This document shows, in pieces, positions 1 through 42,366 of a DNA stretch of 42,366 nt; the first letter of the stretch is position 1, and every line of letters starts with the position of its first letter. Where the stretch lies: contig JACRBX010000058.1 in the NCBI GenBank assembly GCA_016219225.1, positions 1-42,366 on the forward strand, given 5' to 3'. The stretch is from Deltaproteobacteria bacterium. GTDB lineage: Bacteria > Desulfobacterota > RBG-13-43-22. The notes beneath the pieces are model-generated. The model was not told the DNA's origin. It worked only from the letters and a program-made list of their open reading frames with translations, and did not search any database. The position numbers were made by a program, and so were the translations under genes.

Positions 1-72
1 AATGCCCGGCTGAACGATTAAATCAATTTCGATATCATGATAACTGGTTGCAAAATCTTTTGATTTCAGCAT
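1..72 (-). CDS. Possible start of a gene leaving the window (unidentified)
   Basis: An open frame of 24 codons begins with ATG at 72 (MLKSKDFATS...) and runs off the left edge on the minus strand. It lies downstream of the TetR-type gene and on the same strand. No convincing ribosome binding site precedes it. A GGAGGG/CCCTCC inverted repeat at 78-97 lies just upstream. Too little is visible to assign a family, and it may be chance. Confidence 0.25.
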   Translation of the reverse strand, partial: MLKSKDFATSYHDIEIDLIVQPGI

Positions 73-131
73 CTTTAGGAGGGTATAGAACCCCTCCCCA
101 AATTCCGATATAATCAGAAAAAATTCAGTTT

Positions 132-1445
132 TTATCTTTTTATGATTTTTTTTGCAGGCTTCAAGCCATGAAGAATAAATTCAATGACATCCCTGATCAG
201 GGCATCGGAAATTTTTGTCTGCGGGGCATCGGGCCAGACGATCCACTTCAAAGCGATGAAATGCATATACCCGATAAGGGACCAGGCCAGAAAAGTCGAA
301 GGCAGATGGCGTATCTCCCCCTTTTGTATCCCCTGGTCGAGTCCTCTGATATAGCCCTCAGATATCTTAATGTAGTACCAGAGCGCAACGTCCTGATTGA
401 TCATCTCAAATTCAGGGACTATCCTGTAAATCCATTTGTGGTGGTGAATGAAATCAAAACTGGTCAGGATCGCGATGCGCTCGACATCCCTTCGGTCGTC
501 AACCTTCATGACGGCCCGCTGCAAATCCCTCCGTATAAGATGATTAGCGTATTTCACCAGTCCCTCGAGGAGTTCGCTCTTGCTCTCATAATGAATGTAA
601 AAAGTGCCCAAGGCAACGCCGGCTTCGCGGGTTATGTCGGAAATATTGGTGCGATTGACTCCCAACTGCCCGAACATTTTTTCTGCAGCCAGCAGGATCA
701 TCTGCCTTGTTTTCTCTCCCTTGGTCAACGGTTCGTCCTCTCCCGGCCTTATGGGATCGGGATTCGGTCTGTTCAGGATATCCCAGTCTCGCGGTTTATT
801 CCACCGGGCCGGACCGCTGATGCCATTGATCGCTAAATCCGTGATCAAATCGACCAGGGTCTCTTTGGAGAACCCCTCCTTTACCTTAGTCTTTCTTAAC
901 GGCTGGAAATAGCAAATCCCGATTAACCCATAGGCGACAATATCCGGATCCACCGGTCGAATATTCTCCGAGTGCGCTTCCCTCCTCAGGAAGTCCCGAA
1001 AGTACCCTGCTATGAATTCATAATAGGCGATGGTCACCCGGTCGATAAGTTCCGACTCTCCCAATATCCTATGGAAGGCAAAATGATCGCGGGTATGGGA
1101 GTAAAGGAGACGAATGACCTCTCTCAAGCGGCCCGGGAAGTCTAACCCTTGAAGCTTCAAGGAGGAGGCCTTCTCCGTAAAACGAAACCGGATCAGGTCG
1201 TTCATTTCGAGAAACACCTGTTCCTTGTTATTAAAGTATTTATAAAAGGTAGCCAGGGACACCTGGCATCGACGAGTGATTTCTGAAATGGAAGATTTAT
1301 AATAACCCATTTCTTTGAAAACCTCGTGGGCGGTATCAAGGATAGCGGCCCGGGTGGCCTCTCCTTTGGTTCCGAGAGAGCGTCCGGAACGCGAATTTCG
1401 GGGTGATGCCAAGATATCAGGGTTCACGGAAGTGTCATGCCTCAT
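132..1445 (-). CDS. TetR/AcrR-type regulator with two fused repressor units
   Basis: This predicted cytoplasmic transcriptional regulator of 437 residues is about twice the usual TetR length of roughly 200. Two complete TetR_N helix-turn-helix domains are visible. The first spans about residues 29-76, with recognition-helix region SLATFYKYF. The second spans about 244-291, with ALGTFYIHY. Each is followed by an all-alpha stretch of about 140-150 residues that looks like a ligand/dimerisation domain. The protein is therefore a tandem fusion that could act as a built-in pseudodimer. Its target and ligand are unknown. It lies downstream of the BaeSR-like pair on the same strand, separated by a 260-bp spacer. 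The start is the only ATG before the first domain. Confidence 0.9.
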   Translation of the reverse strand: MRHDTSVNPDILASPRNSRSGRSLGTKGEATRAAILDTAHEVFKEMGYYKSSISEITRRCQVSLATFYKYFNNKEQVFLEMNDLIRFRFTEKASSLKLQGLDFPGRLREVIRLLYSHTRDHFAFHRILGESELIDRVTIAYYEFIAGYFRDFLRREAHSENIRPVDPDIVAYGLIGICYFQPLRKTKVKEGFSKETLVDLITDLAINGISGPARWNKPRDWDILNRPNPDPIRPGEDEPLTKGEKTRQMILLAAEKMFGQLGVNRTNISDITREAGVALGTFYIHYESKSELLEGLVKYANHLIRRDLQRAVMKVDDRRDVERIAILTSFDFIHHHKWIYRIVPEFEMINQDVALWYYIKISEGYIRGLDQGIQKGEIRHLPSTFLAWSLIGYMHFIALKWIVWPDAPQTKISDALIRDVIEFILHGLKPAKKIIKR

Positions 1446-1579
1446 TAAACCCCGTTTCCCGGGAATAACCGGTCTTTAAGTAGTCCCATTCAGACATCCT
1501 GAACAGAAGTTTGTCGTGATGATTCATGAAAAGTTTTCCATTCCAGAACCCTTCCGTTTTGATAGAGGCCCATTCCATA

Positions 1580-1608
1580 ATTTTCGAATACTTTAATATA
1601 TACGTCAA
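1580..1608 (-). promoter_or_regulatory. Weak sigma-70-like promoter candidate for the TetR gene
   Basis: On the minus strand TTGACG (1608-1603) is followed after 17 bp by GAAAAT (1585-1580), which matches the -10 consensus at four of six positions. The site is about 135 bp upstream of the TetR start, inside the 260-bp spacer. A 94-codon open frame crosses this spacer but resembles nothing. Support is motif match only. Confidence 0.25.
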
Positions 1609-1705
1609 GAGGAACGCTGTCAACGGGCCTGAGACATAAAAAAGGGTTTTAAGTATTACGGAATTGGGAAAACGGGGGCGGCTATAGAGCAGGGAAGATA
1701 GGCGG

Positions 1706-2374
1706 CTATCCCGTCTCAAACTTATACCCTACCCCGTAAACGGAATGGATAAATCCCTGGCCGGGGCTGACGGCGGCTATTTTTTTCCGCAGTTTTTTGA
1801 TGTGGCTGTCGATGGTCCGGTCGCTGACGATCCGTTCATCCGGATAGATATGGTCCATGAGTTGCTGACGTCCGTACAGGCGGCCGGGATGGGCGGCCAG
1901 GAAATGGAGCAGCTTGAACTCCACGGCGGTGAGTTCCAGATCTTTACCATCCAGGGTGGCCTGATACCGATTTTCGTCCAGGACCAGCCCCTGGGCCTGG
2001 ATCGTCCGGCCGTCGGCGGTCCGGCGCAAGACGGCCTTGACCCGGGCCACCACCTCCCGGGGGCTGAAGGGCTTGCAGATGTAATCATCGGCCCCGAGTT
2101 CCAGACCCAGCAGACGGTCGATCTCTTCGATCCGTGCCGTTACCATGATGATCGGCACCCTGGAAAAGGTGCGTAGTTCCTTGCAGACTTCCAGGCCGTC
2201 CCGACCGGGGAGCATCAAATCCAGGAGTACAAGATCCGGCTGGTACTCCCGGGCCCAGGGCACCACCTCCAGACCGTTTCCGAGACAAAAGGAATCAAAT
2301 CCGGAGGCCTTCAGATAATCGACCAGAAGACTGGCCAATTTCGGTTCGTCTTCGACAATCAATATGGTCCCCAT
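1706..2374 (-). CDS. baeR: OmpR-family response regulator, BaeR-like
   Basis: Two-component response regulator. The N-terminal receiver domain has phospho-acceptor D52 (in LVLLDLMLPG), the acidic pair in EDEPK, the conserved Thr of MVTAR and K101 in YICKPFSPRE. A C-terminal winged-helix DNA-binding domain follows (about 125-222). The run IEEIDRLLGLELGADDYICK is very close, from memory, to E. coli BaeR, which controls envelope-stress and efflux genes. ATG at 2374 is preferred over ATG at 2383. It forms a TGATG overlap with the kinase stop and leaves a sensible distance to AAGGA. It should receive phosphate from the kinase encoded immediately upstream. Likely targets are the Spy-like and MacAB-type genes on the other side of the kinase. 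Confidence 0.92.
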   Translation of the reverse strand: MGTILIVEDEPKLASLLVDYLKASGFDSFCLGNGLEVVPWAREYQPDLVLLDLMLPGRDGLEVCKELRTFSRVPIIMVTARIEEIDRLLGLELGADDYICKPFSPREVVARVKAVLRRTADGRTIQAQGLVLDENRYQATLDGKDLELTAVEFKLLHFLAAHPGRLYGRQQLMDHIYPDERIVSDRTIDSHIKKLRKKIAAVSPGQGFIHSVYGVGYKFETG

Positions 2375-3816
2375 CAGACGCATCCTTCGACATCGGGGAG
2401 GATGATTTGTATCTCCAGCCCCCCTCGGGGCGAGGGGCGGGCCACAACAGTCCCCCCATGGGCCTCGACGATATTTTTGCAGATGGCCAGACCGAGCCCG
2501 GCCCCGCCCAGAGCCCGGCTCCGGGATGTTTCCACCCGGTAGAGACGGTCGAAAAGCCGGTCCAGATCCTCTTCCGGCACTCCGGGGGCCGAATCTGCGA
2601 AGGTTATTTCCGCCAGACCCTTACGGCAATCCAGACGGATAAACAACTCCCCTCCCGGATCCGTGTATTTCAAGGAATTGTCCAAGAGGTTGATGAAAAG
2701 CTGGTGCAAACGCTCTGCATCGGCCCATAGAGAGATCTTGAATCCCTCGGGGAAATGCGTGTTGAGACGGATACCCTTACCGGACATCTCGGCCTGAAAA
2801 GGTAAAAGGGCGTCCCTCAGGACTTCAGCTAAATCCAGCCATTCCTTCCGGTAGGTCAGTGCCCCGAGATCGGAGAGAGCCAACTGATAAAGATCATCAA
2901 TCAGACGATGAAGCCGAAGGGCCTCGGCATGGAGCGACCGGATCGCATCCGGATTAATAGGGCGTATCCCCTCCAGTAAAGCCTCTATTTCACCCCGCAG
3001 GACGGCCATTGGGGTCCGCAGCTCATGGGAAATGTCGGCGACCCACTGGCGGCGGGCCTTTTCATTCTTCTCCAGGGTCAGGGCCATGCTGTTAAAATCC
3101 TGAGCCAGTTGTCCCAATTCATCGCCAGTCTTACCCGAAGAAGAGACCGGGACGCGAACGGCATACTTTCCGGAAGCCAGTTCGCGGGTGGCCCCAGCCA
3201 GAGCCCTGATGGGCCGGACCAGACGGTTGGCCAGGGGCAATGAGAACAGCACCACCACCAGCAACAACCCCAAGGCCGAAAGGATCAAAGCCGATTTCTG
3301 CCGGGTTAAAAACTGAAGCTGTAGGGGGTTGAGAAACTGTATTGGAGGCAGCCCCCCGATATAACCAATGGTCTCCTTATTGTGGACGATGGGCCTGAAA
3401 CTCCTCTCCCTGAGATCTTCGGTGGTTCCAAAGAGGGGATTGCGGTTGGCGTCCAAAACAATAAAAGGCCATCTGGGGCGGTGCGGGCCCAGGGGCGGCG
3501 GGGGCGGTGGTGGTACTTCCAGTCTCTTTTCGAAGGCCTTCCTTTTCCAGGGGTCGACATGATCGGATTGGGCATTCAGCAAACGTCCAATCCAGATTTC
3601 CGGATTATTCCGCAAGAAATCCCAACTGCCCTGTTCGGCATAGGCCTGTTCCAGACTTTTGGCCGTCTTCTCGAGCCGGCCTTGCTCCAGGGCGTTGAGA
3701 TATTGGATGAACCCCCGATTGATACTCCACTGCATGATGAGGAACATACACAGCAGGGCCAGACAGGTGGCAGCAAGGATAGAGAGAAAAAGGCGATAAC
3801 GGATACTCAGTTTCAT
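2374..3816 (-). CDS. baeS: Sensor histidine kinase, BaeS-like
   Basis: Inner-membrane sensor kinase of 480 residues from the chosen ATG. The order is: TM helix at about 5-29; periplasmic sensor region with seven consecutive prolines near residues 102-108; second TM at about 173-197; HAMP; dimerisation box ISHELRTP with phospho-acceptor H264; N-box NLLDNSLKY; glycine-rich ATP-lid motif GGAGLGLAI near the C-terminus. Every catalytic element looks intact. The frame is also open to a TTG at 3840, but that has no ribosome binding site, whereas the ATG at 3816 has AAAAAGA upstream and begins right before the first TM. It is translationally coupled to the response regulator. The proline run in the sensor is unusual and its meaning is unknown. 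Confidence 0.92.
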   Translation of the reverse strand: MKLSIRYRLFLSILAATCLALLCMFLIMQWSINRGFIQYLNALEQGRLEKTAKSLEQAYAEQGSWDFLRNNPEIWIGRLLNAQSDHVDPWKRKAFEKRLEVPPPPPPPLGPHRPRWPFIVLDANRNPLFGTTEDLRERSFRPIVHNKETIGYIGGLPPIQFLNPLQLQFLTRQKSALILSALGLLLVVVLFSLPLANRLVRPIRALAGATRELASGKYAVRVPVSSSGKTGDELGQLAQDFNSMALTLEKNEKARRQWVADISHELRTPMAVLRGEIEALLEGIRPINPDAIRSLHAEALRLHRLIDDLYQLALSDLGALTYRKEWLDLAEVLRDALLPFQAEMSGKGIRLNTHFPEGFKISLWADAERLHQLFINLLDNSLKYTDPGGELFIRLDCRKGLAEITFADSAPGVPEEDLDRLFDRLYRVETSRSRALGGAGLGLAICKNIVEAHGGTVVARPSPRGGLEIQIILPDVEGCV

Positions 3817-3904
3817 GATCTTTTTAGATAATCTTACCAATAACGATTTCAGTATTATAATAATTTTGTCCGGTGAAGCAAGCCCTAAACGCCTTCCCGG
3901 GAAT

Positions 3905-3948
3905 TTCCCTTTAATTTCCTTATTTCTTCCTTATTTTAGCCATAGTTG
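3905..3948. promoter_or_regulatory. 11-bp direct repeats upstream of baeS (site A)
   Basis: Consecutive 11-bp units are TTCCCTTTAAT (3905), TTCCTTATTTC (3916), TTCCTTATTTT (3927) and AGCCATAGTTG (3938). OmpR-family regulators commonly bind direct repeats with about one helical turn of spacing, and related sequences recur at 6004 and 8014. The site is about 90 bp upstream of baeS, which is transcribed away from it, so autoregulation is likely. It might also have served a plus-strand gene now lost near the IS remnant. The rest of the 3817-4119 spacer shows only a weak plus-strand promoter candidate (TTGACA at 4076-4081, 17 bp, ATTAAG). Confidence 0.55.
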
Positions 3949-4119
3949 TCCTCTAATGATGCCATCAAAAGAATAATCATTCTTCTAACCGCCGATTAAA
4001 AAAGGCAGGAAAAAAATTCGCCCTTGGGAAAAAAATACCTGCCCCTCTGCGAAATGGACGGTCCTTTGCCTTTCGTTGACAGGCTGAATCTATTTTTCAT
4101 TAAGTTACGTTAAAAAAAA

Positions 4120-4403
4120 ATGAATAAACGTAAAACCTATACGGGCGACTTCAAGGCTAAAGTGGTTTTAGAATTAATCCGTAATAGAAAGAGCCTGACC
4201 GAACTGGCCGCTCAATATGAACTGCACCCCAACCAGATCAAAAACTGGAAATCCCTGCTCCTGAAACAAGCGGTCAAACTCCTCGATGACAAAAGGCGGG
4301 CAGGAAAACTAAATCAATAGGGAGTTGAAGCCTTGTTTTAAATTCCATTCTGTAAAAATGAAGCCGTGCTATCGAAAAACTCTATGCAAAAAAAGATAAT
4401 TTG
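4120..4403 (+). pseudogene. Decayed IS3-family transposase orfA
   Basis: The open part (4120-4320, 66 codons) is an HTH_Tnp_1 type OrfA N-terminus. It has the pattern TGDFKAKVVLELI, then LTELAAQYELHPNQIKNWK, typical of IS3-group OrfA. Intact OrfA is usually about 90-110 residues. After the stop, a shifted frame at 4368-4403 reads AIEKLYAKKDNL, matching the usual OrfA C-terminal helix (EKLYAKIGQL-like). The gene has therefore been frameshifted and broken. No OrfB and no clear terminal inverted repeats are visible, so the element is dead. It marks a past insertion between baeS and the EF-hand gene. Confidence 0.75.
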
Positions 4404-4558
4404 ATCCCTTGCATCACCCTTTCTTCCGACTCATTGGGAGAATCACCTTTGAATCCCGAACCCTTGGCCCTTTGAATCCTCCAAATCATCACCAACTCTT
4501 CTGGAATGATCCGCAAAGTGTTGTCAGGCATAACTTATCGAAATTGAAAAATGTAAGA

Positions 4559-4574
4559 TGGCATCGTGGTTGCT
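4559..4574 (+). promoter_or_regulatory. Sigma-54-type (-24/-12) promoter candidate
   Basis: TGGCAT (4559-4564), five bases, then TTGCT (4570-4574) closely fits the RpoN consensus TGGCAC-N5-TTGCW, including the invariant GG and GC spacing. It lies about 138 bp upstream of the EF-hand gene and reads towards it. Nothing else was recognised in the 4404-4711 spacer apart from an AGGAGG-like sequence at 4613-4618 without a convincing ORF. RpoN promoters need an AAA+ activator; none is encoded in the window. Confidence 0.5.
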
Positions 4575-4711
4575 TTATCCGCCTATGAATTCCAATAACC
4601 GATCAGCCATAAAGGAGGTGGGTATCAAATATTTATCATTAAAAGAATCTATGACCCGGTAAAGGCCGAATTGCTTTTAACCACGAACCAACATCTAAAA
4701 GGAGGTTATTT

Positions 4712-5458
4712 ATGTCAAGCAGCATCGGCAGCATAGGCGGCCTGGGCAATAACAATTACCTGTTTCAGATGAATGCCCGGCCCATGCAACAACGTCAGGA
4801 TGATCTATTCAGCCAAATCGACAGTGACAGCAGCAGCGGGATAGATAAAACGGAGTTTTCCGTCTTTGCCAAGAAACTATCTCAGGATAGCGGAAATTCC
4901 ATCGATGTGGATGATGTTTTTTCCACTTATGATACGGACGGCGATGGGTCTTTGAGCAGTGATGAGATAAAGAGCTTCATGCAGGATAATCCACCCCCGC
5001 CGCCTCCTAACGGCATAAGCGGCGGCCCCCAGGGCCCGGACGATCTGTTCGCTAAATTAGATGGTAACAGTGACAGCGGGATCGACAAGTCCGAGTTTTC
5101 CACCTTCTCCGAAAAGCTCTCGGAGGATACGGGCAACACTATCAATGTGGATGATGTTTTTTCCATCTATGATACGGACGGTGATGGGTCCTTGAACACG
5201 GAGGAGATGAAGTCCTTCATGAAGGATAACGCTCCCTCCCCTCCTCCGCCGGGCCAAATGCAACAGGCCGCATCGGCCTATGGGACAGACCAGAGCAGCG
5301 ACCAGATGTCTACTCTGCTGGACTTGCTTAAGAACATCTCCGACCTGGTTGGATCAAGCGCCAATGGTAACGGCAGTTCCATAAGTACCTATCTATCGAA
5401 GGTCATGGAAACCATCAGCAACGGGGGGGGCAGCTCAGTGCTCAATGTAACCGCATAG
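4712..5458 (+). CDS. Four-EF-hand calcium-binding-type protein, duplicated
   Basis: A 248-residue protein with four EF-hand loops: residues 37-48 (DSDSSSGIDKTE), 74-85 (DTDGDGSLSSDE), 117-128 (DGNSDSGIDKSE) and 154-165 (DTDGDGSLNTEE). Loops 2 and 4 have near-ideal calcium ligands; loops 1 and 3 are less regular. The two halves (about 30-100 and 109-180) are internal repeats, each ending in a proline run, and are also very similar at DNA level, so the duplication is recent or homogenised. A Ser/Gly/Asn-rich C-terminal tail follows. There is no N-terminal signal peptide. AAAAGGAGG lies just upstream of the ATG. Its function is unknown; calcium signalling, buffering or non-classical secretion are possibilities. 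It appears monocistronic, with a sigma-54-like promoter before it and a hairpin after it. Confidence 0.9.
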   Translation: MSSSIGSIGGLGNNNYLFQMNARPMQQRQDDLFSQIDSDSSSGIDKTEFSVFAKKLSQDSGNSIDVDDVFSTYDTDGDGSLSSDEIKSFMQDNPPPPPPNGISGGPQGPDDLFAKLDGNSDSGIDKSEFSTFSEKLSEDTGNTINVDDVFSIYDTDGDGSLNTEEMKSFMKDNAPSPPPPGQMQQAASAYGTDQSSDQMSTLLDLLKNISDLVGSSANGNGSSISTYLSKVMETISNGGGSSVLNVTA

Positions 5459-5526
5459 AACACCTTTCCGCCCTCTCCTGGCAAGTTCAACGTTTATGCC
5501 TTGGCTTTGGAGGGCGCTTATGACAC

Positions 5527-5565
5527 AAAAAGGACCCCATTTCCTTTAAAGGAATGGGGCCCTTT
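5527..5565. terminator. Hairpin terminator after the EF-hand gene
   Basis: A long imperfect inverted repeat pairs AAAGGACCCCATTTCC with GGAATGGGGCCCTTT around a TTTAAA centre, with one mismatch and one bulge. It lies about 70 bp after the stop codon. The following U-tract is poor (TTTGCCTT), so termination efficiency is uncertain. It could work in both directions. Confidence 0.6.
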
Positions 5566-5699
5566 GCCTTGAAAGGATGGTTGACCAAAAAAACCACATC
5601 CGGACCAAAGTGGCCCTAAAAATGCAGAGTACGATTCGATCAATCAGAGAGAGGAGCCGAGTTCATGAACTTTAAGCTGGATCGCCTATCGACTGCCGA

Positions 5700-5876
5700 C
5701 AAAGCGTCATCAAGCAGGAAAGCCCCAAAACAAAAACACTCTTTATGAGTGGCTATACGGCCGACGTGGTTCTCGGCAAGGGGATCGAGGAACGGGAAAT
5801 CGATTTTATTGCCAAACCGCTGTCGCCCGATGAATTCATGCTGAAGGCAGGAAAAATACTCAACAAACAGGGGTGA
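5700..5876 (+). pseudogene. C-terminal fragment of a receiver domain
   Basis: An open frame without a start codon reads QSVIKQESPKTKTLFMSGYT, then continues through FIAKPLSPDEF to a TGA at 5874. This is the beta4-to-alpha5 half of a CheY-like receiver: the conserved Ser/Thr region in FMSGYT and the Lys-Pro of AKPLSP are present. The phospho-acceptor half is absent. The MSGY form is typical of receivers attached to hybrid histidine kinases. No kinase part was found upstream, so this is a remnant left by deletion or insertion. A longer minus-strand ORF over the same bases (5640-6113) has no recognisable features. Confidence 0.7.
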
Positions 5877-6003
5877 TCCATTACAAAAAACAAAAAGGCT
5901 CCTTCCCCACATAGGGATACATCGCAGACCACACTTAAAAAGGCTGTATCTTTTCATAGTCCGTTCAAAAAAAAACCAACATCCCTGAGTTCTCCAAATA
6001 ATT

Positions 6004-6037
6004 TTCCTCATTTCTTCCTTATTCCTGCCACACTTCC
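6004..6037 (+). promoter_or_regulatory. 11-bp direct repeats upstream of the glycosyltransferase (site B)
   Basis: Units TTCCTCATTTC (6004) and TTCCTTATTCC (6015) are followed by TGCCACACTTCC (6026). They align with sites A (3916) and C (8014) without gaps. The site is about 120 bp upstream of the glycosyltransferase start in the same orientation as site C. It is a candidate BaeR-type operator. The rest of 5877-6154 holds no recognised feature. Confidence 0.5.
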
Positions 6038-6154
6038 ATCCTATTCTTGAACTTAGGAAACCCGGCCTGGACAAAAAACTGAAAAGGGATATGAAAGGCC
6101 GTCGAGACAACACTTAAACAAGGGGGGGGCCTTCTATCTCCTTTGGGTGAAACC

Positions 6155-7318
6155 ATGTACAATATTTTACATACAGAATGGTCAAAAGGATGGGGTGGCC
6201 AGGAGATAAGGATCATTCAGGAATCTCTGGAATTCATAAAGAGAGGTTACCGAATGATGATCGCTTGTCAGCCCGGAAGCCGGATTATCTTGGCTGCAGA
6301 AGAAAGCGGCATCCCTGTTATTCCTTTAAAGATGAGAACGCCCTTAGATCCTTTAGCTATCTGGCAATGCCTTCAGATCATAAAAAGAAATTCGATTAAC
6401 CTGGTTCACACCCACAGTTCAGTCGATAGTTGGTGCTGTTCCATTGCCGCCAAGTTGTCAGGCCTTCCGGTTATTCGAAGTCGTCACATCAGTGCACCCA
6501 TCCATCCCAACTATTTTTCCTTCTTTTTATATATGAAATTGGCCGACCGGGTTATTACCAGCGGGAAAATGATCAAAGAAAAAATGGTCAAAGTGAATGG
6601 ATATGATTCCCAAAAGATAGTTTCTATTCCTACGGGGATCAACGAAAAAACATGCTTTCCGGAACCCAGTAAGCAATGGGCCAGAGAGGAGTTTAATATA
6701 GAAAAAAATGATTTCCTTTTAGGGATCGTCGCCATGCTGAGGAGATGGAAAGGGCATCTTTATCTCTTGGAAGCTATAAAAACATTACAGAAGAAGATAC
6801 CCAACATCAGATTGATTATCACCGGGGACGGCCCGCAGGAAAAAAATATCAGGGACTATATTACCTACAACGGTCTAACCCAAACCGTGATTATGACCGG
6901 TTATCGAAATGAGGTACCTCAAATTCTTAACAGCCTGGACTTATTCGTGCTTCCCTCCTATGCTAATGAGGGAATTCCGCAGGCCATCCTTCAGGCCATG
7001 GCTTTGGGGATTCCGATCATCTCCACCTTTGCCGGAGGTATCGAAGAAGTAATACAGAATGGACAGACCGGGACGCTGGTTCCCCCGCGGAATGTTCAAG
7101 CTTTAAGCGAAGCCATTGATCGGGTGTACCGAAACAGAGAGGAAAGCTTGAAAATGGCTCATAGTGCCCGGGAGTCAATCTTGAATCATTTTTCATTTAG
7201 AGGCATGGCCGATAATACCGAAAATGTTTATAGGGAAGCATTGGAAAGGAACCGTCCTGAAAACGTTGATATTTCCCCCATCAGAATTAAAACGGTCAAA
7301 GGTTTTCGAAATTTATAA
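6155..7318 (+). CDS. Family-4 glycosyltransferase (GT-B fold)
   Basis: Predicted cytoplasmic, retaining glycosyltransferase of 387 residues. The N-terminal Rossmann half begins MYNILHTEWSKGWGGQE with the glycine-rich acceptor-side loop. The C-terminal half carries the nucleotide-sugar site: GIVAMLRRWKGH, ITGDGPQ, then NEGIPQAILQAMALGIP. In the usual EX7E motif the second Glu is replaced by Gln (E272...Q280), a departure from the common pattern. A TTG at 6143 would add four residues, but the ATG at 6155 matches the expected start of the first strand. It is not part of a polysaccharide cluster; site B upstream suggests it belongs to the envelope-stress group. Donor and acceptor cannot be predicted. 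Confidence 0.88.
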   Translation: MYNILHTEWSKGWGGQEIRIIQESLEFIKRGYRMMIACQPGSRIILAAEESGIPVIPLKMRTPLDPLAIWQCLQIIKRNSINLVHTHSSVDSWCCSIAAKLSGLPVIRSRHISAPIHPNYFSFFLYMKLADRVITSGKMIKEKMVKVNGYDSQKIVSIPTGINEKTCFPEPSKQWAREEFNIEKNDFLLGIVAMLRRWKGHLYLLEAIKTLQKKIPNIRLIITGDGPQEKNIRDYITYNGLTQTVIMTGYRNEVPQILNSLDLFVLPSYANEGIPQAILQAMALGIPIISTFAGGIEEVIQNGQTGTLVPPRNVQALSEAIDRVYRNREESLKMAHSARESILNHFSFRGMADNTENVYREALERNRPENVDISPIRIKTVKGFRNL

Positions 7319-7362
7319 TACATCGACATCCTTTATAAATTGAAAGGATGGAAGGCAACGCA

Positions 7363-7833
7363 ATGAAAGGTAAACTCAAAATCCGGACGATCGCTTTAAT
7401 TTTAATTCTAATGGCCGGTCCGGTTCATGCCTTTGGCCCGGGCACCAGGGGCCAAGGTGGTTTTACGCGCGGGGGAGGCAGGCCAACTGAAAATAGATTA
7501 CTGAACCTCACCCCGCAACAGGAGCTCAAGTTAAATACTTTGCGGGGAAAATTCTTGGACGAGACCATATTTCTTCGAAGCGATATATCAAAGAATCTAT
7601 TGGAACTTCGAATTCTTTGGAAAAACCCAAATCCGGATAAGGATAAGATTAATACCCAAAAAAAGGGAATTATGGAGTTGTACACCCGGTTCCAAATCAA
7701 GGCCACTGAAAATAGATTAGAGGCTCAAACTTTTCTAACCCCGGAACAGGTGGAAAAATTACCAGTTTTTGATCTGCGTTTGGATATAGAACCCTATTTG
7801 GGCCTTGGTCCCAAGACCCCTTCCTCAAATTGA
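7363..7833 (+). CDS. Periplasmic Spy/CpxP-like protein (LTxxQ motifs)
   Basis: A 156-residue exported protein. The signal peptide ends at VHA (about residue 23), followed by a Gly/Arg-rich linker. The helical body holds two LTxxQ motifs, LTPQQ near the start and LTPEQ near the end, the hallmark of the Spy/CpxP family of periplasmic chaperones and stress sensors. Charged helices with heptad character lie between them. ATG at 7363 is preferred over ATG at 7348, because GGAAGG lies correctly before the former and the signal peptide follows directly. E. coli spy is a BaeR target, which fits the BaeSR-like genes nearby. Sequence similarity to Spy is low, so metal-sensing or other LTxxQ proteins are alternatives. 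Confidence 0.75.
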   Translation: MKGKLKIRTIALILILMAGPVHAFGPGTRGQGGFTRGGGRPTENRLLNLTPQQELKLNTLRGKFLDETIFLRSDISKNLLELRILWKNPNPDKDKINTQKKGIMELYTRFQIKATENRLEAQTFLTPEQVEKLPVFDLRLDIEPYLGLGPKTPSSN

Positions 7834-8013
7834 CCAAGTTTATATTTTTTTCTGTTTAACACTCTTTGAAACGAAAAGAAGTGATCCATGAATATTTTTT
7901 ATTTTCCAACAAAACGGAAGTGTTGGATATTCGACTTTCTTATCCTGCTGTTAGAAGTGGTGGTTTCGTTCTTCCCCAAACGATTAAGATTTATTTTTGT
8001 ACCGAAGAATTAA

Positions 8014-8060
8014 TTCCTCATTGCTTACTTATTTTAGCCATATTTATTGGCTATTATAAT
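8014..8060 (+). promoter_or_regulatory. Promoter with 11-bp repeats and a palindrome (site C)
   Basis: Units TTCCTCATTGC (8014), TTACTTATTTT (8025) and AGCCATATTTA (8036) continue the 11-bp pattern of sites A and B. They run into a perfect inverted repeat, TAGCCA-N7-TGGCTA (8035-8053). A perfect -10 hexamer TATAAT lies at 8055-8060, but no good -35 is present. That arrangement is typical of activator-dependent promoters. The E. coli BaeR box, as remembered, also contains CCAT and ATTGGC elements like those here. The start of the Spy-like gene is 61 bp downstream. The frame is open from 7866 to the gene start, but that part resembles no protein. Confidence 0.6.
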
Positions 8061-8120
8061 CTGCCACAAGGCAGTCTGCATGGAGACGTCGATCAAAAAA
8101 ACAGAAAATGGAGGAATGAG

Positions 8121-8828
8121 ATGGAAAACAATTGCACGCCGATCCAGGATTCTAAAAATGCAGAGAACGCAACACTGAAAAGACCGTATATCGTAACAGT
8201 TCTTTTTGTCCTGTTCTTAGATCTGGTTTTTCTCTTTATAATGGCCCTCTGGGCCGGAAAGGCTTCAGCCAAAACAGGCGGTCCAATGCCCCCGCCCATG
8301 GGTTTTGGGATGATGGGAGGCGGGAAGCATCCGGAAATGAAGCCCTTTCCGCCCGGTTTGCCGGGCGACGGAATGAGGCTCGAGATGATGATGGATGGCG
8401 GGCACCCGATATGGCGACACATCAGGGATCTCGGGCTTGACGAGAAACAGAAAGGGGAAATACAGGAGTTGAGAAGCAGGGTAATGAAAGAGATGATCAG
8501 GAAAAGGGCCGATGAGCAGATCGCCGGGATGGAGTTAAAAGACCTTCTCGAAAAGGACCCAGTCGATATGAATGCGGTCGAGACGAAGCTTAAACGGATA
8601 GAGATCATAAGAATGGAAATGCACCTTTCCCTCATCAGGGCCGTGGAAGAGGTTAAATCAAAGTTAACACCGAACCAGAGAAAAAAACTCCAGGAGATGC
8701 ATAAAACAAGGCCCGGAATAAGGGAAAGAAGCCGGGAGGAAGAGATGATGGATAATCGTCTGGGCAGGCTTTCGCCTTGGGAGAGGGGAAAGGATGAGGA
8801 TACGGCTCGGGAAATGGGCCACAGGTAA
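8121..8828 (+). CDS. Membrane-anchored Spy/CpxP-like protein with Met/His-rich segment
   Basis: A 235-residue protein. A short cytoplasmic N-terminus precedes a TM or uncleaved signal helix (about 22-43), then a Met/Pro/His-rich segment (about 56-96, with M56, M60, M64, M65, H70, M73, M85, M89-91 and H95). A helical Spy/CpxP-like domain follows, including LGLDEKQ and the LTPNQ motif near residue 180. The C-terminal tail is highly charged. The start at 8121 is chosen because GGAGGA precedes it and the upstream in-frame TTG at 7866 lacks support. The Met/His cluster suggests metal, perhaps Cu(I), binding, as in ZraP/CpxP-type metal-stress proteins; this is inference. Two bases separate it from the outer-membrane channel gene, so it heads the exporter operon. 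Confidence 0.75.
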   Translation: MENNCTPIQDSKNAENATLKRPYIVTVLFVLFLDLVFLFIMALWAGKASAKTGGPMPPPMGFGMMGGGKHPEMKPFPPGLPGDGMRLEMMMDGGHPIWRHIRDLGLDEKQKGEIQELRSRVMKEMIRKRADEQIAGMELKDLLEKDPVDMNAVETKLKRIEIIRMEMHLSLIRAVEEVKSKLTPNQRKKLQEMHKTRPGIRERSREEEMMDNRLGRLSPWERGKDEDTAREMGHR

Positions 8829-8830
8829 AC

Positions 8831-10279
8831 ATGGATTTGGCAATCAAGAGGTCAAGGCCCTGGCTTTCCCTATGGCTCACCATCCTTATCCTCAGCGGAT
8901 GCGCAACCGTAGGACCCGATTATATACCTCCCGCCACGGAGCTGTCGGCCACCTGGCACACCGGGCTCAAAGGGGGTTTGACCGACGATCAGCAGGCCTC
9001 CCGGGACCTGGAAGCCTGGTGGACCCTGCTCAATGATCCGGAACTTTCCAGCCTGGTTCATCGCGCCGTAGCCGGCAATCTCGATCTGAAGAAAGCCCGG
9101 GCCCGGGTGCGGGAGGCACGCGCCCGAAGAGGCCAGGCCAGGGCCGATCACTTCCCCACTCTCGACTTCCAGGCCACGGGCAGCCGGAGCCGCAGCAGCG
9201 AAGCGACGGGAGCCGTTATGACCAGTGATCTTTATGCCATGGGCTTTGATGCCGGCTGGGAACTGGATATCTTCGGCGGTGTCCGCCGCTCCGTTGAAGC
9301 TGCAGAGGCAACTTTCCAGGCCAGTCAGGAAGACTGGCGTGATGTGCTCGTCTCGCTGCTGGCCGAGGTGGCCCTGAACTATGTGGATGTCCGTATCTAT
9401 CAAGCCCGAATGGCCGTGGCCGAAGCAAACCTGGCGTCCCAGGACGAGACTTGCCGGTTGACCTCATGGCGGTATCAGGCGGGTTTGAGCGATGAGATGG
9501 CAGTACAACAGTCCCGCTACAACCTCGAAAACACCCGCTCACAGATACCGTCCCTGCGCACCGGGCTGGAAGAGGCCCTGAACCGCATTGCCGTGCTTCT
9601 GGGAGAACAGCCGGGCAAGATCCATGAGAAATTAAAGAAAAAAGCGCCCCTGCCGGTCACGCCTCTGAGGATCGCCGTCGGTGTGCCGGCCGATGCCCTT
9701 CGTCGCCGACCCGATGTGCGCCGGGCCGAACGGGAACTGGCGGCCCAGACCGCCAGGATTGGTGTGGCCACGGCGGATCTCTATCCCAAATTCAAATTAA
9801 CCGGGTCCATCGGTCTGGAAGCCCTCGCACTCAATAACCTGCTTTCTGCCGGCAGCCAAACCTATAGCTTCGGTCCCGGTATCACCTGGCCGCTTTTCGC
9901 CGGGGGAGCTATCCGCCAAAACATAGAGGTCCAGTCCGTCCTGCAGGAACAGTCATTGATCGCCTATGAAGCCGCCGTGCTCAATGCCCTGGAAGAAGTT
10001 GAAAATGCCCTTGCAGCCTATGCCGAGGAGCAATTCCGCAGGGATGCGTTAAGAGATGCGACTGAAGCAGCGAAACAGGCGGCTGAGCTTGCTCAAAAAA
10101 AGTACCAGGGAGGCCTTACGGATTTCAGTAATGTACTGGAGGCCCAGCGTTCACTCCTGTCATTTCAGGATCAGTTGACCCAGAGCGCCGGGAAAGTGAC
10201 CTCCAACCTGATTCGTTTGTACAAGACCTTGGGGGGAGGATGGACCTCTCTGTCCACCGGCGATGGAAAAAATGATTAA
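8831..10279 (+). CDS. TolC/OprM-like outer-membrane efflux lipoprotein
   Basis: A 482-residue outer-membrane channel protein of the NodT/OprM subgroup. The signal peptide ends in lipobox LSGC with lipidated C24, followed by ATVGPDYIPP, typical of RND-type outer-membrane factors. Two outer-membrane-efflux-protein repeats (about 60-260 and 270-470) are rich in Ala/Glu coiled coil, with the usual RRPDVRRAE motif starting the second repeat. It forms the outer part of a tripartite pump with the membrane-fusion and MacB-type proteins encoded next. It begins two bases after the Spy-like gene, so translation is probably coupled. Confidence 0.93.
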   Translation: MDLAIKRSRPWLSLWLTILILSGCATVGPDYIPPATELSATWHTGLKGGLTDDQQASRDLEAWWTLLNDPELSSLVHRAVAGNLDLKKARARVREARARRGQARADHFPTLDFQATGSRSRSSEATGAVMTSDLYAMGFDAGWELDIFGGVRRSVEAAEATFQASQEDWRDVLVSLLAEVALNYVDVRIYQARMAVAEANLASQDETCRLTSWRYQAGLSDEMAVQQSRYNLENTRSQIPSLRTGLEEALNRIAVLLGEQPGKIHEKLKKKAPLPVTPLRIAVGVPADALRRRPDVRRAERELAAQTARIGVATADLYPKFKLTGSIGLEALALNNLLSAGSQTYSFGPGITWPLFAGGAIRQNIEVQSVLQEQSLIAYEAAVLNALEEVENALAAYAEEQFRRDALRDATEAAKQAAELAQKKYQGGLTDFSNVLEAQRSLLSFQDQLTQSAGKVTSNLIRLYKTLGGGWTSLSTGDGKND

Positions 10280-10296
10280 TTAATAGTGAGGAAAAA

Positions 10297-11589
10297 ATGA
10301 AATCAGAATCCCATAGTGAATCGGAGGTTGCCCAGATCCTGGAGATTGATCAATCACCGGCACACCGTAACCGGTTGAAACTATCGTTGATTTTAATTGT
10401 TCTGGTAATCGTTGCCCTGACCGCTGCGGTGATTATCTGGAAAACGGCAGATAAAAACGATAGGGTTCAATATAAGAACCAGGAAGTGAAGCGAGGAAGT
10501 CTGATCGTCATCGTCACGGCCACAGGCACCCTGCAACCGACCAACAAGGTCGAAGTGGGCAGCGAATTATCCGGCATCATCAAAAGTGTTGAAGCAGAAT
10601 ACAACAGCCGGGTAAAGGTCGGCCAGATCCTGGCAAAATTAGACCCATCGAAACTTGAAGCGCAGGTCAAGCAATCCAGGGCCGCCCTGGAATCCGCCAA
10701 GGGAAAGGTCTTGCAGACCCAGGCGACCGTTAAGGAAACCCGCACCAAACTGGAACAGCTTCAAAAAGTCAGAGAGTTGAGCGGCAGGAAGATCCCCTCA
10801 CAATCCGAAATCGATGCGGCTGAAGCGGCCCTTGAACGGGCAACGGCCGATTACGCCAGCGCCAATGCGGCGGTTTTCCAGGCTCAAGCCGCCCTCGACG
10901 CCAATGAGACGGACCTGTCCAAAGCGGTCATCCGCTCGCCCATTAACGGCATCGTACTAACCCGCAGCGTGGAACCGGGCCAAACTGTGGCCGCCTCCCT
11001 TCAAGCCCCGGTGCTGTTTACTCTGGCCGAAGATTTAACCCAAATGGAACTCCACGTGAATGTAGACGAGGCCGATATAGGTAAAGTACAGAAAGGCCAA
11101 AAGGCCACCTTCACCGTTGCCGCTTACCCGAACCGGATTTTTGAGGCACGGATCACCCAGACCCGATATGATGCGTCAACAACGTCGGGGGTCGTGACCT
11201 ATGAAACCGTTTTAAAAGTCGATAACTCGGATTTGTCCCTCCGGCCGGGCATGACGGCTACTGCGGACATCACGGTCAAGAAAGTGGAAAACGCAGTCCT
11301 GGTACCCAGTACTGCCCTGCGCTTTACTCCGCCGGTCCAGGAGGAAAAGAAGCCTTCCACCGGCCTGGTTGGCGCACTGCTTCCGCGGCCCCCCGGTTCC
11401 CCGGCCAAACCGACCGAAAACATTGCCGGCAACAGAAAACAACAGGTGGTCTGGATATTAAAGGACAAAAAACTCTCAGCCGTCCCGGTTACGATCGGGT
11501 CGACAGATGGCAATATGACTGAAGTTATGATGGGCGACCTCAAGCCGGGGATGACGGTCGTGGTCGACACCCTCAGTACGGGGAAATGA
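10297..11589 (+). CDS. macA: MacA-like periplasmic adaptor (HlyD family)
   Basis: A 430-residue membrane-fusion protein. A cytoplasmic N-terminus and one TM anchor (about 27-48) come first. The first half-lipoyl motif (GTLQPTNKVEVGSELSGII) is followed by a long alpha-helical hairpin (about 115-205). The second lipoyl half (IRSPINGIVLTRSVEPGQTV), a beta-barrel domain and a membrane-proximal domain with VPSTALRF complete it. Domain order and the GSELSG motif match MacA. A Pro-rich insertion (about 348-375) splits the last domain. It links the outer-membrane channel to the MacB-type transporter. An AGGA sequence precedes the ATG. The stop overlaps the start of the ATPase gene by four bases. Confidence 0.92.
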   Translation: MKSESHSESEVAQILEIDQSPAHRNRLKLSLILIVLVIVALTAAVIIWKTADKNDRVQYKNQEVKRGSLIVIVTATGTLQPTNKVEVGSELSGIIKSVEAEYNSRVKVGQILAKLDPSKLEAQVKQSRAALESAKGKVLQTQATVKETRTKLEQLQKVRELSGRKIPSQSEIDAAEAALERATADYASANAAVFQAQAALDANETDLSKAVIRSPINGIVLTRSVEPGQTVAASLQAPVLFTLAEDLTQMELHVNVDEADIGKVQKGQKATFTVAAYPNRIFEARITQTRYDASTTSGVVTYETVLKVDNSDLSLRPGMTATADITVKKVENAVLVPSTALRFTPPVQEEKKPSTGLVGALLPRPPGSPAKPTENIAGNRKQQVVWILKDKKLSAVPVTIGSTDGNMTEVMMGDLKPGMTVVVDTLSTGK

Positions 11590-12314
11590 ACATGAAGGCC
11601 TTCAGCCAAAAGGACCATCACACCCTTATTGAGCTTAAGGGCGTGACCAAAATATACGGCACCGGCCAGGCGACCATGCAGGCACTACGCGGCATCGACC
11701 TCCGCATTAAGGAAGGTGATTTCCTGGCAGTGATGGGACCAAGCGGTTCGGGCAAGTCCACTTGCATGAATATCCTTGGCTGCTTAGATACGCCAACTGC
11801 CGGGGTTTATAAATTTAAAGGCCTCGAGGTAGGCAAACTGACCCGCAATCAGCGTACGCGGTTACGCCGGTTTTACCTTGGTTTTATCTTTCAGGGGTTT
11901 AATTTGTTAAACCGCACCTCGGTGCTGGAGAACGTGGAACTGCCCTTGATTTATCGAGGTGTCCCCGCCGGGGTCCGGCGAGCCCGCGCCCTTCAGGCCG
12001 TGGGTATGGTCGGTCTCAAGGGATGGGAAGCCCATACACCGGGCGAACTCTCCGGTGGTCAGCAGCAGCGGGTAGCCATTGCCCGGGCCATCGTCAACGA
12101 GCCTGCCGTGCTGTTTGCCGACGAACCCACGGGTAACCTGGATACAGCCCGAAGCCGTGAAATCATGGATTTGCTCACCGGGCTGAACCGCGACCGGGGA
12201 ATCACCATCGTTATGGTCACTCACGAACCGGATATGGCCGCCTATGCCGGGCGCATGGTCCGTTTTTTAGATGGCCTGGTTGCGTCAGACGAGCAAAATG
12301 GGAGGGAAGCCTGA
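11586..12314 (+). CDS. macB: MacB-like ABC exporter, ATPase subunit
   Basis: A 242-residue cytoplasmic nucleotide-binding protein of the MacB/LolD group. Walker A is GPSGSGKST, the signature is LSGGQQQRVAIARA, Walker B and catalytic Glu are VLFADEPTGNLD, and the switch His is in VTHEPD. The family hallmark LNRTSVLENVELPLIYRGV is present. In E. coli MacB the ATPase and permease are one polypeptide; here they are separate genes sharing one base (12314). It is part of the exporter operon and hydrolyses ATP to drive the mechanotransmission pump. Substrates of the family include macrolides, peptides and lipids; the one here is unknown. Confidence 0.93.
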   Translation: MNMKAFSQKDHHTLIELKGVTKIYGTGQATMQALRGIDLRIKEGDFLAVMGPSGSGKSTCMNILGCLDTPTAGVYKFKGLEVGKLTRNQRTRLRRFYLGFIFQGFNLLNRTSVLENVELPLIYRGVPAGVRRARALQAVGMVGLKGWEAHTPGELSGGQQQRVAIARAIVNEPAVLFADEPTGNLDTARSREIMDLLTGLNRDRGITIVMVTHEPDMAAYAGRMVRFLDGLVASDEQNGREA

Positions 12315-13519
12315 TGCTATGGAACACGATTCAACTGGCCTTGCGCGAAATTAAACGAAACGTCATGCGCTCCGTCCTGACCATCCTGGGCATCGTCATC
12401 GGAGTAGGAGCGGTTATCACCATGGTGACTATCGGAGGAGGCGCCACGGCTCAAGTCAAAGAGCAGATTGCCAGCATGGGCAGTAACATGCTCATGGTTA
12501 CTCCTGGGAAAAGACTCGGACCCGGCCAGTCTTCCAGCGTACCCCTGTTCAAACTGAATGACGCCGAAGCCATCACCAGGGACGTCGGCTCGGTGGCTGC
12601 CGTGGCCCCGGTCTCTTCCCAAAGCCTCCAAGCCGTAAACGGTAATCAAAACTGGTCGACTCAGGTAACCGGAAGCGACAATCAATACTTCAGAGTCACC
12701 AATAGATCCATCCGGTCGGGCCGACCATTTAGTGACGGGGAGTTGCGCAGCGGTGCAGCGGTCTGTATTGTTGGTGAAACGGTGCAGAAAAAACTGTTCG
12801 GCGGACAGGACCCTTTGGGCGGGAATATCCGTCTTGAAAAACTTTCCTGTCAGGTGATCGGGATCCTGGCCGCCAAGGGACAGAACACCATGGGTATGGA
12901 CCAGGACGATGTCGTGGTCATCCCGTTACGGACCTATCAGCGGCGCATTTCCGGTAATCAGGATGTCGCCCTTCTTCAGGTCTCGGTCCGGCAGGGCGCC
13001 TCGACCGATAAGGCGCAGCAGGATATTTGGTCGTTGATGCGGGAGAGGCGCCATCTGTCACCCAGCGATGATGACAACTTCAATGTGATGGATATGAAGG
13101 AAATCGCCAACATGCTTACGGGGACCACCCAACTGCTTACGGCTTTGCTGAGCGCCGTAGCGGCCGTTAGTCTTCTGGTAGGCGGGATTGGTATCATGAA
13201 TATTATGCTGGTATCCGTTACGGAGCGGACCCGTGAGATTGGTATCCGGCTGGCTATCGGCGCTTACGAGCGCGAGGTGCTCATGCAGTTTCTGGTGGAG
13301 GCGGTGGTGCTGTCTTCCTTCGGCGGCTTAATCGGCATCGTGCTGTCGCTTTCCGCCTCGGTCTGGCTGACCGGCATCTTAGGCGTTCCCTTTGTCTTCA
13401 ACACCGGCATCGTCGTTATCGCCTTCCTGTTCTCGGCGGCGGTTGGCGTGATTTTCGGCTATTTCCCGGCACTCAAGGCCGCCCGGCTGGACCCGATCGA
13501 AGCACTTCGCCATGAATGA
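12314..13519 (+). CDS. MacB-like ABC exporter, permease subunit
   Basis: A 401-residue inner-membrane protein of the MacB/FtsX type. One N-terminal TM (about 20-43) precedes a large periplasmic MacB_PCD domain (about 45-240). Three C-terminal TMs (about 270-300, 325-355, 360-390) follow and contain the FtsX-family run GGIGIMNIMLVSVTERTREIGIRLAIGA. The protein ends with the typical LKAARLDPIEALRHE. It pairs with the ATPase in the preceding gene and with the MacA-like adaptor. The operon ends here. No clear rho-independent terminator was seen after the stop; decayed DNA follows. Confidence 0.93.
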   Translation: MLWNTIQLALREIKRNVMRSVLTILGIVIGVGAVITMVTIGGGATAQVKEQIASMGSNMLMVTPGKRLGPGQSSSVPLFKLNDAEAITRDVGSVAAVAPVSSQSLQAVNGNQNWSTQVTGSDNQYFRVTNRSIRSGRPFSDGELRSGAAVCIVGETVQKKLFGGQDPLGGNIRLEKLSCQVIGILAAKGQNTMGMDQDDVVVIPLRTYQRRISGNQDVALLQVSVRQGASTDKAQQDIWSLMRERRHLSPSDDDNFNVMDMKEIANMLTGTTQLLTALLSAVAAVSLLVGGIGIMNIMLVSVTERTREIGIRLAIGAYEREVLMQFLVEAVVLSSFGGLIGIVLSLSASVWLTGILGVPFVFNTGIVVIAFLFSAAVGVIFGYFPALKAARLDPIEALRHE

Positions 13520-13541
13520 TTTTTATTGCATTGACCGTTCC

Positions 13542-13867
13542 TCAAATCCTTCTGGATAAGAGGGCCGGTCTTTTCTTCCGGTTATACAGGGCGAACTTGA
13601 TCTCAGCGGCGAAAATCCGATCGACCAGTTCCTGATCGAGGATCTCCACGATGTCCATCGTATAGGAGAGAGAAAAACCTCCAACATAATCATGCAAGGC
13701 AAAGAGACCCTTTCAGCTACTTTGTAGGCCTGGACAATGGTATCCATAACCTCCTGGTTGTCTTCACAATAGAGCTGGACTCAGCCCGTATCCCGCTGCG
13801 AGAGGCTGGAAGGGTTCCCGCAGAGGCCGATGAGGGTGAGATGGAATTCCTGGTCTTTGGCGATCAT
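13542..13867 (-). pseudogene. Broken fragment of a PorA/VorB-type 2-oxoacid:ferredoxin oxidoreductase subunit
   Basis: From an ATG at 13867 the frame reads through LSQRDTG, then an in-frame TGA where the family has Trp (RDTGW), then VQLYCEDNQEVMDTIVQAYKVAE and SLPCMIMLE. A +1 shift near 13685 restores similarity: SLSYTMDIVEILDQELVDR. This order matches the alpha subunit of pyruvate/2-ketoisovalerate ferredoxin oxidoreductases, where RDTGWIQ...EDNQEAHDTIIQAFKIAE precedes a VSHT...PDQELVD segment. At least one nonsense change and one frameshift are present, and the N- and C-terminal parts are missing, so it is not functional. It marks a decayed metabolic region next to the efflux operon. Confidence 0.7.
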
Positions 13868-13902
13868 GGAAAGAAAAAAAATACTCACAGAATTCCCCCC
13901 TG

Positions 13903-14001
13903 ATGCACAAAAAAATCCTAAAAGCCCTTCGAGACCATAATGTTCAGCAAATAGAAACGCTGATTGAGTCGCATTTGACCCGTACTGGCGTTATCGATGG
14001 G
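13903..14001 (+). pseudogene. Possible C-terminal remnant of a GntR/FadR-type regulator
   Basis: The stretch HKKILKALRDHNVQQIETLI followed by ESHLTRTG resembles the last helices of an FCD ligand-binding domain (usual form EHRAILEALRARD...HL). The frame stays open to 14220, but the sequence after about residue 33 looks random. No helix-turn-helix part is present upstream. The similarity is short and may be chance. In the remainder, 14002-14236, I see nothing recognisable. Confidence 0.25.
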
Positions 14002-14236
14002 CACGGCTGCACCATTTTTAAGGATGATTCGTCGCTGGCTAAAAATAGAGCAAGATTGGCAACCCATCACTGTGAATTGATAAGTGGGGATTTTTCATTA
14101 AGATGGCTGTGCATATCGATCTTTTTGAAAATTTTTCTTCCCATCGGGATCTCCATCGATCTCTCGCTTTTTGTCCTTCGTCCTGATTTTAGGTCGAAAA
14201 TAGATTTTTACCACCCTTGACCTCTGTTGGGGCGCT

Positions 14237-14265
14237 GTAGGGACGGGTTTAAAACCCGCCCCTGC
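14237..14265. repeat. Palindromic intergenic repeat (GGGTTT-A-AAACCC core)
   Basis: A 29-bp inverted repeat with arms of about 14 bp and one mismatch, centred on 14251. The sequence GACGGGTTTAAAACCCGCC is of the sort found many times in intergenic DNA of diverse bacteria. It lies 58 bp beyond the aldehyde dehydrogenase stop and could end that transcript, but no U-tract follows on the minus strand. Confidence 0.6.
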
Positions 14266-14323
14266 GACGGCGGTATTTTCATGCTTTTTGATGCCATCCC
14301 GGGGTATGAGGGTTTAGCGCTTA

Positions 14324-15826
14324 TTAATAATTCTCCGGCCCAAGGACATCCGATAGCGCCGACCACTGCTGAATTTTTCCCAGACCAGTCGGAACCCGAA
14401 CGGTCTTGGTGTGTCCATAGGCCCGTAAAGTCTCCAGGGCATGTTCGCGGCCATAACCGCTGTGTTTGCCTCCGCCAAAAGGGGTCCCATAAAAATTACG
14501 ATTATAATTGTTCACTAAAACCACCCCCACGTCAAGCTCCCGGCTGGCCCTCCAGGCCTTGGTAAAATCGTTGGTGTAAAGGCCTGCCATCAGACCAAAG
14601 TCGGTGCCGTTGGCGATACCGATGGCGTCTTCATAACTCTCAAAACGGATAACCGCTGTAACGGGCCCGAATATTTCTTCCCGGGCGATCCTCATGTCCG
14701 GACGCACATCGATAAATAGGGTGGGGGCCACCCAAAAACCTCCGGCCAGCCTGGGATCGGTCGGCAGCGAGGCTTGAACGGCCAGGGTTGCACCTTCGCC
14801 CATACCGATCTCGATATAGTCCAAAACTCGTTTGCGTTGCCGCTCGGTCACCAGAGGTCCTACATGGGTTGCCGGGTCGGCCGGGTCCCCGACACGAAGC
14901 CGGAAAACGGCTTTCGTCAGTCTGGCCACTACTTCGTCGTAAAGCGAGGCATGAACGAGTATGCGCGAGGCGGCAGTACAGGCCTCGCCCTGGTTAAAGA
15001 AGGCCCCTTCGATCGCCCCCCGGACGGCCTGATCGACATCAGCATCCTCAAAAATGATCAAAGCGTTCTTGCCGCCCAGTTCCATGACGGTGGGGGTAAG
15101 ATTCCGGGCTACTGTCCGTATGACCGCCATGCCTGTGGCCGGGGCTCCGGTGAAGGAGACCACGCGTACCAGGGGATGGCCGGCCAGTGCCTCTCCACAA
15201 CTGCCGAGACCGGGTACGACCGTCAACACTCCCGATGGTAACACCGTATTTAACAATTCGACGATCCGCATGACTGTAAAGGGTCCCTGCTCCGGAGGCT
15301 TTAATACCACCGTATTCCCCACGGCCAGGGCCGGGGCCGATTTCCCGGCCGTGTGGATAGGCGGCCAGTTGAAGGGGATAATACCGCCCACAACACCAAA
15401 AGGCTCCAGGGTGCTTAGGCTAAGAAGGGGACCCTGTTCCTGTATCTGGCTGGGGAGGGCCCCTGCCAATCCGCCGAACATTTCAAAGGAGCCGATACAG
15501 GCTTCCATGTCGGCCAGACGGGCCTGGGTAATCGGCTTGCCGATCTCCTCCGACTCGATCCGGGCCAACTCGTCAGCGTGTTCGCGCAGCAGGCGGGCGC
15601 AATTCAAAAGCAGGCGGCCCCGTTCCCGGGGACTGATCCAGCGCCAGGAAGTACGCCACACCGTTTCCGCGGCGGCCACGGCGGCATTCACGCCTTCCGA
15701 AGAAGCCCCCTGGACGGTTGCGATCAAACCCCCGGTGGCGGGATTTTCAACGGCGAAGAGGTCTTCCGGCCTTTGAGACGACCATGGGGTCGTAATTATT
15801 TTGACATCGTTAATTGGACCTGTCAT
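14324..15826 (-). CDS. NAD(P)-dependent aldehyde dehydrogenase
   Basis: A 500-residue ALDH superfamily enzyme that should oxidise an aldehyde to a carboxylic acid with NAD(P)+. Catalytic residues are visible: N153 in PFNWP, K176 in VVLKPPEQ, general base E249 in MELGGKN and nucleophile C283 in NQGEACTAASR. The cofactor-binding SFTGAPATG and C-terminal PFGGGKHSGYGREHA are intact. The length is normal for the family. AAAGGGGAAT precedes the ATG. It is the last gene of module A, 39 bp after the ferredoxin subunit. It could process an aldehyde released by the DRE-TIM lyase of the same operon; the substrate itself is not predictable. Confidence 0.93.
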   Translation of the reverse strand: MTGPINDVKIITTPWSSQRPEDLFAVENPATGGLIATVQGASSEGVNAAVAAAETVWRTSWRWISPRERGRLLLNCARLLREHADELARIESEEIGKPITQARLADMEACIGSFEMFGGLAGALPSQIQEQGPLLSLSTLEPFGVVGGIIPFNWPPIHTAGKSAPALAVGNTVVLKPPEQGPFTVMRIVELLNTVLPSGVLTVVPGLGSCGEALAGHPLVRVVSFTGAPATGMAVIRTVARNLTPTVMELGGKNALIIFEDADVDQAVRGAIEGAFFNQGEACTAASRILVHASLYDEVVARLTKAVFRLRVGDPADPATHVGPLVTERQRKRVLDYIEIGMGEGATLAVQASLPTDPRLAGGFWVAPTLFIDVRPDMRIAREEIFGPVTAVIRFESYEDAIGIANGTDFGLMAGLYTNDFTKAWRASRELDVGVVLVNNYNRNFYGTPFGGGKHSGYGREHALETLRAYGHTKTVRVPTGLGKIQQWSALSDVLGPENY

Positions 15827-15865
15827 AGGGATTCCCCTTTATGGCTTTGAAAAAGGCCGCATGGA

Positions 15866-16396
15866 TCAAGACGACAGCCTCCATTTGGTTGAGACATAGC
15901 AAACCTTACCTAGCCTGGCGTTATGCCTTCCCGCCGTGATCAGGATAAGTTCGGCGGGGGTTACAAATTGAAGAGAGCCGCCGGCACAGTGCTGCACACA
16001 GCTTGGTCCCAGACCATCGTTGACCCGTTCGGTGCATTGGTCACACTTCCAGGCCTTCTTTTCCCCCGGGCGAAGATGTACGGCCCCATAGGGACAGGCC
16101 AGGACGCAGAGTCCGCATCCCTGGCAGGCGGTTTCGTCAATGACCACCACCCCATCTCCCCTTTTGGAGATGGCCCCGGTGTTACAAGCCGCCAGGCACA
16201 ACGGTTCATTGCATTGAAAACAGGTGACAAAGACAAAATCCTGGTGCAATTCCCCTTCCATGATGCGGGGCCCTACCGTCACCACGGAAGCCCATCTGGG
16301 ACCGGCCGGTAAACGATTCTCCTGCTTGCAGGCCACTTCACAGGCGTAACAGCGGATACACCGGTCCAAATCGATGAGCAGGATTTTTTCTTCCAT
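15866..16396 (-). CDS. Four-cluster ferredoxin subunit of a molybdenum oxidoreductase
   Basis: A 176-residue electron-transfer protein of the DmsB/HycB/FdhB type. Sixteen cysteines form four [4Fe-4S] sites: C13-C16-C19-C23, C59-C62-C67-C71, C91-C94-C97-C101 and C118-C121-C133-C137. No TM helix or Tat signal is present, so it should act in the cytoplasm. It starts directly against the stop of the molybdopterin subunit (no gap) and is clearly its partner. Electrons from the Mo site would pass through this chain to an unidentified acceptor; no membrane anchor subunit is encoded nearby. Confidence 0.92.
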   Translation of the reverse strand: MEEKILLIDLDRCIRCYACEVACKQENRLPAGPRWASVVTVGPRIMEGELHQDFVFVTCFQCNEPLCLAACNTGAISKRGDGVVVIDETACQGCGLCVLACPYGAVHLRPGEKKAWKCDQCTERVNDGLGPSCVQHCAGGSLQFVTPAELILITAGRHNARLGKVCYVSTKWRLSS

Positions 16397-18748
16397 TCAG
16401 GGGATCCTTCTTACCCGGCAGAGCTGACAACGTAATTGGGCCGACCCGATAGCCGGCGCCGTGTCTTCATCGTGAAGGAGGTTATTGGCATTGTTCCTGC
16501 CGGCCCACTGGGCCGGCAGGAGAACCACTCTGGGGTCAATGCCCAGGGTGAGAAAGGCCACGGCCTCGACAGAGCCCCTGGGGGATTCGACGATAACGGG
16601 CTCTCCTTCCCGGACACCCAGGATCCCAGCCGTTTCCGGATGCATATAGAGCAGGCATTGGGGGACGATCTCCCTTAAGACAGGGATGTTACGCAGTTCC
16701 GAATGGCGATAGACGGCTTCCTTCCGGCCTGTGGTCAGGATCAGAGGATACTCTTTGGCCAGATCCGGTGCGCTGATGGGGCTTTCCAGGGGTTCCTTGT
16801 GTTTCGGTAAGGGGTCAAACCCGAGATCCCTCAGTTTTCGGGGGACCAGCTCCACCTTGGTGGATTGGTGGAGATTCCGGAAGGGTGGCAGCCCAAATCC
16901 CGTCTTTTCATATTTCCTGTAGGTGTAAGGGACCGTGTACCGGCCCATCTCTTTGAATTGCTCAAAGGTAAGGCCCAGGGGTTTGAGAATAAGGTCACTC
17001 AAGGCGTCTTCGCTCTCGATCATGAGATGGCCGAATCCGAGGCGCTTGGCCAATTCGTTCAGGATCCAATAATCGGAACGGCATCCGTCGATCTCCACAG
17101 CCTTTTGCTGTAGGTGGATGTCATCATAGGTGACCTGGTAATAGGTCTGCACCGAGCTGCGCTCCATCCAGGTCGCTGCCGGCAGGACGATGTCGGCCAG
17201 CTCGGCCGTGGGGGTCATGAAGAAATCGGCCACGGCGATGAAGTCGAGGCCCTTGAGCGCTTCCAGGACGACCCGGCTGTTGGCATAGGAGAGGGCCGGG
17301 TTCGATCCCTGGCAGTAAAGGGCTTTCACCGGATAGGGTTTTTCAGTGAGCATGGCCCGCCAGACCGTCGGTGAATGGGCCGTGGCCACCCAGGCATCTT
17401 CACCGGCCAGGAGGGGATATTCCTTTCCGCCCAGCCGGTCTTCATGATCTTCCGGGGTCAGGAGGTGCTTCAGAGAAACATCGGGCACCACCTCTCTGGG
17501 CATAGGGAGCACATTGCCGCCGGGCACGTCGATGTTGCCGGTAATGGAGGCCAGGATCCCGAGACTCAGGCAGGCCGACAGGGTGTCCGGTATCTGCTCC
17601 GTAGAAAGGCACTGGATCAGGGAGGCCGGTTTGGTCCGGGCATAACAGCGGGCTGCTTCGACGATCGTTTCGGCCGGCACCCAGGTGATCCCGGCAACTT
17701 TAGAGGGTGGATATTCCCTGACCCGTCCTTTCAACTCTTCAAAGCCGAGGCACCAGGATTCAACGAATCCGTGGTCGTAGAGACCTTCTTCGATGATAAC
17801 ATGAAGCATTCCCAAGGCCAGGGCCACATCCGAACCCGGTCTGAGCTGAAGCCAAAGGTCGGCCTTGGAGGCCGTCTCCGAGAACAGGGGATCCACCACG
17901 ATCAGCTTCGCCCCCAGGGCCCGGGCATCCATCATCCAGGAGGCCTTGATAGGGGCGGTGTTCGGTGGGTTTGTGCCCCAGACCAGCATGCACTTGGTCT
18001 TGCCCGGCTGAAGAAAGAGATCAGGGCATTCCAGGGCCGGGGCGATTCCCAGCAGGAGTTGGGAGGTGAATCGCGGCCAGAGACATTGGGCATAACCCGG
18101 CCCCATCATCTGACGGTGATAGGCATTGGCAAACCGGTTAAAGTATTGTACCCATCCCCTGGATGTGCCGGTGGCCAGGATGACCGAGTCCTTGCCGTAA
18201 ACCTCTTCGGTTTCTTTCAACCTCAGGGCAATGGTATCCAGGGCCTCTTCCCAGGATATAGGCCCCCAATCACCGGCCCCCCTTGGCCCCAAGCGTTTCA
18301 GGGGATCTTTCAGCCTATCCGGGTGGTACAGCAAGGACGTGGAGGCCAGGCCCTTGGCGCAGAGGACTCCCCGGGTCGTCGGAGAGCTGGCATCTCCTTC
18401 CACCTTGATCACCTTTCCGTCCTTCACATAGACCAGGGCATCGCAGCCGTTGTTGCAGGTCCAACAGGAGCTTTTGAGAACGGTCGCTCCGGTCTTTTTA
18501 TCGGTTTTGCGAGGTTTCAGTTTTTCAGTGCGCCGTGGGGGCACGTATCCCGGCGGGTTTATTTTTTCAAGATCACCCCCGATCATCCGGCCGACGAAGG
18601 TTTTTCTTTTGCATGCCGGGCAGAGGGTCAGGACGCCCCCGGTATCGAAGGATACCCCTTTCCCCTGGATGATCCTGGTAAGCGATGCGAGCACTTTTTC
18701 TGAGGCCAGGGATTTCCCGCATCGCCGGCAAACGACTTTTTCAGCCAA
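16397..18748 (-). CDS. Molybdopterin oxidoreductase (DMSO reductase family) with N-terminal zinc-ribbon-like extension
   Basis: A 783-residue catalytic subunit. The N-terminal extension (1-90) carries C7xxC10 and C43xxC46, a zinc-ribbon-like arrangement, then a basic Pro-rich linker. The [4Fe-4S] motif C95xxC98xxxC102...C130 opens the usual molybdopterin domain. A cysteine at 222 (GYAQCLWPR) sits where formate-dehydrogenase-like enzymes have their Mo-ligating Cys/Sec. The C-terminal molydopterin-binding domain (TTGRKEAVYRHSE...) is complete. There is no Tat signal, so it is probably cytoplasmic. It lies between livF and the ferredoxin subunit of module A. The substrate is unknown; formate-, aldehyde- and hydratase-type members share this architecture. 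Confidence 0.9.
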   Translation of the reverse strand: MAEKVVCRRCGKSLASEKVLASLTRIIQGKGVSFDTGGVLTLCPACKRKTFVGRMIGGDLEKINPPGYVPPRRTEKLKPRKTDKKTGATVLKSSCWTCNNGCDALVYVKDGKVIKVEGDASSPTTRGVLCAKGLASTSLLYHPDRLKDPLKRLGPRGAGDWGPISWEEALDTIALRLKETEEVYGKDSVILATGTSRGWVQYFNRFANAYHRQMMGPGYAQCLWPRFTSQLLLGIAPALECPDLFLQPGKTKCMLVWGTNPPNTAPIKASWMMDARALGAKLIVVDPLFSETASKADLWLQLRPGSDVALALGMLHVIIEEGLYDHGFVESWCLGFEELKGRVREYPPSKVAGITWVPAETIVEAARCYARTKPASLIQCLSTEQIPDTLSACLSLGILASITGNIDVPGGNVLPMPREVVPDVSLKHLLTPEDHEDRLGGKEYPLLAGEDAWVATAHSPTVWRAMLTEKPYPVKALYCQGSNPALSYANSRVVLEALKGLDFIAVADFFMTPTAELADIVLPAATWMERSSVQTYYQVTYDDIHLQQKAVEIDGCRSDYWILNELAKRLGFGHLMIESEDALSDLILKPLGLTFEQFKEMGRYTVPYTYRKYEKTGFGLPPFRNLHQSTKVELVPRKLRDLGFDPLPKHKEPLESPISAPDLAKEYPLILTTGRKEAVYRHSELRNIPVLREIVPQCLLYMHPETAGILGVREGEPVIVESPRGSVEAVAFLTLGIDPRVVLLPAQWAGRNNANNLLHDEDTAPAIGSAQLRCQLCRVRRIP
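16496..16520. repeat. Perfect 25-bp palindrome inside the molybdenum enzyme gene
   Basis: Twelve-base arms CCTGCCGGCCCA and TGGGCCGGCAGG flank a single C. It encodes the LLPAQWAGRNN region near the enzyme C-terminus. At RNA level it could form a strong hairpin inside the coding region. Confidence 0.6.
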
Positions 18749-18765
18749 GCCTTTATTCCTTTTTC

Positions 18766-19470
18766 CTATAACCCCAAGTAGGCCTTGCGCACATGTTCAC
18801 TCTTGGAGAGTTCTTCCCCGGTCCCTTGCAATGTCACCTGGCCGTTCTCCACCACATAGCCGTGCCGGGCCAGTTGCAGGGTCTGAATCACTTCCTGGGA
18901 TACCAGGAGGATCGTGATCCCCTGATCGTTGAGCAGTTTTAAGGTCGTCAGGATATCCGTAGAAAGCTTTGGGGACAGGCTCATGGTAGGCTCATCGAGA
19001 ATCATAAGTGACGGCCGGCCCATGAGACCCCGACCTATGGCCAGCATCTGCTGTTCCCCGCCGGAAAGGGTCTTGGCCAACTGGTTCTGCCGCCGTTTCA
19101 GAATAGGGAAGAGCTCGAAAACCTGGTCCAGAGACTCGCTGATCACTTTTCGGGGCCGGGGCAGGTAGGCCCCTAATTGCAGATTTTCAATGACTCGCAT
19201 GAGGGGAAAGATCTTCCGGCCTTCGGGGATCTGGACGATGCCCATCTCGCATATACGCCTTGGGTCGAGCCCGTCGATCCGCTCGCCGTTGTAATGGATA
19301 GACCCGCCCTGCAAACAGGTCAGGCCGGAAATAGCCCGCAGCAGGGTCGATTTCCCGGCCCCGTTGGAGCCGATGACGGCCACGAAATCCTGGTCAGCGA
19401 CCTCAAGGGAGACATCGCTCAAGGCCCGCAGCTTTCCGTATGAAACCTGAATATTATTGACTTCTAACAT
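18766..19470 (-). CDS. livF: LivF-type ABC importer ATPase (module A)
   Basis: A 234-residue nucleotide-binding subunit of a branched-chain-amino-acid-type (HAAT) importer. Walker A is GSNGAGKST, the signature LSGGEQQMLAIGRGLM, Walker B LMILDEPTMSLSP, and the C-terminal YVVENGQVTLQGTGEEL is typical of LivF. The ATG at 19470 (MLEVNNIQVSYG) is chosen over an upstream TTG; it overlaps the livG end by 17 bp. It works with LivG, LivH, LivM and LivK of the same operon. The Liv family also imports amides, urea and aromatic or dicarboxylic acids, so the name does not fix the substrate. Confidence 0.92.
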   Translation of the reverse strand: MLEVNNIQVSYGKLRALSDVSLEVADQDFVAVIGSNGAGKSTLLRAISGLTCLQGGSIHYNGERIDGLDPRRICEMGIVQIPEGRKIFPLMRVIENLQLGAYLPRPRKVISESLDQVFELFPILKRRQNQLAKTLSGGEQQMLAIGRGLMGRPSLMILDEPTMSLSPKLSTDILTTLKLLNDQGITILLVSQEVIQTLQLARHGYVVENGQVTLQGTGEELSKSEHVRKAYLGL

Positions 19471-20221
19471 AAGCCGCCCCCAAATAAGCCTCAACGACCC
19501 TGGGGTCCTTGACGATTTCCCCGGCCAGGCCGTCGGCGATCTTTCGGCCGTAGTCGAGGACCATGACCCGGCTGCACGTCTCCATGAGGGCGCTCAGCAC
19601 GTGTTCAATCATAAAAATGGTGATCCCTAATTCCCTGTTTATGCGAAATATCAAATTGATCCCGTCTCTCACCTCGGCTTCGTTAAGGCCGGCAAAAACC
19701 TCATCCAGGAGGATGAGCCGTGGGGAAACAGAAAGGGCCCTGCCCATTTCAAGACGCTTCCTCTCGACCATAATCAGATCCGAGGCGGCCGTCCGGGCCT
19801 GGTCTCTCAGGCCGACGAATTCGAGTATTTCCCCAGCCCGCTTCCGGGCCTTGGACAGGCTGCTTTCGCCACTGCCATAAAGGACTCCCACGGCGATATT
19901 GTCCAGGGCCGACAGTTCCTCAAAAGGTCGGACAAACTGGAAGGTCCTGCCCAGACCGAGCCGGGCGATCCGGGAGGGTTTCTCCCCGTTTATCCTGGTG
20001 CCTCTGAAGGTGATCGTCCCTCTCTCCGGGGCATAAAAGCCGGCCATACAATTGATGAGGGTGGTCTTACCCGAGCCGTTGGGACCGATGAGACCCATGA
20101 TCTCTCCCTCCATCACCTCGAAATCGACTTCGGAGACAGCGGTCAGGCCGCCGAATTGCTTCGTCACCTTTGTTCCGGTCAGGATGGGGTCGGGCCCTGA
20201 TTGAGGGGGACTACTGGTCAT
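19454..20221 (-). CDS. livG: LivG-type ABC importer ATPase (module A)
   Basis: A 255-residue ATPase with Walker A GPNGSGKTT, Walker B LILLDEVFAGLN and the switch His in MIEHVLSAL. The ABC signature is degenerate: where LivG usually has LPYGQQRRLE, this protein has IMVERKRLEMG. The Walker B is followed by VFAGLN rather than PFAGLN or PTAGLN. Fold and LivG-specific C-terminus (DPRVVEAYLGA) are intact, so it is probably functional. It follows the DRE-TIM lyase by six bases and overlaps livF. Confidence 0.92.
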   Translation of the reverse strand: MTSSPPQSGPDPILTGTKVTKQFGGLTAVSEVDFEVMEGEIMGLIGPNGSGKTTLINCMAGFYAPERGTITFRGTRINGEKPSRIARLGLGRTFQFVRPFEELSALDNIAVGVLYGSGESSLSKARKRAGEILEFVGLRDQARTAASDLIMVERKRLEMGRALSVSPRLILLDEVFAGLNEAEVRDGINLIFRINRELGITIFMIEHVLSALMETCSRVMVLDYGRKIADGLAGEIVKDPRVVEAYLGAAYVRSQ

Positions 20222-20227
20222 ATCGGT

Positions 20228-21469
20228 TCACTCACCTGCCAGGACGTCGCGGGCGATCTTCTCAAAAACCGGGTCAGGTATGGACCATTTACGGATGATG
20301 GCCTGACGTTTGACCCGATCCACGATCTGGGCTACCTGTTCCCTGGTGGCCTGAAGCCCCATCTTCACCAAACGGTCCCGGATGACTGTGCCGCCGGTCA
20401 TTTTACCGAGGATGATGTTCAGGGGCCCCCGGCCGATCAGCTCAGGGGCAAAGGGTAAGGTCGTAAAGGGCTTGTCCGTTTTCATCATGCGCAGGTTCAT
20501 ATCGGCCACCATGCCCGATTCGACGGTAAATTCATTGTCCCCGGTAATGGGCTTGTTGGAGGGTATGGGGATTTTGACGATTTCGGAGACCAGCCTCGTG
20601 ACATTATAGATATGGTCGAGCTTTATCCCGGTGTTCAAACCCAGAAGGAGTTCGGTGTCCACGGCTACTTCCTCGGTCGAGGCATTTCCGGCCCTCTCCC
20701 CCAGGGTATTTATGGCCGTGTGAACCGTCGTGGCCCCACCCACGATACCCGAAAGCATCACGGCCGTGGCCAGGCCGAAGTCGTTATGGGCATGGACGCC
20801 CACCGTGGCGGCCGGGGCCCACTCCCTGATCTTCCGGACCATGTAGGTGGTGGTCCAGGGCAGCCCGAAGCCCATAGTGTCCGTGTAGGTGATCTGATCC
20901 ACCCCGGCCTCGTTAGCTACGGCCTTGTACAGTCTTTCCAGGAACTGAATAGGGGCCTTGGTGGCCTCCCAGGGCATGACCGAGGTATAAAGGCCGTTCT
21001 TTTTGGCATGGGCCGCGGCCTTCACCAGCTTCTCAACCATCTGGTTCTCATTGAGTCCCCAGACGACCTCACCGAACCAGGGGGAACCGGCGCATTCCAC
21101 CACCACGCCGTCGGCACCGTTCTCGGCGGCGAAATCAACCTCTTTTTCATCCCAGCGGCAGAGGAAAACGATCTTGGCCTGACGGCCGTTTTTCCGCATC
21201 CTGACCAGCTCCCTGGCGACTTCCCGGTCATCATCGGAGATGATGGGCAAAAGCTCCACGCTGTAAACACCCATATCATCCAGGGCTTCGTAGATGGCCA
21301 GTTTCTCATCGGGCTTGATCACGACATGGGGGGTCTGCTCGGCCTCCCGCAGCGTTACATCGTGTATATAAACCCGTTCCGGCAGGGTAAAGGCCTTTCT
21401 GACCTCTTCAAAAAAATTAAATTCGGTTACCCAGTACTTGTCCGTTAAATGTTTACCTCTATCTGACAT
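20228..21469 (-). CDS. DRE-TIM metallolyase (homocitrate/isopropylmalate synthase-like, module A)
   Basis: A 413-residue HMGL-like TIM-barrel enzyme. The metal/catalytic motif is HDVTLRE (H36-D37...R41-E42), and the barrel metal ligands lie in VGVHAHNDFG. NTLGERAGNASTEE is the motif shared with 2-isopropylmalate and homocitrate synthases. The usual DGEQ after TLR is EAEQ here, so the conserved Gly is Ala. No regulatory LeuA dimer domain is present, but an extra C-terminal part of about 110 residues is. The start at 21469 has AAGGAGA upstream. It could make or break a C-C bond between a 2-keto acid and an acyl group. Its position inside the liv operon suggests it acts on the imported compound. 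Confidence 0.85.
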   Translation of the reverse strand: MSDRGKHLTDKYWVTEFNFFEEVRKAFTLPERVYIHDVTLREAEQTPHVVIKPDEKLAIYEALDDMGVYSVELLPIISDDDREVARELVRMRKNGRQAKIVFLCRWDEKEVDFAAENGADGVVVECAGSPWFGEVVWGLNENQMVEKLVKAAAHAKKNGLYTSVMPWEATKAPIQFLERLYKAVANEAGVDQITYTDTMGFGLPWTTTYMVRKIREWAPAATVGVHAHNDFGLATAVMLSGIVGGATTVHTAINTLGERAGNASTEEVAVDTELLLGLNTGIKLDHIYNVTRLVSEIVKIPIPSNKPITGDNEFTVESGMVADMNLRMMKTDKPFTTLPFAPELIGRGPLNIILGKMTGGTVIRDRLVKMGLQATREQVAQIVDRVKRQAIIRKWSIPDPVFEKIARDVLAGE

Positions 21470-21489
21470 GAATAGCGTCTCCTTATTTA

Positions 21490-21545
21490 AATTCTGAATT
21501 CTCAATTCTAATTTCCGGCTCCCGGCTCCTGGATTCCAGAATTTC
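21490..21545. repeat. Heptanucleotide repeat tract 1
   Basis: Eight 7-bp units in strict register: AATTCTG, AATTCTC, AATTCTA, ATTTCCG, GCTCCCG, GCTCCTG, GATTCCA, GAATTTC. The unit changes within the tract while the period holds. It fills the spacer between livM and the lyase gene and reaches into the livM stop codon (21544-21546). Confidence 0.7.
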
Positions 21546-22488
21546 AACTATCTTTGGTCCCCTTATTCTTAAAAAGCCCGACCAGCCCATGGGGCAGATA
21601 CATGATCACCAGGACCAGCAACAGCCCGTAGATGATGCGGGAAAACTCGGCCCCGATGTTGGCGTGGGCCGTTAACACTTCGTTGATGACCACGACAATG
21701 GCGGCCCCGATGACCGGTCCCAGCCAGGTAGTTGGTCCTCCGAGCAGGGCCATGAGCACCACCAGTACCGAAATTCCGATGTCAAAGATAAAATCCGGAT
21801 GAATGTAACTCCGGTAATAGGCATAGATCCCCCCGGTAACGCCGGCCAGAAAGGCGCTCAGGGCAAAGGCCATGATCTTCAATTGGGTGGCATCGACCCC
21901 CTGGGTCTCGGCACTGTCTTCATCCTGATAGATGGATCGCAATCCAAGACCGTATTTGGATTTCTCTATCCAGATGGCGATGAGGATGGTCACAAAGGTG
22001 AGGGCCAGCATGATTTCATAGAAGATTACCCGGTTGGCGAACATGCCCACCTTCAGAAAGGGCAGGTAGAGCCCGGTCGATGAGCCGGTAAATTCCACAT
22101 TGATCACTACCAGCCGGGCCGACAAACCGAGACAGAGGGTCACGAGAACAAAATAGGGTCCTCTCAGCCTGAGACAGGGATAGCCGATGATCACCGCGCA
22201 AAGAGATGCGAGCAGCCCCCCAAGGATGGCGGTATAGAAAGGGGAAAGCCCCCATTTGAGGAGGAGCAGGGCGCTGGTATAGGCCCCGATGCCGAAAAAA
22301 GCGGCATGACCGAAGTTGTTGTAGCCCGTGTATCCGCCGAATATATTCCAGCCGCAGGCCAGGGCGGCATACATAAAAAGGCTGAAAAGGGCCGACAGAT
22401 AGTAGGCATCCGGTCGAAGGAGCGGGAAAAGGGCCAGGGCCGCACCCACAGCGGTCACGATGAATATTGAGCGTCCGTTCTTCTCCAT
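21544..22488 (-). CDS. livM: LivM-type ABC importer permease (module A)
   Basis: A 314-residue inner-membrane permease with about eight to ten hydrophobic helices. The family motifs NIFGGYTGYNNFGHAAFFGIGAY and LGPVIGAA are clear. It dimerises with LivH to form the translocation path. It starts 13 bp after the livH stop. The gene ends inside the first heptanucleotide repeat tract, so its last codons may have been affected by repeat growth. Confidence 0.92.
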   Translation of the reverse strand: MEKNGRSIFIVTAVGAALALFPLLRPDAYYLSALFSLFMYAALACGWNIFGGYTGYNNFGHAAFFGIGAYTSALLLLKWGLSPFYTAILGGLLASLCAVIIGYPCLRLRGPYFVLVTLCLGLSARLVVINVEFTGSSTGLYLPFLKVGMFANRVIFYEIMLALTFVTILIAIWIEKSKYGLGLRSIYQDEDSAETQGVDATQLKIMAFALSAFLAGVTGGIYAYYRSYIHPDFIFDIGISVLVVLMALLGGPTTWLGPVIGAAIVVVINEVLTAHANIGAEFSRIIYGLLLVLVIMYLPHGLVGLFKNKGTKDS

Positions 22489-22501
22489 CCGTTCTCCGGG
22501 T

Positions 22502-23383
22502 TCACTGCCGGAAAAGACCGGTCGGTCTTACCAGCAACAGGGCGATGATGATGCCGAAAAGTATGAGGTTGATCCAGGTCAGGGGGATCAGGGCGCTGCT
22601 GACCCCTATGATCAGGCCGATCAGGAGGCTGGCCACAGCCGTCCCCATGATGCTGCCGACGCCGCCCACGATGACGATGGCAAAGACAAAGGTGATCCAG
22701 GCCCAATGAGTGGACGGCTCGATAGAGTACATGAGGCTCATGCAGGTCCCCCCGATCCCGGCGGTGGCAAAGGACAGGCCGTAGGTGAAAGCCATCACCC
22801 GGCTGATATTGATGCCCATCAGTACGGCCCCATCCCGGTCCTGCCAGACCGCCCTGGCCGCTTTACCGAGAAAGGTATGATGCAGGAAGAAATAAACGGC
22901 CGTGACGGTAACCACGGCCACGGCAAAGCTCACCAGAAAATTCATGGGCAGGGCGATACCGCCTAAGAATATGGATTTCCCGGAATAAGAGGTGGAAACC
23001 AGCCTGGGGGTGGCTTTACAGATAGAGAGCAACAGGTTCTCCACAACGATCGTTACGCCGAAGGTCAGAACCAGTGAGGCGGCAGTCAGGTCCCTGGTCC
23101 TTTTGGCGGCTGTCCGGATTACGGTCCGTTCTATAATAATGCCCAGCAGGAAGAGGGCCGGAATCACCAAAACCAGGGAGAAAAGGGGATTCCAGCCGTA
23201 GAGTTCCAGCAGCCAATAGGTGATATAGGCGCCCACCAGAGCCAGCACGGGATGGGCCAGGTTGACCACCCGTGCTATTCCCAGGATGAGGCTGAAACCC
23301 ACAGCCAGCACCGCAAAGGTGCCCCCGAGGAGGAGTCCGCTGACGATGCTTTGAATGAATTGATTTAAGGAAAGTCCTTCCAC
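22502..23383 (-). CDS. livH: LivH-type ABC importer permease (module A)
   Basis: A 293-residue membrane protein of the LivH family. It is hydrophobic throughout, with the opening SGLLLGGTFAVLAVGFSLILG and the family segment RVVNLAHPVLALVGAYI. The cytoplasmic coupling loop TFLGKAARAVWQDRDGAVLMGIN and the GGVGSIMGTAVASLLIG motif are present. It lies 47 bp after livK and 13 bp before livM. Confidence 0.92.
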   Translation of the reverse strand: MEGLSLNQFIQSIVSGLLLGGTFAVLAVGFSLILGIARVVNLAHPVLALVGAYITYWLLELYGWNPLFSLVLVIPALFLLGIIIERTVIRTAAKRTRDLTAASLVLTFGVTIVVENLLLSICKATPRLVSTSYSGKSIFLGGIALPMNFLVSFAVAVVTVTAVYFFLHHTFLGKAARAVWQDRDGAVLMGINISRVMAFTYGLSFATAGIGGTCMSLMYSIEPSTHWAWITFVFAIVIVGGVGSIMGTAVASLLIGLIIGVSSALIPLTWINLILFGIIIALLLVRPTGLFRQ

Positions 23384-23430
23384 TAGGTCTTACCTATCTC
23401 CCTTGGCTACGTCTTTTCGCCTCTTCAAGG

Positions 23431-24636
23431 CTACTTTCCCCAGGCCGGTTTCGGATAGACGGCCTTTGACTTTCCGCTGCTGGGATAAACCACCTGGGTC
23501 TGACCGTTCAAGACCTGCACCACATAAGAATAAGGCGCTGGCAAGCCTCTCTCGTCAAATTTGAATTTCCCGGAGAGGATGCTGATCTCGTGGGTCCTCA
23601 GATAGTCCCGGATGGCATCCTGTTTCAGGCTTTTGGCGCCTTCCACCCCCCGCTGGAGCGTTTCAGGCCAACTGTATCCGAAGAGGAAATATTCCGGGGC
23701 ATCGGGCTCGCCCCACTTCTCTTTCACCAGCTTGTTCAGTTCGACGATTCCCGGATACGGGAGGGTGTTAGTGATGATGACCCCCTGATAGACATAGTTG
23801 GCGTCCGGGCCGAGCAGCTTGGTCCAGGCCGGAGAAGTGGCGGCAATCGACTGCTGGAAGAATTTGGGATTGTAGCCCAGGGCTTTGGCCGAGCGTACCG
23901 TTAAGATGGCATCCGGAAAGAACTGGGTGCAATAGAGCAGTTCGGCATTCCGCTCCTTCGCCTTGGTGATCAGGGCATCGGCACTCGACAATGGCGGGTC
24001 GTAGAACTCGTCCACGACGATTTTCATGCCCAGCTTTTCCGCCCATTTGCGATCCACCGCCTGACCGGCCCGGCCGATAGGGTTGTTCAGCTTTATGTAG
24101 GCCACGGATTTCGGTCTATCGGCCACCGGCAGGCTTTCCAGAAACCGGTAAAAGGCCTCTCCCAGCCATTCCCCCATCATAGGCGTGGCGCTGAAGGAAT
24201 ATTTGAAGCCCTGGCTGAAAGAAGCCATATGGCCGCCCATGGAGACGTAGACCATGCCATACCGTTCCGCCACCGGCATCTGGGCAGCCACGGAAGCCCC
24301 GCCATAACCGCCGAGGAGCAGGTCCACCTTATCCACGGTGATGACCTTTTCGAGCAGTTGGACCGCCTTGTCGGGTTTCCCCTCATCATCGTAAATGATC
24401 AGTTCCACCGGCCGGCCCAAAAGCCCTCCCGATTTGTTCACTCTTTCTGCCCAGTACTCGTAACCCCGTTTTACCCACTTGGCGTTGTCCGCCAGAGGAC
24501 CCGTTATCGACATAGAGCCCCCTAACCGGATCGGCTTTCCTTTGGGTTGTGCTGCGGCAGGGAAAGACAACCCGGCCAGCATTAAAAAGCAAATACAAAT
24601 GCTCATCAATCCTGCAATAAGTCTCCTCTTTTTCAT
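23431..24636 (-). CDS. livK: LivK-type periplasmic substrate-binding protein (module A)
   Basis: A 401-residue type I periplasmic binding protein. The signal peptide is cleaved near AAA-QP (about residue 29). The mature protein starts IRLGGSMSITGPLADNAKWV, the usual ligand-loop region, and later has LLLGGYGGASVAAQMPVAE. It delivers ligand to LivHM. It is the first gene of module A, with CAGGAGGGCG before the ATG. Members of this family bind amino acids, amides or aromatic and aliphatic carboxylates; the pocket cannot be read from sequence alone. Confidence 0.92.
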   Translation of the reverse strand: MKKRRLIAGLMSICICFLMLAGLSFPAAAQPKGKPIRLGGSMSITGPLADNAKWVKRGYEYWAERVNKSGGLLGRPVELIIYDDEGKPDKAVQLLEKVITVDKVDLLLGGYGGASVAAQMPVAERYGMVYVSMGGHMASFSQGFKYSFSATPMMGEWLGEAFYRFLESLPVADRPKSVAYIKLNNPIGRAGQAVDRKWAEKLGMKIVVDEFYDPPLSSADALITKAKERNAELLYCTQFFPDAILTVRSAKALGYNPKFFQQSIAATSPAWTKLLGPDANYVYQGVIITNTLPYPGIVELNKLVKEKWGEPDAPEYFLFGYSWPETLQRGVEGAKSLKQDAIRDYLRTHEISILSGKFKFDERGLPAPYSYVVQVLNGQTQVVYPSSGKSKAVYPKPAWGK

Positions 24637-24671
24637 CCGCGCCCTCCTGAATTTTTTAATAAAACTTTATC

Positions 24672-24758
24672 TTGACAATTTCAGTTTAAAACTCGAAAAT
24701 ATTAAATGGAGACGATTATAATTTCCATACCTGAAAACAGGGATTTTTTATAAGGAGG
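24672..24758 (+). promoter_or_regulatory. Promoter candidate and strong ribosome binding site for the LuxR gene
   Basis: TTGACA (24672-24677), 17 bp, then GAAAAT (24695-24700) forms a reasonable sigma-70 promoter reading right. A perfect AAGGAGG at 24752-24758 follows. The next in-frame ATG is more than 100 bp away, at 24863, while a CTG lies 8 bp from the Shine-Dalgarno at 24767. The same 230-bp divergent region must carry the livK promoter on the other strand, where I saw no clear consensus. Confidence 0.5.
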
Positions 24759-24766
24759 TTATACCC

Positions 24767-25915
24767 CTGATCAGCAGAGATCTCAGCACCCTGAACCACG
24801 AAGATTTCCAGGATATCGTTGACGTTATCCAGGCAGCCCATTACCGGGTAAGGCTGCCGGAGATGCGCGCCAAGATGGTCCGCTCCCTTCGACGGGTCTT
24901 CCGTGCCGAGGGGGTTGTTTTCTTCCTGGGCGACAGGGAGTTCAAAACGATTGACAATGCCGACCTGGTCGGGGCGGGTATGAACCTCCATTACCTGGAT
25001 CGGTGGGTCCGCTGTTACAGCCGGTCTGACCCGTTTCAGCAGGAAGCCCATTTCCGGAGTACGGTCTGCAAGGTTGATGATATCCTGCCCTACAAACGCT
25101 GGGTGAACCTACCGATTTATAACGAATTTTATCGACCCCAGAACATCCACTATAAACTCTCCATTTCTCTGCGCTCCAACGCCAGGGTCCTGGGATTGAT
25201 CGGGTTGTTTCGGCCAAAGGATCAGGCCGACTTTTCCCGCCGGGATGTGGCCAAGGCCCGTATTCTGGCCCCTCATCTGACTACCGCCCTGGAGAACAGT
25301 ATCCAATTCACGGAAATGGATGAGTCGAAAAAATGGTTTGGGGGGTGGGGGGATAAACTGCCATCCTTCGGGATTATCATTCTGAATTATGACCTGCGGC
25401 CGGTTTATTGGAATTCCAGCGCCGATGCCTTTTGCGGAATGCTTTGCCCGGAACAGGCGCCTCATCCCGACGCAATAAACCTGGGAGGCGTCTCTATCCC
25501 CCCCGAAATCGTACGGGATTGCTTGTCCCTTAAAGGGCTTTTCCAAAACGGCCTTGAATCGGCTGCGCTGCGCCGTCAGAGGATTATGGAGTCCGGACCC
25601 AACAGAAAATTTCAGATCAATGCTTCCCTGGTCGAGCACGCCCTCGGGGAACGGTCCGCTCTTAGATTTGTAATCTACATGCTGGACTTTTCAGAAACCG
25701 GCCCAGGCCGGGAAGAGGTATTAAAAGAAAAATATCAGCTCACCAGAAGGGAAATCGCCATAGCCCACTGCGTCAGCCAGGGCCTGACCAACGATGAAAT
25801 CGGCGAGCGGCTTTATATCAGCCGGTTTACTGTGGAGACCCATTTAAAGAACATTTTCGACAAAACCAAAGTGAAAAACAGAACCAGCCTGGCCGGCCTG
25901 TTGCAATCCGTTTGA
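24767..25915 (+). CDS. LuxR-family transcriptional regulator
   Basis: A regulator with a C-terminal LuxR/GerE helix-turn-helix (last 60 residues: YQLTRREIAIAHCVSQGLTN through DEIGERLYISRFTVETHLKN). The N-terminal part is an alpha/beta sensor region that may be GAF- or PAS-like, without strong motifs. The first ATG is at 24863. The frame is open upstream, however, and reads SRDLSTLNHEDFQDIVDVIQ and on into the known part as plausible protein, and the only strong Shine-Dalgarno fits a CTG at 24767. I therefore place the start at CTG (382 residues); the conventional alternative is 350 residues from 24863. It is divergent from module A and is its likely regulator. Confidence 0.85.
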   Translation: MISRDLSTLNHEDFQDIVDVIQAAHYRVRLPEMRAKMVRSLRRVFRAEGVVFFLGDREFKTIDNADLVGAGMNLHYLDRWVRCYSRSDPFQQEAHFRSTVCKVDDILPYKRWVNLPIYNEFYRPQNIHYKLSISLRSNARVLGLIGLFRPKDQADFSRRDVAKARILAPHLTTALENSIQFTEMDESKKWFGGWGDKLPSFGIIILNYDLRPVYWNSSADAFCGMLCPEQAPHPDAINLGGVSIPPEIVRDCLSLKGLFQNGLESAALRRQRIMESGPNRKFQINASLVEHALGERSALRFVIYMLDFSETGPGREEVLKEKYQLTRREIAIAHCVSQGLTNDEIGERLYISRFTVETHLKNIFDKTKVKNRTSLAGLLQSV

Positions 25916-26077
25916 AAAAAAACAGTGGTTCAGGCGAAAGCAGAGCCCTGCAAACCGATGAGAAGGTAAAACGATCCTATCTGGGATGTGTTCCGGAGAA
26001 GCTCTTTGGTCACCGGGGTTTCGCTGGCCGGCAGGACCTTAGCACCGCATCATGACCCGCCGTTCAGAAGCTGTCCG

Positions 26078-27415
26078 TTATTTGTACACGCCGTATTCCC
26101 TGGTGAAATCGATCATGGCGTGCACCGTCTCTGCCTTGCCTTCATCCATGACCGTGCCGAAGGCCATGATATAGCCGCCGCCTCTACCGGCAACATCGAT
26201 AAGTTCCTGGCAATACGCTTTCACCTGATCGGAGGTGCCGGTTAGTATCATGCCTGAAGGAACGTTTCCGCCGATACAGAGCCTGTCCCCGATGGTTTCC
26301 TTGACGGTTGCCATGTCTGTCCGGTCGAATATCCAGAAACAGGAGCCCTTGGGCAGTTCTTTCAGATAGTTGAGCCGCTTGCCGTATGATCCTTCGGCGA
26401 ATAAGTAAGGCACACACCCCTCGGAGGCCAGTCCGAGAATGAGCGCCTTGAGGGAAGGCCAGTAGAACTTGGCGAACTGGGCATCGGACATGAACCCGTC
26501 AGCCCCTTTATGCAGGGGGATAAATATCACGGGATTTCCGCTCGCAGAGGCCGCGTTCACACCCTGTTTGATTGCCAGCGGGGTCAGCTTCTCAACGGCT
26601 TTTAATACCCTGTCGGGTTTTCTATACATGTCGAGCATCATTCCCCGCGTGCCCCTCAAGGTATCGGCAACAAGATCGAAGGGTGCTTTCGTGGCTCCGC
26701 CCATGCAAGACGGGAAGCCCATGGCTTTAGCTTCTGCTTCGAAAGCCGATACCTTTTGTATCCAGGTCATTGCTTCATCCCCGGCTTCCATCAGCGCTTT
26801 CAGTGCCTGCTGGACCGGCGGAGTGCCAAAGGGAATCATGTGTATCGAAACCCCTATTATCTCCCACAGATCGGTAAAGGAAGGGATATTTTTCAGGGGT
26901 TCCAAGGCCCCTAAGGCGCGTGGTATCAGCGTTCTGGCCCAGAAATTCGATGGGTCGTCTATCAGGGTTTCATAGTCTTCGACGCGCATGTATTCGCCTT
27001 CAGCGTATTGATAACCTGAGGTTTCGGGAACACCATGACCGGGCCATTTATACTGTTTGTAATCAAGGATTTCGAGAATCCTGCCCGACCCGATGGCCAC
27101 AGGGCTCGCCAGGTAGTCCGGTTGGTAATCTATCAGAAACCGTTTATTGGCCGAGATTAATTTGTCCGTATCGTACATGGCTTCGTAGGGTGTTACCCCA
27201 TATAGATGGGCCGGCATGAAGGTGCCGAACACATGCACGGGCACGCGGTCCGGGGTCTTTTCCATCTGAACCACATCAATGAACCTCTTTACTGCCGCCT
27301 TGTATTGGGTTTCAGCTTCAGGGCTTTGAAACCTGACATCTTCTGCCGAAAGCCATGTCTGAAATCTGCTTTCCCGCTTTTCGGCCGCCGACATCTCTGC
27401 CCACGTCTTTCCCAT
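26078..27415 (-). CDS. Uroporphyrinogen decarboxylase-family protein (MtaA/CmuA-like)
   Basis: A 445-residue TIM-barrel protein of the UroD family (PF01208). Typical segments are DRVPVHVFGTF, LHKGADGFMSDAQFAKFYWP, YLFAEGSY, FWIFDRTDMATVKETIGDR and GGNVPSGMILTGTSDQVKAYC. It is longer than haem-pathway HemE (about 350) and lies among catabolic genes, so a corrinoid/methyl-transfer or related catabolic role is more likely than haem synthesis. The HxC...C zinc set of MtaA is not obvious; His of PLHKGADG and Glu of AEGSY are candidate ligands. ATG at 27415 has GGGAGGT upstream, unlike the earlier in-frame start at 27463. It is the last gene of module B. Confidence 0.85.
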   Translation of the reverse strand: MGKTWAEMSAAEKRESRFQTWLSAEDVRFQSPEAETQYKAAVKRFIDVVQMEKTPDRVPVHVFGTFMPAHLYGVTPYEAMYDTDKLISANKRFLIDYQPDYLASPVAIGSGRILEILDYKQYKWPGHGVPETSGYQYAEGEYMRVEDYETLIDDPSNFWARTLIPRALGALEPLKNIPSFTDLWEIIGVSIHMIPFGTPPVQQALKALMEAGDEAMTWIQKVSAFEAEAKAMGFPSCMGGATKAPFDLVADTLRGTRGMMLDMYRKPDRVLKAVEKLTPLAIKQGVNAASASGNPVIFIPLHKGADGFMSDAQFAKFYWPSLKALILGLASEGCVPYLFAEGSYGKRLNYLKELPKGSCFWIFDRTDMATVKETIGDRLCIGGNVPSGMILTGTSDQVKAYCQELIDVAGRGGGYIMAFGTVMDEGKAETVHAMIDFTREYGVYK

Positions 27416-27504
27416 GTTGCTACCTCCCGTTGGATTATGGCGCACTGAAACGGCAGGCGCCATCCTCGCCTAATTTACTTTACAGCTATTTGCAGGGGAT
27501 TAGA

Positions 27505-27532
27505 GGGAAGGGGCGGACCAAAGCCCCTTCCC
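27505..27532. terminator. Strong hairpin between the module B lyase and the UroD-like gene
   Basis: A perfect 10-bp stem GGGAAGGGGC / GCCCCTTCCC with an 8-base loop lies just after the lyase stop codon. On the minus strand no U-tract follows, so it may be a partial terminator or a processing/stability element rather than a full stop. The UroD-like gene begins 90 bp further on. Confidence 0.45.
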
Positions 27533-27539
27533 GATTGGT

Positions 27540-28805
27540 TTACAATTTTTTGTCCATAACGGCCCGGGCGATATACTCGAAATCGGTTACGGAAATCGTT
27601 CCTTTGATGATATTGGACTCCTCTTTGACGATCTGGAGCATCTGTTTCATCTCTTCTTCACTGGCCTCCAGCCCCAAACGGTTCAGAACGAACCGGATGT
27701 TGGCCATGCCGCTGCCCTTGCCCAGACCGTATTCAAAGTCCGTCTTTCCGATGACCTTGGGGGCGAAGGCCGCTCCCATCCACAGGCCGGCCTGAAAGGC
27801 CTTCTGTTCAGCATGGACGGCCGTGCCGATGATCTTCATATAATAAAAATCCCCGGTCACCGGTTTGGTCCCGGCCGGCCGGTAGCGGCTGATCTTTTCC
27901 GCTAATTTGGAGATCCGGGTCACCTTGGTGAGATCGATACCGGTCTTGATGCCGAAGAGGATTTCCAGCGTGGCGGCGATCTCGTCAATAGCGATGTTGC
28001 CCTCCCGTTCCCCCATGCCGCACAGGGCGGTGTGGACACAACTGGCGCCGTTCATGATGGCCTCCAGGGCGTTTGCCACCCCCAGTCCGAAGCCGTTATG
28101 ATTATGGATTTCGAAGTTGGTCTCCGGAAAGAATTCCTTGAGCTTCTTAAAGGTATAGGCCGTTCCATAGGGGGTCATTACCCCAAAGGTATCGACAAAG
28201 ACGATGGCATCGATCTTGACCCTGTCGAGGAGGTCGGCATACAGCTTTCTGAGGTAGTGGATCGGGGTCCTCGAAGCATCCCATCCCATGAAATAGGCCT
28301 TCATCCCGTTGGCATTGGCGATCCTGAAGGCCTCGCTGAGACGCTCCACCGTCTGGCTATGGTCCAGGCCATAGACGTGTTTACATACATAGGGGTTGAC
28401 GCAATGCTCGATAAGGACCGACCGGGTCCCTAATTCCTCGGCCAGTTTCAGGTCGTCTTTGTGGGCCCTCAGGAAGGCAATAATCTCGGCCTTCAAGTCC
28501 ATCTTCAGGACCTCTTTAAAAGAATCGCGGACATCCTCGGAAGAGATCGGCATACCGAATTCGATCCGGTCCGCACCCAGATAGTCCAGCTCCACAGCCA
28601 GTTTAATCCTTTCGTCGGGTTTGAAGACTACATCCGGTGTCTGCTCCCCATCCCTCAGGGTGACGTCGTGGATCAGCACCTTTTTGGCGACCCTGGACCG
28701 GTCATAGGCCTCCGGTACAAAGTTCATCGGCGAAAGCCAGTAAGTATTTTTTTTAAAATAGGGAACATTTTCCAAAGGATATCCCTCATAATTCCAGTCC
28801 ATCAT
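27540..28805 (-). CDS. DRE-TIM metallolyase (homocitrate/isopropylmalate synthase-like, module B)
   Basis: A 421-residue HMGL-like enzyme, paralogous to the one in module A. The motif HDVTLRDGEQTPDV (D47, R51, D52) is fully canonical, with metal ligands in FEIHNHNGFG and the GMGEREGNIAIDE motif in place of LGERAGNA. Both paralogues share the N-terminal layout and the C-terminal extension, so they define one subfamily. AAGGAGGT precedes the start; two adjacent ATGs (28805 and 28802) are both possible. It follows lutC by a spacer filled with heptanucleotide repeats. Cleavage or condensation of a 2-keto/2-hydroxy acid is the likely chemistry. Confidence 0.85.
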   Translation of the reverse strand: MMDWNYEGYPLENVPYFKKNTYWLSPMNFVPEAYDRSRVAKKVLIHDVTLRDGEQTPDVVFKPDERIKLAVELDYLGADRIEFGMPISSEDVRDSFKEVLKMDLKAEIIAFLRAHKDDLKLAEELGTRSVLIEHCVNPYVCKHVYGLDHSQTVERLSEAFRIANANGMKAYFMGWDASRTPIHYLRKLYADLLDRVKIDAIVFVDTFGVMTPYGTAYTFKKLKEFFPETNFEIHNHNGFGLGVANALEAIMNGASCVHTALCGMGEREGNIAIDEIAATLEILFGIKTGIDLTKVTRISKLAEKISRYRPAGTKPVTGDFYYMKIIGTAVHAEQKAFQAGLWMGAAFAPKVIGKTDFEYGLGKGSGMANIRFVLNRLGLEASEEEMKQMLQIVKEESNIIKGTISVTDFEYIARAVMDKKL

Positions 28806-28834
28806 AAAACCTCCTTGTTTTAAGTAAAAATAAA

Positions 28835-28984
28835 GTTGCAAGTTGCAAGATACAAGTTTCAAGCATAAAAAACCGCCTGATGGCTATGGACAATAGGCAA
28901 TGGGCTATGGGCTATAGGCTAAGGTTTACCGTGTACGGTTTTCCTTAAACCTTAAACCTTGGACCTTATACCTTGAACCTTTAT
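28835..28984. repeat. Heptanucleotide repeat tract 2 (three sub-tracts)
   Basis: Three different 7-bp repeats lie in one spacer. At 28835-28869: GTTGCAA twice, GATACAA, GTTTCAA, GCATAAA. At 28882-28923: GGCTATG, GACAATA, GGCAATG, GGCTATG, GGCTATA, GGCTAAG. At 28943-28984: CCTTAAA twice, CCTTGGA, CCTTATA, CCTTGAA, CCTTTAT. The last covers the lutC stop codon (28981-28983). Confidence 0.8.
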
Positions 28985-29598
28985 TCATCCCCAATAACCC
29001 AGACATGCACTTCACCCGGTCCATGGACCTCCCGGGTCAATACCCCTTCGATGTCGCCTGTCTGACTCGGGCCGCTGATCAGGGTGATGCAGACCGGGAC
29101 AGGGGCCGTCGCTGCATTCAGCTTCTGGCACAGGTCAGTGAGGCGGGACAGAATCTTCGATCGGGGAAGAAAAAACCCGACGGCCGGGGGCAGGCTGGAG
29201 ACATCCCGCCGGCGATCTCCACCGGTCTCGATCACCAGGGTGCCTGTCTCCGCCAGAGCCCACTGGGCCTCATCAAGACCGAAAGCGGCTGTGGCCGCAT
29301 TATCGGTCCAATAGTCTTTCAAACCCTCCCACCAAAGGACCCGAATGGCCGCCACACCAGTCCAGCCCATTTCCGATACGAGCCTCTGCACACCTTTCCT
29401 GGCCTCTTCCCGGGTTTCCACCTGATGGACCGTTACACCGATGTCAGTGGCCTGTTGTCTGAAAACCCGGGTGCGCTCCTCAAGGTCCTCGAAAAAGAGA
29501 TGGGAAGGCGGCTGCCACCGCGGGAGCGGTAAGGGCGGGGAATTTGTCCGCCCCAGGGATTCACGGACCTTTCTCAAAAATTCGGCACGTTCCATCAA
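28981..29598 (-). CDS. lutC: LutC-like LUD-domain protein
   Basis: A 205-residue single-domain LUD protein. The family pattern is visible: ALAETGTLVIETGG, then LPPAVGFFLPRSKIL, and the final ISGPSQTGDIEGVLTREVHGPGEVHV. In LutABC/LldEFG systems this subunit works with the two Fe-S proteins in oxidation of L-lactate to pyruvate. It starts directly at the lutB stop with no gap. Its location after a liv operon suggests that a 2-hydroxy acid arises in the pathway, though the substrate may differ from lactate. Confidence 0.88.
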   Translation of the reverse strand: MMERAEFLRKVRESLGRTNSPPLPLPRWQPPSHLFFEDLEERTRVFRQQATDIGVTVHQVETREEARKGVQRLVSEMGWTGVAAIRVLWWEGLKDYWTDNAATAAFGLDEAQWALAETGTLVIETGGDRRRDVSSLPPAVGFFLPRSKILSRLTDLCQKLNAATAPVPVCITLISGPSQTGDIEGVLTREVHGPGEVHVWVIGDE

Positions 29599-31032
29599 CT
29601 ATCCTTTTTCGTTCCGGCCGGAGGCTTTTCTACCCTCTTCTTCCCACCAGTCATGAAAGCTCTGTTTTGGCGGTGCTGGCAGATTGCGGCTGGCTGACCA
29701 CTTCTTCAACAGGCCGGGGCCTTTGACGATCTGGCCCTCTTTCGCCCAAAAACGGAGTACCGCCTTGACCAGCCTCAATGCCTTATTGTAAAACCAGGGG
29801 TGTCCCATCACCGTCCCAAAGATTTGAAAAGCCAATTTTTCTGACTCCGGCCTGGCCCCTTTTTGAACAAGGTCCTGCCGTAGATCAGCCAAAAAATCGG
29901 TCAGCGGAATCCGGGCCGGACAGACCTCCTGGCAGGCCCCGCAGAGACTTGATGCGAAAGGAAGTTCCGGCCACTTCTCCAGGCCTTCGATAAGGGGGGT
30001 TAAAACCGCGCCGATGGGGCCCATGTAAACCGATCCATAAGCGTGGCCCCCGATCTGACGGTATACGGGACAAACGTTTAAACAGGTGGCACACCGGATG
30101 CAGTGAAGCACCGGCTGATACCGGGTGCCGAGAAGGCGGGAGCGGCCGTTATCGACGATCACGACATGAAGCTCCTCTGGCCCATCCTGGTCCTCAGCCC
30201 TTTTCGGACCCGTAATGGCCGTAACATAAGCGGTGCTGTCCTGGCCGGTGGCCGACCGGGGCAGGACACTCAACAAGACATCGAAACTTTCCCAGTCGGG
30301 GACAAGCCTTTCCATACCCATGATGACGACGTGGGTCCTGGGCAGGCCGCTGCTCAACCGGCCGTTTCCTTCATTGGTAACCAAAACCACCGTACCCGTT
30401 GAGGCCACACCGAAATTGGCTCCGGTGATTCCCATATCGGCGGCCAGAAATTTCTTGCGCAATTGGGTCCGGGCAAAGCGGGTCAACTCCCGGGCATCGG
30501 AGCCGACCGGCTGACCGGAGACCCTGGAAAAAAGGTCGCGAATCTGCTCCCGGTTCTTATGAATGGCCGGGCCGAGGATATGAAAGGGTCGGTCACCGGC
30601 CAATTGGATGATGTATTCTCCCAGGTCCGTTTCCACGGTTTCAACCTGGTCCTGCTCCAGGGCTTCATTGAGGCCTATTTCCTCAGAGACCATGGACTTG
30701 CCTTTGACGACCCGTTTTACCCCTTTCTGTCTGGCTAACTGCACGACATATTCAGTCGCCTCGCCGGCTGTGGCGGCGAAAAATATCCTGGCCCCTTTTC
30801 CCTCGGCCTTGGCGGCGAATTGTTCCAGGTAATGGTCCAGGTGACTTACGGTGTGGGCCCGGATGGCTTCCGTCCGGTCGCGCCATTCTTCCCAGGCGGG
30901 AAACCTGGTCGTGGCTATCCTCCTTCGATCCCGCATCCCATCCTGGGCCCGGCGCAAGGCTTGCCGCTGGAAATCCCGGCCCAGGGCAGTTTCCACTCTC
31001 TGATCAAAAGGACCCATCAGCTTATCGTCCAT
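29599..31032 (-). CDS. lutB: LutB-like LUD and [4Fe-4S] protein
   Basis: A 477-residue iron-sulfur protein. The N-terminal LUD domain (about 60-300) includes KGKSMVSEEIGLNEAL and GITGANFGVASTGTVVLVTNEGNGR split across the nucleotide-like pocket. Ferredoxin-type clusters follow, with C311-C314-C317-C321 and C364-C367-C371. A C-terminal LutB tail completes it. ATG at 31032 is preferred; it overlaps lutA by 11 bp with GAGGG upstream. ATG at 31050 would add six residues. It is the electron-transfer core of the LutABC complex, and its electron acceptor is unknown. Confidence 0.9.
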   Translation of the reverse strand: MDDKLMGPFDQRVETALGRDFQRQALRRAQDGMRDRRRIATTRFPAWEEWRDRTEAIRAHTVSHLDHYLEQFAAKAEGKGARIFFAATAGEATEYVVQLARQKGVKRVVKGKSMVSEEIGLNEALEQDQVETVETDLGEYIIQLAGDRPFHILGPAIHKNREQIRDLFSRVSGQPVGSDARELTRFARTQLRKKFLAADMGITGANFGVASTGTVVLVTNEGNGRLSSGLPRTHVVIMGMERLVPDWESFDVLLSVLPRSATGQDSTAYVTAITGPKRAEDQDGPEELHVVIVDNGRSRLLGTRYQPVLHCIRCATCLNVCPVYRQIGGHAYGSVYMGPIGAVLTPLIEGLEKWPELPFASSLCGACQEVCPARIPLTDFLADLRQDLVQKGARPESEKLAFQIFGTVMGHPWFYNKALRLVKAVLRFWAKEGQIVKGPGLLKKWSASRNLPAPPKQSFHDWWEEEGRKASGRNEKG

Positions 31033-31756
31033 GGGGCAACCATCCCTCATCCAGGAGCTGGGCCAGGTGCATGACGCGAACCGGATGGGCCTCCCTCTGA
31101 AGGCGGCCGCCGATGTTCATCAGGCAGCTCATGTCCAGGCTGACGAGCAGATCAGCTCCGGTCTCGAGAATGTGTTCAACTTTTTCGTCCACCATGGACG
31201 TCGAGATCCGGGGCATCTTCACGGCGAAGGTCCCCCCGAAACCGCAACAATCTTCTGCGCCTGGCAAAGGGACTACTTCCAGTCCCCGGACCATCTTCAG
31301 GATTTTTTCAGGTCCATCCGAGACTCCCAGCCAGCGCCTGGTATGGCAACTGTTGTGGAAGGTTGCCCGGCCACGGACCTCCACGGGCAGTGCTTCGACC
31401 TTAAGGACCTCGGTAAGGAATTCCGAGAATTCATAGGTTTTAACTGCCAATGTTTCCGCCTCTCTTTCCTCCGGTCGGCCGCTGAAGAGGCGGGGGTAGT
31501 TGTGACGGATCATGCCCACACACGATCCGGAAAGGGAAACCACGTGACTGCTGCTGCGAAAGGCCCGGATCATGGCCCGGGCCGACTTTCTGGCCTCTTC
31601 AGGATAGCCGCTGTTGAAGGCCGGTTGTCCACAACAGGTTTGTTCCTTCGGAAACTCTACCGTTACGCCGAGCTTCCGAAGGACCCGGACCGCGCTTTTT
31701 CCCACCTCGGGAAAAAGCCCATCGCACAAACAGGTGATCATCAGGGAAGCCTGCAT
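31022..31756 (-). CDS. lutA: LutA-like CCG-domain protein
   Basis: A 244-residue protein with two cysteine-rich CCG domains, as in LutA/GlpC/HdrB: C41-C42 in QTCCGQPAFNSGY and C170-C171 in EDCCGFGGTFAVK, with additional cysteines in GSCVGMI, NSCHTRRWLG and MSCLMNIGG. These bind an iron-sulfur cluster. The start at 31756 lies four bases after the livF stop; an upstream ATG at 31798 would overlap livF and is less likely. It is the first of lutABC and is co-transcribed with the second liv operon. Confidence 0.9.
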   Translation of the reverse strand: MQASLMITCLCDGLFPEVGKSAVRVLRKLGVTVEFPKEQTCCGQPAFNSGYPEEARKSARAMIRAFRSSSHVVSLSGSCVGMIRHNYPRLFSGRPEEREAETLAVKTYEFSEFLTEVLKVEALPVEVRGRATFHNSCHTRRWLGVSDGPEKILKMVRGLEVVPLPGAEDCCGFGGTFAVKMPRISTSMVDEKVEHILETGADLLVSLDMSCLMNIGGRLQREAHPVRVMHLAQLLDEGWLPHGR

Positions 31757-31760
31757 CGAA

Positions 31761-32459
31761 TTAACAGACTCCAAGGTATTGTTGCATGAGTGCTCCATTG
31801 GCCTTTAAATGGTCGGCCGTCCCTTCGTAAACAATCGACCCTTTATCAATCGCGTAAACCCGGTCGCTGACGCCCAGGGCAAACTCGGCATTTTGTTCGG
31901 CCAATAGGATGGTCACCCCTTTTTCTTTAAGTTCCCTGATTTTGGAGGCCAGGCTTTGCACGATCACCGGTGCCAGACCGGCCGTGGGCTCATCGAGCAG
32001 CAACAGTTCAGGCCCTCCCATCAGGGTTCTGGCAATGGTCAGCATCTGCTGCTCTCCTCCGCTCAAATTCCCTCCTTTCTGGCCGCCCAGGTCCTTCAGT
32101 TTAGGGAAAAGTTGATAGATCTCTTCGAACATCGTCTTGGGCTTCTTCTCCCGCCAGCCTAATTCCAGGTTTTCCCGAACCGTAAGATCGGAGAATATCC
32201 AACGATGTTCCGGAACAAACCCGATCCCCATCTGAACGATCTGGTAGGACTTTTGACCCCCAATCTCCCGGCCTTTAAATTGGACACTCCCTGACCGCGG
32301 CCGAGTCAGGCCGATGATACTTGAGAGCGTCGTCGTTTTCCCGGCCCCGTTTCTTCCCAACAGGCAAACCACTTCCTTTTTCTGAACCTGCAGGGAAACC
32401 TTGAAAATGGCCTGAAAGATATCGTAATAGGTGTCGATCTCCTTAACATTGAGCAGCAT
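31761..32459 (-). CDS. livF: LivF-type ABC importer ATPase (module B)
   Basis: A 232-residue ATPase with Walker A GRNGAGKTT, signature LSGGEQQMLTIARTLM, Walker B LLLLDEPTAGLAP and a C-terminal LMQQYLGV typical of LivF. The ATG at 32459 (MLLNVKEIDTYYD) has GGGAGAG upstream; the longer frame to 32498 has no support. It overlaps livG by 17 bp, the same overlap as in module A. Confidence 0.92.
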   Translation of the reverse strand: MLLNVKEIDTYYDIFQAIFKVSLQVQKKEVVCLLGRNGAGKTTTLSSIIGLTRPRSGSVQFKGREIGGQKSYQIVQMGIGFVPEHRWIFSDLTVRENLELGWREKKPKTMFEEIYQLFPKLKDLGGQKGGNLSGGEQQMLTIARTLMGGPELLLLDEPTAGLAPVIVQSLASKIRELKEKGVTILLAEQNAEFALGVSDRVYAIDKGSIVYEGTADHLKANGALMQQYLGVC

Positions 32460-33201
32460 CTTTTTCTCTCCCGAAATAGACTTCCTGGACCCTAACATTG
32501 GTCCGGATTTCCGCCGGGGTCCCGGCGGCGATGACCGCTCCGAAATTCATAACCGTCAGATAAGAAGCGATACTGAAAACCATATCCATCTTGTGCTCGG
32601 TAAACAGGATAGTCAGGGATTTTTCCCCGGAAATCTTCTGGATGAGTTCGATAGTCTCATTCGTTTCCACCGGAGACATCCCGCAGGTCGGTTCATCCAA
32701 CAGTAAAAGCTCAGGGGCCGAGGCCAGGGTAATCCCCAGTTCAAGCCTTTTGCGGTCTCCGGCCGAAAGCACCCCGGCAATCTCCTTTGACCGGTCCGTC
32801 AATCGGACCATGGCCAGGCATTCTTCCGTTTGCTCCAGGACCAGTTTTTTTGAGGGAGAATAGAAATTCAGGCCATATCCTCTTGAATACAATACGGCCG
32901 CCTGGACGTTTTCGAATACCGTCAGCCTGGGAAATATCTTGGTCACCTGGAAAGACCTCCCCAGGCCCATAGGGATGATCCTCTGAGGGCGAAACCGGGT
33001 AATGTCTTCCCCTTTAAAAAAAACCGAGCCGGTATCGCTCCGGTAGTATCCGCTGATCAAATTGAATAGCGTGGATTTTCCGGCCCCGTTAGGTCCGATC
33101 ACGCAGTAAATCTGACCCCGGGACACTTCCAGATCGACCTGGGCCACCGCTTGTACGCCACCGAAAGATTTGGATAACGCCTTGACTTCTAAAATAGCCA
33201 T
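32443..33201 (-). CDS. livG: LivG-type ABC importer ATPase (module B)
   Basis: A 252-residue ATPase. Walker A is GPNGAGKST, the signature region is the atypical LSAGDRKRLELGITLA, Walker B is LLLLDEPTCGMSP and the switch His is in FTEHKMDM. As in module A, the LivG signature departs from the common form, which may be a trait of this clade. Six bases separate it from livM. Confidence 0.92.
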   Translation of the reverse strand: MAILEVKALSKSFGGVQAVAQVDLEVSRGQIYCVIGPNGAGKSTLFNLISGYYRSDTGSVFFKGEDITRFRPQRIIPMGLGRSFQVTKIFPRLTVFENVQAAVLYSRGYGLNFYSPSKKLVLEQTEECLAMVRLTDRSKEIAGVLSAGDRKRLELGITLASAPELLLLDEPTCGMSPVETNETIELIQKISGEKSLTILFTEHKMDMVFSIASYLTVMNFGAVIAAGTPAEIRTNVRVQEVYFGREKDAAQC

Positions 33202-33207
33202 GGACTT

Positions 33208-34194
33208 TCAGTCCTTTCTCTGCCAGGAGGTGTATTTATCGACCACGAGACCGGCAACCCCTTTCGGGCAAAAAAGGACGATAAGGACCAGAATCGTCCC
33301 CATGGTAAATAGCCAGTACTTCATGTAAGAGGTGACAAAGGTACTGAGGAGGACCATGATGGCCGCCCCCACAGCCGGACCGAGGAAAAGGTTCATGCCC
33401 CCTAGTACGCTCATAAGCACCACTTCTCCGGAAAAGGTCCAGGAAAGTATATCCGGGGCCACGGAGGTTTCCAGAAAAGCGTAGAGAACACCTGCCACAC
33501 CGGCAAAAAAGGCCGAGGTCACAAAAGCGATAAAACGGTATTGCTGCCCTTTCATCCCGATAAAGGTAGCCCTTATGGGGTCTTCCTTCAGCGCTCTCAG
33601 CAGCAAACCATAAGGAGAGCGGACGATCCTCCAAACGGCATAGAGGCAGAGGACCGTGACGGCCAAAGCAAAAAAATACAAATTGATATAGCTGGCCTCC
33701 GTAGAAATAAAGGCCGGGACCGGAATCCCCTGGACTCCGTCATCACCGAAAGTAAAGCTCCGCCACTTGAAGGCTGCGGTGTAAGCGATCTGACAGAAGG
33801 CAATAGTAATGGTGGCGAAATAAAAGGCCCCCTGGACGCGGACGCTGAAAAAGGCGGCGATCATGCCGGCAAGGGCAGCGGCAACAGGACCGGCCAACAT
33901 AGCCAGGACAGGCGGAAAGGAGGTCTTTACCAGAAGGAGAGCACAAGTATAGGCGCCGATCCCGAAAAAGGCGGCGTGGCCTAAGGACATCATACCTCCG
34001 TATCCCAATACCAGATTGAAACTGGTCGCAAAAAGGATCCAGATAATCACCTTAGTCGCCAGGAAAAGATAGTAAGGGGAAAGACCTTTTTCCAGGATAT
34101 AGGGAAGGATGACCAGGGCAAGGCCCAGAATGAAGCATCCAAACCAGCGCATCCCCTTATTATCGGTTTGTTCTTTTTTTTGATCCTTTTTCAA
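33208..34194 (-). CDS. livM: LivM-type ABC importer permease (module B)
   Basis: A permease of 328 residues with about ten hydrophobic helices. Family motifs NLVLGYGGMMSLGHAAFFGIGAY and GPAVGAA are present. The frame is open to an ATG at 34224. A CGGAGGT at 34199-34205 sits at ideal distance before a TTG at 34194, giving MKKDQKKEQ, so TTG is the preferred start. The 34224 ATG is unsupported and close to a repeat tract. Confidence 0.9.
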   Translation of the reverse strand: MKKDQKKEQTDNKGMRWFGCFILGLALVILPYILEKGLSPYYLFLATKVIIWILFATSFNLVLGYGGMMSLGHAAFFGIGAYTCALLLVKTSFPPVLAMLAGPVAAALAGMIAAFFSVRVQGAFYFATITIAFCQIAYTAAFKWRSFTFGDDGVQGIPVPAFISTEASYINLYFFALAVTVLCLYAVWRIVRSPYGLLLRALKEDPIRATFIGMKGQQYRFIAFVTSAFFAGVAGVLYAFLETSVAPDILSWTFSGEVVLMSVLGGMNLFLGPAVGAAIMVLLSTFVTSYMKYWLFTMGTILVLIVLFCPKGVAGLVVDKYTSWQRKD

Positions 34195-34226
34195 AATACC
34201 TCCGAAAAATGCGGTGCAAGGCATAC

Positions 34227-34303
34227 GGTTTAAGATTTCCCTTTGAGCTTTACGCTTTCAGCCTTGCGCCTTGCACCTTGCACCGTAGACCTTAAACTTT
34301 GAC
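34227..34303. repeat. Heptanucleotide repeat tract 3
   Basis: Eleven units in strict 7-bp register: GGTTTAA, GATTTCC, CTTTGAG, CTTTACG, CTTTCAG, CCTTGCG, CCTTGCA twice, CCGTAGA, CCTTAAA, CTTTGAC. It fills the livH-livM spacer and covers the livH stop codon (34292-34294), so the last codons of livH lie within the repeat. Confidence 0.8.
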
Positions 34304-35185
34304 CGGTGACGACTTGCCGAGAAGCCCGTTGGGCCTGACGACGATTACGATCCCACCTAATATATAGATAAATGCCATGGCATACTGGGGGAGCACGAGG
34401 ATCCCGAAGGAATACATCATGCCGGCGATCAAGGCCCCCAGGAGGGCTCCCCAGACATTTCCCAGGCCACCGATAATGGCGACGGTGAAGCATTCAGCGA
34501 TGATCTCCGTATCCATCCCCAGAGAGATTCGGACAGCCGGCGCTATGGTTGCCCCTGCCAGTCCTCCCAGGAAAGTCGCCATCATGAAGACGATGGTAAA
34601 GAGACGGTTCGCGGGGTAACCCAAGAGTCCCACCATCTCCCGATGTTCTGCGGCACCCCTCATAAGTTTTCCGAGGTTTGTCCTGTTGAGCATGAGCCAC
34701 ATAACAACGGCGATCGCTCCGCCAAGGCCGATAATGAAAAGATGGTAGGCCGGAAACTGGTGACCGAGAACAATGACTGATCCCGCCATATATGACGGGA
34801 GACTAACCATCCTGAGATCGACCCCCCAGATCATTCTTACCGCGTCGCTGAAGACGAAGACAAGACCGAAGGTCAAAAGCATCTGCAGCAGGTGTTCCTT
34901 TTCATAGATGCGACGGAGCAGAAAAACCTCGACGACTCCTCCCAGAACGGCAGTCAGGCTCGGTACAATGAGAAAGGCCGCCCAAAAGCCGAAGGAGCCG
35001 GCCAGCAGGGTGGTCGCCGTGAAGGCCAGGTACGCCCCCATCATGTAGAAGGAACCATGGGCGAAATTAATAACCCGCATGACTCCGAAAACGAGGGTCA
35101 GCCCCGAGGCCATGATGAAAAGGATCATGGCCCGGCTGAGGCCGCTCACAAATTGGGCAAAAAGCATGGCATCGGAAAAAATCAT
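34292..35185 (-). CDS. livH: LivH-type ABC importer permease (module B)
   Basis: A 297-residue LivH permease with the segment MRVINFAHGSFYMMGAYLAF, coupling loop TNLGKLMRGAAEHREMVGLLG and GGLGNVWGALLGALIAGM. It ends in RPNGLLGKSSPVKV, whose last codons coincide with the repeat tract. It follows livK by 88 bp. Confidence 0.92.
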   Translation of the reverse strand: MIFSDAMLFAQFVSGLSRAMILFIMASGLTLVFGVMRVINFAHGSFYMMGAYLAFTATTLLAGSFGFWAAFLIVPSLTAVLGGVVEVFLLRRIYEKEHLLQMLLTFGLVFVFSDAVRMIWGVDLRMVSLPSYMAGSVIVLGHQFPAYHLFIIGLGGAIAVVMWLMLNRTNLGKLMRGAAEHREMVGLLGYPANRLFTIVFMMATFLGGLAGATIAPAVRISLGMDTEIIAECFTVAIIGGLGNVWGALLGALIAGMMYSFGILVLPQYAMAFIYILGGIVIVVRPNGLLGKSSPVKV

Positions 35186-35241
35186 GTTCCAGCATCCCTC
35201 AACTTTTAAAATTCCAACTCAAAGAATCCTGATGAATTATT

Positions 35242-35265
35242 CAGCATCCACCAGCATCCAGCATC
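35242..35265. repeat. Short CAGCATC repeat between livK and livH
   Basis: Three copies of CAGCATC at 35242, 35252 and 35259; the last two are directly adjacent and the first is offset by three bases. A further CAGCATC lies at 35190-35196. It appears to be a small member of the heptanucleotide tract class, immediately after the livK stop codon (35274). Confidence 0.5.
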
Positions 35266-35273
35266 TACCCCCC

Positions 35274-36530
35274 CTATTTGCGGTCTTTTCTCGCTGCTAC
35301 GATCTCCTCACAGGTGGGAGTGATCTCTTTTACGTGCGCGGTGTAGATGTCCTTCATGATGGGAAAGGGATAGTTGGGAACGTTGGCAATCTGTCCCCAG
35401 AAGACCGGGGCCAACACCTGATGATCGTAGGCCCGCATCGTCTGGGGACCGCTGGCCGTCTGAATGGTGAGACCCTCCAGGGCCTTGATGACATCTTCCG
35501 TCCTGGCACTTTTTGCCTTCAGCATGGCTTCTATGAGGAACCTGGCGCCTGAGTAACCAGCGAGCACGCCCTCCCCCGGATATTGCTGGGGATCACCTTT
35601 CTGAGTGGTGTAGTCCACGTATCTCTTGCGGAACTCCTTATTTGCCGGTATTTCAGGATAATACCAGAAATAGCTCAACCCGGAATAGGCGCCGACGGGG
35701 TAGCTTTCCTTCAACACCTGGGCAAACAGGGGATCAGCAAGCCAATAGTGGAAGTAGGCTACCTTATCAAAAAGACCAAACATCTTTGCTTGCTTCGGGA
35801 AGGGTATATGGGATGCTCCTCCGAAACAGCCGAAGACGGCGTCCGGTTTCTGCGCCATGACCGAACTGAGGTAAGGCGTATAGTCCGTCTCTCCCAATTT
35901 GACCCATGATTCCCCTACGATGACCGCGTTGGGATTGGCCTTTTTAAGCCCTTTTTTAAAATTATCCGCCAGGGAATGGCCCAGCTCAAAATCATCCCCG
36001 ATAATATACCACTTCTTATAGGGTTTGGAGCCTGCGAAAGCGCCGCCCGACTGCCCGACGATGTCCGCACTCTGACAGGACCGAAAGACGTAGCGATGCC
36101 CCAGTTCACCGGTCAGGCGGTGAGTATAGGCGGCATGGACCATGAAGATCTTCTTCTTGGTTTTCGCGAATTCCGATACCGCCAGGGCTGCGCTGCTGTT
36201 GATCGTACCGGCCAGGAAGTCCACGTTTTCTTTCAGGACCAGTTCCCGGGCATGGGCCAGGGCCTCATCGGCCTTAAACTTGTCGTCCCGGGTAATGATC
36301 TCGATCTTACGTCCGTTCAAACCGCCCTTGGCGTTAAACTCGTCTATGGCCAGTTGCCAGCCGCTGAGGGCCAGCTTGGTGATAAAGGAGGTCGCCCCGC
36401 TGTATGAATCGATCATACCGATCTTAATCGGCGCTTCACAACGACCGGTCTGTGGCCCGGCTAAAATGATTAACCCCGCCAGAACGATCCCCACCAGACA
36501 CACATTAAAAAATCTTTTTTTGAATTCCAT
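35274..36530 (-). CDS. livK: LivK-type periplasmic substrate-binding protein (module B)
   Basis: A 418-residue type I periplasmic binding protein. The signal peptide ends near RCEA (about residue 33). The mature part starts IKIGMIDSYSGATSFITKLA, the usual ligand-binding start, followed by AIDEFNAKGGLNGRKIEII and LAGTINSSAALAVSEFAK. AAAGGAGGAAAA precedes the ATG. It differs clearly from the module A protein in sequence, so the two importers probably take different ligands. Confidence 0.92.
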   Translation of the reverse strand: MEFKKRFFNVCLVGIVLAGLIILAGPQTGRCEAPIKIGMIDSYSGATSFITKLALSGWQLAIDEFNAKGGLNGRKIEIITRDDKFKADEALAHARELVLKENVDFLAGTINSSAALAVSEFAKTKKKIFMVHAAYTHRLTGELGHRYVFRSCQSADIVGQSGGAFAGSKPYKKWYIIGDDFELGHSLADNFKKGLKKANPNAVIVGESWVKLGETDYTPYLSSVMAQKPDAVFGCFGGASHIPFPKQAKMFGLFDKVAYFHYWLADPLFAQVLKESYPVGAYSGLSYFWYYPEIPANKEFRKRYVDYTTQKGDPQQYPGEGVLAGYSGARFLIEAMLKAKSARTEDVIKALEGLTIQTASGPQTMRAYDHQVLAPVFWGQIANVPNYPFPIMKDIYTAHVKEITPTCEEIVAARKDRK

Positions 36531-36556
36531 GATTTTCCTCCTTTAGTACGAAAATA

Positions 36557-36605
36557 GATTCCGATTTCGGATTTTAAATTTTCGATATTCGGTTTTTCAT
36601 GCTTC
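36557..36605. repeat. Heptanucleotide repeat tract 4
   Basis: Seven units in register: GATTCCG, ATTTCGG, ATTTTAA, ATTTTCG, ATATTCG, GTTTTTC, ATGCTTC. It lies between livK and the 2-hydroxyacid dehydrogenase gene. Confidence 0.55.
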
Positions 36606-36653
36606 GTGGCGCTCGCCCCGGGCATGAGGGGTTAATAAAAAAGGGTCTTTAGC

Positions 36654-37679
36654 TTAATCTTTCCGGCCCCACTTGGCCATCCACTTTGATTTTACTTTTA
36701 CATTAACCGTGTAAATCGGCCATTCCCCGTTGAGGGCCCGCACCACCTGGGTCATGGGTCTTTGATGCAGTTCCTTATCAGCCGTCACCGAATACCAGGC
36801 ACTATGCCCGGTGAGAATCACATTAGGCATGGTGAGCAAGGCATTGTCCGAAGTCATAGGTTCATCAATGGTAACGTCAATACCGGCCCCGGCAATAAGA
36901 CCTTCCCGTAAGGCCTGAATCAGCCCCCCCTGATCGACACATCCCCCCCGGGAGGTATTGATAAAATAGGCGGTGGGTTTCATCTTCTTAAATTCCTGAT
37001 AGCCGAACAAATTGCTCGTTTCAGAGGTGAGGGGGGTGTGGGTGCTGATGAAATCCGATTCCTTAAGCAGCGTTGCGAAATCAACCGGCTGGATACCGCG
37101 GCTTTCCATCACCGGGCCGAGGACATAGGGGTCATAAGCAATCACCCGCATCCCCAATCCCTTGGCTTTCAGAGCCGTGGCCGTGCCTATCTTGCCCAGA
37201 CCGACGATGCCCAGGGTCTGATCCCGCATCCGGAAGATGGGATGGACGATGGCCATCAAGGACTTTCGGTCTATGGTCAGAACAACCGGTTTTTCCCGGA
37301 CCGCCTTATCGATCTGGAGCAGCCGATGCCCCAGAGCCAGCATTAAGGTTATGGCCGCACCGGAGACTTCGTCGAGGCAGTAATCAGGCACGTTGGTAAT
37401 TGCTATCCCGAGGTCGGTGGCGGCCTCCAGGTCGGTTTTGTCGTACCCGATGCCGACCCCGGCAATCAGGCGGCATTTGGGAAGGGCGCTCAGCAGGCGC
37501 CGATTAAAAGGATGGATGGAGACCACACCGATAATAGCGTCGGCGTCATGGGCCTGGGCGATAATCTCCTCTTCCGTCATCCAGACCCCTTTGACCAGGG
37601 TTGCCCCCAAGGGGTCCAGCAGTTCATCTCCAAAATCGACACCCGGCATGGCGATAATATTAACTACCTTCAAACCCAT
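36654..37679 (-). CDS. D-isomer-specific 2-hydroxyacid dehydrogenase
   Basis: A 341-residue NAD(P)-dependent dehydrogenase that interconverts a 2-keto acid and a D-2-hydroxy acid. The Rossmann motif is GLGKIG (160-165), with acidic D183 (AYDP) at the end of beta2, which points to NAD(H). Catalytic residues are R244 (NTSRGG), E273 (IDEP) and H292 (GHSAWYS). The HSAWYS form resembles CtBP-like members rather than phosphoglycerate dehydrogenase, which has a longer C-terminus. It sits between the molybdenum hydroxylase genes and livK in module B. With LutABC it hints at handling of both enantiomers of a hydroxy acid, an inference only. Confidence 0.9.
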   Translation of the reverse strand: MGLKVVNIIAMPGVDFGDELLDPLGATLVKGVWMTEEEIIAQAHDADAIIGVVSIHPFNRRLLSALPKCRLIAGVGIGYDKTDLEAATDLGIAITNVPDYCLDEVSGAAITLMLALGHRLLQIDKAVREKPVVLTIDRKSLMAIVHPIFRMRDQTLGIVGLGKIGTATALKAKGLGMRVIAYDPYVLGPVMESRGIQPVDFATLLKESDFISTHTPLTSETSNLFGYQEFKKMKPTAYFINTSRGGCVDQGGLIQALREGLIAGAGIDVTIDEPMTSDNALLTMPNVILTGHSAWYSVTADKELHQRPMTQVVRALNGEWPIYTVNVKVKSKWMAKWGRKD

Positions 37680-37733
37680 AAACTACCTCCTTTTGTCAGG
37701 TTCTTAAATTAGCACTCTGGGGATTTCTTTTAC

Positions 37734-37761
37734 GTCATTCCGGCAAAAGCCGGAATCCAGG
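37734..37761. repeat. Palindromic REP-like repeat, copy 1
   Basis: GTCATTCCGGC-AAAA-GCCGGAATCCAGG contains a perfect 8-bp stem (ATTCCGGC/GCCGGAAT) with a 4-base loop. It belongs to the GTCATTCC...GGAATCC class found in many unrelated bacterial genomes. A related copy in the opposite orientation lies at 41375. Confidence 0.75.
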
Positions 37762-37765
37762 TTCC

Positions 37766-38740
37766 TCAAACGCAAGCCAGTAATGCTCGTTTTACCAGGG
37801 TTTTGGCGATTTGGACCATATACCGGTTACAGCTCATAGGCTTTGCCCCGGCCACGGCCACCTCGCCGGCGGCTTCAGCGGTTGTTTCATCAATCCGTTT
37901 TCCAAGGATAAATTTTTCGGCCTCCTCGGCCTTGTAGGGTTTGACATAGACCGCATTCAGGCAGATCCTGGCGGCACTGACGTTCCCGTCGATGGTGCTG
38001 ATCAGGACCGCACAGTTCACTATGGGAAAATCAATCGTTTTCCTTATAGCAAATTTAAGGAAGGCGCTTCGCGATTGACCCGATGGTTTCGGCACCCGTA
38101 TTTCCTTGACGATTTCATCATGATCCAGGACCGTGGTTTTTCGCACCCCTACAGCGAAAAAATCTTCGGCCTTTATGGTTCTCTTGGAGGTTTCTATCCT
38201 GCCGTCCAGGGCGATGAGGGCCGGGGCCGTGTCGCTGGGATGAACGGCATAGCAGCCCTGCTTCACACTGCCGCCGAAGATGGAGTGATATCTGTTGTCC
38301 CCCTCAATGGCGTAGCATCGGCCGCCGCCTTTTCTAAGACAGGGAAATCTGTTCTGAGGATTCCGGTAATACCAGCAGCGGATGTCCTGGCAGATATTGC
38401 CTCCTATGGTGCCCATCTCCCTCAGGTGAGGAGAAGCCGTTCGATGGGCCGCCTCGGCCAGTGCTCCATAACCGGCCTTGACCGTCATATCTTTAGCAAT
38501 ATCCTCCAGCCTGGTGAGGGCGCCTATCTTCAATCCATCCCCGTCTTCACGAATATAATCCAGACCGGGAACGGTCTTGATATTAATCAGGGCTTCGGGA
38601 TAACGGGGAAGGATCTCATCCTTCATCCGTCCCAGAATATCGGTACCCCCGGCGATAATCTCCGCCTTGTCACCGAACCGTCTCAGCGCTGAAACGGCTT
38701 CGTCGATAGTCTGAGCGTCAACGTGTGCAAATGTCCTCAT
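37766..38740 (-). CDS. FAD-binding subunit of a molybdenum hydroxylase, 4-hydroxybenzoyl-CoA-reductase-like
   Basis: A 324-residue medium subunit of the xanthine dehydrogenase/CO dehydrogenase family. The FAD-binding signatures are AGGTDILGRM (30-39) and TIGGNICQD (111-119). Between them and the C-terminal domain is a cysteine-rich insertion with C117, C122, C134, C142 and C163. In 4-hydroxybenzoyl-CoA reductase (HcrB) a similar insertion carries an extra [4Fe-4S] cluster, with the pattern RC-NYY...FC...RCW; here it is RCWYY...FPC...GRCY. This suggests a low-potential electron path and possible reductive chemistry. It lies 101 bp after the large subunit; no [2Fe-2S] subunit gene is nearby. 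Confidence 0.88.
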   Translation of the reverse strand: MRTFAHVDAQTIDEAVSALRRFGDKAEIIAGGTDILGRMKDEILPRYPEALINIKTVPGLDYIREDGDGLKIGALTRLEDIAKDMTVKAGYGALAEAAHRTASPHLREMGTIGGNICQDIRCWYYRNPQNRFPCLRKGGGRCYAIEGDNRYHSIFGGSVKQGCYAVHPSDTAPALIALDGRIETSKRTIKAEDFFAVGVRKTTVLDHDEIVKEIRVPKPSGQSRSAFLKFAIRKTIDFPIVNCAVLISTIDGNVSAARICLNAVYVKPYKAEEAEKFILGKRIDETTAEAAGEVAVAGAKPMSCNRYMVQIAKTLVKRALLACV

Positions 38741-38757
38741 TCTGTCCTCCCATTAAT

Positions 38758-38853
38758 GCGCAAAGAGCATAGAGCCTGGTGTAAAAACAGGTGTCTCTTC
38801 CTATGCAATCACATCCTGCCCTCGACCCTTTGCTTTATGCCTTATGCTGTCTT
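38758..38853. repeat. Heptanucleotide repeat tract 5 (two short sub-tracts)
   Basis: At 38758-38785: GCGCAAA, GAGCATA, GAGCCTG, GTGTAAA. At 38826-38853: CCCTTTG, CTTTATG, CCTTATG, CTGTCTT. The second covers the stop codon of the large-subunit gene (38842-38844). Both lie in the spacer between the two molybdenum hydroxylase subunit genes. Confidence 0.5.
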
Positions 38854-41295
38854 CCCCAAAGCCCTCAAAATCTTGTCAGGGGTAATCGGAAAGTCATCCA
38901 CCCAGACCCCCAGGGCGTTGTAAACCGCCGGACCGAGAAGGGGGGGCAGGACCGTCGCCACATCCTCCCCAATACCGACGGTCCCATAAGGCCCATACCC
39001 CATGCCCGTCTCCACCAGAATCGTATCAACCGGACCGCAATCGAGCATCGTGGCTATCTTATAGTCCAGAAGGTTACCGTTCAGCATAACACCCGTGGCC
39101 GGGTCATGGACGACTTCTTCGCTCCTGGCCCGGCCGACGGCCATAAAAGTCCCGCCGTACTGCTGGGCTTCGCAGCCCTCCCAACTGATCACCTTACCCA
39201 CGTCATTCACATTGACCACCCTGGTAATCTCCACCTCGCCGGTTTCGGTATCCACTTCGACCTCCATAAAATGGGCCTGCCGGCAAAGACGCAGCCGTAT
39301 GTGGGCATAGGCCCCTTCCTGGACCTGCCAGCCATAGGCAAAGAGCGGGGGCGAATAGGACATCCTCGGCAAGGCCTGCTCATGGCCTATTTTCATCTCC
39401 CCCATACTCATAGGCCCCCCGATCCCAAGGGGTCCCACATATTCCGCCAGGCTCATTCGCTTCGCTGGATCGGCCTTGACGTAAATCACACTGTCCTGGA
39501 TATCAAGATCTTCGGGTTTCAGGCCGGGGAAAGGGGCGGGAAAATTTCCCCGCTGCGATACCCCCCTGGGGCTTGTGGCCGCTTCAAGGATCCGTCTTTT
39601 CAGGATCCGGGCCGCGTTCCGGATGGCGAATCCGTTTACCGCCAGGTTGGTGGAGGAATCAGGAGTATGGGGAAAGAAACCGGTATCATGCTGGGGTCGA
39701 TAGTAAACATCCTCCACCCGCATTCCGAGCTCATCAGCGGCGATCTGACAGTAAGAAGTTTCAGCATTCTGACCGCCATCGGCCCTCATTCCGAGGATGC
39801 TCGCCGTTCCGTCGCTCCGTTCGATACGTATGGCGATTTCGCTCGACCCGGCTGAATCTTCCCATTCATGGGTCCAGGTAAAGGCCAGGCCGTGCATCCG
39901 GCCGTTGGAGAGTTTTCTTTCTCCGGGTCTGTGCCGTTTCGCATCCCATCCTATAGCCGCCTTGCCCTTATCGATACATTCTCTGAGGCTGTCTCTGACC
40001 GGAAAGCTCAGTTCTTCTTTTTGTTTATTGAGCCATCCCATGTCGTGCCCCTCGGCCCCATCATTTTTTAGCGCCACGTCTATGGGATCGAGGCCCAGGG
40101 CATTGGCCACATGATCAAAGACCATGGTCAGGGCAAGGGTATTAGGGGCCTGTTCGCACCGGACCGGAACGGTCGGCCCCTTGTTGATCATGACGGCCTG
40201 CAGTTTTCCATAGAGGTTCGGGATTCTGGTATTCTCCATCAGGTGGCCGATGATCCCGAAAACAGGCGCATCCTGATTACTCATGACCGCCTTGGCCTTC
40301 ACCGCCGTAATGGTCCCGTCCTTTCTGGCTCCGACAGTAAAGGAGTAGAACCCGGCATCGGCCTGGGCGCCGTAGAAATCCTCTCTGCGGGTGAATAGCC
40401 ACTTAACGGGCCTTCTGGTCCTCCTGGCGGCTACGGCGGCGCAATAGGTCCCTCCCAGGTTCCAGTGCATCTGGCTCCAACCGCCGAAGCTGGCCCCCTG
40501 ATAGAGGCAGTGCAACTGGATCCTGTTTGTCGGAATGCCTCCGAACCAGGTGGCAATGGCCCGCTTGCAGATATGCGGCCGCTGCTGCTTGACCCAGACT
40601 TCCGGGTAATCTCCGTTCCATTTGAATACGCCGCAGGGGCGCTCCGGTCCTATCCAGGTGTGGTAAGATCGCCGGCACTGGAACTCGATGACCCGGTCTG
40701 CTTCTCTTAAACCCTTTTCAACGTCGCCCCGTTGATGCACGTCGAGACCTTCATTATAGACATTGCCGTTGGGAAATAACTCGGGGATGGTCAGAGGAGC
40801 GCCGGGCTCCGCAGCCTTCTCCGGATCCAGGAGAAAAGGGCGCTGCTCCCACTCCACCCGGATGAGCTTCAGGGCCTGCTCGGCGATCTCTTCCGTTTCA
40901 GCCGCAATGGCTGCCCCGATCTCCTGACCCTCAAAGTAGGCGATGTGCGGTATAGGGGGCTCGCTGGATGGAAAATGGCCGCCCAGATCGGCAGTCGGTG
41001 GTAACTCCGGATCATCATACCGCAGCACCACCCGGACGCCGGGCAGCGACTCGGCCCGGCTGGTATCCAGGCGCACAACCCTGGCATGGGGATGGGGAGA
41101 GGTCAGGAATCTCATAAAAAGCATTCCCGGCAGATGGACATCCATGGTATAGATAGCGGCCCCGTTGGCCTTCTCCACCCCATCGATCCGGCGAATACCC
41201 CGCCGGCCGATATGGGTGTAGGCATCCAGGGGATATTGATCCGCCCGGATATTATCTACGAGTTCGAGAACCTTTTTTATTGTATCTTGGCTCAT
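38842..41295 (-). CDS. Molybdopterin-binding large subunit, xanthine dehydrogenase family
   Basis: An 817-residue large subunit. The N-terminal a/b-hammerhead domain (about 28-160) starts HIGRRGIRRIDGVEKANGAA. The first Moco domain has LYQGASFGGWSQMHW in place of the common GGGFGGK loop. Later regions include DGGQNAETSYCQIAADELG and the active-site Glu E777 in GIGEDVATV, the base used by Mo hydroxylases. No CO-dehydrogenase AYRCSFR-type Cu loop is visible. It pairs with the FAD subunit encoded next. It would hydroxylate, or reductively dehydroxylate, an organic substrate. A second homologous large subunit lies upstream. Confidence 0.9.
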   Translation of the reverse strand: MSQDTIKKVLELVDNIRADQYPLDAYTHIGRRGIRRIDGVEKANGAAIYTMDVHLPGMLFMRFLTSPHPHARVVRLDTSRAESLPGVRVVLRYDDPELPPTADLGGHFPSSEPPIPHIAYFEGQEIGAAIAAETEEIAEQALKLIRVEWEQRPFLLDPEKAAEPGAPLTIPELFPNGNVYNEGLDVHQRGDVEKGLREADRVIEFQCRRSYHTWIGPERPCGVFKWNGDYPEVWVKQQRPHICKRAIATWFGGIPTNRIQLHCLYQGASFGGWSQMHWNLGGTYCAAVAARRTRRPVKWLFTRREDFYGAQADAGFYSFTVGARKDGTITAVKAKAVMSNQDAPVFGIIGHLMENTRIPNLYGKLQAVMINKGPTVPVRCEQAPNTLALTMVFDHVANALGLDPIDVALKNDGAEGHDMGWLNKQKEELSFPVRDSLRECIDKGKAAIGWDAKRHRPGERKLSNGRMHGLAFTWTHEWEDSAGSSEIAIRIERSDGTASILGMRADGGQNAETSYCQIAADELGMRVEDVYYRPQHDTGFFPHTPDSSTNLAVNGFAIRNAARILKRRILEAATSPRGVSQRGNFPAPFPGLKPEDLDIQDSVIYVKADPAKRMSLAEYVGPLGIGGPMSMGEMKIGHEQALPRMSYSPPLFAYGWQVQEGAYAHIRLRLCRQAHFMEVEVDTETGEVEITRVVNVNDVGKVISWEGCEAQQYGGTFMAVGRARSEEVVHDPATGVMLNGNLLDYKIATMLDCGPVDTILVETGMGYGPYGTVGIGEDVATVLPPLLGPAVYNALGVWVDDFPITPDKILRALGKTA

Positions 41296-41374
41296 TGCCT
41301 GCTTTTGAGAATTAAGCCCTCAGGCCCTCCCGGGGCGTCGTTAATCATGAAAATGGAATAAAAAGAAGCTATAG

Positions 41375-41402
41375 CCTGGATTCCCGCCTTCGCGGGAATG
41401 AC
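41375..41402. repeat. Palindromic REP-like repeat, copy 2 (inverted)
   Basis: CCTGGATTCCCGC-CTTC-GCGGGAATGAC has a perfect 8-bp stem. Read on the other strand it is GTCATTCCCGC...GGAATCCAGG, the same class as copy 1 at 37734. The two inverted copies bracket the large- and FAD-subunit genes. Confidence 0.75.
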
Positions 41403-41483
41403 GGGTTATTACGAGACCATCATAAGTTTTTTTCTATCCCTTGTTTGCTTCTCACCTCGTGCCTCTTGCCCGGTTTTTTTCCA

Positions 41484-41726
41484 TCACCCTCCACTTAAAG
41501 GGGCCAGGACGTGCATTTCATCTCCCTCTTTCAAGACCTTGCCTCGATCGGAGGGAATCCCGTTCAAAATAACAAATACATTGATCCGTTCCGGAAAGTG
41601 TAACCTTTGAAGGACCTGTTCCACGGTGGCCCCTTCCGGCACCTCCACCCGATCTCCCTTGAGAAAGTGCTCAGGAAATTTCACATAAAAACGAAGGACC
41701 GCACTCACTTTGACATCGATAACCAT
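41484..41726 (-). CDS. MoaD/ThiS-like ubiquitin-fold sulfur carrier
   Basis: An 80-residue beta-grasp protein. It has the MoaD-type features EGATVEQVLQRL, NVFVILNGIPSDRG, LKEGDEMHVLAPLSGG and ends in the diagnostic Gly-Gly that is adenylated and thiocarboxylated. MoaD gives sulfur to molybdopterin. In this position, between two molybdenum-hydroxylase large subunits, a dedicated role in cofactor synthesis or sulfuration for these enzymes is likely. A ThiS-like or other sulfur-transfer role is the alternative. No MoaE or MoeB gene is in the window. Confidence 0.88.
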   Translation of the reverse strand: MVIDVKVSAVLRFYVKFPEHFLKGDRVEVPEGATVEQVLQRLHFPERINVFVILNGIPSDRGKVLKEGDEMHVLAPLSGG

Positions 41727-41740
41727 ATTAAACTACAGTT

Positions 41741-41820
41741 CGGAATTCGGATTTCGGAATTCGGAGTTTAAAGTAAGGTATACGATTTTTTAAACCCTGA
41801 ACCCTGAACCTTGAACCTAT
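41741..41820. repeat. Heptanucleotide repeat tract 6 (two sub-tracts)
   Basis: At 41741-41789: CGGAATT, CGGATTT, CGGAATT, CGGAGTT, then weaker TAAAGTA, AGGTATA, CGATTTT. At 41793-41820: AACCCTG twice, AACCTTG, AACCTAT. The second is out of phase with the first and ends five bases short of the next gene's stop codon (41826). It fills the spacer between the MoaD-like gene and the second large subunit. Confidence 0.75.
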
Positions 41821-41825
41821 TTTCA

Positions 41826-42366
41826 TTATCCCTTCCCCAACGCCTTCAAAACCTTATCCGGGGTGATGGGGAAATCATCGACCCAGACGCCCAGGGCATT
41901 ATAGACGGCCGGTCCGAGAAGGGCGGGAACCACCGTGGCTATATCTTCACCGATGCCCACCGAGCCGTAAGGCCCATAGCCCAGGCCCGTCTCTACCAGA
42001 ATCGGATCGATGGGACCGCAATCCAACATGGTGGCTATTTTATAGTCCAGAAGATTTCCATTAAGCAGGACGCCGGTCGACTCATCCCAGATAAACTCTT
42101 CGCTCCGCCCCCGGCCTAGGGCCATATAGGTCCCACCGTATTGCTGTCCTTCGGCCCCTTCGGGTGACATGACCTTACCCACGTCGTTTGCATTGACCAC
42201 CCGCTTGATGTCGATCTCGCCCGTTTCGGTGTCCACTTCAATCTCCATAAAATGGGCCTGCCGGCACAAACGGTGCCTTCCCGCTTCGGTCCCGAATCGC
42301 CCCTGGCGATGATAAGCCCAGACATAGACCGGTTCCCGGGTAGTGTTCTGGATGCTGGCATATTCC
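41826..42366 (-). CDS. Second xanthine-dehydrogenase-family large subunit (3' end only)
   Basis: The C-terminal 179 codons are visible; the frame continues past the right edge of the window. It is strongly similar to the C-terminus of the complete large subunit at 38842: LCRQAHFMEIEVDTETGE, LLNGNLLDYKIATMLDCGP, GIGEDIATV with the active-site Glu, and DDFPITPDKVLKALGKG. The upstream part (QNTTREPVYVWAYHRQGRFG) is more different, so it is a paralogue rather than an identical copy. It is the first gene of module B visible in the window. Confidence 0.88.
   Translation of the reverse strand, partial: EYASIQNTTREPVYVWAYHRQGRFGTEAGRHRLCRQAHFMEIEVDTETGEIDIKRVVNANDVGKVMSPEGAEGQQYGGTYMALGRGRSEEFIWDESTGVLLNGNLLDYKIATMLDCGPIDPILVETGLGYGPYGSVGIGEDIATVVPALLGPAVYNALGVWVDDFPITPDKVLKALGKG

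Follow-up and report, generated by a model that had tools for sequence, protein, structure and literature searches.

The genes of the BaeSR two-component system of Escherichia coli end the mdtABCD-baeSR operon, which carries an RND pump, and are autoregulated through the mdtA promoter; ycaC is another gene affected by BaeR. PhoB acts at pho boxes, in which tandem 11-bp direct repeats replace the -35 element at a fixed distance from the -10, and the CpxR box reads GTAAAN5GTAAA. Published BaeR consensuses consist of one 18-bp box or of a 9-mer, TCTNCANAA; the BaeR box is given as TTTTTCTCCATDATTGGC (PMC3915751, PMC3799227). ChIP-exo in E. coli found BaeR at mdtA and spy, but not at acrD (PMC7657598). 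In Acinetobacter baumannii, expression of the MacAB-TolC pump depends on BaeSR, and BaeR did not bind the macA promoter directly (PMC4498774), a result that counts against the reading of the MacAB-type operon proposed below. Here we analyze a 42,366-nt stretch of DNA from a deltaproteobacterium (hereafter the window), in which three matching sites are very probably operators of a BaeR-type regulator that activate rightward transcripts, making up a local BaeSR-type envelope-stress regulon. We regard the system as a new instance, well supported, of an established form of control and not as a new kind.

The regulator gene (1706..2383, minus strand) encodes a 225-aa protein with Response_reg and Trans_reg_C domains (Pfam), and the kinase gene beside it (2374..3816, minus strand) encodes HAMP, HisKA and HATPase_c domains, likely starting at the ATG at 3816 within a frame that stays open to a TTG at 3840. 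An earlier note on this DNA, made from the sequence alone, had called the pair BaeSR, and further comparison supports that identity. BaeR is the best NCBIfam family for the response regulator by 100 bits (326.3, below the cut-off of 380), and BaeS is the best for the kinase (426 against a cut-off of 603; also 416 against 500). These cut-offs are naming thresholds, and because both proteins score below them we write BaeR-type and do not claim a BaeR equivalog. The best PDB match of the response regulator is E. coli BaeR (4b09, E=5.5e-84). In a phylogenetic tree, the window regulator, its relatives and E. coli BaeR form one clade (support 98/94), outside which fall CreB, PhoB, OmpR, CpxR, ArcA and the paralogues from its own genome, and the recognition helices are nearly identical (SDRTIDSHIKKLRKK in the window, TDRTIDSHIKNLRRK in E. 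coli BaeR).

The three sites, placed by the earlier note at 3916 (TTCCTTATTTCTTCCTTATTTTAGCCATA), 6004 (TTCCTCATTTCTTCCTTATTCCTGCCACA) and 8014 (TTCCTCATTGCTTACTTATTTTAGCCATA), are present as it described them, ungapped and on the plus strand, and all lie in intergenic gaps. They are the sole matches in the window to a 29-nt pattern with up to 3 mismatches, which has 0 matches in 100 dinucleotide shuffles of the window; a 20-nt core again returns just these three, where 0.04 are expected. The note had asked whether the motif is scattered through the genome, and pattern and profile scans find just these three intergenic sites. A 27-nt pattern with up to 3 mismatches yields the window sites and no others in the organism's own genome (5.93 Mb, 353 contigs), the reversed control giving 1 match. 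Profile R1, built from 34 aligned sites (31 from relatives plus the 3 of the window), recovers them from the same genome at E values of 7.2e-7, 1.3e-6 and 5.9e-5, with the next match at E=0.12. When the window was excluded and a matrix made from the 31 relatives, its sites scored 39.5, 37.9 and 36.3, against 2.9 for the best non-overlapping position in the window and a null maximum of 15.8. All three sites of the genome thus found lie no more than 4.2 kb from baeS.

Each operator consists of three 11-bp units followed by a putative -10 on the plus strand. Operator 1 (3914..3959) has units at 3917-3927, 3928-3938 and 3939-3949, a degenerate -10 (TAATGA, 3954-3959) and a possible extra upstream unit from 3905; operator 2 (6002..6047) has units at 6005-6015, 6016-6026 and 6027-6037 and the -10 TATTCT (6042-6047); and operator 3 (8012..8060) has units at 8015-8025, 8026-8036 and 8037-8047 and the -10 TATTAT (8052-8057), for which TATAAT (8055-8060) is an alternative. 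An element-anchored alignment of 43 sites gives the form in relatives as three tandem TCCWYATTTSY units and then the -10 TAnnnT, often preceded by the TG of an extended -10. The 11-bp period noticed earlier is plain in the self-match of the element, which reaches 0.64 at shift 11 and 0.69 at shift 22, against at most 0.36 at other shifts. The short third unit reported at the same time (WGCCAYA) describes the window, where this unit has drifted to GCCAYA, but not the relatives, where it is a full 11-bp repeat (TCCAYATT). Since TAnnnT sits at one fixed distance on the side away from baeS in 29 of 33 non-redundant loci, we read the element as a directional operator-promoter that points away from baeS.

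OmpR/PhoB-type tandem operators are marked by units of 10-11 bp arranged head to tail and by a -10 at constant spacing, and this arrangement, along with the match to the E. coli BaeR box described below, agrees with the note's assignment to an OmpR-family regulator. The likeness to the pho box extends to tandem 11-bp repeats in the place of the -35 and to the fixed -10 distance, but the sequence and the regulator differ, E. coli PhoB lying outside the BaeR clade. Whereas the published BaeR consensuses are a single 18-bp box or a 9-mer, the operators of the window and its relatives have three 11-bp units; we found no description of a three-unit BaeR box in the open literature that our search covered, and the operator is sharper and more widely conserved than we found described there.

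A matrix that contained no E. coli sequence was run over 161 kb of E. coli K-12, comprising six stretches, four of them picked as holding or expected to hold BaeR targets, so that the background was 100 kb of arbitrary sequence and the remainder of the four target stretches. The top three places were the promoters of mdtA (28.6), spy (21.4) and acrD (19.8), and the next independent place scored 5.5; the published BaeR box lies within each of the three sites, unaltered or nearly so. At E. coli ycaC no site was found with this operator matrix. In other Enterobacterales loci the best place, if any, was usually at the expected position of the mdtA promoter, with weaker scores and an unchanged distance to the -10. 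The window system therefore resembles the BaeSR system of E. coli and Salmonella in regulator clade, recognition helix, operator, operator-to--10 distance (at the mdtA, spy and acrD boxes) and in having both a Spy protein and an efflux pump among its predicted targets. It differs in that baeSR is divergent from a MacAB-type operon, the pump not being MdtABC, and in the addition of EF-hand and glycosyltransferase genes.

The element is conserved well beyond this genome. Among 80 relatives fetched with the neighboring kinase as query, 35 of the 41 nearest (L025-L065), as well as L069 and L071, have an element scoring at least 30 upstream of the kinase gene. Typically some 100 to 125 bp separate it from the matched kinase start, and in every one of these 37 it lies on the strand opposite the kinase gene; the best reversed control scored 22.2. 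The 41 closest relatives span several phyla. An exact-pattern search of 148 related genomes gave matches near the control frequency, the sites of relatives being visible by profile alone. In these 148 genomes, own genome included, 9 had a site (E<=0.001), 14 had the regulator (E<=1e-60) and 8 had both (Fisher p=5.5e-9, or 5e-7 without the two family members, a figure that ignores relatedness); 6 had the regulator without a site at these thresholds, and 1 had a site without the regulator. Site and regulator lie within a few kb on one contig in 7 of the 8 genomes with both (own genome counted), and two genomes of the same genus, G001 and G002, have neither at these thresholds. The note's proposal that the regulator is encoded beside its sites is supported. 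In a Geobacteraceae genome (L052, genome G154) the strong sites (E<1e-4) number at least six and are spread over several contigs, forming a regulon larger than that of the window.

How the operators might work can be proposed from their anatomy. Phosphorylated BaeR would bind head to tail on the three 11-bp repeats, on one face of the helix, with units 2 and 3 covering the place of the -35 hexamer and TAnnnT starting 4 nt past unit 3. Because of this placement, bound BaeR would be expected to recruit sigma-70 polymerase much as PhoB does at the pho box. Binding, activation and the inducing signal at the three sites are what we infer from sequence.

Operator 2 would activate a GT4-type glycosyltransferase gene (6155..7318, plus strand; Pfam Glycos_transf_1), the first gene after it, together with a gene for a periplasmic Metal_resist protein of the CpxP/Spy superfamily (7363..7833, plus strand; PF13801), which is likely cotranscribed across a gap of 44 nt. 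As neither gene occurs in the cluster of any fetched relative, this target is proposed from the window's own genome. Operator 3 would activate a Spy-like gene (8121..8828; LTXXQ/Metal_resist by Pfam and NCBIfam), again the first gene after the operator, and with it genes for an outer-membrane efflux protein of the NodT family (8831..10279; Pfam, NCBIfam), a MacA-type periplasmic adaptor (10297..11589; Pfam, NCBIfam) and a MacB-type ATPase (11586..12314) and permease (12314..13519; both NCBIfam), all on the plus strand. The earlier note had named the glycosyltransferase and Spy-like genes as downstream of these two sites and had predicted a compact envelope-stress regulon, the Spy-like gene leading into the MacAB-type pump; the analysis supports these proposals. 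The predicted control of a MacAB pump parallels A. baumannii, but here the predicted operator stands directly before the MacAB-type operon.

The genes that follow the element in relatives encode Spy/LTXXQ-like proteins, small PPPEAxxAC proteins and, in Geomonas, a proline-rich exported protein (first-ORF calls in these GC-rich loci were partly spurious, and the likely gene was assigned by closer inspection). In four loci (L025, L029, L030, L045) the element is followed by an outer-membrane channel gene that starts a MacAB-type operon. The divergence of the regulator genes from a small periplasmic Spy/CpxP-like gene in many relatives recalls CpxAR-cpxP, but CpxR falls outside the BaeR clade in the tree and its box is unlike the window operator. 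In the nearest family member (G004, locus L045) the pump operon is directly divergent from baeSR, whereas in the window about 4 kb of additional genes and two more operators separate them; on this account the window order looks derived. The order in L025 is intermediate: baeSR, operator, receiver gene, EF-hand gene, operator, pump operon. Toward its ends the window also encodes a 437-aa regulator whose single chain contains two TetR DNA-binding domains (132-1445, minus strand; two PF00440 stretches) and, at 38842-42269 (minus strand), a molybdenum hydroxylase-like large subunit and after it a second, incomplete version of the C-terminal part (41826-42269), an identification made on sequence alone.

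Operator 1 would activate a rightward transcript to an EF-hand gene (4712..5458, plus strand; Pfam EF-hand), its candidate target, from which it is now separated by a transposase remnant (4118..4318, plus strand; a 66-aa IS OrfA-type helix-turn-helix, Pfam HTH_Tnp_1). Because the remnant intervenes and the -10 of operator 1 (TAATGA) is poor, this branch may be decaying. The EF-hand gene is present in single copy in its own genome and absent from G001-G003; it has relatives in the BaeSR cluster of G004 and in that of G150, where one frame holds two matching halves, and the cluster of L048 also includes an EF-hand gene. The protein barely reaches the NCBI cut-off for XopAW (120.3 against 120), a family whose namesake is a calcium-binding type III effector; no other feature in the analysis suggested an injected protein, and the name is probably misleading. 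A receiver-domain fragment with no start lies downstream (5720-5876, plus strand; TLFMSGYTADVVLGKG...FIAKPLSPDEF), and since the corresponding position in L025, between operator and EF-hand gene, is occupied by a response-regulator gene, the fragment may be a remnant of such a gene. In two Cellvibrionaceae-like genomes (L095:9293 and L097:9296, both plus strand), a BaeR-type site stands before the gene of an exported EF-hand protein that belongs to another family.

The earlier note had implied that site 1 serves as the promoter of baeS, and here our reading departs from it: the operator faces away from baeS in all 37 relatives in which it scores at least 30, its -10 in relatives is on the far side, and baeS appears to have its own promoter (3854..3881, minus strand; TTGCTT at 3881-3876, a 16-nt spacer, TATAAT at 3859-3854), from which baeSR would be transcribed leftward. 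Site 1 may nonetheless affect baeSR from a distance. A stronger version, in which operator 1 chiefly serves baeSR autoregulation, with binding about 67-101 bp ahead of the baeS transcription start, could draw on the fixed place of the operator before baeS and on the autoregulation of E. coli baeSR; we consider it unlikely, given that no conserved -10 faces baeS (no single spacing on that side accounts for more than 7 of 33 loci), in contrast to the fixed -10 on the other side, and that the orientation of the operator relative to baeS never flips in relatives.

Might the sites instead belong to some other OmpR-family regulator, CpxR-, PhoB- or CreB-like, and lie beside baeSR by accident? Response regulators are numerous in the genome (132 matches, whether to the receiver or to the entire protein), and direct repeats are common among OmpR-family boxes, but the site tracks the BaeR-type regulator across genomes, adjoins its gene in relatives and equals the E. 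coli BaeR box, while same-genus genomes that have the other paralogues but lack the BaeR-type regulator also lack the site, which leaves this alternative very improbable. A reading of the three sites as a short repeat or mobile element, or as chance similarity with no regulatory role, is scarcely credible: the transposase remnant between sites 1 and 2 could hint at mobility, but the flanks of the sites cease to resemble one another beyond about 34 nt, and the element is kept in position with its -10 across phyla and is absent from shuffled sequence. Operators of the BaeR-type regulator encoded alongside thus remain the explanation we prefer.

A broader reading, to which we give roughly even chances, has two parts. 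In the first, three 11-bp direct repeats and a fixed -10 make up an ancient BaeR operator shared across phyla, and the 18-bp and 9-bp consensuses in print each capture a piece of it; in the second, a calcium-binding EF-hand protein is a long-standing but overlooked member of BaeR regulons outside Enterobacterales. The three-unit anatomy could explain why the two published consensuses differ and, if true, EF-hand membership would tie BaeSR to divalent cations. More generally, these data extend a regulon described in enterobacteria to groups that include Thermodesulfobacteriota and Nitrospirota, providing a precise operator that can be used for scans and predicted new targets (an EF-hand protein, a glycosyltransferase and a MacAB pump) in organisms without genetics.
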